In this document: positions 1-50,326 of the stretch, one piece after another | Numbering within the stretch: position 1 is the first letter of the stretch | Layout: every line of letters begins with the position of its first letter | Origin: Rhodanobacter sp. FW104-R8 | GTDB lineage: Bacteria; Pseudomonadota; Gammaproteobacteria; Xanthomonadales; Rhodanobacteraceae | Reading direction: 5' to 3' | NCBI RefSeq assembly: GCF_001617365.1 | Contig: NZ_LVJR01000120.1 | Coordinates: 1 to 50,326, forward strand | DNA: 50,326 bases | Program-made: the position numbers and the translations under genes | The notes under the pieces: model-generated | What the model was told of the DNA's origin: nothing | The model's database searches: none | The model's input: only the letters and a program-made list of their open reading frames with translations

Positions 1-306
1 CTCGCTGCACAGCACCGCCTGGATGCCGTAGTCCAGCAGGGCCCACGGTGCGTGCTCGCGCGAGGAGCCGCAGCCGAAGTTGCGGCCGGCGACGAGGATC
101 GAGCAGCCGCGCGCTTCCGGGCGGTTCAGCGGGAAGGCCGGGTTGTCGCTGCCGTCGGCCTGGTAGCGCCAGTCGTGGAAGCACAGCCGGCCCAGCCCTG
201 CGCGGGTGGTGGTGGTGAGGAAGCGCGCCGGGATGATGCGGTCGGTGTCGATGTTCTCGTCGGCCAGCACGGCGGTGCGCGAGTGGAGGCGGGTGATGGG
301 GCGCAT
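1..306 (-). CDS. leuD: 3-isopropylmalate dehydratase small subunit (partial, N-terminal part)
   Basis: Small subunit of isopropylmalate isomerase, which with LeuC converts 2- to 3-isopropylmalate in leucine synthesis. The minus-strand frame is open to the left window edge, so only about the first 102 residues are visible. They contain family hallmarks: [12 protein letters not shown] near residue 18, a CFHDWRYQ block, and the swivel-domain motif [17 protein letters not shown] near residues 75-91. I chose the ATG at 306 because a GAGGA ribosome site lies 9 bases upstream; an in-frame ATG at 315 is also possible but directly abuts that site. It is the last visible gene of the leuA-ilvE-leuC-leuD operon, 226 bases downstream of leuC across a hairpin-rich repeat; leuB is probably beyond the edge. 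Confidence 0.93.
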
Positions 307-337
307 CAATGACATTCCTCGCTTCTTGCGTTGGCCT

Positions 338-510
338 CCTCTCCCCTGTGGGGAGAGGATTGAGGTGAGGGGCGGGTGCTCGCAGGGAAGTGCAACGAAG
401 CACGCCTTGCTCCTCCCCCTGCGTGCAGGGGGAGGTTGGGAGGGGGTAAAGCTCTGGAGCTGGAGGCAAGAGCGACCCCACCCCGACCCTCCCCTGCCGG
501 CAGGGGAGGG
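338..510. repeat. Three-hairpin intergenic repeat between leuC and leuD
   Basis: Three palindromes in a row lie inside the leu operon. At 338-358 a CCTCTCCCC/GGGGAGAGG stem has a 3-base loop. At 412-435 CCTCCCCCTGC/GCAGGGGGAGG has a 2-base loop. At 487-510 there is a perfect 24-base palindrome with arms CCCTCCCCTGCC/GGCAGGGGAGGG. Related CTCTCCC-type palindromes are dispersed in many proteobacterial genomes. Inside an operon they could stabilise the upstream message or reduce leuD expression relative to leuC; that role is inference. Confidence 0.85.
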
Positions 511-532
511 AGGCCAGCGAATCGGTCGGCGT

Positions 533-1945
533 TCATGCCGCCACCTCCGCCAGGTACTCACGCGGATCGGCGATGCGCCCGGCGATCGCCGATGCCGCGG
601 CGGTGGCGGGGCTGGCCAGCACGGTGCGCGCGCCCTTGCCCTGGCGGCCCTCGAAGTTGCGGTTGGAGGTGGAGACCACCAGCTGGCCCGGCAGCGCCAG
701 GTCGCCGTTCATCGCGATGCACATCGAGCAGCCGGGCACGCGCCACTCGGCGCCGGCGGCGGTGAACACGCGATGCAGGCCTTCGCGCTCGGCATCGCGG
801 CGCACCGCCTCGGAGCCGGGCACCACCAGCATGCGCACACCACTGGCAATGCGCCGGCCGTGCAGCACGCGCGCCGCTTCGCGCAGGTCGGACAGGCGCG
901 AGTTGGTGCAGCTGCCGACGAACACCACGTCGACCGGCGTGCCCTGCATCGGCTGGCCGGGGCGGCTCTGCATGTAGTCGAGCGCGCGGCGTTCCTGCGT
1001 GTTCGCCGCCGCCGGCACCGGCGCGTCCATGGCGATCGCCATGCCGGGGTGGGTGCCGTAGGTGACGGTGGGTTTCACCGCGCCGGCGTCGATGCGCGCC
1101 TCGCGGTCGTAGCGCGCGCCGTCGTCGCTCTTCAGCGTGCGCCACTTCGCCACCGCCGCGCCCCACGCTGCGCCCTGCGGTGCGCGCGGGCGGCCTTGCA
1201 GCCAGGCGAACGTGGTCTCGTCCGGCGCGATCATGCCGGCGCGCGCGCCGGCCTCGATCGACATGTTGCAGACGGTCATGCGCTCGTCCATCGACAGCGC
1301 CTCGATCGCCGCGCCGCGGTACTCCAGCACGTGGCCGGTGCCGCCATCGACGCCGATCGTGCCGATGATATGCAGGATCAGGTCCTTCGCGCCCACGCCC
1401 GGCGGCAGCTGGCCGTCCACGTGGATCGCCATGGTCCTCGGCTTGCGCTGCAGCAGGCATTGCGTGGCCATCACGTGGCCGACCTCGGTGGTGCCGATGC
1501 CGAACGCCAGGGCGCCGAACGCGCCATGGGTGGAGGTGTGGCTGTCGCCGCAGACGATGGTCATGCCCGGCTGCGTCGCGCCCAGCTCCGGGCCGATCAC
1601 GTGCACGATGCCGCGCTCGGCGCTGTCCCAGCCGTGCAGCTCGACGCCGAACTCGCGGCAGTTGCTCTCCAGCTGCGCGACCTGCGCCTGCGCCTCGGCG
1701 TTCGCGTACGGACGGCTGCCGTCGGCGTTGGTCGGCAGGGTCGGGGTGGAATGGTCCAGCGTGGCCAGCATGCGGTCGGGCCGGCGCAGCCGCAGGCCAC
1801 GCTCGCGCAGTTCGCTGAACGCCTGCGGCGAGGTGACTTCGTGCACCAGGTGCAGGTCGACGTAGAGCACCGCCGGCGTGTCGGCGGTCTCGGCGGCGAC
1901 CACGTGGGCGTCCCAGACCTTCTCGAACAGGGTCCGCGCACTCAT
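533..1945 (-). CDS. leuC: 3-isopropylmalate dehydratase large subunit
   Basis: Catalytic [4Fe-4S] subunit of isopropylmalate isomerase (aconitase superfamily), 470 residues, the usual length. The cluster ligands are visible as C346 in GSCTNSR and C406/C409 in GCSMCIAMN; the active-site [14 protein letters not shown] block is at 131-144. It should pair with LeuD encoded next in the operon. The ATG overlaps the ilvE stop codon (shared ATGA at 1942-1945), implying translational coupling. Reading frame, length and motifs are all intact. Confidence 0.97.
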
Positions 1946-2939
1946 GCCGATGCCTCCATGGGGGCCGGCTGTTGATGAGGAGTCCGGCCATGGATGGCCG
2001 GTTCTTGATCTTCGCGGTCAGGGGCGACCGCATTAACCAAACTCAGCCAGGACCAACGATCCTCGGTACGGCCATCGAACAATCCGAAGAACGCCTGCCG
2101 CAGCTGCTGCGTGACCGGACCGGGCGCGCCCTTGCCGACCGCCTTGCGGTCGACCGAACGCACCGGGGTGATCTCGGCGGCGGTACCGGTCATGAACACC
2201 TCGTCGGCCGAGTACAGCGCCTCGCGCGGCAGCTCGCGCTCCTCCGCCGCGATGCCGAGGCCGGCAGCCAGCGCGAGCACGCTGTCGCGGGTGATCCCGG
2301 CCAGGATGCCGGCGCTGGACGGCGGCGTGAGCAGCCGGCCGTTCTTCACCAGGAACAGGTTCTCGCCGGCGCCTTCGCTGAGCAGGCCGCCGTGACCCAG
2401 CGCGATGCCCTCGTCGTAGCCGTTGCGGCGCGCCTCCAGCCCGATCAGCTGGCTGGACAGATAGTTGCCGCCGGCCTTGGCCCAGCTCGGGATGGTGTTC
2501 GGCGCGGGACGGTGCCACGACGACACGCAGATGTCGGCGCCGCGCTCGGCCGCCTCGCCCAGGTACGCGCCCCAGGCCATCGCCATGATCGCCACCTCGA
2601 CCGGCGCGCCGTCCTTCGCCAGCACGCCCAGGCCGCCGGCACCGCGGAACACGATCGGCCGCACATAGGCCGACGGCATCGCGTTGGCGCGGATCAGCTC
2701 CAGGCAGGCGGCGTTGATCTCGTCCTCGCTGTAGCCGATCTCGATCTCGTACACGCGCGCCGACTCGAACAGGCGGCGGGTGTGGTCGGCGAGGCGGAAG
2801 TAGGCCGGGCCGCGCGGCGTGGCATACACGCGCTCGCCCTCGAACACGGACGAACCGTAATGCAGCGCGTGCGTGCTGACGTGGACGCTGGCCTCGGCCC
2901 ACGGCTTGATGCGGCCGTTGTGCCACAGGAATGGGGTGT

Positions 2940-2943
<4 letters not shown>
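1942..2943 (-). CDS. ilvE: Branched-chain amino acid aminotransferase
   Basis: Class IV PLP transaminase that makes leucine, isoleucine and valine from their 2-keto acids. The N-terminal [13 protein letters not shown] block and the PLP lysine K156 in [13 protein letters not shown] are present, followed by the SEGAGENLF and [11 protein letters not shown] motifs of the IlvE branch. It is 333 residues; the last 40 or so (after [12 protein letters not shown]) are a low-complexity tail rich in Pro/Glu/Gln that is longer than in typical IlvE. Its ATG overlaps the leuA stop and its own stop overlaps the leuC start (both ATGA), so leuA-ilvE-leuC is a strictly coupled unit. Placing ilvE inside the leu operon fits a leader peptide that senses several branched-chain amino acids. 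Confidence 0.95.
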
Positions 2944-4598
<1,655 letters not shown>

Positions 4599-4627
4599 GG
4601 CTCCGCTGTGGGCGGCGCCGAAGGCAC

Positions 4628-4662
4628 AAAAAAACCCCGCATCCGTTACCGGGTGCGGGGTT
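4628..4662 (-). terminator. Attenuator terminator in front of leuA
   Basis: Read on the minus strand, AACCCCGCA and TGCGGGGTT form the outer stem, with an inner CCG/CGG stem around GTAA, followed by seven consecutive T. This is a classic intrinsic terminator, 30 bases before leuA and 45 bases after the stop codon of the leader peptide. That is the arrangement expected of a transcription attenuator. Confidence 0.9.
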
Positions 4663-4706
4663 CTTCGGGTGTTTTCAGGTTTTCTTATTTACCTGGACAC
4701 ATGCCC

Positions 4707-4844
4707 TCAGCCCGCACCTCCGTTGGTAATAAGGAGTACGAGTACGAGGGTAATAATGAGCGTGCCGCGAGCCCGCAGCAGGCCGGCAACCGTCACGAGA
4801 CGGTTTTCCTTGGCGATGCTGCGGTGGCTGTTGCGCTGCGACAT
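4707..4844 (-). CDS. leu/ilv operon leader peptide (attenuator)
   Basis: A 45-codon reading frame whose residues 28-40 are TLIITLVLVLLIT, i.e. thirteen successive Thr, Leu, Ile and Val codons. Several are codons this genome otherwise avoids (ATT, GTA, CTT, CTC), a common feature of attenuator control regions. A terminator follows at 4628-4662 and leuA after it. By analogy with ilv/leu attenuators of gammaproteobacteria, ribosome stalling when these aminoacyl-tRNAs are scarce should favour an antiterminator and raise leuA-ilvE-leuC-leuD expression. The start used here is ATG at 4844; an internal GTG at 4796 with AAGGA 10 bases upstream would give a 29-residue peptide with the same control region. 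Confidence 0.9.
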   Translation of the reverse strand: MSQRNSHRSIAKENRLVTVAGLLRARGTLIITLVLVLLITNGGAG

Positions 4845-4853
4845 GGGACCGAC

Positions 4854-4882
4854 CGTAAAGCAGTTCGTCGACGGCTGTCAAC
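4854..4882 (-). promoter_or_regulatory. Sigma70-type promoter for the leu operon leader
   Basis: On the minus strand a perfect TTGACA (4882-4877) is followed after 17 bases by TTTACG (4859-4854), a weak -10. The predicted start of transcription is near 4847, only about 3 bases before the leader ATG at 4844. Confidence 0.6.
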
Positions 4883-5001
4883 AACTTTTTTCAAAATGGC
4901 CGGAATCGGCCATGCGGCGGGCATTTGGACGTCCAGATGGCCAGATGAATCTCGCGATGCGCGCGCGTATGGCCCGCGGCATGGTTTGCACGAGCCCGTG
5001 C

Positions 5002-5072
5002 GTAGGAGCGCACCCTGTGCGCGATGCTTTTTTATATGCCCGGAAGAGCTCGCGCACAGGGTGCGCTCCTAC
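5002..5072. repeat. REP-like inverted repeat, 23-base perfect arms, GTAGGAGC family
   Basis: Left arm 5002-5024 begins GTAGGAGCGCACCCTG and right arm 5050-5072 is its exact reverse complement; the 25-base loop contains a T-rich stretch. It lies just after thrC, whose TAG stop (5071-5069) is inside the right arm. It probably acts as a terminator or message stabiliser. A related GTAGGAGC element lies at 17351-17380. Confidence 0.85.
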
Positions 5073-6385
5073 GTTGGCAGCAACCAGCTTCGCAGCGCGG
5101 TGTCGCTGGCGGCCAAGGGTTCGGCACTGGCGCTGCGCGTCAGCATCGCCGCCAGCGCCGGGGGCACGTCGACCGGATGGCCGACCTGCGGTTCCACCAC
5201 GCTCTCGAACTTGGCCGGATGGGCGGTGGCGACCACCGCCCACGACGCGTCGTCGCCATCCGCGCGCAGCCGGTCGAGCAGGTGCATCGCGGTGGCGGTG
5301 TGCGGGCAGAACACCTCGCCGTGTTCGCGTGCGTGGCCGGCGATGGTGCGGCGGATGGCGGCGTCGTCCACGCTGTGCGCCTGCAGCCGCTGGCGCAGCC
5401 GGGCTGCGTCAGGGTACGTCCAGCGCAGCCGCTCGAAGTTGCTGGGCGCGCCCACGTCCATCGCGTTGGCGAGGGTGGCGACCGCTTCGCGCGGCGCGTA
5501 GTCGGCGCCGGCGAAGAACTCGGGCAGGGTGGCGTTCGCGTTGCAGGCCAGCCGCACCTCGCCGACCGGCAGGCCCAGCTCGCGCACCCACAGGCAGGCC
5601 AGCGCGTTGCCCAGGTTGCCGGTGGGCACGATGAAGTTCAGCGGCGTGCCGTGTTCGCGCCACCAGCCCAGTGCGGCGTGCGCGTAGTAGCTCATCTGCG
5701 GCAGCAGCCGGCCGAGGCTGATGCTGTTGGCGGAGGACAGCGGCCGCTGCGCCTGCAGCCCGGCGTCGTTGAGCGCGGCTTTCACCATCCGCTGGCAGTC
5801 GTCGAAGCGGCCGGCAACGCGCAGCGCGCGGACGTTGTCGCCGAAGCAGCCGAGCTGGTGCGCCTGGCGCGGCGAGACCAGGCCGTCCGGATACAGGATC
5901 ACCACGTCCACGTTCGGTTGGCGGTGGAACGCGGCGGCCACCGCGGCGCCGGTGTCGCCCGAGGTGGCGACCAGGATGGTCAGCGGCCGCGCGTCGGCGC
6001 GCGGCAGCCGGCGCAGGCAGGCGGCGAGGAAGCGCGCGCCGACATCCTTGAACGCCGAGGTGGGGCCGTGGAACAGCTCCAGCATCGCCGTGCGCGGATG
6101 CGCCGGCAAGGCGCGCAGCGGCGTGTCGAAGGTGAACGCCTCGGCGCAGATGGCGGCCAGCTCGCCGGCCAGCGCATCGCCAGCGAAGAACGGCGCCAGC
6201 AGGGTGGCGGCGGTATCGGCCAGCGAGCCGTGCGGGTCGAACGCGGCGGGATCGAGCGTGGGCAGTTGCTCCGGCACGTACAGGCCGCCGTCCGGCGCCA
6301 GTCCGGCGGCGATCGCCTGGCTGATCGGCACGGTCGGACCGGCGCTGCGGGTGCTGCGGTAGCGGATCGGCTCGTGCTGGTTCAT
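5069..6385 (-). CDS. thrC: Threonine synthase
   Basis: PLP enzyme converting O-phosphohomoserine to threonine, the last step of the pathway whose earlier genes lie immediately upstream. 438 residues. The PLP lysine is K113 in FHGPTSAFKDVGARF; the phosphate-binding ATSGDTGAAVA and the PTGNLGNALA motifs follow. I chose ATG 6385 (protein begins MNQHEPIRYRST) because it has a GAGG ribosome site 8 bases upstream; the frame extends to 6559 but that part runs through the 6416-6483 palindrome. The stop codon is supplied by the adjacent REP-like element, so the last residues may not be the ancestral C-terminus. Confidence 0.96.
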   Translation of the reverse strand: MNQHEPIRYRSTRSAGPTVPISQAIAAGLAPDGGLYVPEQLPTLDPAAFDPHGSLADTAATLLAPFFAGDALAGELAAICAEAFTFDTPLRALPAHPRTAMLELFHGPTSAFKDVGARFLAACLRRLPRADARPLTILVATSGDTGAAVAAAFHRQPNVDVVILYPDGLVSPRQAHQLGCFGDNVRALRVAGRFDDCQRMVKAALNDAGLQAQRPLSSANSISLGRLLPQMSYYAHAALGWWREHGTPLNFIVPTGNLGNALACLWVRELGLPVGEVRLACNANATLPEFFAGADYAPREAVATLANAMDVGAPSNFERLRWTYPDAARLRQRLQAHSVDDAAIRRTIAGHAREHGEVFCPHTATAMHLLDRLRADGDDASWAVVATAHPAKFESVVEPQVGHPVDVPPALAAMLTRSASAEPLAASDTALRSWLLPT

Positions 6386-6415
6386 GCGCCGACCTCGTCC
6401 GAATGAAGCGGTCTC

Positions 6416-6483
6416 GTAGGGCGGGCACGGCCCGCCGGCTCCCTGCGATAAGGAACAAGGGCGGCGGGCAGTGTCCGCCCTAC
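6416..6483. repeat. REP-like inverted repeat, GTAGGGCGGGCACGG family
   Basis: Left arm 6416-6439 (starts GTAGGGCGGGCACGGCCC) pairs imperfectly with 6461-6483 (ends GTGTCCGCCCTAC). It fills the gap between thrB and thrC. A second copy of the left arm, 24 bases long and identical, is at 33283-33306. Confidence 0.85.
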
Positions 6484-6491
6484 AAAGGCGT

Positions 6492-7484
6492 TCATGCGTC
6501 GGCCTCAAGGGTTGCGACCAATGCGGCGGCGGGGCCGTCGATCGGCGACACCCACGCATCGCTGTCCAGCCCGGCCCCGGCGAACGCGGCCTGCATCGCC
6601 ACGCTGGCCGCGGCGGCGTCGGCGCGATTGTCGTACCAGCCGAACACGCTGGGGCCGGCGCCGGAGATGCTGGCGCCCAGCGCGTGGTGGTCCAGTGCGG
6701 CCTGCTTCACCCGCGCGAAGTGCGGGATCAGCGGCGCGCGGCGCGGTTCCACCAGCACGTCCTTCAGGCCTGCGCGCACCAGCGCGGCATCGCCGCGCCA
6801 GCAGCCGGCCAGCACCAGGGCGAGGTTGGAACTCTGCGCCACGAACTCGCCCAGCGCGTAGTGGCCGGCCAGCGCCGCGCGCGCCCGCCGCGTTTCCAGC
6901 ACCACGTGCGGATGCACCAGCGCGCAGTGCCATGCGGCCGGCACGTCGATGCGCAGCAGCCGCTCGTGGGTGGCCAGCACCAGGCCGCCCAGCAGCATCG
7001 AGCCGAGGTTGTCGCCGTGGCGGCTGCCGCTGGCCACCGCCTCGCCGTCCAGCGCGAAACCGTACAGCGCCTCGCGCGGCAGCGGTTGCGCCAGCAGCGC
7101 GTTGGCGGCCACCAGCGCGGCCACGCACGAGGCGGCCGAGCCGCCCATGCCCGAGCCCAGCGCGATGCCCTTGTGCAGGGTCAGCTCGAAACCGTGGGGC
7201 AGGCCGAGCGCCTCGCGCAGCGAGAGGAGCGCCGTGCCGGCGGTGTTCGCGCGCGGGTCGGTGGGCAGGTCGGTGACGCAGCCGCGGATCGCCGCGATGC
7301 GCACCACCGGTTCGTCGATGCGGCGCACCTCGGCGCGGTCGCCTGCGCCGGCCACGCTGTGGCCGAGCAGGTCGAAGCCGACGCCGACGTTGCCGACGCT
7401 GGCGGGCGCGAAGGCACGGGCGACTTGCGGGGGATTGGCGCGGCGCGGTGAGGCCATGACGGGTTCCAGCAAGGAGGAATTCAT
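6492..7484 (-). CDS. thrB: Homoserine kinase
   Basis: GHMP-family kinase that phosphorylates homoserine for ThrC. The GHMP ATP-binding loop [10 protein letters not shown] is at 110-119, an N-terminal [12 protein letters not shown] substrate/ATP block at about 28-38, and the C-terminal [11 protein letters not shown] motif near residue 276. 330 residues. The ATG overlaps the homoserine dehydrogenase stop (ATGA at 7481-7484), so the first ATG is preferred although an internal ATG at 7457 (residue 10) would match the usual length slightly better. Middle gene of the thr operon. Confidence 0.95.
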
Positions 7485-8632
7485 GCGCGCGCCTCCAGCG
7501 ACTCGGCGATGCGCAGCAGGTCGGTGAACACGCCGGCGGCGGTCACCTCGGGGCCGGCGCCGGGGCCTTGCACCGACAGCGGATTATCGCAGTAGCGGCG
7601 CGTGCTGAACTGCACGATGTTGTCGGTGAGCCGGGTGTGCGCGAACGCATGGCTGGCCGGCAGCACCTGCAGCCGCACGCTGGCGCGGCCGTGCCGGTCC
7701 AGTTGCGCCACGTGGCGCAGCACGCCGCCTTCGGCGTGCGCGGCGGCCAGCTTCGCGGCCATCGGCGCGTCGAGTTCGTCGAGCCGCTGCATGAACGCCT
7801 CCAGCGGCAGCGCGGCCAGCGCAGGCGGCACCAGGCCTTCCAGGTCGACGTCCTCCAGCGACAGCGGCCAGCCCGCCTCGCGCGCCAGGATCACCAGCTT
7901 GCGCGCCACGTCGAGGCCGGACAGGTCGTCGCGCGGGTCGGGTTCGGTATAGCCCAGCGCGTGCGCCTCGCGCACCAGCGCGGAGAACGGCTGGCGCCCG
8001 TCGTGGCGGTTGCACAGCCAAGCCAGCGTGCCGGAGAACATGCCGTGCACCGCGAACAGTTCGTCGCCGGTGTCGAGCAGGTCGCGCAGGGTCTGTACCA
8101 CCGGCAGGCCGGCGCACACGGTGGCTTCGTAGCGGAAGCGCGCGCCGCTGGCGCAGGCGGCGCGGATCGCCTGCCAGCGCGGCAGCGGGCCGCTGCCGGC
8201 CAGCTTGTTCGGCGTCACCACGTGCAGGCCGGCGGCGAGCCAGCGCGGGTAGTGCGCGGCCACCGCGTCGCTGGCGCTGCAGTCGATCAGCAAGGCATGG
8301 CGGCCGTCGTTGCCGCGCACGTGCCCGGCGAACGCCTCCAGGTCGTTCGGCCGCCAGATCTGCGCGCCGCCGTGGCGGGCGTTGAGTTCGGCGTCGTCGC
8401 AATCCAGCCACATCCGCTTGCTGGCCACCACGCCGCAGAGTTTAAGCTCCAGCGCGCTGTCGCGGGCCAGCCGCGGCTGCGCCGCGCGCAGTTGCTCCAG
8501 CAGCGCGCTGCCGACCCGGCCGGGGCCGATCACGCCGACCGCCAGCACGCGCCGCCGGGTCGTGCCCATGCGGGTCATCGACGGCGGCGGCAACGGGGAA
8601 TGCTGGACTTGCTCGGGTGCACAGGTGATCAC
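7481..8632 (-). CDS. Homoserine dehydrogenase (ThrA-type, without aspartokinase domain)
   Basis: NAD(P)H-dependent reduction of aspartate semialdehyde to homoserine. Rossmann motif [17 protein letters not shown], the [11 protein letters not shown] catalytic-region motif, the ATVCAGLPV block and [19 protein letters not shown] are all recognisable and match the C-terminal half of E. coli ThrA more closely than stand-alone Hom; no aspartokinase domain is attached. The start is uncertain: GTG 8632 has GGAGAGG 5 bases upstream and is used here; ATG 8677 (longer) and ATG 8578 (shorter, no ribosome site) are alternatives, and the conserved domain begins about 26 residues after the GTG. It is coupled to thrB by ATGA. 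A hairpin at 8636-8654 covers the chosen ribosome site. Confidence 0.9.
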
Positions 8633-8635
8633 GAT

Positions 8636-8654
8636 GGCCTCTCCGGTGGAGGCC
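8636..8654 (-). promoter_or_regulatory. Hairpin over the homoserine dehydrogenase ribosome site
   Basis: On the minus strand GGCCTC (8654-8649) pairs with GAGGCC (8641-8636) around a 7-base loop, burying part of the GGAGAGG sequence just before GTG 8632. No T-run follows, so this is not a typical terminator. With the Thr/Ile-rich leader upstream it could control translation start rather than transcription. The role is inference. Confidence 0.4.
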
Positions 8655-8721
8655 CGTTCTCGCTGGCGTGTCGGCATGGGCCGGTCCGCCTCGTCGAGGG
8701 CGGGCCGTTGCGTGGGAAAAC

Positions 8722-8871
8722 TCAGCTACGCACGACGCTCCGCCCGGGACCCGTGGTACCGGTGGTAATCGTGGTGGTAATGACGGCGGCGACGATGCCC
8801 GTGCACGACGGCATGCAGCCGGTGCGAGCCGGTGCGGAAGGCGTGCGTGCGGGCATGGAAAGCGGCGACAT
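8722..8871 (-). CDS. thrL: thr operon leader peptide
   Basis: A 49-codon frame ending with AAVITTTITTGTTGPGRSVVRS: a run of Thr codons mixed with Ile, the same logic as the E. coli thr leader, which senses threonine and isoleucine. It lies about 90 bases upstream of homoserine dehydrogenase and just below a promoter-like pair of boxes. ATG 8871 is preferred because the -10 box covers the upstream in-frame ATG at 8883; ATG 8814 would give a shorter peptide. No ribosome site is visible, and the predicted transcript starts about at the ATG. I could not find a convincing T-run terminator between this frame and the first gene. Confidence 0.8.
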   Translation of the reverse strand: MSPLSMPARTPSAPARTGCMPSCTGIVAAVITTTITTGTTGPGRSVVRS

Positions 8872-8878
8872 GGCGTCG

Positions 8879-8908
8879 ACCATAAGCGGATTGCTGCACT
8901 GCGGTCAA
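8879..8908 (-). promoter_or_regulatory. Sigma70-type promoter for the thr operon
   Basis: On the minus strand TTGACC (8908-8903) and TATGGT (8884-8879) are separated by 18 bases. The predicted start, near 8872, coincides with the leader ATG at 8871. Confidence 0.55.
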
Positions 8909-9021
8909 CAGGTGCATTTGCAACTTTCGCGGATGCCGGATGGGGACGGACGACGGCCGGCGACCTGCGGCAGGTTGTCGCGATCGGCCGATCCGCGCCC
9001 GGGCAGCGGGGCGCGCGGGCC

Positions 9022-9027
9022 TACAAT
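9022..9027 (+). promoter_or_regulatory. -10 box directly before a cytochrome gene (likely leaderless)
   Basis: TACAAT ends 6 bases before ATG 9034, so position +1 would be the A of the start codon. No ribosome site lies between them, and no good -35 box is visible. Confidence 0.4.
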
Positions 9028-9033
9028 CGGCGG

Positions 9034-9789
9034 ATGAACTGTCCTGTTTTCCTGCGCGGCGTGCCTCGCGCGGTCGTCGTGCTGCTCGCGCTGGGCATGT
9101 GCGGTGCGGCCTCGGCCGCCGGGCCCCAGGCCGGTGCCGCGCCGGTTCCCGATACCATGCAGCAGCGCGTGGCCGCGTGCACCAGCTGCCACGGCGCGCA
9201 CGGCGAAGGCTCGCCGGACAGCGTGGCGATCCCGCGCCTGGCCAGCAAGCCGGCCGGCTACCTGCTGCAGCAGCTGGAATATTTCCAGAGCGGCCAGCGC
9301 CGGCACGCACCGATGGAATACGTGGTGCGCCAGCTGAGCCCGGCGTACCTGCGCGAGATCGCCGAGTACTTCGCGCGGCAGGACGTGCCCTACCGGAAGC
9401 TGCAGGTGCCGGCGGTGTCCGTGGAGACCCTGCGGCGCGGCGAGCAATTGGTGATGCGCGGCGACTCCACCCGCGGCGTGCCGTCGTGCGTCAGCTGCCA
9501 CGGCGCCAGGCTCACCGGCGTGGAGCCGATGATGCCGGGCCTGATGGGCCTGTCGTACGACTACCTCAACACCCAGCTGGTGTCGTGGCGCACGCGCCAG
9601 CGTGCGGCCGAGGGGCCCTACTGCATGGGCGTGGTCGCCAACCGCATGCGCGAATCGGACATCACCGCCGTTTCCGCGTGGCTGGCCAGCCATGAGCCGC
9701 CGGCCGACATGCGCCCGGCGCCGGCCAGTACGCAGACCGAACCGTTGCCGGGCTGGTGCGTGATGGGCAAGAGCGGAGCGGGTCGATGA
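9034..9789 (+). CDS. Diheme cytochrome c (cytochrome c4-like)
   Basis: Periplasmic electron carrier. A Sec signal peptide (hydrophobic core about residues 13-22, AxA-type cleavage near residue 29) precedes two cytochrome c domains with heme motifs CTSCH at 49-53 and CVSCH at 152-156; methionines such as those in EPMMPGLMGL are candidate axial ligands. 251 residues. ATG 9034 is chosen because it starts the signal peptide. It shares an ATGA with the next gene (stop 9787-9789), so the two cytochromes are co-translated and probably act together. No partner oxidase or dehydrogenase lies next to them, so their electron source cannot be named. Confidence 0.88.
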   Translation: MNCPVFLRGVPRAVVVLLALGMCGAASAAGPQAGAAPVPDTMQQRVAACTSCHGAHGEGSPDSVAIPRLASKPAGYLLQQLEYFQSGQRRHAPMEYVVRQLSPAYLREIAEYFARQDVPYRKLQVPAVSVETLRRGEQLVMRGDSTRGVPSCVSCHGARLTGVEPMMPGLMGLSYDYLNTQLVSWRTRQRAAEGPYCMGVVANRMRESDITAVSAWLASHEPPADMRPAPASTQTEPLPGWCVMGKSGAGR

Positions 9790-11075
9790 CGTGGTGGCGA
9801 CGTGGGGCGTGGGTGACGGGGCTGCTGGTGCTGGCGGTGTCCGGCTGGCTGTACTTCGGCCAGGGTGTTTCGCGGTCGGCGTCGCCGGAACAAGGCGACG
9901 CCGATGCCGCCGCGCTGCACGATCCGGCGCTGATCGCCCGCGGCGAATACCTGGCCACGGTCGGCGATTGCGCCGCCTGCCACACCGCGCGCGACGGCCA
10001 GCGCTACGCCGGCGGCCGCTCGCTGGCCACGCCGTTCGGCGACGTGCCGGCGCCGAACATCACGCCCGACCCGGAAACCGGCATCGGCCGGTGGAACTTC
10101 GACGATTTCCGGCGCGCGCTGCACGAAGGCAAGGGCCGCCAGGGCGAACTGCTGTACCCGGTGTTCTCCTACACCTCGTTCACCAAGGTGACCCGCGACG
10201 ACGCGCTGGCGATCTTCGCCTACCTGAAATCGCTGCCGCCGGTGCGCCGCGCGGACGGCGAGCTGGGGCTGGGCTTTCCCTACAACGTGCGCAGCAGCCT
10301 GCTTGCGTGGCGCGCGTTGTACTTCACGCCGGGCGAATACCAGCCCGACCCGGCGAAATCCGAGCAGTGGAACCGCGGCGCGTACCTGGTGCAGGGCCTG
10401 GGCCATTGCAACGAATGCCACGCCGCGCGCGACTCGCTCGGCGGCATCGCGCAGGACCGCCAGCTCACCGGCGGCCGGATTCCGCAGTTGGACTGGTACG
10501 CACCCGATCTCGACACGCAGCCGGGCGGCGGCCTCGCCGGCTGGAGCGCGCAGGACATCGTCGACCTGCTCGGGACCGGCCGGTCGGCGAAGGGCACCGC
10601 GTTCGGGCCGATGGCCGACGTGGTGCGCATGAGCACCCAGCACATGACCGAAGCGGACCTGCAAGCGGTGGCGACCTATCTGCAGGCGCTGCCGCCGCGC
10701 ACGCCGAAGGCGGATGCGGCGCCGTTCAAGGCGGCGGCCAGCCACGAGCTGGGCGGCACGCTCTACGCGCAACGCTGCGCCGACTGCCACGGCAGGGACG
10801 GCCGCGGCGTGGCCGGCGTCTACCCGCCGCTGGACGGCAACATCTCGGTCACCGAGCCGACCGGCATCAACGCCATCCGCAGCGTGCTGCTCGGCGGCTT
10901 CGCCCCGGCCACCGCCGGCAACCCGCAGCCGTACTCGATGCCGCCGTTCGCGCAGCAGCTGAGCGACACCGACGTCGCTGCGGTGGTCAGCTACGTCCGC
11001 CAGTCGTGGTCGAACAAGGCCTCCGCCGTGCAGCCGGCCGACGTGGGCAAGTACCGGAACACACCACTCGATTGA
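9786..11075 (+). CDS. Triheme cytochrome c, alcohol/gluconate dehydrogenase cytochrome-subunit type
   Basis: 429 residues: an N-terminal membrane segment or uncleaved signal (about residues 8-24) followed by three cytochrome c domains with heme motifs CAACH (62-66), CNECH (208-212) and CADCH (331-335). This three-domain layout is that of the membrane-anchored cytochrome subunits of bacterial alcohol, aldehyde and gluconate dehydrogenases, which pass electrons to ubiquinone or an oxidase. ATG 9786 overlaps the stop of the diheme cytochrome gene. The flavin- or PQQ-containing catalytic subunit expected for such a complex is not in the neighbourhood, so it may be encoded elsewhere or the pair may form a different electron wire. 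Confidence 0.88.
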   Translation: MTWWRRGAWVTGLLVLAVSGWLYFGQGVSRSASPEQGDADAAALHDPALIARGEYLATVGDCAACHTARDGQRYAGGRSLATPFGDVPAPNITPDPETGIGRWNFDDFRRALHEGKGRQGELLYPVFSYTSFTKVTRDDALAIFAYLKSLPPVRRADGELGLGFPYNVRSSLLAWRALYFTPGEYQPDPAKSEQWNRGAYLVQGLGHCNECHAARDSLGGIAQDRQLTGGRIPQLDWYAPDLDTQPGGGLAGWSAQDIVDLLGTGRSAKGTAFGPMADVVRMSTQHMTEADLQAVATYLQALPPRTPKADAAPFKAAASHELGGTLYAQRCADCHGRDGRGVAGVYPPLDGNISVTEPTGINAIRSVLLGGFAPATAGNPQPYSMPPFAQQLSDTDVAAVVSYVRQSWSNKASAVQPADVGKYRNTPLD

Positions 11076-11093
11076 ACGGGGCCGGGGCCGTCG

Positions 11094-12338
11094 TCACGGC
11101 GCCGCCGGCCGTTGCGTCGACGGATGGCGGTGCCGGTACACCGCGACCAGGCCGAGCAGCGCCAGGGCGGCGAAGGCGGCGCCGGCCAGGAAGGTCGCCT
11201 GCGAACCGATCGCGCCCCACAGCCCGCCGGCGAGCACGCTGGCGAGCAGCAGGGCCACGCCGGTCACCAGGTTGAACACGCCGAACGCGGTGCCGCGCAG
11301 CGACGCCGGCGCCGCGTCGGCCACCAGGGTGGCCAGCAGGCCCTGCGTCATGCCCATGTGCAGGCCCCACAGCGTCACGCCGATCACCAGGCCGGCCAAT
11401 CCACCGATCAGCGCCAGCGCGAGATCCGCCAGCACCAGCACGGCGAATCCGCTGGCCAGCAGGACGCCGCGGTCCAGCCGGTCGGCGAGCTTGCCGATCG
11501 GGTAGGCCACCAGCGAATAGACCACGTTCATCAGCACCAGCACCGCGGGAATCAGCATCAGCGACAGCTTGAGCTCCTGCGCCCGCAGCACCAGGAACGC
11601 CTCGCTGAAGCGGGCCAGGGTGAACACCGAGGCGACCGCCACGATCCACCAGTACACCGCCGGCAGGCGCGACAGCTCGGCGCGCGACAGCGGCATGCGC
11701 ACCTGCTGCGCGCCCGGTTCGCGCGCCGCGTCGTGCACCCCGAACGTGATCAGCGCGAACGAGCCGAACGCCGGCAGCACGGCAAACCAGAACACCAGCG
11801 GGATGTCGTCGCCGGTCAGCCACATCAGCCCGATCGCCAGCAGCGGGCCGAGGTAGGCGCCGGTCGTGTCGAGCGACTGGCGCAGGCCGAACGCCGCGCC
11901 GCTCATGCCCGGCGGTGCCAGGTCGGCGATCAGCGCATCGCGCGGCGCGCCACGGATGCCCTTGCCGATGCGGTCCACGAAGCGCGCCGTCACCACCCAG
12001 CCCACCGTGTGCGCCAGCGGGAACACCGGCTTGGTGAATGCCGCCAGCCCGTAGCCGATCGCGGCCAGCAGCTTGCGCCGGCCCAGCCAGTCCGACAACG
12101 CGCCGGAGAACACCTTCACGATCGCCGCCGTCGACTCGGCGATGCCCTCGATGAAACCCACCGCCAGCGTCGAGATGCCGAGCGTGCCGACCAGGTACAC
12201 CGGCAGCAGCGCGTGGATCATCTCCGAGGAGACGTCCATCAACAGGGACACGAAACCCAGCGCCCAGATGCCTTTCGGGAGACGCTGCAGCGCCGTCACG
12301 GTGCGGGCGCGGCCGGCCGGTGGGTCAATCTTGCTCAT
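11094..12338 (-). CDS. Major facilitator superfamily transporter
   Basis: Inner-membrane secondary transporter with about 12 hydrophobic segments, 414 residues. The MFS loop 2-3 signature appears as GALSDWLGRRKLL and a second-half counterpart as GKLADRLDRGVLL; the DRIGKGIRGAPRDALIAD block is characteristic of a widespread uncharacterised MFS subgroup. Substrate cannot be inferred. ATG 12338 (MSKIDPPAG) is preferred over GTG 12353 because GTGGAAG precedes it at a suitable distance. It converges on the cytochrome pair with an 18-base gap and is divergent from the five-gene cluster at 12773. Confidence 0.88.
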   Translation of the reverse strand: MSKIDPPAGRARTVTALQRLPKGIWALGFVSLLMDVSSEMIHALLPVYLVGTLGISTLAVGFIEGIAESTAAIVKVFSGALSDWLGRRKLLAAIGYGLAAFTKPVFPLAHTVGWVVTARFVDRIGKGIRGAPRDALIADLAPPGMSGAAFGLRQSLDTTGAYLGPLLAIGLMWLTGDDIPLVFWFAVLPAFGSFALITFGVHDAAREPGAQQVRMPLSRAELSRLPAVYWWIVAVASVFTLARFSEAFLVLRAQELKLSLMLIPAVLVLMNVVYSLVAYPIGKLADRLDRGVLLASGFAVLVLADLALALIGGLAGLVIGVTLWGLHMGMTQGLLATLVADAAPASLRGTAFGVFNLVTGVALLLASVLAGGLWGAIGSQATFLAGAAFAALALLGLVAVYRHRHPSTQRPAAP

Positions 12339-12772
12339 GCCGGGTGCTTCCACGCGGGATCAGGGGGGCCGCCGGCCGTGCAGGCCGTTGGCGGAGGCCA
12401 GGTGCGACAGCTCGAAGGTGCAAGTCGTCGGCTCGCTGCTCGATGGGTACGCCGGGATTTGCCGCCCGTGCCGGAGCCGTGACGCCGGACCGGGGATGCT
12501 TGCCGCCGATGATAGCGGTTCGGCGACGGGATTCGCGGGCCGTCGGCGCGACAGGCCGGCCGCCCCGTGCTGCGGCATCCGTACGCAGGTGGCGGCCGGC
12601 ACGGATTGACGTGAGTCATGGCGCCCGCGCCGCCGCGCCCGCACGCTGCGCGGATGCCGATCCGGCGTCGGCTGTCGCGCGGTGGAACCGATGCCGCGCC
12701 GGCTGCCGCCGCAGAGTCGGGCAGACGGCGCACTCGAGTTCCACCATCGCTTGCTCACCACGGTTCCCGGGC
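12339..12772. other. Intergenic region between divergent genes
   Basis: 434 bases between the MFS gene and the start of the five-gene cluster. It presumably holds promoters for both directions. I see no small gene with a ribosome site, no strong terminator and no clear -35/-10 pair. Confidence 0.5.
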
Positions 12773-14014
12773 ATGATCCAGCTCAGCTACAGCACCTTCG
12801 GCCTCACCAACCTGCCGTTCCTGGCGGCCATCGACGCGGTGGCCCGGGCCGGCTACGCAGGCGTCGAGCTTTCCTTCCACCGCGAGCAGTTCAATCCCTT
12901 CAATCTCAGCGAGGCCGACCTCGACGACGTGCAGCGGCATCTGCGGACGGCGCGGATCGTGCCGGCCTGCGTGGCCACCGCCTCGCACTTCTTCACCCCG
13001 TCGCGGCCGCACGAGCCGTCGCTGCTGACGCTGGACGTGGCCGGGCGCAAGCGCCGCATCGACCTGGTCAAGCGCGGCATCCGCGTGGCCCGCCGGCTGG
13101 GCGTCGGGCTGGTCACCTTCGGCAGCGGCTTCCTGCGCGAGGAGCACGTGCGCCAGCCGGCGGTCGATCCGGGCGAGCTGCTGGCGGACAGCATCCGCGA
13201 ATGCCTGCGCGAGATCCGCGACGACGAGGACATCACGCTGCTGATCGAGCCCGAGCCGGGCATGTACATCGAGACGCTGGAGCAGGGGCTGGCACTGATC
13301 CGCGCGGTCGGCTCCCGCCGTTTCGCGCTGCACATCGACATCTGCCACGCCTACTGCTCCGAGCCGGACTACATCGGCGCGCTGGCGCAGGCCGCGCCGT
13401 TCGCCCGCTACCTGCACATCTCCGATGCGCGCGAGGGCCGCAATCTCAGGATCGTGCGGGACGATGCGGTGGCGGACTTCGACCTGGATGCCGCCAGCAC
13501 CCTGGTCTATTTTCCCGACACGGCGGACTACCTGCTGGTGGATCGCCGCCATCCGCTGTACTTCGGCGACCGCGCGCCCGACCCGGCGCGGCGCCGACGC
13601 ATCGAGGCCCTGCTGGCGCAGGCCGGCATCGACCGGCCGGCGGGCATGGTCGACTACGGCAGCCTGTACGCCGGCGCCTCGCCGCTGGACGACGAGATCT
13701 TCACCTACCTGATCTCGGTGCCGGGGCTGAGCTTCGACGTGCTCGAACGGGCCTGGCCGATCGTCGCCCACCTGCGCGGCGTGCGCGGCCCGGCGCTGTT
13801 CGACCGGATGGTCGCCAACACCCGCACCGGCATCGTGCATTTCCACGAGATTCCCGGCGAAGGCACGTTGGACCTGGCCGCCAGCTTCAAGGCGCTGAAC
13901 GAGCACGGCTTCGACGGCTTCGGTTCGGTCGAGCTCTACCACCACGTCGAGGGCTGGCAGCAGGCGCTCGACGACAGCTACCGCCACCTGGCCGCGATCC
14001 CGCAGCCGGCGTGA
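12773..14014 (+). CDS. TIM-barrel sugar isomerase/epimerase-like protein
   Basis: 413 residues. The N-terminus (LSYSTFGLTNLPF, then DAVARAGYAGVELS) is the first strand-helix of a xylose-isomerase-like TIM barrel; later strands carry candidate metal ligands in IEPEPGMYIE, LHIDICHAYC, LHISDAREGRN and, near the C-terminus, GSVELYHH. A segment of roughly 100 residues between the HISDA strand and the final strands makes it longer than the usual 260-300 residue members. ATG 12773 has no clear ribosome site; no better start is seen. It is first in a packed five-gene cluster, and ebo/edb clusters also encode a protein of this fold next to a sugar-phosphate cyclase and a UbiA protein, although this sequence does not look like canonical EboE. 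Likely acts on a sugar phosphate feeding the cyclase (inference). Confidence 0.75.
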   Translation: MIQLSYSTFGLTNLPFLAAIDAVARAGYAGVELSFHREQFNPFNLSEADLDDVQRHLRTARIVPACVATASHFFTPSRPHEPSLLTLDVAGRKRRIDLVKRGIRVARRLGVGLVTFGSGFLREEHVRQPAVDPGELLADSIRECLREIRDDEDITLLIEPEPGMYIETLEQGLALIRAVGSRRFALHIDICHAYCSEPDYIGALAQAAPFARYLHISDAREGRNLRIVRDDAVADFDLDAASTLVYFPDTADYLLVDRRHPLYFGDRAPDPARRRRIEALLAQAGIDRPAGMVDYGSLYAGASPLDDEIFTYLISVPGLSFDVLERAWPIVAHLRGVRGPALFDRMVANTRTGIVHFHEIPGEGTLDLAASFKALNEHGFDGFGSVELYHHVEGWQQALDDSYRHLAAIPQPA

Positions 14015-14043
14015 ACGCCCGGCCGTACCACCGAGCAACCACC

Positions 14044-14526
14044 ATGATCGACTTCGAGGCACTGGGCTGGCACAGCGATACCGTCGGCGAACTGGACCAC
14101 CGCCGGCTGAAGGCGCCCAGCGTCAAGCTGCGCGGCGCCCATGCGGGGGCCGCGGGCGACATCGTCTACACCGTCGACCTGCGCCTGCGCCGGCCGAACG
14201 CCGGCGCCTGCCTGTCGGACACCGAACTGCATTCGATCGAGCACTTCCTGCTCGAAGGCTTCGGGCGCCTGCTGCCGCAGCATTTCGTCGGCATCGGCGT
14301 GATGGGTTGCCGGACCGGCTTCTATCTCACCCTGCTCGGCGAAGGCCGGCGTGCCGTCATCGAGGACGCGCTGGCGGCGATCCTCGAAGGCGTGCTCGCG
14401 GCCGACGCCGTGCCGTATGCGCGCATCGACCAGTGCGGCCACTGGCGCAACCACGACCTGGCCCGCGCCCAAGCCGTCGCGCGCGAGGTGCTGGCGCGGC
14501 GCGCGGCGTGGCGGGACGTGGCATGA
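14044..14526 (+). CDS. LuxS-family protein (S-ribosylhomocysteine lyase-like), divergent
   Basis: 160 residues, against about 170 for LuxS. All key LuxS elements are present: the N-terminal LDHRRLKAPSV block (H19), the metal-binding HSIEH motif (H63, E66, H67), the catalytic MGCRTGFY (C89) and the third metal ligand in QCGHW (C131). LuxS cleaves S-ribosylhomocysteine to homocysteine and the AI-2 precursor using a bound ferrous ion and two keto-enol shifts. Outside these motifs it diverges strongly, and xanthomonads generally recycle S-adenosylhomocysteine with SahH instead. Its stop overlaps the cyclase start (ATGA at 14523-14526). That context suggests a ketose isomerisation or ribosyl-thioether role in a specialised pathway rather than housekeeping or quorum sensing (inference). 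Confidence 0.82.
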   Translation: MIDFEALGWHSDTVGELDHRRLKAPSVKLRGAHAGAAGDIVYTVDLRLRRPNAGACLSDTELHSIEHFLLEGFGRLLPQHFVGIGVMGCRTGFYLTLLGEGRRAVIEDALAAILEGVLAADAVPYARIDQCGHWRNHDLARAQAVAREVLARRAAWRDVA

Positions 14527-15674
14527 GCACCACGCCGGGCTCGCGCTGGCAGGTCAGCGCCACGCGTCGGATCGAGTACGACCTGCTCAACGTGGCCGAC
14601 GTGTTCGATCCGCGCAGCGACGCCCTGCTGTCGATGGGACGCGTGCAGGACGGGCGCCGCTTCGTGGTGGTCGATGCCTGCGTGCACGCGCATCATGGCG
14701 AACGCATCCGCGCCTACTTCGCCCATCACCGGGTCGACGCCCACATCATCACCCTGCCGGGCGGCGAGGGCGGCAAGACGCTGGAGGCGTGGCTCTCGGT
14801 GCTGCGCGAGCTGGACGGCTTTCCCATCCATCGCCGCGACGAGCCGGTCATCGCCATCGGCGGCGGCGTGCTGACCGACGTGGTCGGCTACGCGGCGGCC
14901 AGCTACCGCCGCGGCGTGCCGCACATCAAGGTGCCGACCACGCTGATGGGTTACGTCGACGCCGCGGTGGGGATCAAGACCGGGATCAATTTCAACGGCC
15001 GCAAGAACCGCCTGGGCAACTTCGAGCCGCCGCGCCGGGTGCTGCTGGATCGCAGCCTGCTGCGCACCTTGCCGCCGCGCCACCTGCGCAACGGCCTGTG
15101 CGAGATCGTCAAGCTGGCCGTGATCAGGGACGCCGCGCTGTTCCGCCTGCTGGAGCAGCACGGTGCGCCCTCGCTGGCGACGGCCTTCCAGGACGCGCGC
15201 GGCGGCGACATCCTCGACCGCGCCATCGGCGGCATGCTGGAGGAGCTGGCGCCGAACCTGCACGAGGAAGAGTTGGCGCGCAAGGTCGACTTCGGCCACA
15301 CCTTCAGCTACGGCCTGGAAACCCGCCACGGGGACGACCTGCTGCACGGCGAGGCGGTGCTGCTGGACATCCTGGTGTCGACCGCGATCGCGCGGCGGCG
15401 CGGCCTGCTCGGTGCCGCCGCGGCCGGGCGGATCTTCGCCCTGATCGGGCGCCTGGATCTCGCCCCCGACCTCGCCCTGCTCGACGCCGAACTCATGTGG
15501 CAGTCGCTGCTGGATCGCGTCGAGCACCGCAACGGCCAGCAGCGCGTGCCGCTGCCCGCGGCGGTCGGCGAATGCGTGTTCGTCAACGACATCGCGCGCG
15601 CAGAAATCGAAGCTTCCATCCAAACCTTGCATGACCGGACCACGACAAGCCATGACCGAATCGCCGAATGTTGA
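14523..15674 (+). CDS. Sedoheptulose 7-phosphate cyclase-family enzyme (3-dehydroquinate synthase-like)
   Basis: 383 residues of the dehydroquinate-synthase fold. NAD-binding GGGVLTD is at 113-119. The diagnostic stretch VDAAVGIKTGINF followed by GRKNRLGNFEPP (146-170) matches 2-epi-5-epi-valiolone-synthase-type cyclases and EboD rather than true DHQ synthases, which read VDSSVGGKTGVN. Metal ligands are E194 (GLCEIVK), H259 (FGHTFSYG) and H275 (LHGEAV). Such enzymes convert sedoheptulose 7-phosphate to C7 cyclitols. ATG 14523 overlaps the luxS-like stop; the gene's end overlaps the methyltransferase start by 23 bases. The exact product cannot be predicted from sequence by eye. Confidence 0.85.
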   Translation: MSTTPGSRWQVSATRRIEYDLLNVADVFDPRSDALLSMGRVQDGRRFVVVDACVHAHHGERIRAYFAHHRVDAHIITLPGGEGGKTLEAWLSVLRELDGFPIHRRDEPVIAIGGGVLTDVVGYAAASYRRGVPHIKVPTTLMGYVDAAVGIKTGINFNGRKNRLGNFEPPRRVLLDRSLLRTLPPRHLRNGLCEIVKLAVIRDAALFRLLEQHGAPSLATAFQDARGGDILDRAIGGMLEELAPNLHEEELARKVDFGHTFSYGLETRHGDDLLHGEAVLLDILVSTAIARRRGLLGAAAAGRIFALIGRLDLAPDLALLDAELMWQSLLDRVEHRNGQQRVPLPAAVGECVFVNDIARAEIEASIQTLHDRTTTSHDRIAEC

Positions 15675-16362
15675 TGCCGGGGAAATCGCCCACTTCAACC
15701 GCATCGCCCAGCTGTGGTGGGACCCGCACGGCAAGATGGGCCAGCTGCACGCGATCAACGAGCTGCGCCTGCGCTTCATCACCGACCGCATCGGCGTGCC
15801 CGCGCCGCGCGTCGTCGACGTGGGCTGCGGCGGCGGCATCCTGGCCGAGGCGCTGGCCCGGACCGGCGCGCGGGTGACCGGCATCGACCTGTCGCGATTG
15901 TCGCTGGACATCGCCCGCCAGCATGCCGAACGCGGCGGGCTCACCATCGACTACCGCTACCTAGACGCGGAAACCCTCGCGCGCGAGGAGGCTGGCAGCT
16001 TCGACGCCGTCACCTGCATGGAAATGCTCGAGCACGTGCCGCATCCGGACCGGGTCATCGCCGCCTGCGCCGCCCTGCTCAGGCCGGGCGGCGTGGCGTT
16101 CTTCTCCACCATCAACCGCACGTTCAAGGCGTTCGCCTTCGCCATCGTGGCCGGCGAGTACATCCTCGGCCTGCTGCCGCGCGGTACCCACAGCTACCGC
16201 AAGCTGATCCGGCCGACCGAGATGCGCGCGTGGGCCGCCGCCGCGGGGCTCGAGTTCAAGGCGGTGGACAGCCTCATGTACAACCCGCTCACGCGCCGGT
16301 TCCGCGTCGCGCCGAATCGCGAAGACATCAACTACATGGCCTGCTTCGTCAGGAAGGGCTGA
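15652..16362 (+). CDS. UbiG-like SAM-dependent O-methyltransferase
   Basis: Class I methyltransferase with SAM motif VDVGCGGGILAEAL at 55-68 and the UbiG-typical VTCMEMLEHVPHP, LRPGGVAFFSTINRT, GEYILGLLPRGTH and DINYMACF blocks; about 236 residues. E. coli UbiG methylates two hydroxyls during ubiquinone synthesis. ATG 15652 (MTESPNVDAGEIAHF) matches the UbiG N-terminus; ATG 15631 is an alternative, and both overlap the cyclase gene. Its place in a cyclitol-type cluster suggests either a paralogue that methylates the cluster product or, less likely, the genome's only ubiG. Counting ubiG homologues in the genome would separate the two. Confidence 0.85.
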   Translation: MTESPNVDAGEIAHFNRIAQLWWDPHGKMGQLHAINELRLRFITDRIGVPAPRVVDVGCGGGILAEALARTGARVTGIDLSRLSLDIARQHAERGGLTIDYRYLDAETLAREEAGSFDAVTCMEMLEHVPHPDRVIAACAALLRPGGVAFFSTINRTFKAFAFAIVAGEYILGLLPRGTHSYRKLIRPTEMRAWAAAAGLEFKAVDSLMYNPLTRRFRVAPNREDINYMACFVRKG

Positions 16363-16368
16363 AATCCC

Positions 16369-17262
16369 ATGCAGCGTTTTCTCGCCTTGTCGCGCTCCCT
16401 CCACGGCGTGCTCGACATCGCCATGCCGGGCTTCGTCGCGCTGCTGTGGCTGGGGCGGTTTCCGTCGTGGCCCGTGCTGGCGCTGTGCCTGGCGACGGCG
16501 CTGGCCGGCTATACGGCCATCTACGCGCTGAACGACCTGATCGGGGTGAAGGACGACCAGGAAAAGGTCGCTGGCGGGATCACCCCCGGCTACGCGGTGG
16601 AGGCGTCCGCCATGCGCTACCCGCTGGCGCAGAACCTGATCAGCATGAAGGGCGCGCTGGCGTGGTTCGGCTTCTGGTTCGCGCTGGCCGTGCTCGGTAC
16701 CTGGCTGCTGAACCCGATGATCCTGCTCATCGTGTTCGCCGCGGCGGCGCTGGAAGTGGTCTACGTCAAGCTGCTGAAGGTCACCTGGTGGCGCACCGTG
16801 GTCAGCGGCCTGGTCAAGTCGGCCGGCCCGGTCGCCGCCGTGTTCGCGGTGATCCCCGCGCCGCCGTGGTCGGGGCTGCTGGGGATGCTGATCTGGCTGA
16901 TGCTGTGGGAAATCGGTGGGCAGAACATCCCGGCCGACTGGAACGACCTCGAGGAAGACCGTCGCATCGGCGCGCGCACCATTCCGCTGGTCCTTGGCCT
17001 GCGCACCGCCAGCGCGCTGGTGGCGATCAGCCTGGGCCTGACCGTGCTGGCCAGCGCACTGCTGCCGCGCCTGTCGCCGCTGGCGGGCGGCTGGCCGTTC
17101 CAGCTCGCCATCCTCGCCGCCGGCGCCGGCCTGCTGCTGCCGGCGGCGTTCCGGCTCGCCCGCACGCTGGACGGCCGCCAGGCCGCGCGCCTGTTCGACC
17201 GCGCCAGCCTGTATCCGCTGGTGTTGCTGGTCATTGTCACGGTGTTCGTGTTGATTCGCTGA
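16369..17262 (+). CDS. UbiA-family membrane prenyltransferase (EboC-like)
   Basis: 297 residues with about eight hydrophobic segments. Two aspartate-rich UbiA motifs are visible: NDLIGVKDDQEK at about 55-66 and DWNDLEEDRRIGARTIP near residues 188-204; they bind prenyl diphosphate through magnesium in UbiA enzymes. Motif one lacks the usual Asp at the fifth position (NDLIG instead of NDxxD), as may happen in members with altered substrates. It starts 6 bases after the methyltransferase stop. In ebo clusters a UbiA-like protein (EboC) accompanies the cyclase (EboD), which supports a membrane-linked final step here. Confidence 0.85.
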   Translation: MQRFLALSRSLHGVLDIAMPGFVALLWLGRFPSWPVLALCLATALAGYTAIYALNDLIGVKDDQEKVAGGITPGYAVEASAMRYPLAQNLISMKGALAWFGFWFALAVLGTWLLNPMILLIVFAAAALEVVYVKLLKVTWWRTVVSGLVKSAGPVAAVFAVIPAPPWSGLLGMLIWLMLWEIGGQNIPADWNDLEEDRRIGARTIPLVLGLRTASALVAISLGLTVLASALLPRLSPLAGGWPFQLAILAAGAGLLLPAAFRLARTLDGRQAARLFDRASLYPLVLLVIVTVFVLIR

Positions 17263-17350
17263 GGCGGCCGTCGAATCGCCACCGCAGGGTTCTTGCCCGG
17301 TCGCATCGTGCTGTTGCTCCCGCGCACAGGGCCTTCGGCCCGTGCCTCTG

Positions 17351-17770
17351 TAGGAGCTCGCTCGCGGGCGATGCTCTGGTTTGTCTCCGCGTCCGGAACG
17401 AACAGCTTTCAAAGCAAGAGCTTTCGTGCGCCTCCGGCGCCCGAGTTACTTTCTCTTTGCGTGCTCAAAGAGGAAGTAACCAAAGAGAAAGAGCACCCCG
17501 CTTCCGCGCTTTCCGGGCATCCTGCCCGGAAAGTTCGCGTGCGGGCTCCGGGGTTTGTCGACAGGGCATCCTGCCCTGACGACAAACTGGTTCGCATCCA
17601 TGCGAACCACCCTTCGGGCTTTTCCTCCGCCCGCCCGCCGCTGCAGAGGGGACCCGGAAGAGCAGCGCGCATCCTGCGCGCACTCTTCAGAAGAGCCAGA
17701 TCAAGAGCGAGAGCGAAGCCACAGCAAATCGACGCTTTGCTGTGGCTGTTGCTTTTCAGCTTCAACGCGA
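17351..17770 (+). repeat. Long hairpin-rich dispersed repeat, copy A (with adjacent REP)
   Basis: This fills most of the 663-base gap 17263-17925. A GTAGGAGC-type REP lies at about 17351-17380, and the long element runs from about 17412 to 17770. It is a series of hairpins whose stems differ but whose loops mostly contain ATCC: 17510-17532 (TTTCCGGGC/GCCCGGAAA), 17553-17587, 17589-17608 (GGTTCGCAT/ATGCGAACC), 17657-17689, plus 17719-17745 with another loop. Shared blocks GCAAGAGCTTTCGT, AGTAACCAAAGAGA and GCACCCCGCTT also occur, inverted, at 20845-21187. No real gene is seen; reading frames across it look like repeat by-products. Confidence 0.8.
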
Positions 17771-17925
17771 GCGCGGTGGCGAAAGCCGTAAAGCCAAGAA
17801 CAAGAAAGTCCGACTGCGAGCGGGACTTTTCAATGCCACCAATGTCTCAGTTCGGCCAGGAGCGGACATGTCCACGCAGAGACGATTGCCGAGTTTGCGA
17901 GAAGCCGGCTATATCACTGCCCCAA

Positions 17926-20589
17926 TCACCGATTCGGTCGGAGCTCCAATGCGTCAACGTTGCTGAGGACGGCGAGGACGGTCTCGACATGGACCATGTC
18001 GAAATCGTCCCGGTTTGGCTCTTCGTGTGCGCCCTTGTTGAGGAGCGTCCAAACCAAGTTGTCCTCCGGGATGCCCAGGATCGTGTTCAGGTTCTCGAGC
18101 AGCGGCGCCTTACTATCGTGGGCGAAGGTCTGCGCGTCCATCAGCTTCTTGCGCAGCGCCGTGCACAGGCCATAAAGCTGTGGCTCCTTGCCGGGCCCTT
18201 CGATTTGCACCGAAATGTTGCCCACCCGATGCGATTCGAGCCACTTCCAAGCTTTGTGGGTGAGCATCTCCAGTGACTTGCGCGCGAATGAGAGCGCATC
18301 GCGAGCGTTGAAGCGTTCGTCGATTGCTTCCCTTGCGCGCGCCAGATAATTTTGAGTCCCCGGTGGGTTTACGCGTGGCTGATAGTCGCCGCGGTGGTGC
18401 AGTAGCACGTACTGGTGGCAGTCGTCTCGGAGATCCCGCGGCAAGTGGTTCTCGATATCCTTGACGAACTCGGGGCTGTGGCAGGTGAGGATGATCTGCG
18501 TCTGCCGAAAGCGCTCCGACTCGAAAATCGCCGCGCGGATGCCGCTGCGATGGTCGTGGTCGATCGCATTGATTGCGTCATCGAAGATGATGAGCGGAGC
18601 GCCCACAGCCTCAGCCTTCGCCAATAGGATCGCGAGACCCAGACAGCGGATGTGTCCCTCGCTCAAAGCGGCGAGCGCGTTCACTCGCTGCTGGGGGTTA
18701 CCGCGAAAGGCGATGTCAATGATGCCGTCGCCAGTGAGCGGCAGGCGGAGGTCAGCTAGCTTGTCCTCGCTGCGGTCTCCGTGGTTGAACTCGTTGTATA
18801 GCGCCATGGTCGAAGCGTTCAGGTCCGCCATAAGCATGCCGGGAAGCTGCTCGCGAAAGCGTCCAAGCAGACCGTAGAAGCTGTCATAGGCCTCTTTGAT
18901 AGGCCGATCGCGCACGTTGGCCTGCTCTTCCTCGCTCGCGCGCCTGATCAGGTCGGCGTTCGCTTCTTCCCACAGCGTGATGCGGCCTCGGGCCTGCGCG
19001 GCGTTCTCTATGACCTGGCTGCGGCGACCGTCGTGCTCCGCCATCCAGACGCGGGCTTCGTTCAATCGCGTCTGCTCTGCCATATCTTCGTCGCGCCGTA
19101 GCAATGCCTCGCGTGTGCGTTCGTCGCGCGCAGCGGCTTGATCGGCCACGACCAAAATCTGCTCAAGCGATGGCGTCGCGCCGGTCTCGTCGGTCTCCGG
19201 CGAGTACACAGCTATCCACCAATCGGGAGCCTCGGGGTTGCGAGGTAGGGCGTGCAGGTAGGCCCCGACCAGTGTGTCCGCCCTGCCTTCGCTCACCAGA
19301 AACTCTTCGAGATTGCGAAGGCCGGTTCGCAGGGCGCGGCTTGCCTCGCCTGCTGCGCGCCGCAGACTATCGTGGTCAGCTTCGAGTCTCGCGAGCTCTT
19401 CGAGTTCGCGCAAGCCCGCGTCGGCCCGCTCGAACGGGTTGCTCGCTACTTCGGTGATTGGCGTCAGGCACGCCGGGCAGCGATCCTCGCGCTCTGCGCG
19501 CAGAGCCTGCACTGCGGCGAAGAGCTGTCGGAAAGAGACTTGGCTGCGTTGCTCGTCGAGACTGCGTTGCGAGGTTGCCAAGTTCTTCACGCCAATATCC
19601 GCGTTGGCGAATAAGTCGGCAACAATCTGGCGCGAGCAATTCGTGACTGCCGGTATCAGCGAGCGCAGCTTCGTGTCGAGCTCCTGCAGGCGACTGGGCG
19701 TCTCCTCGCTTCCAAACACCAACAGCTTGAGATTGTTATAGGTGAGGTTCTCGGCGACGCCTGTGGCGTAGTCGGCCGCGGCTTCATCAAGGGCACGGAG
19801 CTGCTCCACCTCGCCGTCGCGCGTCAGTTCGTCGGTCCGCAGGGCTTGCCTGCAACCGGCTAGCTGTGCCTGCGTCTCGGTGGTGAGCGTGAGCGCAGCG
19901 TCCATCGACTCATTGAAGTGCAAGGCGAAGTTGTTGAACTGCTCCATTCCGAACAGAGTCGCGATCAGGTCGGTCTTGCGCCCGGGAGACGTCGCGGCTA
20001 TCCGCGAGAAGTTATCGATCCGGTTCTTTTCGACGAAGAAGAAGCGAAACGCGTCCTCGTCGGCGGCGACCCGGACCTCACCGCCCTCAGCATCAGTAGC
20101 TGTGAGATTTGGGTTGGCGAAGCGACCGGCGTGGATATTGGCAAGGTAATCACGCTGCTCGATCCGCCTCGAGCCCGCCTCTTCTACGGCTCCGCACAGC
20201 GCGTATTCGAGCGCCTCGCACAAACTGCTCTTTCCGCTGCCGTTCGGCCCGTAGCAGAGGGTGACTCGTTTGCTCAGATCGAAGGTCTGGGGCTCGCGAA
20301 AGCCGCGAAACGGCCCTAGGGTTAGGGAGCGCAGCCGAAGCCATGGCCATTGCCCTTGGGCGGTCGCGTCGGGGAGATCTGGAAGATCCGCGCTCGTGGT
20401 CGCAAGGTGTTGGCGGGCCAAGCGCGCCAGGAGTTGCGAACGGTTGTTGCGCTGCCTGGCCATCGCGGCCACAGCCTCGAAGTTCGCCAGCGTCAGGTTG
20501 GCCATCCTGCGCGAACTTTCAGGGGCGAGGCGTCCGGGGTCGTTCAACCAGCGCACAAAGCGTTCAAAATCCTGTCTTGCGGTGCCCAT
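17926..20589 (-). CDS. Zinc-hook ABC/SMC-like ATPase, possible RloC-type nuclease
   Basis: 887 residues. Walker A GPNGSGKSS at 114-122; long charged helical arms interrupted by a zinc-hook CPAC at 371-374; ABC signature LSEGH at 642-646; Walker B LIIFDDA at 666-672; H-loop histidine H704 in ILTCHSP. After the ATPase head comes a tail of about 170 residues with R770-x3-E774 (ARKSLEM) and H855 (NKGAHEE), an R-x3-E...H pattern like the anticodon-nuclease triad of PrrC/RloC. That tail assignment is inference. ATG 20589 is chosen because GGGGGCAGG precedes it directly. There are no partner genes; the gene sits alone between inverted copies of a dispersed repeat, with a less GC-biased codon third position than its neighbours, consistent with transfer. 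Possible single-gene phage defence; a repair ATPase is the main alternative. Confidence 0.8.
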   Translation of the reverse strand: MGTARQDFERFVRWLNDPGRLAPESSRRMANLTLANFEAVAAMARQRNNRSQLLARLARQHLATTSADLPDLPDATAQGQWPWLRLRSLTLGPFRGFREPQTFDLSKRVTLCYGPNGSGKSSLCEALEYALCGAVEEAGSRRIEQRDYLANIHAGRFANPNLTATDAEGGEVRVAADEDAFRFFFVEKNRIDNFSRIAATSPGRKTDLIATLFGMEQFNNFALHFNESMDAALTLTTETQAQLAGCRQALRTDELTRDGEVEQLRALDEAAADYATGVAENLTYNNLKLLVFGSEETPSRLQELDTKLRSLIPAVTNCSRQIVADLFANADIGVKNLATSQRSLDEQRSQVSFRQLFAAVQALRAEREDRCPACLTPITEVASNPFERADAGLRELEELARLEADHDSLRRAAGEASRALRTGLRNLEEFLVSEGRADTLVGAYLHALPRNPEAPDWWIAVYSPETDETGATPSLEQILVVADQAAARDERTREALLRRDEDMAEQTRLNEARVWMAEHDGRRSQVIENAAQARGRITLWEEANADLIRRASEEEQANVRDRPIKEAYDSFYGLLGRFREQLPGMLMADLNASTMALYNEFNHGDRSEDKLADLRLPLTGDGIIDIAFRGNPQQRVNALAALSEGHIRCLGLAILLAKAEAVGAPLIIFDDAINAIDHDHRSGIRAAIFESERFRQTQIILTCHSPEFVKDIENHLPRDLRDDCHQYVLLHHRGDYQPRVNPPGTQNYLARAREAIDERFNARDALSFARKSLEMLTHKAWKWLESHRVGNISVQIEGPGKEPQLYGLCTALRKKLMDAQTFAHDSKAPLLENLNTILGIPEDNLVWTLLNKGAHEEPNRDDFDMVHVETVLAVLSNVDALELRPNR

Positions 20590-20844
20590 CCTGCCCCCTG
20601 CACGCGACCACGTTGCTGTGATGCGGTTTGGAGCATAGCGCGCTACGCAATATCGGCAGCTTCCCCAATGTCCGCTCCGGGTCGCAAGCGGACATTCCGG
20701 ACCGATCAAGTCTGTACTGTATTGGATCTCCCGCAGGCCGGCCCTGAGGCCGACTCAACGAGCGGAGCGCGAGATGTTTTTGGCGCGTGTGACGCGGCGG
20801 GATGGCAATTGCCAACAACATTGAAGGCGCAGGCAGCGCGGCCT

Positions 20845-21187
20845 TGGCTTTTCTAAAAAGTGCGGGCCAGGATGGCCCGCTGCTCTACCCGGGGTCCCTT
20901 GCGCGGCGGTGAGTTGGGGACGACAGGCCGCGCCAGCGGGCGTTGCCAGGGATGGCAACGCCTTTTCGCACGGGCAGGCGACGGCATGGATGCCGGAGTT
21001 GAGGCAACGCAGGAGCAGTTGCCCGAGCCTGCTCGAAAAGCCCGGCCCCGACTCACGGACTTGCCGGGCAGGAGCCCGGCAAGCGCCAAGCGGGGTGCCC
21101 CTCTCTTTGGTTACTTTCTCTCGGGCAAGCGAGAGAAAGTGACTCGCCCTCCGAAGGAGGACGAAAGCTCTTGCTCTTCTAGTGTGC
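20845..21187 (-). repeat. Long hairpin-rich dispersed repeat, copy B (inverted)
   Basis: This occupies much of the gap 20590-21277. On the minus strand it carries the same blocks as copy A (GCAAGAGCTTTCGT, AGTAACCAAAGAGA, GCACCCCGCTT) and the same kind of hairpins: 20862-20880 (GCGGGCC/GGCCCGC), 20939-20962 (GGCGTTGCCA/TGGCAACGCC), 20982-20995 (CGGCAT/ATGCCG) and 21060-21083. Loops again read ATCC or TCC on the minus strand. The rest of the gap, 20590-20844, shows only a short TGTCCGC inverted pair near 20665-20697. Confidence 0.8.
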
Positions 21188-21277
21188 ATACCAGCGCAGA
21201 AGGGAAGGGCGGCGAACCATGCAGCCCCTCGGTTCGAGCAACCCGGACGTCAGTGCGGTTTCCCGCGCGCGCCAGCG

Positions 21278-23278
21278 TCAGTGCGACAAGTCAATCGCAT
21301 ACGTCGCGGTGCCGTCGCCGTGATCCTTCAGCTGGCGGATGTTGCCGAGGCCCGCTTCGCGCGCCACGGCCTGCTTGCCGCTGGCGTCGGTGAACACGAC
21401 CGGGCCGCGGGTCTTCAGCGGGGCGAACTGCCATGACGTCGGTTCGAGGTCCTTCGCGCCGATCCGCTTGTGGCGTTCCAGCCACTTCGCCAGGATCTCG
21501 CGGGTGCCGTCGGGGGCGGCCAGCACGATGTTGCTGCCGTCGAGGCCGGGGAAATGGCCGCCGCCGCTCGCGCGGTAGTTGTTGGTGACCACGACGAACG
21601 GCTGGCTCGGCTCGACCGGCTTGCCCTGGAAGGTCAGCGTGGTGATGCGCTGGCCGACCGGCTTCGAGACGTCGATGACGTAGTGGATGCCACCCTGGAT
21701 CTGGTCGAAGTTGTAGCCGGTGTAGCGGCTGTTGATCAGCGCCTGCTCGCCGGCCTTCGCCGGGTCGATCCGGTTGAAGCGTTCGGCGGATTTTTCCAGC
21801 CAGGCCTTGAGCCCGGTGCCGTCGATTTTCACCGCGGCCAGCGTGTTCGGATAGAAGTACAGGTCGGCGGCGCTGCGCAGGGTGAGCGGGCCGGGCGCGA
21901 CGTCGGTGTAGTCGTCGGGACCGCCGAAGCCGGTGCGGAACGCGGCGGCGGCGGACAGCACCGGCACGTTCGCCAGCTCGGGGTGCGAGCGCGGCAGTTC
22001 GCTGCGCACGTAGTCGGCCTGGGCTGCGTTGACCGGCGCCAGCGCGGTCATGTTGCCTTCGTCGGCGAAGTGGCTGCTCATGCGCAGCGCGCTTTCGCCG
22101 ATCGGCGTGTTGACGTAGGCGATCGCCGCCTCGTGCGCCTGCCGCACCCGCGGCGCGATCGCGGGGTCGGCCGGCACGCACGCGTTCTTCTGCGGGCAGA
22201 TGCGCCGCACCTCGCTGTGGCTTTCCGCGTGGTCGACCACCCAGCGGCCTTCCTTGCGGTCCAGCACCAGCCGGATCACGCCCAGGTCCTTGCCGAAGAA
22301 GTCCGCCATCACCGCCGGCACGCCGCGCACCAGGCCGCGCTGGGCGTCGACATCCTTCAGGCCGGCGTAGCGCGGGCCGGGGAATTCGGCGTGCGAGTGG
22401 CCAAGCAGCAACGCGTCGATGCCGGGCACGCCGGCCAGATGCCAGCCGGCGTTTTCCATGTCCGGGGTGTACGGCGCGGTGTCCAGGCCGCCGTGCAGGA
22501 TCGCCACCACCAGGTCGGGATGCTGCGCTTGCAGTTCCGGCAGGTACTTTTGCGCGGCCTCGATCACGCCGCTGACGGTGACCTTGCCGGCCAGGTTCTG
22601 CTTGTCCCAGTCCATGATCGGCGGCGGGGTGAAGCCGATGATGCCGACCTTCAGCGGCACGCTGAGCTTGCTGCCGTCGGCCGTGTACGCCTCGATGTGC
22701 TTTGTCACCACCGTCCACGGCTGGAAGATCGGCTTGCCGTCGCGCGCGCTGTAGACGTTGGCCAGCACCAGCGGGAAGCGCGGGCCGGCGCAGCGCTCGC
22801 GGTGGCCGCCATCGACGTTCATCGGCGTGCCGGTGACCTGCGACAGGAAGCGCAGGCCGTAGTTGAACTCGTGGTTGCCGGCGGTGCCGCCGTCGTAGCC
22901 CATCGCGTCCATCGCCTGGTAGATCGCCAGCTCCTGCGCGCAGGTCACCGGTTTCACCAGCGCCTGGTAGTCGGCCAGCACGCTGCCCTGGATGGTGTCG
23001 CCGCTGTCGAACAGGAAGGTGTTGGGGAACTCGGCGCGGGCGCGGCGGATCAGCGTGGCGGTGCGCTCGTAGCCGAGCGAGGCGTCCGGCTTCAGCTTGT
23101 AGTAGTCGTAGCTGAGCACGTTCGCGTGCACGTCGGTGGTCTCCAGGATCGCCACGCTCGCGCGCGCGCCGTCGGGCGTCCTGCCGCCCTGCCAGGGCAG
23201 CCCGGCGCAGCCGGCGAGCAGGGCGGCGGCAGCGAGGGCGAGCAGCGGGGCGGCGAACGGGAACGGGCGTGGCGACAT
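21278..23278 (-). CDS. 2',3'-cyclic-nucleotide phosphodiesterase / 3'-nucleotidase (CpdB-like) lipoprotein
   Basis: 666 residues. A signal peptide ends in lipobox LLAGC (C24), so the protein is probably anchored in the envelope. The metallophosphoesterase domain has ETTDVHAN near 46, DSGDTIQG, GNHEFNYG and GHSHAEFPG metal-binding motifs; a C-terminal 5'-nucleotidase domain ends with GYNFDQIQGG and RASGGGHFPG substrate-binding blocks, as in CpdB. It releases phosphate and nucleosides from cyclic and 3'-nucleotides in the periplasm. ATG 23278 begins the signal peptide; the frame further upstream is not gene-like. It is divergent from the LTA-synthase-like gene, with a possible Pho box between them. 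Confidence 0.93.
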   Translation of the reverse strand: MSPRPFPFAAPLLALAAAALLAGCAGLPWQGGRTPDGARASVAILETTDVHANVLSYDYYKLKPDASLGYERTATLIRRARAEFPNTFLFDSGDTIQGSVLADYQALVKPVTCAQELAIYQAMDAMGYDGGTAGNHEFNYGLRFLSQVTGTPMNVDGGHRERCAGPRFPLVLANVYSARDGKPIFQPWTVVTKHIEAYTADGSKLSVPLKVGIIGFTPPPIMDWDKQNLAGKVTVSGVIEAAQKYLPELQAQHPDLVVAILHGGLDTAPYTPDMENAGWHLAGVPGIDALLLGHSHAEFPGPRYAGLKDVDAQRGLVRGVPAVMADFFGKDLGVIRLVLDRKEGRWVVDHAESHSEVRRICPQKNACVPADPAIAPRVRQAHEAAIAYVNTPIGESALRMSSHFADEGNMTALAPVNAAQADYVRSELPRSHPELANVPVLSAAAAFRTGFGGPDDYTDVAPGPLTLRSAADLYFYPNTLAAVKIDGTGLKAWLEKSAERFNRIDPAKAGEQALINSRYTGYNFDQIQGGIHYVIDVSKPVGQRITTLTFQGKPVEPSQPFVVVTNNYRASGGGHFPGLDGSNIVLAAPDGTREILAKWLERHKRIGAKDLEPTSWQFAPLKTRGPVVFTDASGKQAVAREAGLGNIRQLKDHGDGTATYAIDLSH

Positions 23279-23463
23279 GGGGGTTCCGTGAAGTGCGGGG
23301 TCCAGGCCGCGGGAAGGTAGCAGATCGGCATGACGGGTTGCCGGCGCCGCGGAGGCTTTCCCCCGCGGGCCCGGGGCGAGGCCGCCCGCACCCCGGTGCG
23401 ATCCCCAACGGCAGTGGAACGGCATGCCCCGGTGTCCGATCCGTTGCCGTTGCAAGTCAGTAG

Positions 23464-23482
23464 GATGACGCCAAGGTGACAT
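23464..23482 (-). promoter_or_regulatory. Possible Pho box
   Basis: On the minus strand ATGTCAC-CTTG-GCGTCAT has two half-sites 11 bases apart, each matching 5 of 7 positions of the PhoB consensus CTGTCAT. It lies between two divergent phosphate-ester genes. Weak on its own. Confidence 0.3.
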
Positions 23483-23508
23483 CCGGTCCTGCAGGGGGAC
23501 TCCGACCC

Positions 23509-25215
23509 ATGCCTCGAATCCCGTTGTGTGCTGCGCGAACAGGTGCGGTGGCGCTGTGCGCATTGGCCTTTTTCGCGCTCAGCGTCGCGTGCACCGCCTG
23601 GCAGGAGCCGCTCCCGCTGCAGCGGGCCTTCATCGCGGGACTGATGCTGTGCATCTTCGGCATGCTGCTGTTCGCCTTCGGCCGCTTCGCCACTGCGCTG
23701 CTGGTCGGCGGCGGGTTGTTCCTGCTGCTGAAGTCCGTAGCGGTGCTGAAGCTGCGCTACCTCGACTCGCAGCTGATGCCGTCGGACTTCGTCTATTACG
23801 TGCGCAGCAGCCTGCTCGACACGCTGCTGCATTATCCGCACTTGTATGTCGCGGCCTTCGGCGTGGTCGCGCTGCTGCCGCTGCTGTACCTGGCATGGCG
23901 CTGGGACTGGCGCGTGCTGGCGCCGCTGCGGCCGCGCCATGCCGCCGGCATGCGGGTCGGCGGCACGGCGCTGTATGCGCTGGCGTTCTGGCTGTGCCTG
24001 CTGCCCACCGGGCCGTTCGCGCAGGTCCATTCGCGCAACGCGTGGGAGAAGATGTCCGACGACGCGCAGCTGACCAACTTCTTCGTCAACCTGCACGACG
24101 CCGGCGTGCAACTGCCGCCGATGGCCGACGAGGCCACGGCCGAGGGCGACTGGGGCGCCACCGCATCGGGCCGCGCGGGCGGCGCGCCACCGTACCCGGA
24201 CATCGTGCAGGTGCTGGAGGAGAGCACGTTCGACCCGTCGATCTTCGATGCCTGCGGCATGCCGGCGTGCCGTGCCGCGATGTTCCGCCCCGACGCGCGC
24301 ACCCGCGCGCACGGCATGCTGCGCGTGCATACCTTCGGCGGCGGTACCTGGGTCAGCGAGTTCGCCGCGCTGACCGGCATGCCGCAGGACATCTTCGGCC
24401 CCGGCGGCATGTACGCGCCCTACGTGCTGGCGCCGAACGTACGCGACGCGCTGGCGCTGCAGCTGCGCCGGCTCGGCTACCTCACCATCGGCATCTATCC
24501 CACCGGCGCCGATTTCATCAACGGGCGCAACGCATACCGGGCCTATGGCTTCGACCACCTGTACGGCGCCGACGAGCTGGGCCTGGAGGAGTGGGAGGAG
24601 AGCGACGCGCAGATGTTCGCGGCGGCGAAACGCATCTACGACAAGGTGAAGACGCCGGGGCAGCCGGTATTCGTGATGATCCTGACGCTGAACCAGCACG
24701 GCCCGCACGACCACCAGCCGATGTCGAAGCTGCCCAAGCCCTACCGCAACCTGCTGCGCGGGCTGTCGCGCGATGCGGCGCTGAACTTCGACGCCTACCT
24801 GGCGCGCCTGCACGCCTCGGACACGGCGATGCGCGCTCTGGAGCACGCCTTCCTCGACCGTCCGCAGCCGACCGTGCTGCTGCACTTCGGCGACCACCAG
24901 CCTTCCTTCAACGGCCTGATCCGCAACCTGCCGCGGCGGTTGCCGGCCGACCTGCAGCCGTACCGCGACTACCTCACCTACTACATGCTGAAGAGCAACT
25001 TCGCCGGGCCGCCGCTGCCGCAGTACCCGCTGCTCGATATCGCGTTCCTGCCTAGCATGGTGCTTGAGGCCGCCGGCGTGCCGGCCGACGCGTACTTCGC
25101 CGCGTCGACCGGGCTGCGCGACCGTTGCGACGGCCGCTACGACGACTGCGCGGTGCCCGGCCTGCTGGCGTCCTACCACGCGTGGACGATCGGGCGGTTG
25201 CACGTCTACCAGTGA
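23509..25215 (+). CDS. LTA synthase/OpgB-like membrane phosphotransferase (sulfatase superfamily)
   Basis: 568 residues. Four to five hydrophobic segments (about 12-30, 40-56, 60-80, 112-130, 152-166) precede an extracytoplasmic alkaline-phosphatase-superfamily domain with LEESTFDP (T240 as likely nucleophile), FGGGTWVSEF, a LNQHGPHDH block and LHFGDHQPS metal-binding motif. Relatives move glycerol-phosphate or phosphoethanolamine from phospholipids to envelope glycans. ATG 23509 follows a GGGGGAC ribosome site. It begins a same-strand run with alkaline phosphatase and glycerophosphodiesterase, so glycerol-phosphate turnover is a plausible theme. Confidence 0.88.
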   Translation: MPRIPLCAARTGAVALCALAFFALSVACTAWQEPLPLQRAFIAGLMLCIFGMLLFAFGRFATALLVGGGLFLLLKSVAVLKLRYLDSQLMPSDFVYYVRSSLLDTLLHYPHLYVAAFGVVALLPLLYLAWRWDWRVLAPLRPRHAAGMRVGGTALYALAFWLCLLPTGPFAQVHSRNAWEKMSDDAQLTNFFVNLHDAGVQLPPMADEATAEGDWGATASGRAGGAPPYPDIVQVLEESTFDPSIFDACGMPACRAAMFRPDARTRAHGMLRVHTFGGGTWVSEFAALTGMPQDIFGPGGMYAPYVLAPNVRDALALQLRRLGYLTIGIYPTGADFINGRNAYRAYGFDHLYGADELGLEEWEESDAQMFAAAKRIYDKVKTPGQPVFVMILTLNQHGPHDHQPMSKLPKPYRNLLRGLSRDAALNFDAYLARLHASDTAMRALEHAFLDRPQPTVLLHFGDHQPSFNGLIRNLPRRLPADLQPYRDYLTYYMLKSNFAGPPLPQYPLLDIAFLPSMVLEAAGVPADAYFAASTGLRDRCDGRYDDCAVPGLLASYHAWTIGRLHVYQ

Positions 25216-25361
25216 ACGGGCGGCGACGCGCTCTCGCCACGGGCGACCGGGAGCGGCAGTTTCGGCCGCGATCGGGCAGCGGGGCAGGCCGTCGCGGCGG
25301 CCATGGACCGCGTGCCGCGGGCGTCGGACAACGCTGGCAGGCGTCTTGCTTGCGATCCGGC

Positions 25362-25625
25362 ATGAACAAGCGCAAGCCCGAATCCGCTGAAACCTCCGAC
25401 CCAGGCATGGAACAGCGGATGGCCGACAGCGACCTGTCGGACGGCACCCGGCGCTTCCTGCGCCACCTCCACGCGGCCGAGCGGCAGATCAACGAGGTGT
25501 TCGAGCAGGCGCACCGGGACGGCGGGGCGGAGGCGCAGCTGGGCGAGGCATATCGCAGGATGTACGGCGCCGATGGCGCGTCGGCCCCGGTCACGCCGGT
25601 GCCACGGAAAGTTCGCATGCCATGA
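25362..25625 (+). CDS. Small hypothetical protein (87 residues)
   Basis: I do not recognise this protein. The frame MNKRKPESAET... is charged and mostly helical in character, with SDGTRRFLRHLHAAERQINE and EAYRRMYGADG segments, and has codon use like its neighbours. It has no clear ribosome site; an internal ATG (MEQRMADS) at 25407 is an alternative. It lies between the LTA-synthase-like gene and alkaline phosphatase on the same strand, with 43 bases to the latter. Confidence 0.45.
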   Translation: MNKRKPESAETSDPGMEQRMADSDLSDGTRRFLRHLHAAERQINEVFEQAHRDGGAEAQLGEAYRRMYGADGASAPVTPVPRKVRMP

Positions 25626-25668
25626 TTAGGATCGCGGGCGATTCGCGTGGCTGTTCACGCGACGCCCC

Positions 25669-27441
25669 ATGAAGAAGATCCGCATGCCCCGTTTCCTGTC
25701 CTGCCTCCGTCCGGCCCTGCTGGGCGCCTGCCTGTCCCTGCTCGGCGCCTGCGCCAGCCAGCCGTTGTCCGCGCCGTCGGCGTCGACGGCCACGATCGCG
25801 GTGCCGGCGATCCAGCGGCCGCAGGGCGAAACGGCGTCGTGGTGGTTCCGCAGCGGCGCGGCGCAGGCCGCGCTGGCCTCCGCGCAGGCGAACGCGAACG
25901 GCCAGCGCGCGAAGAACGTGATCGTGTTCCTCGGCGACGGCATGAGCATCCCCACCATCGCCGCCGCGCACGTGCTGGCCGGCGAGCGCGCCGGCACGGA
26001 TGGCGAGAGCTACCGGCTGAGCTTCGAGAAGTTTCCGTTCAGCGCGCTGAGTCGCACCTACGAGACCGACCAGCAGACGCCCGACTCGGCCGGCACCATG
26101 ACCGCGATCATGACCGGGGTGAAGACCCGCGCCGGCTACATCGGCGTGTCGCAGGTGCCGAAGCGGCAGGACTGCGCCGGCAGCCGTGGACAGGAACTGG
26201 TCACCGCGCTGGAGCTGGCGGCCTCGGCCGGCATGGCCACCGGCGCGGTCACCACCACGCGGATCACCCACGCCACCCCGGCCGCCACCTACGGCCATCT
26301 GCCCGAGCGCAACTGGGAGGTGGACGCCGACCTCAGCGAGGCGGCGAAGGCCGCCGGGTGCAAGGATTTTGCCGCGCAGCTGATCGACTTCCCGGTCGCC
26401 GGCGGCCTCACCGTGGCGATGGGCGGCGGCCGCACCGAATTCATGCCGGCGGGCGCGGACGACCCGGAATACCCGACCAGCGTGGGCCAGCGCCTCGACG
26501 GCCGCGACCTGATCGGCGAATGGACGTCCCGGCACCCGGACGGCAGGTACGTGTGGAACGCGGCGCAGCTGAAGGCGCTGGACCTTGCGCGCACGCCGCG
26601 CCTGCTCGGTCTGTTCGAACCCTCGCACATGAACTACGAGCACGAGCGCCCGCACGACAAGGCCGGCGAGCCCAGTCTGGCCGAGATGACGGCCAGCGCG
26701 ATCGAAGTGCTGAAGCGCAACCCGAACGGCTTCTTCCTGATGGTCGAGGGCGGCCGCATCGACCATGCGCTGCACGCCGGCAACGCGTATCGCGCGCTGG
26801 ACGAGACGATCGCCTTCGCCGACGCGGTGCAGGCCGCGCTGCAGCACACCGACCCGGCCGAGACGCTGATCGTGGTCACCGCCGACCACAGCCACACCAT
26901 GACCTTCGCCGGCTACCCGCGCCGCGGCAACCCGATCCTGGGCAAGGTCGTGGGCCACACCGACAGCTTCGACGACGAAAGCGCGCCGGGCATGGCGCGT
27001 GACGCCACCGGCTTGCCGTACACCACGCTGGGCTTCGCCAACGGCCCGGGCAACACCGGCGCCAGCGAGCGGCAGCCGGAGGGCAGCAAGCGCTACCCGC
27101 ACAACCCGCGCGAGTACGACGCGATCGGCAAGGGCCGCCCCGACCTGCGCAAGGTCGACACCACCGACCCCGACTACATGCAGGAAGCGACCGTGCCGCT
27201 GAAGGCCGAGACGCACGGCGGCGAGGACGTGGCGATCTTCGCCACCGGCCCCGGCGCCGCGGCGTTCCACGGCGAGCTGGAGCAGAACGTGATCTTCCAC
27301 GTGATGGTGCAGCACACGCCGCGGCTGCGCGCCGAATTGTGCCGGCTCGGCAGCTGCAACGCCGACGGCGTGCCGGTGGACCAGCCGAACTGGCAGCAAT
27401 GGCTGAAGCTCGGCTCCGCCGCGGCCGCCTCGCCGCTGTAA
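25669..27441 (+). CDS. Alkaline phosphatase (PhoA family), lipoprotein
   Basis: 590 residues. The signal peptide has lipobox LLGAC (C28). Metal and catalytic motifs: NVIVFLGDGMS (D90), nucleophile S140 in QTPDSAGTM, VEGGRIDHALHAGN and VTADHSHTMT; the C-terminal THGGEDVAIFATGP metal ligand motif is present. It hydrolyses phosphate monoesters outside the cytoplasmic membrane. It is longer than E. coli PhoA (about 470), mainly by loops between about 150 and 300. ATG 25669 is the natural start of the signal peptide. Its stop codon overlaps a CTGTAA-N8-TACACA motif that also occurs upstream of the TonB receptor gene. Confidence 0.94.
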   Translation: MKKIRMPRFLSCLRPALLGACLSLLGACASQPLSAPSASTATIAVPAIQRPQGETASWWFRSGAAQAALASAQANANGQRAKNVIVFLGDGMSIPTIAAAHVLAGERAGTDGESYRLSFEKFPFSALSRTYETDQQTPDSAGTMTAIMTGVKTRAGYIGVSQVPKRQDCAGSRGQELVTALELAASAGMATGAVTTTRITHATPAATYGHLPERNWEVDADLSEAAKAAGCKDFAAQLIDFPVAGGLTVAMGGGRTEFMPAGADDPEYPTSVGQRLDGRDLIGEWTSRHPDGRYVWNAAQLKALDLARTPRLLGLFEPSHMNYEHERPHDKAGEPSLAEMTASAIEVLKRNPNGFFLMVEGGRIDHALHAGNAYRALDETIAFADAVQAALQHTDPAETLIVVTADHSHTMTFAGYPRRGNPILGKVVGHTDSFDDESAPGMARDATGLPYTTLGFANGPGNTGASERQPEGSKRYPHNPREYDAIGKGRPDLRKVDTTDPDYMQEATVPLKAETHGGEDVAIFATGPGAAAFHGELEQNVIFHVMVQHTPRLRAELCRLGSCNADGVPVDQPNWQQWLKLGSAAAASPL

Positions 27442-27454
27442 AGACCGTTACACA
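27435..27454 (+). promoter_or_regulatory. Shared motif upstream of the glycerophosphodiesterase gene
   Basis: GCTGTAA, eight variable bases, TACACA. The same 20-base pattern with identical spacing is at 28777-28796. Candidate regulator site, possibly Pho-box-related. Confidence 0.3.
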
Positions 27455-27527
27455 TGCGGCCGGCAGAGTCGGTGCCTTGCCCGTGCCGCCAGGCCGGGCA
27501 TCCCGCCGATCTGCAGGAACCGCACGC

Positions 27528-28637
27528 ATGCCGTCATCTTCGTTCGCGAAACACTTATGCTTGGCCGTCCTCCTGATCGGATTCGCCGGCATGTCCAACG
27601 CCACGGGAGCCGAGACGCCGCTGGCCGCCAAGGTGCTGGTGATCGGCCACCGCGGCGCCAGCGCGCTGCGGCCGGAGCACACGCTGGCCTCCTACGGCAA
27701 GGCGATCGCCGACGGCGCCGACTTCATCGAGCCCGACCTGGTGATGACGCGGGACGGCGTGCCGGTGGCGCGCCATGAAAACGAGATCGGCGGCACCACC
27801 GATGTCGCCCGGCATCCGGAATTCGCCGCGCGCAAGACCACCAAAACCATCGACGGCCAGCCGGTCACCGGCTGGTTCACCGAGGACTTCACTCTCGCCG
27901 AGCTGAAGACGCTGCGCGCGCGCGAACGCCTGCCGGAGTTGCGCGGCACCCGCTACGACGGCCAGTTCCAGATCCCCACGCTGGACGAGATCATCGACTT
28001 CGTCGCCGCCGAGTCGGCAACGCAGGGACGGTTGATCGGCATCATTCCCGAGATCAAGCACGGCACGTATTTCCAGAAGGCCGGTCTGCCGATGGAGGAT
28101 CGCGTGCTGGCGATCCTCGCCGCGCACGCGTACACGCGCACGGTGCCGGTGGAGATCCAGTCGTTCGAGATCGCCAACCTCAAATACCTGCGCAGCAAGC
28201 TCGGCCGCGACCACCGCAACATCCGCCTGCTGCAGCTGATCGACGACGCCGACCAGCAACCGTACGACGTGGCCGCGGCCGGCGGCCGGCTGACCTACGG
28301 CGGGATGACGACGCCGGCCGGCCTGCGCGAGATCGCCGGCTACGCCGATGCGATCGGCCCGAGCATCCGCGCGATCATCCCGCTGGCCGGCGACGGCACG
28401 CTCGGCCGGCCGACCTCGCTGGTGCACGACGCGCACGCGGCGAAGCTGGAGCTGCACCCCTACACATTCCGCCCGGAGAACCAGTTCCAGGCGAAGAACT
28501 TCCGGCAGGGCAGCGACCCGAAGACGTTCAACGAGGCCGGCTCGATCGCCGAGATCCGTGCTTACCTCGACGCCGGCATCGATGCGTTCTTCACCGACGA
28601 TCCGGCGATCGGGCGCAAGGCGCTGGACGGGCGCTGA
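27528..28637 (+). CDS. Glycerophosphodiester phosphodiesterase (periplasmic, GlpQ-like)
   Basis: 369 residues. Signal peptide of about 28 residues (cut near NATGAE). The GDPD catalytic signature is intact: HRGASALRPEHT (H41), FIEPDLVMTRDGVPVARHE (E68, D70, H83). The C-terminal AYLDAGIDAFFTDDP strand closes the TIM barrel. It releases alcohols and glycerol 3-phosphate from deacylated phospholipids. ATG 27528 has CAGGAA 8 bases upstream. Neighbouring alkaline phosphatase could then free phosphate from the product. Confidence 0.94.
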   Translation: MPSSSFAKHLCLAVLLIGFAGMSNATGAETPLAAKVLVIGHRGASALRPEHTLASYGKAIADGADFIEPDLVMTRDGVPVARHENEIGGTTDVARHPEFAARKTTKTIDGQPVTGWFTEDFTLAELKTLRARERLPELRGTRYDGQFQIPTLDEIIDFVAAESATQGRLIGIIPEIKHGTYFQKAGLPMEDRVLAILAAHAYTRTVPVEIQSFEIANLKYLRSKLGRDHRNIRLLQLIDDADQQPYDVAAAGGRLTYGGMTTPAGLREIAGYADAIGPSIRAIIPLAGDGTLGRPTSLVHDAHAAKLELHPYTFRPENQFQAKNFRQGSDPKTFNEAGSIAEIRAYLDAGIDAFFTDDPAIGRKALDGR

Positions 28638-28776
28638 ACGTTTCCCGCCGGCTCGCGCGCCGATATCGGCGCGCCGGCGCGTGTGCGGGCTGCCGTCACG
28701 CGGTCCTGGTCGACAACGCGATCATCGCTGAATTCGCGTCGACCATACGGACGTCCATCCGAAAAGATGACATTCG

Positions 28777-28796
28777 GCTGTAAGGCTCCATACACA
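28777..28796 (+). promoter_or_regulatory. Shared motif upstream of the TonB-dependent receptor gene
   Basis: GCTGTAA, eight bases, TACACA; second occurrence of the pattern at 27435-27454. It lies 113 bases before the receptor start. Confidence 0.3.
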
Positions 28797-28909
28797 AAAC
28801 ACCGCCATGCTTGTGCGTACGGTCGCTGAGGGCGGCTGTTATCCCATTCCACATATTGATGTCGTGGCTTCCCGCGATCGCGGGCGGCTGCGCCAAAGGA
28901 TGCATGCGC

Positions 28910-31168
28910 ATGTCCATCAACAAACGCTTCTTCCGCAGGACCGCTCTTGCCCTGGCGCTGTTCGCCGTGCTGGATGGCGCGGCGCTGGCCGCACCGGCTG
29001 ACAACGATGCGCCGGCGCCCACCACCGACAAGGCCCGCACGCTGGAGTCGGTGTCGGTGATCGGGCAGGGCGAGACCCGCCAGGTCCAGCGCATCACCGT
29101 GCAGGACGTGAAGGTGCTGCCGCCGGGCTCCAGCCCGCTGAAGCTGCTGGCGAAGCTGCCGGGCGTGCATTTCGAATCGGCCGATTCGTTCGGCAACTAC
29201 GAGTGGTCCACCCGCATCAGCCTGCGCGGCTTCAACCAGACCCGGCTCGGCTTCACGCTGGACGGCATTCCGCTGGGCGACATGAGCTACGGCAACAACA
29301 ACGGCCTGCACATCAGCCGCGCGCTGATCGCCGAGAACCTGGGCGGCGCCGAGCTGGCCGCCGGCATCGGCGCGCTGGGCACCGCCTCCACCGGCAACCT
29401 CGGCGGCACCGTGCAGTTCTACTCGACCGATCCGACGAGCAACTACGGCGTGACGCTGGCGCAGAGCGTCGGCAGCGACAGCGCACTGCGCACCTACGCG
29501 CGGCTGGACACCGGCGACCACCAGGGCTTCGCGATGTACCTCTCCGGCGCCTATGCCGACAGCGACAAGTGGAAGGGCGACGGCGCGCAGAAGCAGCAGC
29601 AGTTCAACGGCAAGGCGGTATACGACTTCGGCGACAACCATCTCGCCGCGCTGCTGAATACGTCCAGCCGCAACGAGACCGACTACCAGGACCTGTCGCT
29701 GGACATGCAGCGGCGGCTGGGCTGGAACTGGGACAACTACGCGCCGGACTGGCAGCGCGCGGTGAACGCGGCGAAGGGCATCTTCACCGGCGGCGTCAAC
29801 AACCTGGACGATGCGTACTACGCCGGCCGCGGCCTGCGCGACGACAGCCTGGCCGGCCTGTTCGGCGACTTCGGCCTGGCCGAGGGCGTGCGCCTGAAGG
29901 CCACCGGCTACTACCACAGCAACCGCGGCCAGGGGCACTGGTTCACGCCGTACCAGACCTCGTTCGCGGGCACGCCGCAGGAGACGCCGATCTCGATCCG
30001 CACCACCGAGTACGGCATCGACCGCTGGGGCTCGATCGCCTCGCTGGGCTGGGACCTCGGCAACCACCACCTCGAAGGCGGCTTCTGGTACGAGAACAGC
30101 CACCACACGGTGCAGCGCAACTTCTATTTCATCGCCGGCCCGGTGGACGACCAGTACTTCCTGCACAACCCGAACATCCGCAAGTTCTACCAGCACTACG
30201 AGACCGAGACGCACCAGCTGTACCTGCAGGACAGCATCACCCTGCTCGACGGCAGGCTGCACGTCGACGTGGGCGTCAAGAGCCCGCAGACGCGCACCCG
30301 CACGCACGCCGTGGTGGGCAGCTACGCGAACGGCGAGCTGACCGCGGACAAATCGCTGCTTCCGCAGCTCGGCGCCAGCTACAAGCTGGGTGGACAGGAT
30401 GAACTGTTCGCCTCCTATGCGCAGAACATCGCCGCTTTCCAGGCCGGCGTGAGCGGGCCGTTCGCCACCACCCAGGCTGCGTTCGACGTGATCAGCGGCA
30501 AGCTCAAGCCCGAGCAGTCGCGCACCGTCGAGGCCGGCTGGCGCCATGCTGAGGAGCTGTTCGAAGGCTCGCTGGCACTGTACGACGTGAAGTTCGACCA
30601 CCGCTTGCTGGCGATCCAGCAGTGCTCGTCCGGCATCCAGGGTTGCCCGTCTGCCTATGCGAACGTCGGCTCGGTGACCAGCCGCGGCGCCGAGCTGACC
30701 TTCATCCTGAAGCCGGCCAGCGACCTGCGCTGGTACAACGCGCTGTCGTACAACCGCTCGCGCTACGACAGCGACTACCTCAACGGCACCACCGTGGTGG
30801 CGACCCGGGGCAAGACCGTGGTCGACAGCCCGAAGCAGCTGTTCTCCTCGGAGATCGCCTGGACGCCGGGCGCGTGGGACCTGCGCCTGTCCGCCAACTA
30901 TACCGGCAAGCGCTACTACACCTACGTCAACGACGCCTCGGTGCCGTCGTACTGGCTGTTCAACGCCGCCGCGGCGTACGACTTCGGCAAGCTGGGCGTG
31001 GCCGAGGACCTGAAACTGGCGCTCAACGTCACCAACCTCGCCGGCAAGCACTACTACGGCACGATCGGCTCCAACGGCTTCACCGCGACGGACCCGACCG
31101 GCGAGTTCGCCACCTTGCAGGTGGGTGCGCCGCGCGCGGCGATGCTGACCGCCACCGTGCGCTTCTGA
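28910..31168 (+). CDS. TonB-dependent outer-membrane receptor
   Basis: 752 residues: signal peptide (cut near AALAAPA), a plug domain (LPPGSSPLKLLAKLPGVHF, ISLRGFNQTRLGFTLDGIPLGD, GTASTGNLGGTVQF) and a 22-strand-type barrel ending in a C-terminal phenylalanine (TATVRF), the outer-membrane insertion signal. No N-terminal STN signalling domain. ATG 28910 has AAAGGA 9 bases upstream; an ATG at 28904 is closer and less likely. Placement next to alkaline phosphatase and glycerophosphodiesterase suggests uptake of an organophosphate or a metal cofactor under phosphate limitation (inference). It ends with a strong terminator at 31187-31218. Confidence 0.94.
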   Translation: MSINKRFFRRTALALALFAVLDGAALAAPADNDAPAPTTDKARTLESVSVIGQGETRQVQRITVQDVKVLPPGSSPLKLLAKLPGVHFESADSFGNYEWSTRISLRGFNQTRLGFTLDGIPLGDMSYGNNNGLHISRALIAENLGGAELAAGIGALGTASTGNLGGTVQFYSTDPTSNYGVTLAQSVGSDSALRTYARLDTGDHQGFAMYLSGAYADSDKWKGDGAQKQQQFNGKAVYDFGDNHLAALLNTSSRNETDYQDLSLDMQRRLGWNWDNYAPDWQRAVNAAKGIFTGGVNNLDDAYYAGRGLRDDSLAGLFGDFGLAEGVRLKATGYYHSNRGQGHWFTPYQTSFAGTPQETPISIRTTEYGIDRWGSIASLGWDLGNHHLEGGFWYENSHHTVQRNFYFIAGPVDDQYFLHNPNIRKFYQHYETETHQLYLQDSITLLDGRLHVDVGVKSPQTRTRTHAVVGSYANGELTADKSLLPQLGASYKLGGQDELFASYAQNIAAFQAGVSGPFATTQAAFDVISGKLKPEQSRTVEAGWRHAEELFEGSLALYDVKFDHRLLAIQQCSSGIQGCPSAYANVGSVTSRGAELTFILKPASDLRWYNALSYNRSRYDSDYLNGTTVVATRGKTVVDSPKQLFSSEIAWTPGAWDLRLSANYTGKRYYTYVNDASVPSYWLFNAAAAYDFGKLGVAEDLKLALNVTNLAGKHYYGTIGSNGFTATDPTGEFATLQVGAPRAAMLTATVRF

Positions 31169-31186
31169 CCGGTCGCCGGTCGCGCC

Positions 31187-31218
31187 GGGCGCCGCCATCC
31201 ACTGCGATGGCGGCGCCC
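31187..31218 (+). terminator. Strong hairpin after the TonB receptor gene
   Basis: GGGCGCCGCCATC (31187-31199) and its exact complement (31206-31218) form a 13-base stem with a 6-base loop, 18 bases after the stop codon. Only a short TCGTTA follows, so termination may be partial. Confidence 0.7.
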
Positions 31219-31256
31219 TCGTTATGATCGGCCGGGTATCGTCCACGGTGCCCTGC

Positions 31257-32003
31257 ATGGTCGCGACGGCTTCCCGCTCCTTGTTGCCCGCCGGCATGCG
31301 CCGGCTCGCGTTCGCCACCTCGTGCGCGGCGGCTGCGGCCATCGCCGGCGCGCTGCTGGCGACGGGCGGGGCTGGCCAGGGCTGGCTGTGGTTGCACTGG
31401 ATCGGCAAGCCGCTGGCTACCGCGCTGATCTTCGTGCTGGCGTGGCGCGCGCGGCCCGCGGCGTCGCCGCGTTACCGGCGGCGGGTGCTGGCCGGCATCG
31501 CCTGTTCGCTGGCGGGCGATGTATTGCTGATGCTGCCGGGCGACCTGTTCGTGCCGGGGCTGCTGGCATTCCTGTGCGGCCACCTGTGCTTCATCGCCGC
31601 GTTCCTCGACGACAGCCGTTTCGGCGCGCGGCCATGGCTGCTGCTGGCCAGCCTCGGTTACGGCGCGGCGAACCTGGCCCTGCTGTGGGATGCGATCGGT
31701 GCGCCGCTGCGCGCGCCGGTGATCGTCTATGTGGCGGTGCTGGCGGCCATGGCTGGCCAGGCGCTGGGGCGGGCACGGGTGTTCGCCCGGCGCGGCGACG
31801 TGCAGGCGCCGGCCGCGCGGCTGGCCGCGCTCGGCGCGCTGGCGTTCATGCTCAGTGACAGCGTGCTGGCGTGGAACCGCTTCCACGGTGCGATCCCGTG
31901 GTCCAGCCTGTGGGTGCTGTCGGCGTATTATCTGGCCTTGTGGTGGATCGCGCGCTCGGTGCGGCGCGTCGACACGGCGAGCAAGGCGGGGGCGGCGAAG
32001 TGA
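31257..32003 (+). CDS. YhhN (TMEM86) family membrane protein, lysoplasmalogenase-like
   Basis: About 248 residues, seven to eight hydrophobic segments. The family core is visible: GKPLATALIFVLAW, AGIACSLAGDVLLMLPGDLFVPGLLAFLCGHLCFIAAF, and later FMLSDSVLAWNRF; the paired Asp residues in GDVLLML and SDSVLA are the presumed catalytic pair. Animal TMEM86B and some bacterial homologues hydrolyse the vinyl-ether bond of lysoplasmalogens. Start uncertain (31224, 31257 or 31296; none has a good ribosome site). Its stop overlaps the GTG start of the alkylglycerol-monooxygenase-like gene. Confidence 0.85.
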   Translation: MVATASRSLLPAGMRRLAFATSCAAAAAIAGALLATGGAGQGWLWLHWIGKPLATALIFVLAWRARPAASPRYRRRVLAGIACSLAGDVLLMLPGDLFVPGLLAFLCGHLCFIAAFLDDSRFGARPWLLLASLGYGAANLALLWDAIGAPLRAPVIVYVAVLAAMAGQALGRARVFARRGDVQAPAARLAALGALAFMLSDSVLAWNRFHGAIPWSSLWVLSAYYLALWWIARSVRRVDTASKAGAAK

Positions 32004-33286
32004 ATACGCAGGAACTCATCATCACCTGGGCCACCCCGGTGTTCTTTCTGCTGATCGGGATCGAGCTGCTGGTGGCGAAGCTGCGCGGGCGCGAGGCGTA
32101 TGCCACCAACGATGCGATCAACAGCATCGGGCTGGGGGTGATCTCGCAGCTGGTCGGCGTGTTCGGCAAGCTGCTGACGATCGGCATCTATGCCTGGTGC
32201 GTCGGGCACCTGGCGTTGTTCGCGCTGCCGGAGAACAACTTGCTGGTGTGGCTCGGCGCGCTGCTGTTGTACGACCTCTGCTACTACTGGCTGCACCGCT
32301 GCGGGCACCGGGTGAACATCCTGTGGGCCGCGCACGTGGTGCATCACCAGAGCGAGCGCTACAACCTGTCCACCGCGCTGCGCCAGACCGGCAGCGGCGT
32401 GCTGCTGGGCTGGCTGTTCTACCTGCCGCTGGCCGTGCTCGGCGTGCCGCTGAAGGTGTTCGTGGTGGTGGCGCTGATCGACCTGCTGTACCAGTTCTGG
32501 GTGCACACCGAGCAGATCGGCCGGCTCGGCTGGTTCGACCGGGTGTTCTGCTCGCCGTCCAACCACCGGGCCCACCACGCGGTGAACGACCGCTACCTCG
32601 ACCGCAACTACGGCGGCATCCTGATCGTGTGGGATCGCCTGTTCGGCACCTTCGTGGAGGAGGACGACGGCGACCCGCCGGTGTACGGCACCCGTTCGCC
32701 GCTGCACAGCTGGAATCCGCTGTGGGCGAACGCCGAGGTGTACTGGCATGCCGCGGTGGACGCCTGGCACGCGCGGCGCTGGCGCGACAAGCTGCTGGTG
32801 TGGATCAAGCCGCCGGGCTGGCGTCCCGCCGACGTGGCAGCGCGCTACCCGAAGCCGGCATTCGCGCTGCCCACCGAGCGCTACGACCCGCCGTTGCCGC
32901 GGTCGCTGAAGCTCTACGTGCTGCTGCAATTCGCCCTGCTGCTGGGCATGACCACGCAGTTCCTCGGCATGGCCGGCACGGCCAGCCTGCCGGCGCTGCT
33001 TGGCTACGCGGTCTACCTGGTGGCTGGCCTGTGCGTGACCGGCGCGCTGATGGAAGGCCGGCGCTGGGCGCCATGGGCGGAAGGCGTGCGCGTGCTGGCC
33101 ACCGCCGTGGTACCGCTGCTCAGCGGACGCTGGTTCGGCATCGTCCATCTGGACGGCCGGATCGCGCTGGCGATCGCGGTGGTGTTCGGACTCAGTGCAG
33201 TCGCACTGCCATGGCTGCGTTCGTCATCGGCCCGCGCGGGCGTGGCCGCCGTTCCCGCTGAACTCGCAACCGCCCCGCTGCGGTAG
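32000..33286 (+). CDS. Alkylglycerol monooxygenase-like fatty acid hydroxylase (sterol desaturase superfamily)
   Basis: 428 residues, membrane protein with the di-iron histidine clusters: H99/H103 (LHRCGH), H112/H115/H116 (AAHVVHH), H169 (WVHTE), H189/H192/H193 (NHRAHH). Beyond histidines, YYWLHRCGHRVNILWA, SERYNLSTALRQ, LLYQFWVHTEQIG, NYGGILIVWDRLFGTF and the later LKLYVLLQFALLL resemble vertebrate AGMO (TMEM195) along its length rather than plain sterol desaturases. AGMO cleaves the ether bond of alkylglycerols using tetrahydrobiopterin. GTG 32000 starts one base before the stop codon of the YhhN gene (32001-32003), giving a GTGA overlap. The stop TAG lies within a REP-like repeat. Confidence 0.85.
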   Translation: MNTQELIITWATPVFFLLIGIELLVAKLRGREAYATNDAINSIGLGVISQLVGVFGKLLTIGIYAWCVGHLALFALPENNLLVWLGALLLYDLCYYWLHRCGHRVNILWAAHVVHHQSERYNLSTALRQTGSGVLLGWLFYLPLAVLGVPLKVFVVVALIDLLYQFWVHTEQIGRLGWFDRVFCSPSNHRAHHAVNDRYLDRNYGGILIVWDRLFGTFVEEDDGDPPVYGTRSPLHSWNPLWANAEVYWHAAVDAWHARRWRDKLLVWIKPPGWRPADVAARYPKPAFALPTERYDPPLPRSLKLYVLLQFALLLGMTTQFLGMAGTASLPALLGYAVYLVAGLCVTGALMEGRRWAPWAEGVRVLATAVVPLLSGRWFGIVHLDGRIALAIAVVFGLSAVALPWLRSSSARAGVAAVPAELATAPLR

Positions 33287-33345
33287 GGCGGGCACGGCCC
33301 GCCGGCTGTTTGTCTTGACAAGGTGGCGAGTCGTGCCCGCCCTGT
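33283..33345. repeat. REP-like inverted repeat, GTAGGGCGGGCACGG family, second copy
   Basis: 33283-33306 is identical to 6416-6439. The complementary arm (33322-33345, containing CGTGCCCGCCCT) is imperfect. The first bases GTAG supply the stop of the alkylglycerol-monooxygenase-like gene. Confidence 0.8.
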
Positions 33346-33445
33346 CGGGTTCGCGTGGACCTTCGGCGGCGACCGTGCTGCACCGCGCTGTGTGCCCGCA
33401 TGCGCATTCGCTATGATCGCCGTTTGCCAACTCGGGGGGCGGGCG

Positions 33446-34954
33446 ATGGGATTCTTCAGCAAGCTGGTGCGCCACAAGACGGTCGAGCAGTTGCAGGCGG
33501 AGGCCGGCACGCGTGGTGATTTCCGCCGCGTGCTGGGCTTGTGGCAGCTCACCGCGATCGGCATCGGGGGCATCATCGGCGTCGGCATCTTCGTGCTGGC
33601 CGGCCAGCAGGCGGCGATGAACGCCGGCCCCGCGGTGGCGATCAGCTTCCTGATCGCCGGCTTCGGCAGCGCCTGCGCCGCGCTGTGCTACGCCGAGTTC
33701 GCCGGGCTGATCCCGGTCACCGGCAGCGCCTATACCTACGGCTACGCCGTGCTGGGCGAGTTCGCCGCCTGGATCATCGGCTGGGACCTGCTGCTGGAAT
33801 ACGCGCTGGTGGTGGCGGTGGTGGCGATCGGATGGTCCGGCTACGTGCAGGTGCTGCTGGCCTCGGCCGGCGCGCACCTGCCGGAGTGGGCGCAGCAGAG
33901 CATGAGCGCGCAGACCATGGAGTACTACCTGCAGCAGCTGTTCGGCCTGCACGGTTCGACGGCGATCGCCGCGCCCAGCGACGGCCACCGCTTCAACGTG
34001 ATCGCCGCGGCGGTGTCGCTGGCGGTCGCCGTGCTGCTGACCGTGCGCACCGAGTGGGGCGCGCGCTTCAACACGCTGGTGGTGGCGATCAAGGTGATCG
34101 GCGTGCTGCTGGTGGTGCTGGTCGGCGTGTTCTACATCGACACCGCGAACTGGCACCCGTTCGTGCCGGCGCGGGTGGTCGACGCCGCCACCGGCATCGG
34201 CCACTTCGGCTGGCAGGGCGTGCTGACCGGCGCCAGCGTGGTGTTCTTCGCGGTGTTCGGCTACGACACGCTGACCACCGCGGCAGAGGAGTCGAGGAAC
34301 CCGCAGCGCGACCTGCCGCGCGCGGTGCTGCTGTCGCTGGCGATCGCGATGGTGCTGTACATCGCGGTGTCGCTGGTGCTGACCGGCATCAGCCACTACA
34401 GCAGGCTGGGCGGCGAGGCCTCGGTATCCGACGCGTTCGAGCAGATCGGCCTGCACTGGCTCAGCGTGACCATCGCGGCGGCGGCAGTGATCGGCGTCAC
34501 CAGCGTGCTGTTCGCCTTCATGCTGGGCGCGGCGCGGATCTGGTTCGCGCTGGCCCGCGACGGCCTGCTGCCGACCTGGTTCGCCAGGGTCAGCCCGCGC
34601 TTCGGCACGCCGGCGCGGCCGACCCTGATCCTGGGAGTGTTCACCGCGCTGGTCGCCGGCTTGCTGCCGATCGGCGAGGTGGCCGAGCTGGTCAACATTG
34701 GCACGCTCAGCGCCTTCATCATCATCTGCGCCTCGATCATGCTGCTGCGCGTGCGCCGCCCCGACCTGCAGCGCAACTTCAGGACCCCGGCGGTGTGGTT
34801 CACCGCGCCGCTCGGCATCGTGTTCTCCGTCGCGCTGATCTACGGCCTGCCGTGGATCACCTACGAGCGCTTCATCGTCTGGATGGCGGTGGGCTGCGTG
34901 ATCTACTTCGCCTACGGCATCCGCCGCAGCAAGCTGGCGGCGGCCGGAGGCTGA
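33446..34954 (+). CDS. APC-family amino acid permease (cationic amino acid transporter type)
   Basis: 502 residues with about 12 hydrophobic segments. The first helix carries the APC signature (GIGGIIGVGIFVLAG), followed by AGFGSACAALCYAEFAGLIPVTGSAYTY and the FFAVFGYDTLTTAAEESRNPQRDLPRA block typical of the CAT-like subgroup. Proton- or sodium-coupled amino acid uptake is likely; substrate not resolved. ATG 33446 follows a GGGGGGCGGG stretch; a TATGAT -10-like box lies about 30 bases upstream. Converges with the diguanylate cyclase gene (12-base gap). Confidence 0.92.
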   Translation: MGFFSKLVRHKTVEQLQAEAGTRGDFRRVLGLWQLTAIGIGGIIGVGIFVLAGQQAAMNAGPAVAISFLIAGFGSACAALCYAEFAGLIPVTGSAYTYGYAVLGEFAAWIIGWDLLLEYALVVAVVAIGWSGYVQVLLASAGAHLPEWAQQSMSAQTMEYYLQQLFGLHGSTAIAAPSDGHRFNVIAAAVSLAVAVLLTVRTEWGARFNTLVVAIKVIGVLLVVLVGVFYIDTANWHPFVPARVVDAATGIGHFGWQGVLTGASVVFFAVFGYDTLTTAAEESRNPQRDLPRAVLLSLAIAMVLYIAVSLVLTGISHYSRLGGEASVSDAFEQIGLHWLSVTIAAAAVIGVTSVLFAFMLGAARIWFALARDGLLPTWFARVSPRFGTPARPTLILGVFTALVAGLLPIGEVAELVNIGTLSAFIIICASIMLLRVRRPDLQRNFRTPAVWFTAPLGIVFSVALIYGLPWITYERFIVWMAVGCVIYFAYGIRRSKLAAAGG

Positions 34955-34966
34955 ACCCGGCCGGGG

Positions 34967-36037
34967 TCAGGCAATGACGACCCGGTCGCGGCCGTCGCGC
35001 TTGGCCTGGCGCATCGCCTGGTCGGCGCGGGCCAGCAGGGTTTCGATGGCTTCGTCGGCCTGGCCGCATTCGGCCACGCCGATGCTCACGGTCAACGGGC
35101 CGTCCGGGCGCCGGATCTCGTGCATCGACTGGCGCAGCTGCTCGGCGCGTGCGCCGGCCTGCTGCAGGTCGAGGCCGGGCAGCAGCATCGCGAACTCCTC
35201 GCCGCCGATACGGCCGATCAGGTCGCCCTGGCGCATCTGCCGGCGCATCGTCGTGGCCAGCGCGATCAGCGCGGCATCCCCCGCGGCGTGGCCGTGGTCG
35301 TCGTTGAGCGGCTTGAAGTGGTCGGCATCCAGGTAAAGCACGCACACCGGCTGCTGCCGGCGACGGATATCGCCCAGCGCGAGTCGCGCCAGTTCCAGGA
35401 AGCGGTTGCGCACCAGCAGGCCGGTGAGGCCATCGGTGTTGGCCTGCTCGCGCAGCTGGCGCTCAAGCCGGAACTGCTCGAACAGGGTGCGCGCCATGAA
35501 CGCGCGCAGCACCGTCGACAGCGCGATCGCGATCGCCATGTAGACCAGGTACTGGAAGACCTGCGCGCTGTCGGCGTTGCCGAACAGCAGCATCGGCAGC
35601 GGCCCCAGCGCGCACAGCAGCATGGCGGCGACGAAATCCCAGCGGCCCAGCCAGATCACCGACGACGCCACCGGCAGCAGCAGCCCGGGCAGCACCACGG
35701 ACTGCCGGTGTATGTCGTCCATGCCGTTGAGGTTGATGCCGATCTCCAGCAGCAGGACGCACAGCAAGGTCAGCGCGCTGAGCAGGCGCGGCTGCCGCAC
35801 GTGCCGGGTCGATGCGGCCACCAGCAGCAGCGGCGCCAGCGGCGCGAGGCGCAGCCACAGCGGCAACGGCGAGTGGCGCACCAGGGTGCTGGCGGTGACC
35901 GCCACCAGATAGGCCAGCGCGCCCACCAGCATCAGGGCGTGGATCATCGGCCCCATCTGCCGTGCCAGGTAGTGGCTGTACTCGCGGCGCTGCTCCGTGT
36001 CGTCGGCTTGCCGGAGGTGCTTGAACAAGGCGTGCAT
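34967..36037 (-). CDS. Membrane-bound diguanylate cyclase (GGDEF)
   Basis: 356 residues. Six hydrophobic segments (about 30-180) form an uncharacterised N-terminal membrane sensor, followed by a GGDEF domain: DGLTGLLVRNRF, LDADHFKPLND, active-site GGEEF at 278-282 and a product-inhibition I-site RQGD at 269-272, five residues before it. It should make cyclic di-GMP and be feedback-inhibited. ATG 36037 is chosen because coding character begins there; the frame runs further upstream without a plausible protein. Divergent from the M61 peptidase gene. Confidence 0.92.
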   Translation of the reverse strand: MHALFKHLRQADDTEQRREYSHYLARQMGPMIHALMLVGALAYLVAVTASTLVRHSPLPLWLRLAPLAPLLLVAASTRHVRQPRLLSALTLLCVLLLEIGINLNGMDDIHRQSVVLPGLLLPVASSVIWLGRWDFVAAMLLCALGPLPMLLFGNADSAQVFQYLVYMAIAIALSTVLRAFMARTLFEQFRLERQLREQANTDGLTGLLVRNRFLELARLALGDIRRRQQPVCVLYLDADHFKPLNDDHGHAAGDAALIALATTMRRQMRQGDLIGRIGGEEFAMLLPGLDLQQAGARAEQLRQSMHEIRRPDGPLTVSIGVAECGQADEAIETLLARADQAMRQAKRDGRDRVVIA

Positions 36038-36314
36038 GCGGGTTCTTTCGGATGGAGAGCCGGGAGGCTCGACCCAAGCCGAGCAAGATGGATGCCAGAT
36101 CCCGGCCATGGGCCGGAACGGGTTCGTGCGCGAGCCATGCTCGTGACCTTCGGCAGGGGTGAAGCCCGGCGTTGCCGGTCTAGCATCGACGCCTCGGATG
36201 CCTGCCGCGGCAGTCTTTGCGGCACGGATTCCCGGAGCCCGCCTGGCCTGGACGGCCTCTCGACGCAGACCCCGGCTCGCCCGGCAGGCTCCCATTTTCC
36301 ACCCGGAGAACGCA

Positions 36315-38213
36315 TTGAAAGCCACCCGCCTCGCTTCCGCCCTCGCCGCCGCCGCTCTCGGCCTGGCCAGTTTCGCCGCGCTTGCCGATGTCCCTGCGCC
36401 GCGGGATGTGCCGTATCAGGGCACCTTGAAGATCAAAGTGGACGCTACCGACGTGGCGCGCCGGATCTTCCGCGTGCACGAGGTGATTCCGGCGCAGCCG
36501 GGGCCGCTGACCCTGCTGTATCCGCAGTGGCTGCCCGGCAACCATTCGCCCAGCGGTCCGGTCGACAAGCTGGCCGGCCTGGTGGTGACCGCGAACGGCA
36601 AGCCGCTGCCGTGGAAGCGCGACACGCTGGACGTCTACGCCTTCCACGTCGAGGTGCCCGAGGGCGCCAGCAGCGTCGAGGTGTCGTTCCAGTTCCTGTC
36701 GCCGCAGAGCACCCGCCAGGGCCGCGTGGTGATGACGCCGGAAATGCTGAACCTGCAGTGGAACGCCAACACGGTGTACCCGGCCGGCTATTTCGCCGGG
36801 CGCATCATGGCCGAGGCCAGCGTGACCTTCCCCGCCGGCTGGCAGTTCGGCAGCGCCTTGGAAGTGGCCTCGCGCGACGGCGACACCGTGCACTTCAAGC
36901 CGATCGCGTACGACGACCTGGTCGATTCGCCGATCTACGCCGGCAAGTACTTCAAGCGCGTGGACCTGGACCCGGGCGCGAAGGCGCCGGTGCACCTCAA
37001 CATCGTGGCGGACGCGCCGAAGTACCTGGAGATCACCCCGCAGCAGCTGAAGCTGCACCAGAACCTGGTGCAGCAGATGTACAAGCTGTACGGCGCGCAT
37101 CACTACAACCACTACGACTTCCTGCTCTCGCTCAGCGACAAGATGAGCGGCAATGGCCTGGAGCACCACCGTTCCAGCGAGAACGGCACCGGCACCGGCT
37201 ACTTCACCGAGTTGGACAAGAACGCCCTGGGCCGCGACCTGCTGCCGCACGAGTTCAACCACTCGTGGGACGGCAAGTACCGCCGCGGCGCCGACCTCGC
37301 CACGCCGAACTTCAACGTGCCGATGCAGGATTCGCTGCTGTGGGTCTACGAGGGCCAGACCCAGTTCTGGGGCCAGGTGATGGCGGCACGCTCGGGCCTG
37401 TGGAACCTGGAGCAGGCGCACGACATGCTTGCCTTCGTCGCCGCCACCTACGACCGCGGCCGTCCCGGCCTGGCCAGCTGGCGCAACGTGCAGGACACCA
37501 CCAACGACCCGATCATCGCCAAGCGCGCGCCGCTGCCGTACCGCAACTACCAGGGCAGCGAGGACTACTACTCCGCCGGCCAGATGATCTGGCTCGACGT
37601 CGACGCCAAGCTGCGCGACCTCAGCAAGGGCAAGCATGCCATCGACGATTTCGCCAAGGCGTTCTTCGGCATGGACAACGGCCAGTGGGACGTCAACACC
37701 TACACCTTCGAGGACGTGGTGAAGACGCTCAACGACATCCAGCCGTTCGACTGGGCCAGCTACCTGCGCAGCCGCCTTGACGGCCACGGTCCGCTGACCG
37801 GCGGCATCGAGAGTCACGGCTGGAAGCTGGTCTACACCGACAAGCCGTCCGCCGCGTTGAAGGCGATCGAGGCGCGCCGGCACGTCGCCGACCTCACCTA
37901 TTCGCTCGGCCTCTCGGTGGGCAAGGACGGCGGCATCGCCGACGTGCTGTGGGACAGCCCCGCGTTCAAGGCCGGCATCTCGCCCGGCATGACGGTGGTC
38001 GCCGTCAACAGCCACGACTACGATCCCGACGCGCTGAAGGATGCCGTCACCGCCGCCGCGAAGGACAAGAACCAGCCGGTCGAGCTGCTGGTGAAGAACT
38101 TCGACCAGTACCAGACCGTGCGCATCGACTACCACGACGGCCTGAAGTACCCGCACCTGGTCCGCGACGCCAGCCGGCCCGATACCTTGGGCGAGCTGCT
38201 CAAGGCCCGCTGA
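36315..38213 (+). CDS. M61-family (glycyl aminopeptidase-type) metallopeptidase with PDZ domain
   Basis: 632 residues. Signal peptide ([21 protein letters not shown]), an N-terminal beta domain, then a gluzincin catalytic domain with HEFNH at 312-316 and the third zinc ligand E346 in WVYEGQTQ; a PDZ-like domain ([27 protein letters not shown]) ends the protein. Periplasmic peptidase. The start is TTG 36315: GGAGA lies 5 bases upstream and the signal peptide begins immediately, whereas the upstream ATGs (36159, 36198) give a proline/arginine-rich stretch unlike a real N-terminus. Confidence 0.92.
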
Positions 38214-38224
38214 TGCCGCGCCTT

Positions 38225-38252
38225 GCGCCCTTCCCCTGACGGGAGAGGGCGC
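38225..38252. repeat. CTCTCCC-type hairpin after the M61 gene
   Basis: GCGCCCTTCCC and GGGAGAGGGCGC pair with one bulge around a short loop, 11 bases after the stop codon. It resembles the palindromes at 338-510 and may serve as the transcript end. Confidence 0.6.
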
Positions 38253-38320
38253 CGGAGCGAGGGCACGGCCGAAGCGCCACCCCGCGCCGTGCCGCGCATG
38301 CCGTCCGGCGGCAACTCGGC

Positions 38321-38326
38321 TATACT
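38321..38326 (+). promoter_or_regulatory. -10 box for tRNA-Arg
   Basis: TATACT lies 52 bases before the tRNA; the -35 region is not clear. Placement and sequence fit a stable-RNA promoter. Confidence 0.4.
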
Positions 38327-38378
38327 GCGCTCCCCCGCGGTGCCGGCCTCCGGCCACAGCCCGCGCGCGGCTTTGCAT

Positions 38379-38455
38379 GCGCCCGTAGCTCAGCTGGATA
38401 GAGTACTGCCCTCCGAAGGCAGGGGTCGTGGGTTCGAATCCCGCCGGGCGCACCA
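38379..38455 (+). tRNA. tRNA-Arg (anticodon CCG)
   Basis: 77 bases including encoded CCA. Acceptor arms GCGCCCG and CGGGCGC pair; D-arm GCTCAGCTGGATAGAG, anticodon stem CTGCC/GGCAG with loop CTCCGAA (anticodon CCG, reads CGG), and T-arm GGTTCGAATCC are all standard. The accessory island begins right after its 3' end, so it is a likely integration site. Confidence 0.97.
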
Positions 38456-38642
38456 TCCTTTTGCGAACGAACCGACGCGGTGGACAAATCACCATAAAGT
38501 GTCACTTTTGACGCTTTATGCCGTCTCGGGTTCTGACACGAATTGCCGTTTTTTCGTTATGGTCCATAGCGTTGGATCGTGGAATGCCCACGACTGAGTG
38601 TCACTTAGTGCTGTATGTTGCTGGATGGCTTGGCGAAGGCAG

Positions 38643-40601
38643 TTACAGCACCTCGACGACCTTTGCAAAAAGTCGCTCGAAACGCCCTAGCGCATCAGGT
38701 TTGAGTCCCGTGGCCGTCAGCGCCGGTAGCACGGCCTGGGCGACACGGTAGTGGTTGAAGCCACCATCCTTCAACAGCGTAATACTCTTCGTCTTCAGCC
38801 AATGGTTGATGCGTTCAATCATGCGTGGCTGCTCGCTCAGCTCGGCGACCGTCAAAGTGACACCGTTGAGTTCCTTGGCGTAGGCCTGATTGAACGCTGC
38901 GATATAGGCGTCGGCCGGTAGAAGGTCTTCGATGTCGGCCTCGCCCGCCTGCGACTCAAGGAACATCGAAAAGTCAAGGACACGTTTGCGTTCGATGAGC
39001 TTCTGGCGGACCAGGTCCTCAAGCCTCTGGTGTGGGGTGGCGGCGCGGTCGTGTAGCACCACAAGCTTCAGCTTGTTCGATCCGAGAAGTGCGACAAAAG
39101 TGGCGAGCTTGTCTAGGCCGCCGACTGGCACCAGGATCGCGTCCCCCAGGCCTTGTTTGCCTTCGGCTTCCAGCAATGCGCTCACATGCTGCAGCAGGAT
39201 CAGGTCGGCGGGACCTTCGATCAATATGTTCTTCTTTGCGATGAACAGATTCTGCGCAATGGAGTATCCGAGCGCGGCCTGCAGGGGAAACACGCTTTCG
39301 TCCGACGAGCCAGCTAGGTCGCCGGTAACTTTAGTGCCATCCTTGATGCGATCCTCGACGACACGCACATCTTCAAGGCGCGCACTGTCCACCATGAACG
39401 GCGAGTGCGTCGAGTAGATAATCTGGTGCTGCTCCGACAGCTCGCGTATATAGGCTAGAAAGTCGGCTTGTGCCAACGCGTGCAGATTCAGGCCCGGTTC
39501 GTCGAGAAGCAGCACGAGAGCATCCTTTGTCGCGGCGCGCGACTGAACGGCGTCGAACCAGACCAGGAAGCTGAAGAACCAGATGAAGCCTTTGCTACGC
39601 TGGTCAAACGGAACTGTCACACCGTGCCGGCGGTTCTTGATGCGAATGTAAAGATTGACGCCGCTGTTGTATGGCGCAACATCCTTGGCGTCGCTTTTGA
39701 GATCGAACTCGACATCCAGATCCTGATTCTGTTTCCAGAACTCGAAGATTTTCTGCGTGATGTTCAGCCCAATTGCCTCTAGCTTGGCTTTTGCGGTTTC
39801 GTAGCCTTCGTCGCTCATCAGCTCCTGTAGCGTTGTGCCGGCAAGTTGTAAGAGGCCTTGCGCCGTTTCGTCGGCATCCGTCAGTTTGCCTGCGGCTGCA
39901 CGCTGTTGCAGCGCCGGCAAGTTGATCTTGCCTTCAAGCAGCTTGTAGTCGTCAAAATAGAGGAATTTCGGCAGTGCCGGCGAAAGGTACGCTCTCCATA
40001 TATATCCCTTGACGAGATCCCAGCCGGAATCCTTGACGTCGCGAGCACGCCATTGCGTAACGAAAGTGGCGAGCTTGCTATCCGCTGGCAAAGTCAGAGC
40101 TTCGATCTTTGTCAGCACATCGACGAGTGTGCGCGCTCCGGCGAAGACTTCGTCCTTGTGCTCCAAGTCGCCGAGCGACTGCTTCAGGGCAGCCAATGCC
40201 GCATTCTGGTCAATCTGGAATCCGATGCTGCTCGTGTTGGCGATGGTCGTGTCGCGTGTAAACGTGGTACCAGCAGCGACGATCTCGGCGCCCCCAAAGG
40301 CTTCCTTGTTGATCTTATCGGCCAGTGCCTTCTCAATGCGGAATGTCAGCTCGACGACTTGCTGATAATTCTCGGCGTCGTGCTGCGGCCGGTAGTGCAC
40401 CAAGTCCTTGCGCGGGTAGTCGGCGACGAAGTCGTACTTGGCGGTACCGAGCGGCATGGCCTTGTGCAGCGCTTCGAGGAACGCGGTCTTGCCGGACTCG
40501 TTCTTGCCGACCAGTACTGTCACGTCGTCTGCGAGCGCCACAGGCGTCGAGTCCTCAATGGACTTGTATTTCCAGACCTGCACTTTGATTAGCGTTAGCA
40601 C
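38643..40601 (-). CDS. OLD-family ATP-dependent nuclease (ABC ATPase + TOPRIM)
   Basis: 652 residues. ABC ATPase: Walker A GKNESGKT at 32-39, Walker B LVLLLDE at 362-368, H-loop STHSP at 397-401. The C-terminal TOPRIM nuclease domain begins KNILIEGPADLILL (E462, D466) and has VVLHDR (D518) where most members show a DxD-like pair. OLD proteins cut DNA and several act in phage defence. GTG 40601 is chosen because GGAGGAATT directly precedes it; there is no ATG close to the domain start. It lies 187 bases from the tRNA, convergent to it, in DNA clearly less GC-rich than the core. No GajB/UvrD-type partner is adjacent, so it looks like a stand-alone class. Confidence 0.85.
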   Translation of the reverse strand: MLTLIKVQVWKYKSIEDSTPVALADDVTVLVGKNESGKTAFLEALHKAMPLGTAKYDFVADYPRKDLVHYRPQHDAENYQQVVELTFRIEKALADKINKEAFGGAEIVAAGTTFTRDTTIANTSSIGFQIDQNAALAALKQSLGDLEHKDEVFAGARTLVDVLTKIEALTLPADSKLATFVTQWRARDVKDSGWDLVKGYIWRAYLSPALPKFLYFDDYKLLEGKINLPALQQRAAAGKLTDADETAQGLLQLAGTTLQELMSDEGYETAKAKLEAIGLNITQKIFEFWKQNQDLDVEFDLKSDAKDVAPYNSGVNLYIRIKNRRHGVTVPFDQRSKGFIWFFSFLVWFDAVQSRAATKDALVLLLDEPGLNLHALAQADFLAYIRELSEQHQIIYSTHSPFMVDSARLEDVRVVEDRIKDGTKVTGDLAGSSDESVFPLQAALGYSIAQNLFIAKKNILIEGPADLILLQHVSALLEAEGKQGLGDAILVPVGGLDKLATFVALLGSNKLKLVVLHDRAATPHQRLEDLVRQKLIERKRVLDFSMFLESQAGEADIEDLLPADAYIAAFNQAYAKELNGVTLTVAELSEQPRMIERINHWLKTKSITLLKDGGFNHYRVAQAVLPALTATGLKPDALGRFERLFAKVVEVL

Positions 40602-40802
40602 AATTCCTCCGAAGGTAATCTTGTTGGGATCCGGATTCTGGCGGGCTCCGTGATCAGTCCCGAAAGCGTCCAACTCAATGCTTGTGTAGGAAAGTCACCG
40701 TAGCCTCGGGCGGTCGCTCCACACTGCGGCCTGGATATCCAGTGCACATGCGTTGATTCAATTGATCATCAGAAGTGCGATTGCTTGGCCGGGGATCAGC
40801 GT

Positions 40803-41042
40803 CTACTTCTTCCTCTGCGTGAGCGCGCTACCCGCCAAAGTCTTCGTGACCCGATTTGTCCGGCCGTCGTCCAGCGCCTTGGCGGCCTTGCTGGCAACAG
40901 AGGTCGAGGTTTCCTTGTTAGTTCGCGATTGCGCCAGGACGCTACCGGCCAAGGACTTGGCTGTGCTGCTTGAACCCGGATTCCGAAGGACGCTTGAGGC
41001 TTCATGCGACACGCGGCTGGATGTCTTTTCGCTCTTTGCCAT
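40803..41042 (-). CDS. Small two-repeat conserved-looking protein (79 residues)
   Basis: The protein MAKSEKTSSRVSHEASS... contains two related units of about 25 residues: one ending TAKSLAGSVLAQ and one ending VTKTLAGSALTQ, each preceded by an Ala/Ser-rich helix (EASSVL, KAAKAL). It is Lys/Ser/Thr-rich and ends RKK. I think similar small proteins occur in many bacteria but know no function. ATG 41042 is preferred over 41066 because the repeat-bearing part starts there. It is divergent from the type I restriction operon; a 19-base palindrome lies between them. It could be a DNA-binding accessory or regulator (inference). Confidence 0.65.
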   Translation of the reverse strand: MAKSEKTSSRVSHEASSVLRNPGSSSTAKSLAGSVLAQSRTNKETSTSVASKAAKALDDGRTNRVTKTLAGSALTQRKK

Positions 41043-41059
41043 CTCGATCACCACTAAAT

Positions 41060-41078
41060 GCATCAATACGATTGATGC
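41060..41078. promoter_or_regulatory. Palindromic operator candidate in the hsd promoter
   Basis: GCATCAAT-ACG-ATTGATGC: perfect 8-base arms with a 3-base spacer, in the gap between divergent genes and covering the -35 box at 41072-41077. A repressor bound here would block hsd transcription. Confidence 0.55.
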
Positions 41079-41100
41079 TTAATTTATGCGAGAACATAGT
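41072..41100 (+). promoter_or_regulatory. Sigma70-type promoter of the type I restriction operon
   Basis: TTGATG (41072-41077), 17-base spacer, CATAGT (41095-41100); four matches to consensus in each box. The predicted start is near 41107. Confidence 0.5.
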
Positions 41101-41114
41101 TGTCTATCTAGCGC

Positions 41115-41723
41115 ATGTCAAGTAATATTCGCATCATGTCGAATGACGCATATCAAACAGAACTCCAAGCCTTGGCCGATATCCGCCAAGGTCACCCGTT
41201 CCGAAGTGCGATCACCGAGACACCAGGCGGTTCCGTTGCCGTGGTTCAGATGAAAGATGTATCGCCGACTGGTCTCAAAAATCGCGACGAGCTGGTACGC
41301 ACCGAAATCCGTGGGCGCAAGGAGCCCGACTGGCTGCAGGAAGGGGATCTCCTGTTCACCGCCCGAGGGGCATCGAACTACGCCTGCGTGGTAACCGGGC
41401 TACCTGGTCGCACGGTCTGTACCCCTCACCTGTATGTGTTGCGGCTGAAGCAGCATGGGCAAGTGCTTCCGGAGTTCCTGGCGTGGCAACTCAACCAAGG
41501 GCCCGTCCAGCGCTATTGGGCACAAGCCGCCGAAGGCAGTTCCCAGCTCAGCATCCGCAAGCCGGTACTCGAGGCCGTCCCCATCAAGGTGTTCCCCATC
41601 GGCAAACAACAGGCGGTCGTCGCTCTGGCCAAGCTCGCCGCCGCCGAACAACAAGTGCTGCAATCCCTGCTCCGGAATCGTGACATGGAACTGGCAGCCG
41701 TCGCCGAGCAGCTGCTCGGTTGA
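41115..41723 (+). CDS. Half-size HsdS-like specificity protein (one target-recognition domain)
   Basis: 202 residues, less than half of a normal HsdS. One target-recognition-like domain (LADIRQGHPFRSAI, VAVVQMKDVS, WLQEGDLLFTARG, PHLYVLRL, QLSIRKPVLEAVPIKVFP) is followed by one helical segment that ends EQLLG. Full HsdS has two such domains joined by two helices. Half-S proteins can dimerise in some systems or be relics; a complete hsdS lies downstream at 44154. First gene of the operon; ATG 41115 or 41136 (no ribosome site at either; the later ATG fits the promoter better). 18 bases separate it from hsdM. Confidence 0.75.
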   Translation: MSSNIRIMSNDAYQTELQALADIRQGHPFRSAITETPGGSVAVVQMKDVSPTGLKNRDELVRTEIRGRKEPDWLQEGDLLFTARGASNYACVVTGLPGRTVCTPHLYVLRLKQHGQVLPEFLAWQLNQGPVQRYWAQAAEGSSQLSIRKPVLEAVPIKVFPIGKQQAVVALAKLAAAEQQVLQSLLRNRDMELAAVAEQLLG

Positions 41724-41741
41724 ATCAGTAGAGGATCGAAG

Positions 41742-43322
41742 ATGAGCGTGAAAGACATCGCCCAGGACATCATCAACGCTGCCGTCTGGTCGGCGTGCGA
41801 CACATTCCGTGGCACCGTGGATCCAAGCGTCTACAAGGACTACGTCCTTACGATGCTGTTCCTCAAGTACGTCTCGGACGTCTGGCAGGACCATTACGAC
41901 GGCTACAAGGCCGAGTACGGTGATCATCCCGAGTTGATTGAGGAGATGCTCAAGAACGAGCGTTTCGTGTTGCCGTCACGGGCCAACTTCTACGCGCTCC
42001 ATGAGCAGCGGCACTCGCCAGGCAACGGCGAGCGCATCGACAAGGCGTTGCACGCTATCGAGGAAGCCAACATTGGCAAGCTGCGCGACGTGTTCCAGGA
42101 CATCAGTTTCAACTCGACCAAGCTGGGTGACGAGCAGCAGAAGAACGATATCCTGCGCCACCTGCTGGAAGACTTTGCTAAGCCGGAGCTCAACCTACGT
42201 CCCAGTCGCGTCGGCACGCTGGACATCATCGGCAATGCCTACGAATTCCTGATCAAGAACTTCGCCTCCAGCAGCGGCAAGAAGGCGGGCGAGTTCTACA
42301 CGCCGCCGGAAGTCTCCACCCTGATGGCGAGGTTGATGGACCCGCAGGAGGGTGACGAAATCAGCGACCCCACCTGTGGCTCGGGCTCGCTGCTGCTCAA
42401 GGTCGGCCGCCTGATCCGCGAGCGGTCTGGTTCGCGCAAATACGCACTCTATGGCCAGGAAGCCATAGGCAGCACCTGGGCGCTGGCCAAGATGAACATG
42501 TTTCTGCATGGCGAGGACAACCATCGCATCGAGTGGGGCGACACCATCCGCAACCCCAAGCTGCTTGATGGTGAAACCACGCGGGATCCGTTCTCGGCGG
42601 TACGCGGGAAATCAAAATCGGCGTCGCAGCACTCAACAAAGCCGGCCAGCCTCAAGCACTTCGACATCGTCGTGGCCAATCCGCCGTTCTCGCTGGAGAA
42701 GTGGGGTCATGAAGGTGCAGACATTGACCCCTTCGGCCGCTTCCGCCGTGGCGTTCCACCGCGCACCAAGGGTGACTACGCCTTCATCCTGCACATGATC
42801 GAAACCATGAAGCCACGCACCGGCCGCATGGCCGTGGTGGTTCCGCATGGCGTGCTGTTTCGCGGCGCGGCCGAAGGGCGACTGCGCAAGCAGTTGATCG
42901 ACGAGAACCTGCTCGACATCGTGATTGGGCTGCCCGAAAAGCTGTTCTACGGCACCGGCATTCCCGCCGCCGTCCTCGTCTTCCGCAAGAAGAAGACGGA
43001 CGACAAGGTGCTGTTCGTCGACGCCAGCCGCGACTACGAAGACGGCAAGAACCAGAATTTCCTGCGTGACATCGATCTGCAGCGCATCCTCGACACCGTC
43101 AAGGCCCGCGCCAACGTCGACAAGTACGCCTATCTCGCCACGCCGGCCGAGATCGCGGAGAACGACTACAACCTCAACATCCCGCGCTACGTCGACACCT
43201 TCGAGGAGGAGGAAGAAATCGACCTGATGGCCGTGCGCAAGGAACGACGGGAATTGAAGGCCGAGCTGGCCAGGCTGGAAGAGCAGATGGCCGGTTACCT
43301 GAAGGAGCTGGGCTATGAGTAA
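41742..43322 (+). CDS. hsdM: Type I restriction-modification methyltransferase subunit
   Basis: 526 residues, N6-adenine methyltransferase. An N-terminal HsdM helical domain (about 1-150), then SAM-binding DPTCGSGS at 209-216 and the catalytic NPPF at 313-316, preceded by KAGEFYTPPEV, a hallmark of type I M subunits. With HsdS it methylates both strands of a split recognition site. GAGGATCGAAG precedes ATG 41742. Its end overlaps the DinD-like start by 8 bases. Confidence 0.96.
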   Translation: MSVKDIAQDIINAAVWSACDTFRGTVDPSVYKDYVLTMLFLKYVSDVWQDHYDGYKAEYGDHPELIEEMLKNERFVLPSRANFYALHEQRHSPGNGERIDKALHAIEEANIGKLRDVFQDISFNSTKLGDEQQKNDILRHLLEDFAKPELNLRPSRVGTLDIIGNAYEFLIKNFASSSGKKAGEFYTPPEVSTLMARLMDPQEGDEISDPTCGSGSLLLKVGRLIRERSGSRKYALYGQEAIGSTWALAKMNMFLHGEDNHRIEWGDTIRNPKLLDGETTRDPFSAVRGKSKSASQHSTKPASLKHFDIVVANPPFSLEKWGHEGADIDPFGRFRRGVPPRTKGDYAFILHMIETMKPRTGRMAVVVPHGVLFRGAAEGRLRKQLIDENLLDIVIGLPEKLFYGTGIPAAVLVFRKKKTDDKVLFVDASRDYEDGKNQNFLRDIDLQRILDTVKARANVDKYAYLATPAEIAENDYNLNIPRYVDTFEEEEEIDLMAVRKERRELKAELARLEEQMAGYLKELGYE

Positions 43323-44157
43323 GCAAGAGAAAACACCCGCCGACAACGCGCCAACCGCGTTTGAAAGCCAGGTCGTTCGTCGTACCTGGCATGAAGGCGA
43401 ATGGTGGTTCGCCATCGTCGACGTGGTCGGCGCTCTGACCGACTCGGTTCAGCCTGAGGGCTATCTGAAAGATTTACGCAAGCGGGACGCGGGTTTAGCC
43501 GAAGGGTGGGGGCAAATTGCCTCCCCCCTTCGTCTGACCACCCCGGGCGGCGTGCAACTGCTCAATTGCGCCAACATGGAGGGCGTGCTGCGGGTCATTC
43601 AGTCCATCCCCTCGCCCAAGGCAGAGCCTTTCAAGCGCTGGCTGGCGCAAGTGGGTTACGAGCGCATCCAGCAGGTGGATTCCGCCAACGCATTCTCGGC
43701 ACTCAGTGAGGATCAACGACGACTCATGCTGCGCGACGAGCTCTCGCAGCACAACAAACACCTTGCCGCCGCCGCACAGCAAGCCGGCGTGGCAACTCCC
43801 GTTGATTACGCCGTGTTCCAGAACCATGGCTACCAGGGCCTTTACGGCGGGCTCGGCAACAAGGAGATTCACGCGCGCAAGGGGCTGAAGAAGAGCCAGA
43901 AGATCCTTGACCACATGGGCAGTACCGAACTGGCCGCCAACCTGTTCCGCGCCACCCAGACCGAAGACAAGCTCAAGCACGAGGGCGTCCAGGGAAAATC
44001 GGCCGCCAATCGCACCCACTTCGAAGTGGGCACGAAGGTCCGCAAGGCCATTGCCGACATCGGCGGCACCATGCCCGAACAGCTTCCGGTGCCAGACAAA
44101 AGCATCAAGCAGATCGAACGCGAGCGGAACAAGCGCATCGGTAAGGGCAAGGCATGA
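43315..44157 (+). CDS. DinD-like protein (BRO-N family) inside the hsd operon
   Basis: 280 residues. The N-terminal BRO-like domain (VRRTWHEGEWWFAIVDVVGAL, GYLKDLRKRD) is followed by the long DinD-type C-terminal region (DYAVFQNHGYQGLYGGLGNKEIHARKGL, GSTELAANLFRATQTEDKL). E. coli DinD is SOS-induced and inhibits RecA activity. Here it is translationally coupled to hsdM upstream (8-base overlap) and hsdS downstream (ATGA at 44154-44157), so it is expressed with the restriction system rather than from its own SOS promoter. A role in tempering RecA or repair during restriction is inference. Confidence 0.88.
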   Translation: MSKQEKTPADNAPTAFESQVVRRTWHEGEWWFAIVDVVGALTDSVQPEGYLKDLRKRDAGLAEGWGQIASPLRLTTPGGVQLLNCANMEGVLRVIQSIPSPKAEPFKRWLAQVGYERIQQVDSANAFSALSEDQRRLMLRDELSQHNKHLAAAAQQAGVATPVDYAVFQNHGYQGLYGGLGNKEIHARKGLKKSQKILDHMGSTELAANLFRATQTEDKLKHEGVQGKSAANRTHFEVGTKVRKAIADIGGTMPEQLPVPDKSIKQIERERNKRIGKGKA

Positions 44158-45479
44158 GTGCGTGCAACACGAAACGGCGGAAAACCGCGGCGTTAGCGGC
44201 CGTAGAGAATGCAGGTGCAAGGGAGGCAAGCATGCTTCCTAAGGATTGGTGGCGCACCAGGCTGGAAAGCATTGCGGACGTGCGAACCGGTTTGGCAAAG
44301 GGAAAAACTGGCCTGAAAGATCCAGTAGAGCTTCCCTATCTCCGCGTGGCGAACGTCCAAGACGGGCATTTGAATCTGGCCAAGGTCAAGACGATCTGGG
44401 TCGAACGCGACCAAATCGACCGCTATAGATTGAAGCGTGGCGACGTCTTGATGACGGAAGGTGGCGACTTCGACAAGCTCGGCCGGGGGGATGTCTGGCG
44501 CGAGCAAATTCCATTGTGCCTCCATCAAAACCACGTTTTTGTCGTTCGACCCGACCAGAACCGCCTCGATTCTGGGTTTCTTGCCGCTATGGCGGCTAGT
44601 GAGTACGGCCGGAACTATTTTCTGAGTTGCGCAAAACGCAGCACGAACCTCGCAAGCATCAACGCCACCCAATTGAAGGCCTTCCCGGTATTACTCCCTT
44701 GCTTGGAAGAGCAACGTGGAATCGCAGCTGCATTGGCCACCTGGGATGCCGCCATTGCCACCACCGAACGGCTGTTGGCAAACAGCCTTGAGCAAAAGCA
44801 GGGGTTGCTTGGAAGGCTTCTGATCCACGACCGCCAAGCGAATACAAAGCAGCGCGGCTGGTCGTTTGTCGATTTCGACGAGGTGTTCGAGCGAGTCTCG
44901 CGTAAGAACACGGAAGGCAACACCAACGTGTTGACGATCTCTGGCGCGCTTGGACTGGTTAATCAACGCGACTATTTCAAGAAGTCCGTATCCAGCGTAG
45001 ACCTGACGGGATACACGCTGCTACGACAGGGAGAGTTCGCCTACAACAAGAGTTACTCGGCCAACTACCCCATGGGCGCCATCAAGCCGCTGACGCGCTA
45101 TGCGTCAGGCGTGGTTTCCAGCCTCTACCTCTGCTTTCGTTTCCGTGAAGGCATCGCGGTCGACGCGGACTTTTTTCGCCACTACTTCGATGCCGGCATG
45201 CTCGATGACTGCCTTGCTGGCATCGCTCAGGAGGGGGCACGCAACCACGGACTGCTCAATGTGCCGATAGGTGATTTCTTCAAGCTTCGCCTACACATTC
45301 CCGACGTCGATACCCAACGCCGTATCGCAGTCGCGCTGAACATGACAGAACGCGAACAGCACCTCATCAGAACACAGATCGCGAGGCTCCGAACCGAAAA
45401 GTCCGCCCTGATGCAACAACTCCTCACCGGCAAGCGCCGCGTGCGTCTGCCTGCCTCACCAGAGGCCGCGTCCGCATGA
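44154..45479 (+). CDS. hsdS: Type I restriction-modification specificity subunit
   Basis: 441 residues with two target-recognition domains. The first runs from about 30 to 185 (LPKDWWRTRLESIADVRTG... LEEQRGIAAALATWDAAI) and the second from about 225 to 400 (VFERVSRKNTEGN... DTQRRIAVALNMTEREQHLI). Each is followed by a conserved helix that sets the spacing of the bipartite DNA target. Both domains are intact, so this is the likely functional S subunit. ATGA overlaps on both sides couple it to dinD-like and hsdR. An internal ATG at 44232 (MLPKDWW) may be the true start. Confidence 0.93.
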   Translation: MSACNTKRRKTAALAAVENAGAREASMLPKDWWRTRLESIADVRTGLAKGKTGLKDPVELPYLRVANVQDGHLNLAKVKTIWVERDQIDRYRLKRGDVLMTEGGDFDKLGRGDVWREQIPLCLHQNHVFVVRPDQNRLDSGFLAAMAASEYGRNYFLSCAKRSTNLASINATQLKAFPVLLPCLEEQRGIAAALATWDAAIATTERLLANSLEQKQGLLGRLLIHDRQANTKQRGWSFVDFDEVFERVSRKNTEGNTNVLTISGALGLVNQRDYFKKSVSSVDLTGYTLLRQGEFAYNKSYSANYPMGAIKPLTRYASGVVSSLYLCFRFREGIAVDADFFRHYFDAGMLDDCLAGIAQEGARNHGLLNVPIGDFFKLRLHIPDVDTQRRIAVALNMTEREQHLIRTQIARLRTEKSALMQQLLTGKRRVRLPASPEAASA

Positions 45480-48400
45480 ACGACAGCGCCCCCGATACCC
45501 GCGAACAGACCAGCGCACAGATTCCCGCGTTGCATCTGCTAGTCAATCTCGGTTGGCGCTACCTCACGGTTGCCGAGTGCCTGAGCCTGCGCGGCAGCAC
45601 CCGCGAAGTGATGCTCAAGCCACGCCTGATCGAAATGCTGAAAAGCCGCCGTTTCGATTACAAAGGCGAGCGTTACCCGCTGTCGCCCAGCGCCATCGAC
45701 CAGATCGTGCGCGAGCTGTTCGCGCTGCCGCTGGCCGAAGGGTTGCTGGCGGCGAACGAGCGGCTGTACAACAAGTTAGCGCTGGGCATCACCGTCACCG
45801 AGTTCATGCCGGACGGCAAAAAGCACCAGCCGACTATCGCCATCATCGACTGGACCGACCCGGCGGCGAATTTGTGGGATGTCACCGAGGAGTGCGAGCT
45901 GCTGTCCGCGCAAGGCACGCATCACCGCACGCCGGATATCGTCTGCTACGTCAACGGCCTGCCACTGGTGGTGATCGAGGCGAAGCGGCCCGAGTCCGGC
46001 CAGGTCGGCAAGGCGATGGTGACCGAGGGCATCAGCCAGCACCTTCGCAATCAGCGCCAGGACGAGATTCCGCAGCTGTTCGCCTACGCGCAGCTGCTGC
46101 TGTCGATCAGCCAGACCGATGGCCGCTACGGCACCACGCATACAGCCACCAAGTTCTGGGCGCGCTGGCGCGAGGAGCAGCTCGACGAGAAGCAGCTGGC
46201 GGCGATCAAGAACCGCGCGCTGCCTCTGGATACGCAACGCGCCTTGTTCGACGGCAGGCCAGCCAGGCTGCGCGTCTATTTCGAGGCGCTGTGGACGCAG
46301 CCGATCCTACCCACCGACCAGGATCGCCTGCTCGCGGGGCTGCTTGCGCCGGCTCGCCTGTTGGAGTTCCTCCGCGGCTTCGTGCTGTTCGACCGCAAGG
46401 TGGGCAAGGTGGTCGCTCGCTATCAGCAGTTCTTCGGCATCCGTGCGCTGCTGGCGCGCATCGCGCAGAAGCGGCCCGATGGCGGGCGTGAGGGCGGTGT
46501 GTTGTGGCACACCACGGGTTCGGGCAAGAGCTTCACTATGGTGTTCCTCACCAAGGCACTGCTGTTGAACGACGGATTGAAGGAGTGCCGGGTGGTGGTG
46601 GTGACCGATCGCGTCGACCTGGAAACCCAGCTGGCACGCAACTTCATTACCGGCGGCGCGTTCGGTTCGGCCATCGCCACACGTAAAGAAGGCGAGCATA
46701 GCAAGGCCACATCCGGTCGCGAGCTGGCGCGGCGTATCGGCCACGGCACCGAACGCATCACCTTCTCGCTGGTGCAGAAATTCAACACGGCTTCCAAACT
46801 TCCTGAGTGCCGCAACGACTCGGCTGACCTGGTTGTGCTGGTGGACGAAGGTCACCGTAGCCACGGCGGTGAAACCCACGAACGCATGCGCAAGGCGCTG
46901 CCGAAGGCAGCTTACATCGCCTTCACCGGCACGCCTTTGCTGAAGGACGAAAAGACCGCGAACAAGTTCGGTGCCATCGTGCACGCATATTCCATGCAGC
47001 GCGCGGTGGAGGACGAAACTGTGGCACCGCTGCTCTACGAAGAACGCGTACCCGAGCTGGACATCAACGAAGAAGCGGTCAATCGCTGGTTCGACAAGAT
47101 CACCGCGGCGCTGTCGTCGGCACAGAGTTCGGATCTCAAGAAGAAGTTTGCCAGCAAGCGGGCCATCTACGGTGCAGCCAACCGCATCGAGCTGATTGCA
47201 TGGGACATCGCCACCCACTTCAACGAAAACATCAAGAAGCTGGAGCTGGGCCTCAAGGGCCAGGTGGCCACCGATAGCAAACTGGACGCGATCCGCTACA
47301 AGAAGGCGCTGGACGATACCGGGCTGGTAAGCAGCGCCGTCGTGATCTCTGCCCCTGATACGCGAGAAGGCAATGCCGAGATCGACGAAGACGCGATGCC
47401 GGAAGTGCAGAAGTGGTGGAAGCAGAACATCGTGGATCAGAAGCTTGATCCGGAGGAGTACGAGAAGCAGGTGCTGCAAGACTTCGGCGGCGATGGTTCG
47501 CCCGACCTGCTGATCGTGGTCGACAAGTTGCTTACTGGCTTCGATGCGCCGCGCAACACCGTGCTGTACATCGACAAGCCGCTGAAGGGTCACAACCTCA
47601 TCCAGGCCGTGGCGCGCGTGAACCGCCTGCATGATGCCAAGCGCTACGGGGTGCTGGTGGACTACCGCGGAATCCTCAAGGAGCTGGATGTGGCGGTGCG
47701 TGCATATCAGGATCTGGAGGCGCGCACCCAGGGCGGCTATGAGCTGGCCGACCTCGATGGCCTGTACCAAGACTTCAGCACGCAGTACAAACGCCTGCCT
47801 GCCTTGCATGAGCGTCTGTGGTCCTTCTTCAAAAGCGTGGCCAACCGCAAGGACACCGAGCAGTACCGCGAGATCCTGAAGCCGCATCTTGTGAAGGGAG
47901 GCGATGGCGAGGAGTATGACGCGCGGCAGAAACTGCGTGACGATTTTTCAGAGGCGCTGACCGAATTCGGCCTGTGCCTGCAGACGGCGTTGTCCTCGCG
48001 CGGCTTTTTCGAAGACCAGAGCTTCTCCGAGGAACTGATTCGTCGCTACAAGGATGACCTGCGCTTCTTTTCCAGTCTGCGCCTGATTGCCCGTCGTGAC
48101 GCGATGGAGACAATTGACTACAGCGTCTACGAGGAGCAGATCCGCAAGCTGGTGGACAGGCAGGTGATCGGCCGCGAGGTGCGCGATCCGCAAGGTGTGT
48201 ACTTGGTGCATGAGCTGGGCAAGATCGAGGATCCGCAGGATTGGTCCGAAGAAAAGACCCGCAACGAAACCGACCTTATCAAGACGCGCGTGCGCAAGAC
48301 CATCGAGCAGGAGCTCGCCGACGACCCCTACGCACAGAAAGTTTTCGGTGAACTGTTGCGGCAGGCCATCGCCGAGGCGGAGGCCATGTTCGACCATCCG

Positions 48401-48772
48401 TTGAAGCAATACGCACTGTTCAAGGCCTTCGAGCAGAAGGTCGAGGCACGTGAAACCCCTGGCATGCCGCCCGCGCTGGCGAAGAACCGGCACGCGATGG
48501 CCTACTTTGGCGCCCTGAAGCTGGTGCTGGGCGACGCAGCCTTTGACGGCATGGGGGAAGCGGAGCACCGGGCGTACACCGATCTCGTCGTGGAGATAGA
48601 TCAGGTGGTGCGCGATGCCATCGCCGAGAACTCGCTCAACCCACAGAACATCGAGGCGGCGGTGCGCAAGGCGCTGCTGCCAAAGCTCTTCGCGCGAGTG
48701 GGCCTGGATCAGGCGAAGGCCGTGGTCGACCAGATCATCCAGATCGTGCGGGTGGGCTTAAGCCGTGCGTGA
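45476..48772 (+). CDS. hsdR: Type I restriction endonuclease subunit
   Basis: 1098 residues. N-terminal PD-(D/E)xK nuclease: D154 in TPDIVCYV and E168-x-K170 in VVIEAKRPES. Two-part helicase motor: Walker A HTTGSGKS near 345, DEGH box near 455, FTGTPLL, and motif VI QAVARVNR. It translocates DNA and cuts unmodified DNA away from the recognition site, together with HsdM and HsdS. Intact and of usual length. Its start overlaps the hsdS stop (ATGA); its end overlaps the next gene by 8 bases. Confidence 0.96.
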   Translation: MNDSAPDTREQTSAQIPALHLLVNLGWRYLTVAECLSLRGSTREVMLKPRLIEMLKSRRFDYKGERYPLSPSAIDQIVRELFALPLAEGLLAANERLYNKLALGITVTEFMPDGKKHQPTIAIIDWTDPAANLWDVTEECELLSAQGTHHRTPDIVCYVNGLPLVVIEAKRPESGQVGKAMVTEGISQHLRNQRQDEIPQLFAYAQLLLSISQTDGRYGTTHTATKFWARWREEQLDEKQLAAIKNRALPLDTQRALFDGRPARLRVYFEALWTQPILPTDQDRLLAGLLAPARLLEFLRGFVLFDRKVGKVVARYQQFFGIRALLARIAQKRPDGGREGGVLWHTTGSGKSFTMVFLTKALLLNDGLKECRVVVVTDRVDLETQLARNFITGGAFGSAIATRKEGEHSKATSGRELARRIGHGTERITFSLVQKFNTASKLPECRNDSADLVVLVDEGHRSHGGETHERMRKALPKAAYIAFTGTPLLKDEKTANKFGAIVHAYSMQRAVEDETVAPLLYEERVPELDINEEAVNRWFDKITAALSSAQSSDLKKKFASKRAIYGAANRIELIAWDIATHFNENIKKLELGLKGQVATDSKLDAIRYKKALDDTGLVSSAVVISAPDTREGNAEIDEDAMPEVQKWWKQNIVDQKLDPEEYEKQVLQDFGGDGSPDLLIVVDKLLTGFDAPRNTVLYIDKPLKGHNLIQAVARVNRLHDAKRYGVLVDYRGILKELDVAVRAYQDLEARTQGGYELADLDGLYQDFSTQYKRLPALHERLWSFFKSVANRKDTEQYREILKPHLVKGGDGEEYDARQKLRDDFSEALTEFGLCLQTALSSRGFFEDQSFSEELIRRYKDDLRFFSSLRLIARRDAMETIDYSVYEEQIRKLVDRQVIGREVRDPQGVYLVHELGKIEDPQDWSEEKTRNETDLIKTRVRKTIEQELADDPYAQKVFGELLRQAIAEAEAMFDHPLKQYALFKAFEQKVEARETPGMPPALAKNRHAMAYFGALKLVLGDAAFDGMGEAEHRAYTDLVVEIDQVVRDAIAENSLNPQNIEAAVRKALLPKLFARVGLDQAKAVVDQIIQIVRVGLSRA

Positions 48773-49517
48773 AGTGTTGCTTCATGAAGCCGGCTGGAGC
48801 ATCCAGTACGGTGAGGAGATCATCCGGTTCGCAGTACGTAGGCAGCCGCAGCGCCGTCGCGGAAGCATCGCCATCCACGTCGAGCCGTCTGGCTGCGTCG
48901 TCGTGGACGCCCCGGCTGATGCTTCGCGACCGACCGTACTCGCCGCGGTGCGGAAGCGTGCGCGGTGGGTGCATGAACATCTCGCCAGCTTCCGCCGCCG
49001 GTATGTTCATGTATTGCCACGCGAATACGTCAGCGGCGAGGCCGTGATGTACCTCGGTCGTCGTTATCGTCTGAAAGTGATTCCTGCCAACGCGGCCGAC
49101 GCCGGCGTGAAGTTGTGCGGAAGCCACCTTGAGGTTCGCTGCGTCGAGCCGACGCCGACGTCGGTTCGTGAGGCCATGGAGGCCTGGTATCGCGCCCGTG
49201 CCCGCTCGGTTTTCGCCGCACGCGTCGACGATATGCTCGCGACCATTCGCTGGAAGCAATTGGCGCCTCGGATGCGCTTGCAGGCCATGAAAACCCAGTG
49301 GGGCAGCTGTTCGCCGACGGGGAAGATCACACTCAATCCGTGGCTGGTGAAAGCGCCGCGCGATTGCATCGACTACGTGATCCTCCATGAGCTGTGTCAT
49401 CTCAAGGAGCACAACCATAGCCCGCGATTTTTCAAGCTGCTTGATCGGCACATGCCGACATGGCGGCAGCGCAAAGCGCGCCTGGATGAACTCGCCGAAG
49501 TGATACTGAACCTATAG
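48765..49517 (+). CDS. YgjP/SprT-like zinc metalloprotease of type I restriction loci
   Basis: 250 residues. Zincin motif HELCH at 208-212 with a further histidine in KEHNHSP; the RMKTQWGSC-like block appears as QAMKTQWGSCSP at 173-184. This family (DUF45/UPF YgjP) is often the last gene of type I restriction operons; its function there is not established. The start is GTG 48765, overlapping the hsdR stop by 8 bases. N-terminal residues form a beta-rich domain with Arg-rich surface. Confidence 0.87.
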   Translation: MREVLLHEAGWSIQYGEEIIRFAVRRQPQRRRGSIAIHVEPSGCVVVDAPADASRPTVLAAVRKRARWVHEHLASFRRRYVHVLPREYVSGEAVMYLGRRYRLKVIPANAADAGVKLCGSHLEVRCVEPTPTSVREAMEAWYRARARSVFAARVDDMLATIRWKQLAPRMRLQAMKTQWGSCSPTGKITLNPWLVKAPRDCIDYVILHELCHLKEHNHSPRFFKLLDRHMPTWRQRKARLDELAEVILNL

Positions 49518-49548
49518 ATGCGGCAAACGCGCGGTTACAGTGTTTCCA

Positions 49549-50226
49549 TCAAGCTCCGAAAATCTGCACACCGCCGTTGCAGATCTCGTCGAGCGACTCA
49601 CCTGGCTCCAAGAACCTCATGTCGATCGGCAGGGCAAGCTTCAGCGCTCCTGCTTTGAATGCGAGTGCAACCAGCTGGAGGAGGCGCTCCTGATGCGCCT
49701 TGGCGGCCACGACGGTAAGGAGCAGGATGACTGCTGCGCTCTCGTCCTGACGATGCAGCTCCGTCAGGAAAGCCGCTTTTACCGTGGCCTCCTGTTGGAA
49801 CAGATTGCGTAGGATCATGTTTAGTGCAACCGTCGACACAGACGGTGGTCCGATCAGGACCTCGGTCTCCGCAGGTATCTCGTCCATGGCGAAACTGCCA
49901 AGTGCTCTTCCCTCCAAGATGGCTGTGATCTCTGGCGGGTAGAGCGCGATCGCATCCACGTTCGGGTTAAGCATCAGCGAGGCACCTTGCGTCAGCTCGA
50001 ACAGATCTCGGCCCGACATCGCCACGATGAGCGCTGCGTTGCTCGCTGCCTCTTCTGCTTGCCCCTTGTCACTGAAGAACGGCAGCATGGTTTGTCCGTT
50101 GTCAGGGCGTATGAACTGAATGAAACGCATGACACCTTCAGGCGGGGTCTCCATCGGTACATGGGCGTAAACCGTCGCGTTGAGCAACGCCTTGAAGAAG
50201 GCGTCTTGCGCGTATTCAGGATTCAC
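49549..50226 (-). CDS. SseB-family protein
   Basis: 225 residues. The N-terminal half (FFKALLNATVYAHVP, FIQFIRPDNGQTMLPFFSDKGQAEEA, LMLNPNVDAIALYPPEI) fits the SseB N-terminal domain, and the second half (LIGPPSVSTVALNMILRNLF) its C-terminal domain. In most bacteria the function is unknown. The start is GTG 50226, without a good ribosome site; the frame is closed by a stop about 35 bases further upstream, inside what may be the end of an insertion sequence, so the native start may have been lost. It converges with the metalloprotease gene. Confidence 0.75.
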   Translation of the reverse strand: MNPEYAQDAFFKALLNATVYAHVPMETPPEGVMRFIQFIRPDNGQTMLPFFSDKGQAEEAASNAALIVAMSGRDLFELTQGASLMLNPNVDAIALYPPEITAILEGRALGSFAMDEIPAETEVLIGPPSVSTVALNMILRNLFQQEATVKAAFLTELHRQDESAAVILLLTVVAAKAHQERLLQLVALAFKAGALKLALPIDMRFLEPGESLDEICNGGVQIFGA

Positions 50227-50259
50227 CCCTTGCGGGGGAGCCTTTGCGACAGCCGGGTT

Positions 50260-50326
50260 CTACCCCGTTAACGCGGACACTTCTAAGAAGACCGATCATG
50301 GTCAAAAAGGAGTGTCATGTCCAAGC
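50260..50326 (+). mobile_element. Possible left end of an insertion sequence with start of its transposase
   Basis: Upstream of ATG 50318 (M-S-K...) there is an AAAAAGGAGTG ribosome site, and the preceding sequence (CCGTTAACGCGGACACTTC) resembles insertion-sequence termini I associate with IS3-type elements. Only three codons are in the window, so this is a guess from context. Confidence 0.25.

Follow-up and report, generated by a model that had tools for sequence, protein, structure and literature searches.

A five-gene block with a LuxS-like enzyme in Rhodanobacter is a candidate operon for a sedoheptulose 7-phosphate-derived membrane lipid

Introduction

What does a LuxS-like protein do when its gene lies between those of a TIM barrel protein and a sugar phosphate cyclase, in a block that also encodes a UbiG-like methyltransferase and a UbiA-like prenyltransferase? 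LuxS is generally annotated as the AI-2 signal synthase, but here a whole LuxS clade seems to have moved from the methyl cycle to biosynthesis. The five genes lie on the plus strand at positions 12773-17262 of a 50,326-nucleotide stretch of DNA from Rhodanobacter sp. FW104-R8, which in its full length we call the window. Together they look like an undescribed pathway that leads from a common sugar phosphate to a fat-soluble ring compound. Besides soil bacteria, Chloroflexi and a few mycobacteria carry the tightly conserved block. Since the unit comprises few genes, is found in several phyla and consists of enzymes that can each be expressed, the undescribed lipid or quinone could be directly identifiable. 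With the block, the question whether membrane quinones are fed by cyclitols from the pentose phosphate pool can also be approached through genes.

A compact block of five genes

The first gene (12773..14014) encodes a xylose-isomerase-like TIM barrel of 413 aa (Pfam AP_endonuc_2, 126.6 bits). It is followed by the genes for a LuxS-like zinc enzyme of 160 aa (14044..14526; Pfam PF02664 (LuxS), 103.5 bits), a 383 aa sugar phosphate cyclase of the sedoheptulose-7-phosphate-cyclase group (14523..15674; Pfam DHQ_synthase, 119.6 bits), a UbiG-family O-methyltransferase (15652..16362; Pfam methyltransferase domains, up to 93.1 bits) and a UbiA-superfamily membrane prenyltransferase (16369..17262; Pfam PF01040, 92.3 bits), all on the plus strand. 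A 29-base gap separates the first two genes, the next two junctions are overlaps of 4 and 23 bases, and a 6-base gap precedes the UbiA-like gene; for the UbiG-like gene an alternative in-frame ATG upstream, at 15631, is a possible start. Open reading frame coordinates and Pfam matches thus agree with the initial annotation, which had described five packed same-strand genes with overlaps or gaps below 30 bases. GC3 was 0.89-0.94 across all five genes. Between 12300 and 17600 no promoter-like site was found, and two terminator-like sites were observed compared to 1.7 expected from shuffled sequences.

Recurrence of the block across phyla

The recurrence of the block is far beyond chance and not the quirk of a single strain. 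A search with the cyclase gave 181 relatives, 80 of them as named loci. In all 80 the LuxS-like gene was located directly upstream of the cyclase gene, such that this pairing is not restricted to one strain. All five genes in the same order were found in 77 of these loci; in some of them the contig ends inside an outer gene. Two of the three exceptions are contig ends. In the third (L081) UbiA directly follows the cyclase, and the sole methyltransferase-like match is weak (28 bits) and distant, at the edge of the locus. As L081 has no ubiG between cyclase and UbiA, methylation is not essential everywhere.

The named loci span Xanthomonadales, Burkholderiales, Anaerolineae, Mycobacterium and an Eremiobacterota bin. 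The block is present in 10 of 45 Rhodanobacter genomes; within a sample of 25 from this genus the five-gene order was seen in 5/5 cyclase-positive genomes (FW104-R8 included), to the extent covered by the short loci. For one Chloroflexi class 8 of 199 sampled genomes were positive (search centre included), and the other four genes lay beside the cyclase in all 8, five of which are identical to loci among the 80 and only three of which are new. This strict co-conservation of the five genes across phyla supports the single pathway that had been proposed from the window alone. In the cyclase tree the mycobacterial cyclases nest inside the Chloroflexi rows, an apparent transfer between phyla. Plasmid searches revealed no cluster-type cyclase or LuxS, with all matches below 60% identity; ROK-family genes, which are annotated beside the plasmid-borne cyclases, are absent from the five-gene block.

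The cyclase belongs to the sedoheptulose 7-phosphate cyclase group

By sequence the closest solved relative of the cyclase was the EEVS ValA (4p53, 333 bits), followed by 5tpr (256 bits) and DHQS (148 bits). A profile HMM of the cluster cyclases matched the sedoheptulose 7-phosphate cyclase of Streptomyces clavuligerus with 416 bits. Housekeeping AroB (3-dehydroquinate synthase) was rejected as an identity for the enzyme, which scored 206.5 bits against an equivalog cut-off of 305 and was placed apart from AroB in the tree; a second, AroB-like match in the genome of the window lies on contig C27. The 24 cluster cyclases included in the tree (chosen from 81; long branches were 3qbd and L128) formed a single clade (99/99). 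It is nested in a larger group of 31 rows (99/99) together with EEVS-type and DDGS-type rows, three of the former being labelled solely by annotation as sedoheptulose 7-phosphate cyclase, while DHQS and EboD fall outside. PDB ranking, AroB score and tree are therefore all in agreement with the enzyme type initially assigned, and the two signatures on which that assignment drew, VDAAVGIKTGINF and KNRLG, are both present.

At the positions aligned to D281 and H360 of ValA, which we take to distinguish EEVS from DDGS, all 24 cluster rows share D and H with ValA; the two DDGS-type rows carry A and T instead, and D and H also occur in both EboD rows. Position 263 separates the cluster enzymes from these relatives: it is Tyr in 23 of the 24 sampled rows, Pro in EEVS-type (including ValA) and DDGS-type rows and His in DHQS and EboD. 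Because of this Tyr the product of the cyclase may differ from that of EEVS.

A LuxS fold with an altered pocket

The LuxS-like protein matched the fold of 1j6x with an rmsd of 1.1 A. Residues H19, R47, H63, E66, H67, C89 and C131 are invariant among the cluster rows, counting those with a letter at the position (83 or 84 of 84), and with its zinc ligands and its catalytic Glu and Cys the protein resembles S-ribosylhomocysteine lyase. It differs from the latter in its pocket. An Asp six residues before the catalytic Cys, for which we assume a role in homocysteine binding, is found in 38/38 canonical LuxS rows (35 different sequences) and in 0/84 cluster rows (probably 82 different genomes, as the contigs of L014 and L015 are equal in length to those of L068 and L072). 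Four more canonical positions are mostly replaced. The cluster proteins also form a clade separate from canonical LuxS (100/99), in a tree where the canonical row L019 is a long branch whose join is unsure. The protein stayed below the cut-offs of all ten NCBIfam S-ribosylhomocysteine lyase models that it matched: the best score was 113 bits compared to a cut-off of 208, and even the lowest cut-off of 158 was missed at 100.9. The LuxS-like protein probably carries out a new reaction.

Proposed pathway and the nature of the ring

The UbiG-like protein passes the UbiG equivalog TIGR01983 (254.8 bits, cut-off 102.95) and matches 4kdc in the PDB with E 1.6e-68. A separate UbiG is encoded in the genome of the window (contig C29, 263.5 bits), which is 48% identical over 211 aa to the cluster protein. 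Since UbiG substrates are prenylated catechols, the score of the UbiG-like protein argues for an aromatic prenylated intermediate. Chloroflexi and mycobacteria, in which the cluster also occurs, are not known to synthesise ubiquinone. The UbiA-like protein carries a first motif NDxxGxxxD and a second motif of DxxED type, in which N55, D56 and D63 are kept in 79/79 rows with a letter there (80 rows in total) and N192 and D193 in 77/77. Position 59, presumably Asp in the classical motif, is Gly in 78/79 rows. No PDB sequence relative was found for this protein at E<=0.01. A prenylated and methylated end product, as initially suggested, is the natural reading of UbiA plus UbiG.

Tentatively, and with somewhat less than even confidence, we read the five genes as one self-contained candidate biosynthetic operon for a membrane lipid that derives from sedoheptulose 7-phosphate and becomes quinone-like via an aromatic triol; its substrates, products and step order are all inferred. 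In a first step, ring closure of sedoheptulose 7-phosphate by the cyclase would yield a C7 cyclohexanone polyol of the 2-epi-5-epi-valiolone type. On this ring, the TIM barrel and the LuxS-like protein would then perform enolisations and beta-eliminations of water, whereby the carbonyl migration and beta-elimination of LuxS would be applied to a substrate without homocysteine and an aromatic hydroxymethyl-benzenetriol would result. At the membrane the UbiA-like protein would add a polyprenyl chain, after which the UbiG-like protein would methylate one catechol oxygen. The predicted product is a methoxy-hydroxymethyl-polyprenyl hydroquinone or quinone that resembles ubiquinone and would be made without chorismate. 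The order put forward in the initial annotation (isomerisation, cyclisation, methylation, prenylation) is possible as such, but we think that the TIM barrel and the LuxS-like protein act after the cyclase. A prenyl diphosphate synthase, an oxidase or a transporter is not part of the five-gene unit.

A bolder version, which we consider doubtful, is that proteobacteria, Chloroflexi and a few mycobacteria make a chorismate-independent, sedoheptulose 7-phosphate-based and ubiquinone-like quinone with a respiratory or protective function, the LuxS-family enzyme being responsible for a dehydrative aromatisation of the cyclitol. If true, such an aromatising LuxS would represent a new LuxS reaction and would imply a new class of isoprenoid quinones.

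A prenylated and methylated cyclitol that is not aromatic also fits the gene list. For such a lipid the TIM barrel and the LuxS-like protein would merely epimerise and shift the ketone of a heptulose or cyclitol, the UbiG-like protein would methylate a ring hydroxyl and the UbiA-like protein would join the ring to a polyprenyl chain. The TIM barrel provides some support, as its best structural neighbours among the Foldseek matches listed were ketose 3-epimerases, not dehydratases. Other matches, AsbF (3dx5, a probable 3-dehydroshikimate dehydratase) and the hydratase AtHYD (8ro4), speak for the aromatic product instead. Of the conserved putative metal positions of the TIM barrel, the third (H215) and the fourth (E387) lie a long stretch apart. 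The first steps of LuxS are an aldose-ketose isomerisation, of which its active site is capable without elimination. In addition, an isoprenoid-cyclitol compound was proposed for the ebo cluster by its authors (PMC5133447). The same paper offers a precedent for the pathway proposed above: BE-40644 of Actinoplanes is described as a derivative of 2-epi-5-epi-valiolone that carries a farnesyl group, presumably attached by a UbiA-superfamily enzyme. As described there, the BE-40644 pathway is like our cluster in combining an EEVS with a UbiA-superfamily prenyltransferase to obtain a prenylated cyclitol-derived compound; in the accessible part of PMC5133447 LuxS is not mentioned for this pathway, whereas the cluster has a LuxS-like protein. 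We nevertheless hold a non-aromatic lipid to be rather unlikely: by score the methyltransferase is a UbiG equivalog, and members of this family take prenylated catechols as substrates. Aromatic or electron-rich rings, moreover, are what most UbiA enzymes prenylate.

The same five enzymes might also produce a polyprenyl-linked secondary metabolite (an antibiotic, a siderophore-like or a signalling compound) in place of a lipid for respiration or membrane protection. The patchy presence of the block (10/45 in Rhodanobacter, 8/199 in the Chloroflexi class) and its apparent transfer across phyla, seen from mycobacterial cyclases within the Chloroflexi rows, would suit such a role. No transporter, regulator or resistance gene was, on the other hand, found to be conserved with the unit, and we regard this role as improbable. 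More generally, the flanks of the 80 loci contained no conserved extra pathway genes, the commonest family being present in 11/80 loci. This comparison was made by BLAST (E<=1e-12, 60% cover) among 3059 flank ORFs, some of them spurious; many flanks were short and distant families would escape it.

The LuxS-like protein and the methyl cycle

Could the LuxS-like protein be an ordinary S-ribosylhomocysteine lyase that recycles the S-adenosylhomocysteine left by the UbiG-like protein, with the other four genes making the lipid? It is, after all, a LuxS-family protein with all catalytic residues beside a SAM-dependent methyltransferase. To make S-ribosylhomocysteine Pfs is required. We therefore compared Pfs, SahH and LuxS in 37 cluster genomes (G000, G002, G006, G018, G024, G157, G369, G139 and the genomes of 29 of the 80 named loci, picked for spread). 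Each contained a single LuxS, which by its position is the cluster gene. SahH was over the cut-off in 36 of the 37, and Pfs in 8, among them the three mycobacteria checked. In the remaining 29 Pfs was not over the cut-off, and the genome of the window had no Pfs match. Outside the count of 8, G410 has two partial Pfs matches in one frame (63.2 and 30.6 bits). In Pfs-positive cluster genomes S-ribosylhomocysteine could be available; in most host genomes checked, however, the cluster LuxS is separated from the methyl cycle. These counts lower the probability of a methyl-cycle role, against which also stand the loss of canonical pocket residues and L081, where the luxS-like gene is kept in a block without ubiG. 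An ordinary lyase is thus very unlikely. With the clade apparently out of the methyl cycle and embedded in a biosynthetic gene block, its annotation as 'S-ribosylhomocysteine lyase', and any inference of AI-2 production drawn from it for Anaerolineae or these mycobacteria, are probably wrong.

Comparison with ebo/edb clusters

The block was initially regarded as ebo-like but rearranged, a view that a comparison with two ebo loci (L121 and L122) did not support. Both systems contain a sugar phosphate cyclase, a xylose-isomerase-like TIM barrel and a UbiA-superfamily prenyltransferase, whereas LuxS-like and UbiG-like proteins are additional in the cluster and no member of the EboA, EboB and EboF families is found among the five genes, nor is any flank family shared by more than 11 of the 80 loci. 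The shared parts do not look orthologous. The cyclase HMM scored 161-186 bits for two EboD, compared to the 416 bits given above, and in the tree neither EboD row joins the clade shared by EEVS-type, DDGS-type and cluster cyclases. From the TIM barrel HMM just a local match of 14.5 bits over 44 profile positions was obtained to the EboE of L122. The UbiA HMM gave no match at E<=1e-3 in either ebo locus; as L121 is perhaps partial, this result depends on L122, whose EboC was assigned from its ORF. The block thus appears to resemble ebo in recipe, while common descent is not supported for the two loci compared. That it is an ebo/edb variant, running the same pathway with the LuxS-like and UbiG-like proteins in place of EboA, EboB and EboF, is hardly credible despite the common recipe and the D and H of the two EboD rows at both fingerprint sites, given that none of the three common parts is orthologue-like by HMM score or tree.

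Occurrence beside nirS and denitrification

In the open-access literature we found no published description of the pathway; as far as the accessible text goes, the five genes are printed only in a table of PMC8756737. Its Table A1 gives, for the NirS neighbourhood of the Chloroflexi SURF MAG 42, xylose isomerase-like, LuxS, EEVS, UbiG and UbiA in the same order. In the accessible part of that paper they appear merely as nirS neighbours, their function uncommented.

Because the block was printed beside nirS, we examined a link to denitrification in Rhodanobacter. The flanks of one nitrate-respiration-like locus were not shared, relatives of its Fnr-type regulator being present in 6/80 loci, one of them the same locus. 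NirK was over the cut-off in 10/10 cluster-bearing and in 25/35 other Rhodanobacter genomes, a difference that was not significant (Fisher two-sided p 0.087), and the link was rejected. As a separate observation, partial matches to the NirK model (~186-204 bits) occurred in 9/10 cluster-bearing genomes, the exception being the genome of the window, and in 4/35 others (p 7e-6); this post hoc statistic ignores relatedness and is not relied on.

A five-gene block conserved in order and strand

The window, contig C120 of its genome, carries on its forward strand, at 12773-17262, a block of five genes which according to Pfam and NCBIfam encode, in this order, a TIM barrel protein, a LuxS-like protein, a cyclase, a UbiG-like and a UbiA-like protein. 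By the gene coordinates, 29 bases separate the first gene from the second and 6 bases the fourth from the fifth; the second and third genes overlap by 4 bases, the third and fourth by 23. In reading frames, strand, spacing and families the block in this 3.72 Mb genome was correctly described by the initial annotation.

To find related blocks we scanned 84,980 species genomes with the cyclase alignment, using two peptide patterns, and analysed the best 80 of the 181 relatives found. Among these best 80 of 181, the LuxS-like gene accompanied the cyclase gene at every locus, so that the pairing is not limited to this strain (the refuting case named in the initial annotation), while the TIM barrel, ubiG and ubiA genes were each present at 79. 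The block genes kept the same order on one strand, and the set was complete at 77 of the 80 loci, a few having an outer gene truncated at a contig end. A contig end cuts both the locus lacking the TIM barrel gene (L066) and that lacking ubiA (L062). At a Chloroflexi locus (L081, 7507-10053) the cyclase and ubiA genes abut with no ubiG between them. As an internal control we considered the flanks: no flanking gene family was found at more than 11 of these 80 best loci, showing that the conserved part is the five genes. The nearest named relatives of the window's cyclase, among the same best 80 of 181, were from Rhodanobacter.

The cyclase was found in 5 of 25 Rhodanobacter genomes, and in each of these five the short loci show, as far as they extend, the whole block in unchanged order. 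In the full sample of the genus, 10 of 45 genomes had the cyclase. In one Chloroflexi class 8 of 199 genomes were positive, each with the other four genes beside the cyclase as far as the short loci extend; five of these duplicate loci from the set of 80, which leaves three new ones. Starting instead from the LuxS-like protein, 12 of 369 genomes of the class sample matched at E<=1e-15, the window's own included. In three of the 11 others the gene was cluster-type and adjoined by cyclase and ubiG genes (L014, L015 and L016, the last on a contig that starts just before luxS, leaving the TIM barrel gene outside the view). The remaining eight showed no cyclase match beside LuxS, and one of these eight genes adjoins a nucleosidase-type gene, as read by eye from the translation.

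The proteobacterial hosts comprise Rhodanobacter, Luteimonas, Thermomonas, Dokdonella, Lysobacter, Burkholderiales and the gamma proteobacterium HdN1. Further hosts are many Anaerolineae, Mycobacterium angelicum, M. szulgai, M. simulans and one Eremiobacterota bin. Many of them are metagenome bins, so that individual host names may be wrong; isolates are represented as well. In the cyclase tree the mycobacterial sequences (L084 from M. angelicum, L085 from M. szulgai, L101 from M. simulans) are nested among Chloroflexi rows, which suggests that the whole cluster moved between phyla. At the gene level the case is strong that the block represents a real five-gene pathway, either ancient or widely transferred.

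At two loci the TIM barrel gene aligned as two pieces: in M. simulans (L101, 6105-7450) they are separated by about 100 bases, and on an Anaerolineae contig (L045, 2498-3699) by about 9. This may reflect an insertion, local divergence or disruption of the gene.

The cyclase and its probable substrate

Among PDB entries the cyclase scored best with the EEVS ValA (4p53, 333 bits), followed by 5tpr (256 bits) and other 3-dehydroquinate synthases (at most 148 bits). 5tpr is labelled a 3-dehydroquinate synthase in the PDB; we take it to be a desmethyl-4-deoxygadusol synthase. A housekeeping AroB identity was rejected, since the cyclase reached 206.5 bits against an NCBIfam cut-off of 305 and the DHQS rows fell outside the cluster region of the tree. 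A second, AroB-like gene lies on contig C27 of the same genome.

For the maximum-likelihood tree of 36 rows we chose 24 of 81 cluster cyclases. The references were ValA, three plasmid-borne cyclases termed EEVS-type solely from their sedoheptulose 7-phosphate cyclase annotation, L128 as another cyclase so annotated, two DDGS-type rows (5tpr and L126, presumed to be such, in part from the genes nearby), and two EboD and three DHQS rows. All 24 cluster cyclases formed one clade (support 99/99). The EEVS-type and DDGS-type rows share with it a 31-row region (99/99) that does not include EboD or DHQS. The initial annotation's placement apart from AroB is thereby upheld. The EEVS-type rows were not monophyletic, and 3qbd and L128 form long branches.

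All 24 cluster rows carry D and H where ValA has D281 and H360, and the DDGS-type rows carry A and T. Since D and H are likewise present in the two EboD rows, the two positions separate EEVS from DDGS but not from EboD. Position 263 is Tyr in 23 of the 24 cluster rows and His in one; it is Pro in the EEVS-type, DDGS-type and L128 rows and His in the DHQS and EboD rows. Tree placement and site residues together make sedoheptulose 7-phosphate the probable substrate, and what the enzyme makes of it may not be exactly the EEVS product. That a 14-residue cyclase fingerprint exists is stated in PMC4426668; D281 and H360 are the two fingerprint sites compared here.

Relation to ebo clusters

The block had initially been called ebo-like but rearranged. 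EboD exceeded its NCBIfam cut-off in 2 of 200 genomes of the phylum, and both loci were fetched; one of them, L122, carries an ebo-type set, its reading frames being identified by reading. The cluster cyclase HMM gave 186 and 161 bits with the two EboD proteins versus 416 bits with the sedoheptulose 7-phosphate cyclase of Streptomyces clavuligerus. The TIM barrel HMM matched EboE of L122 with 14.5 bits across 44 positions, and the UbiA HMM had no match at E<=1e-3 in the two ebo loci. These lower EboD and EboE scores and the missing UbiA match, obtained from two ebo loci, together with the position of EboD outside the cyclase clade, argue against the ebo-like designation: the likeness lies in the recipe of parts.

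A probably repurposed LuxS

The structure model of the LuxS-like protein (pLDDT 95) matches Helicobacter pylori LuxS at an rmsd of 1.1 Å. We compared residues of 84 cluster rows, probably from 82 different genomes, with a canonical set of 38 rows that contains 35 different sequences; a single bacterial class supplied 36 of these 38 rows. Both groups keep the zinc ligands, the catalytic Glu and Cys and, in the active site, the His and Arg. The Asp lying six positions ahead of the catalytic Cys, present in 38/38 canonical rows, occurs in 0/84 cluster rows, being replaced by Ser (69), Gly (9) or Cys (6). Likewise, a canonical Arg (38/38) is Lys in 81/83 cluster rows and Arg in 2/83, an Ala (37/38) is Arg in 82/83, and a Ser (36/38) is Gly or Ala in 84/84. 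A canonical Pro (38/38) is Leu, Val or Ile in 76/84 and retained in 8/84, and in 83/84 no residue aligns with the Ser-Phe pair preceding the LDH motif. A tree built from 18 cluster rows and the 38 canonical ones splits the groups at 100/99, one canonical branch being long.

Each of 37 cluster genomes has exactly one LuxS-family gene. By position this is the cluster gene in all 29 genomes reached via named loci and in eight others. SahH was above cut-off in 36 of the 37, the exception (G369) being 94% complete. Pfs makes S-ribosylhomocysteine; no Pfs match was found in the window's own genome. A reading of the protein as acting outside the methyl cycle is weakened by Pfs above cut-off in 8 of the 37 genomes, three mycobacteria included, and by two partial Pfs matches in one frame in a ninth (G410). 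The LuxS of the block is probably repurposed, its clade most likely retaining the enolisation and elimination chemistry on another substrate.

A hypothetical pathway

LuxS performs a beta-elimination after a carbonyl shift, and TIM-barrel dehydratases carry out this type of step too. As a hypothesis, a 2-epi-5-epi-valiolone-like ketone would lose two waters, at C5 and C3, both by beta-elimination adjoining a ketone, to give a hydroxymethyl-benzene-1,2,4-triol. Its free ring position could serve as the site for UbiA and its catechol as the target for UbiG, and oxidation of the para hydroxyls would lead to a benzoquinone with methoxy, hydroxymethyl and prenyl groups. On this route the cyclitol would be C7H12O6 and the triol C7H8O4; assuming an octaprenyl side chain, the quinone would be C48H72O4 (monoisotopic mass about 712.54), an isomer of 3-demethyl-ubiquinone-8. 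A non-aromatic prenyl cyclitol is the fallback product.

The nearest chemical precedent is the BE-40644 pathway as described in PMC5133447. Table A1 of PMC8756737 lists, for the Chloroflexi SURF MAG 42, a xylose isomerase-like protein, LuxS, EEVS, UbiG and UbiA in the neighbourhood of nirS; the parts of that paper covered here do not comment on the function of the five genes. Beyond this listing the open-access literature searched gave no description of the block and, as far as these searches show, the five-gene pathway is undescribed as such.

Genomic neighbourhood

Upstream of the cluster (8668-12353) lie two cytochrome c genes and a divergent MFS transporter gene. A relative of the second cytochrome gene is also found upstream of the cluster at L025, L026, L029 and L035, while the transporter matched only L102 among the 80 loci. 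Directly downstream, on the reverse strand, a large AAA/SMC-like ATPase gene (17926-20709) is flanked by a 44-base inverted repeat of 84% complementarity (17413-17456 and 21132-21175). The ATPase gave weak to moderate matches to several defence ATPases, the best with 68.5 bits. The region 38643-48772 is a probable defence island; it contains an OLD-like AAA/TOPRIM protein (38643-40673, reverse strand) as well as a type I restriction-modification operon, in which a gene for a BRO-N protein separates the methylase gene from the specificity gene.

In some Rhodanobacter genomes (G722 on contig C56, locus L161; G018 on contig C27; G715; G716) a match to the NirK model is found within roughly 10-40 kb of the cluster. 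Near the cluster in L161 there are a NarK-like transporter, ModABC-like genes and an Fnr-type regulator, all named by eye. Partial NirK-model matches occurred in 9 of 10 Rhodanobacter genomes with the cluster versus 4 of 35 others, counts that ignore relatedness.
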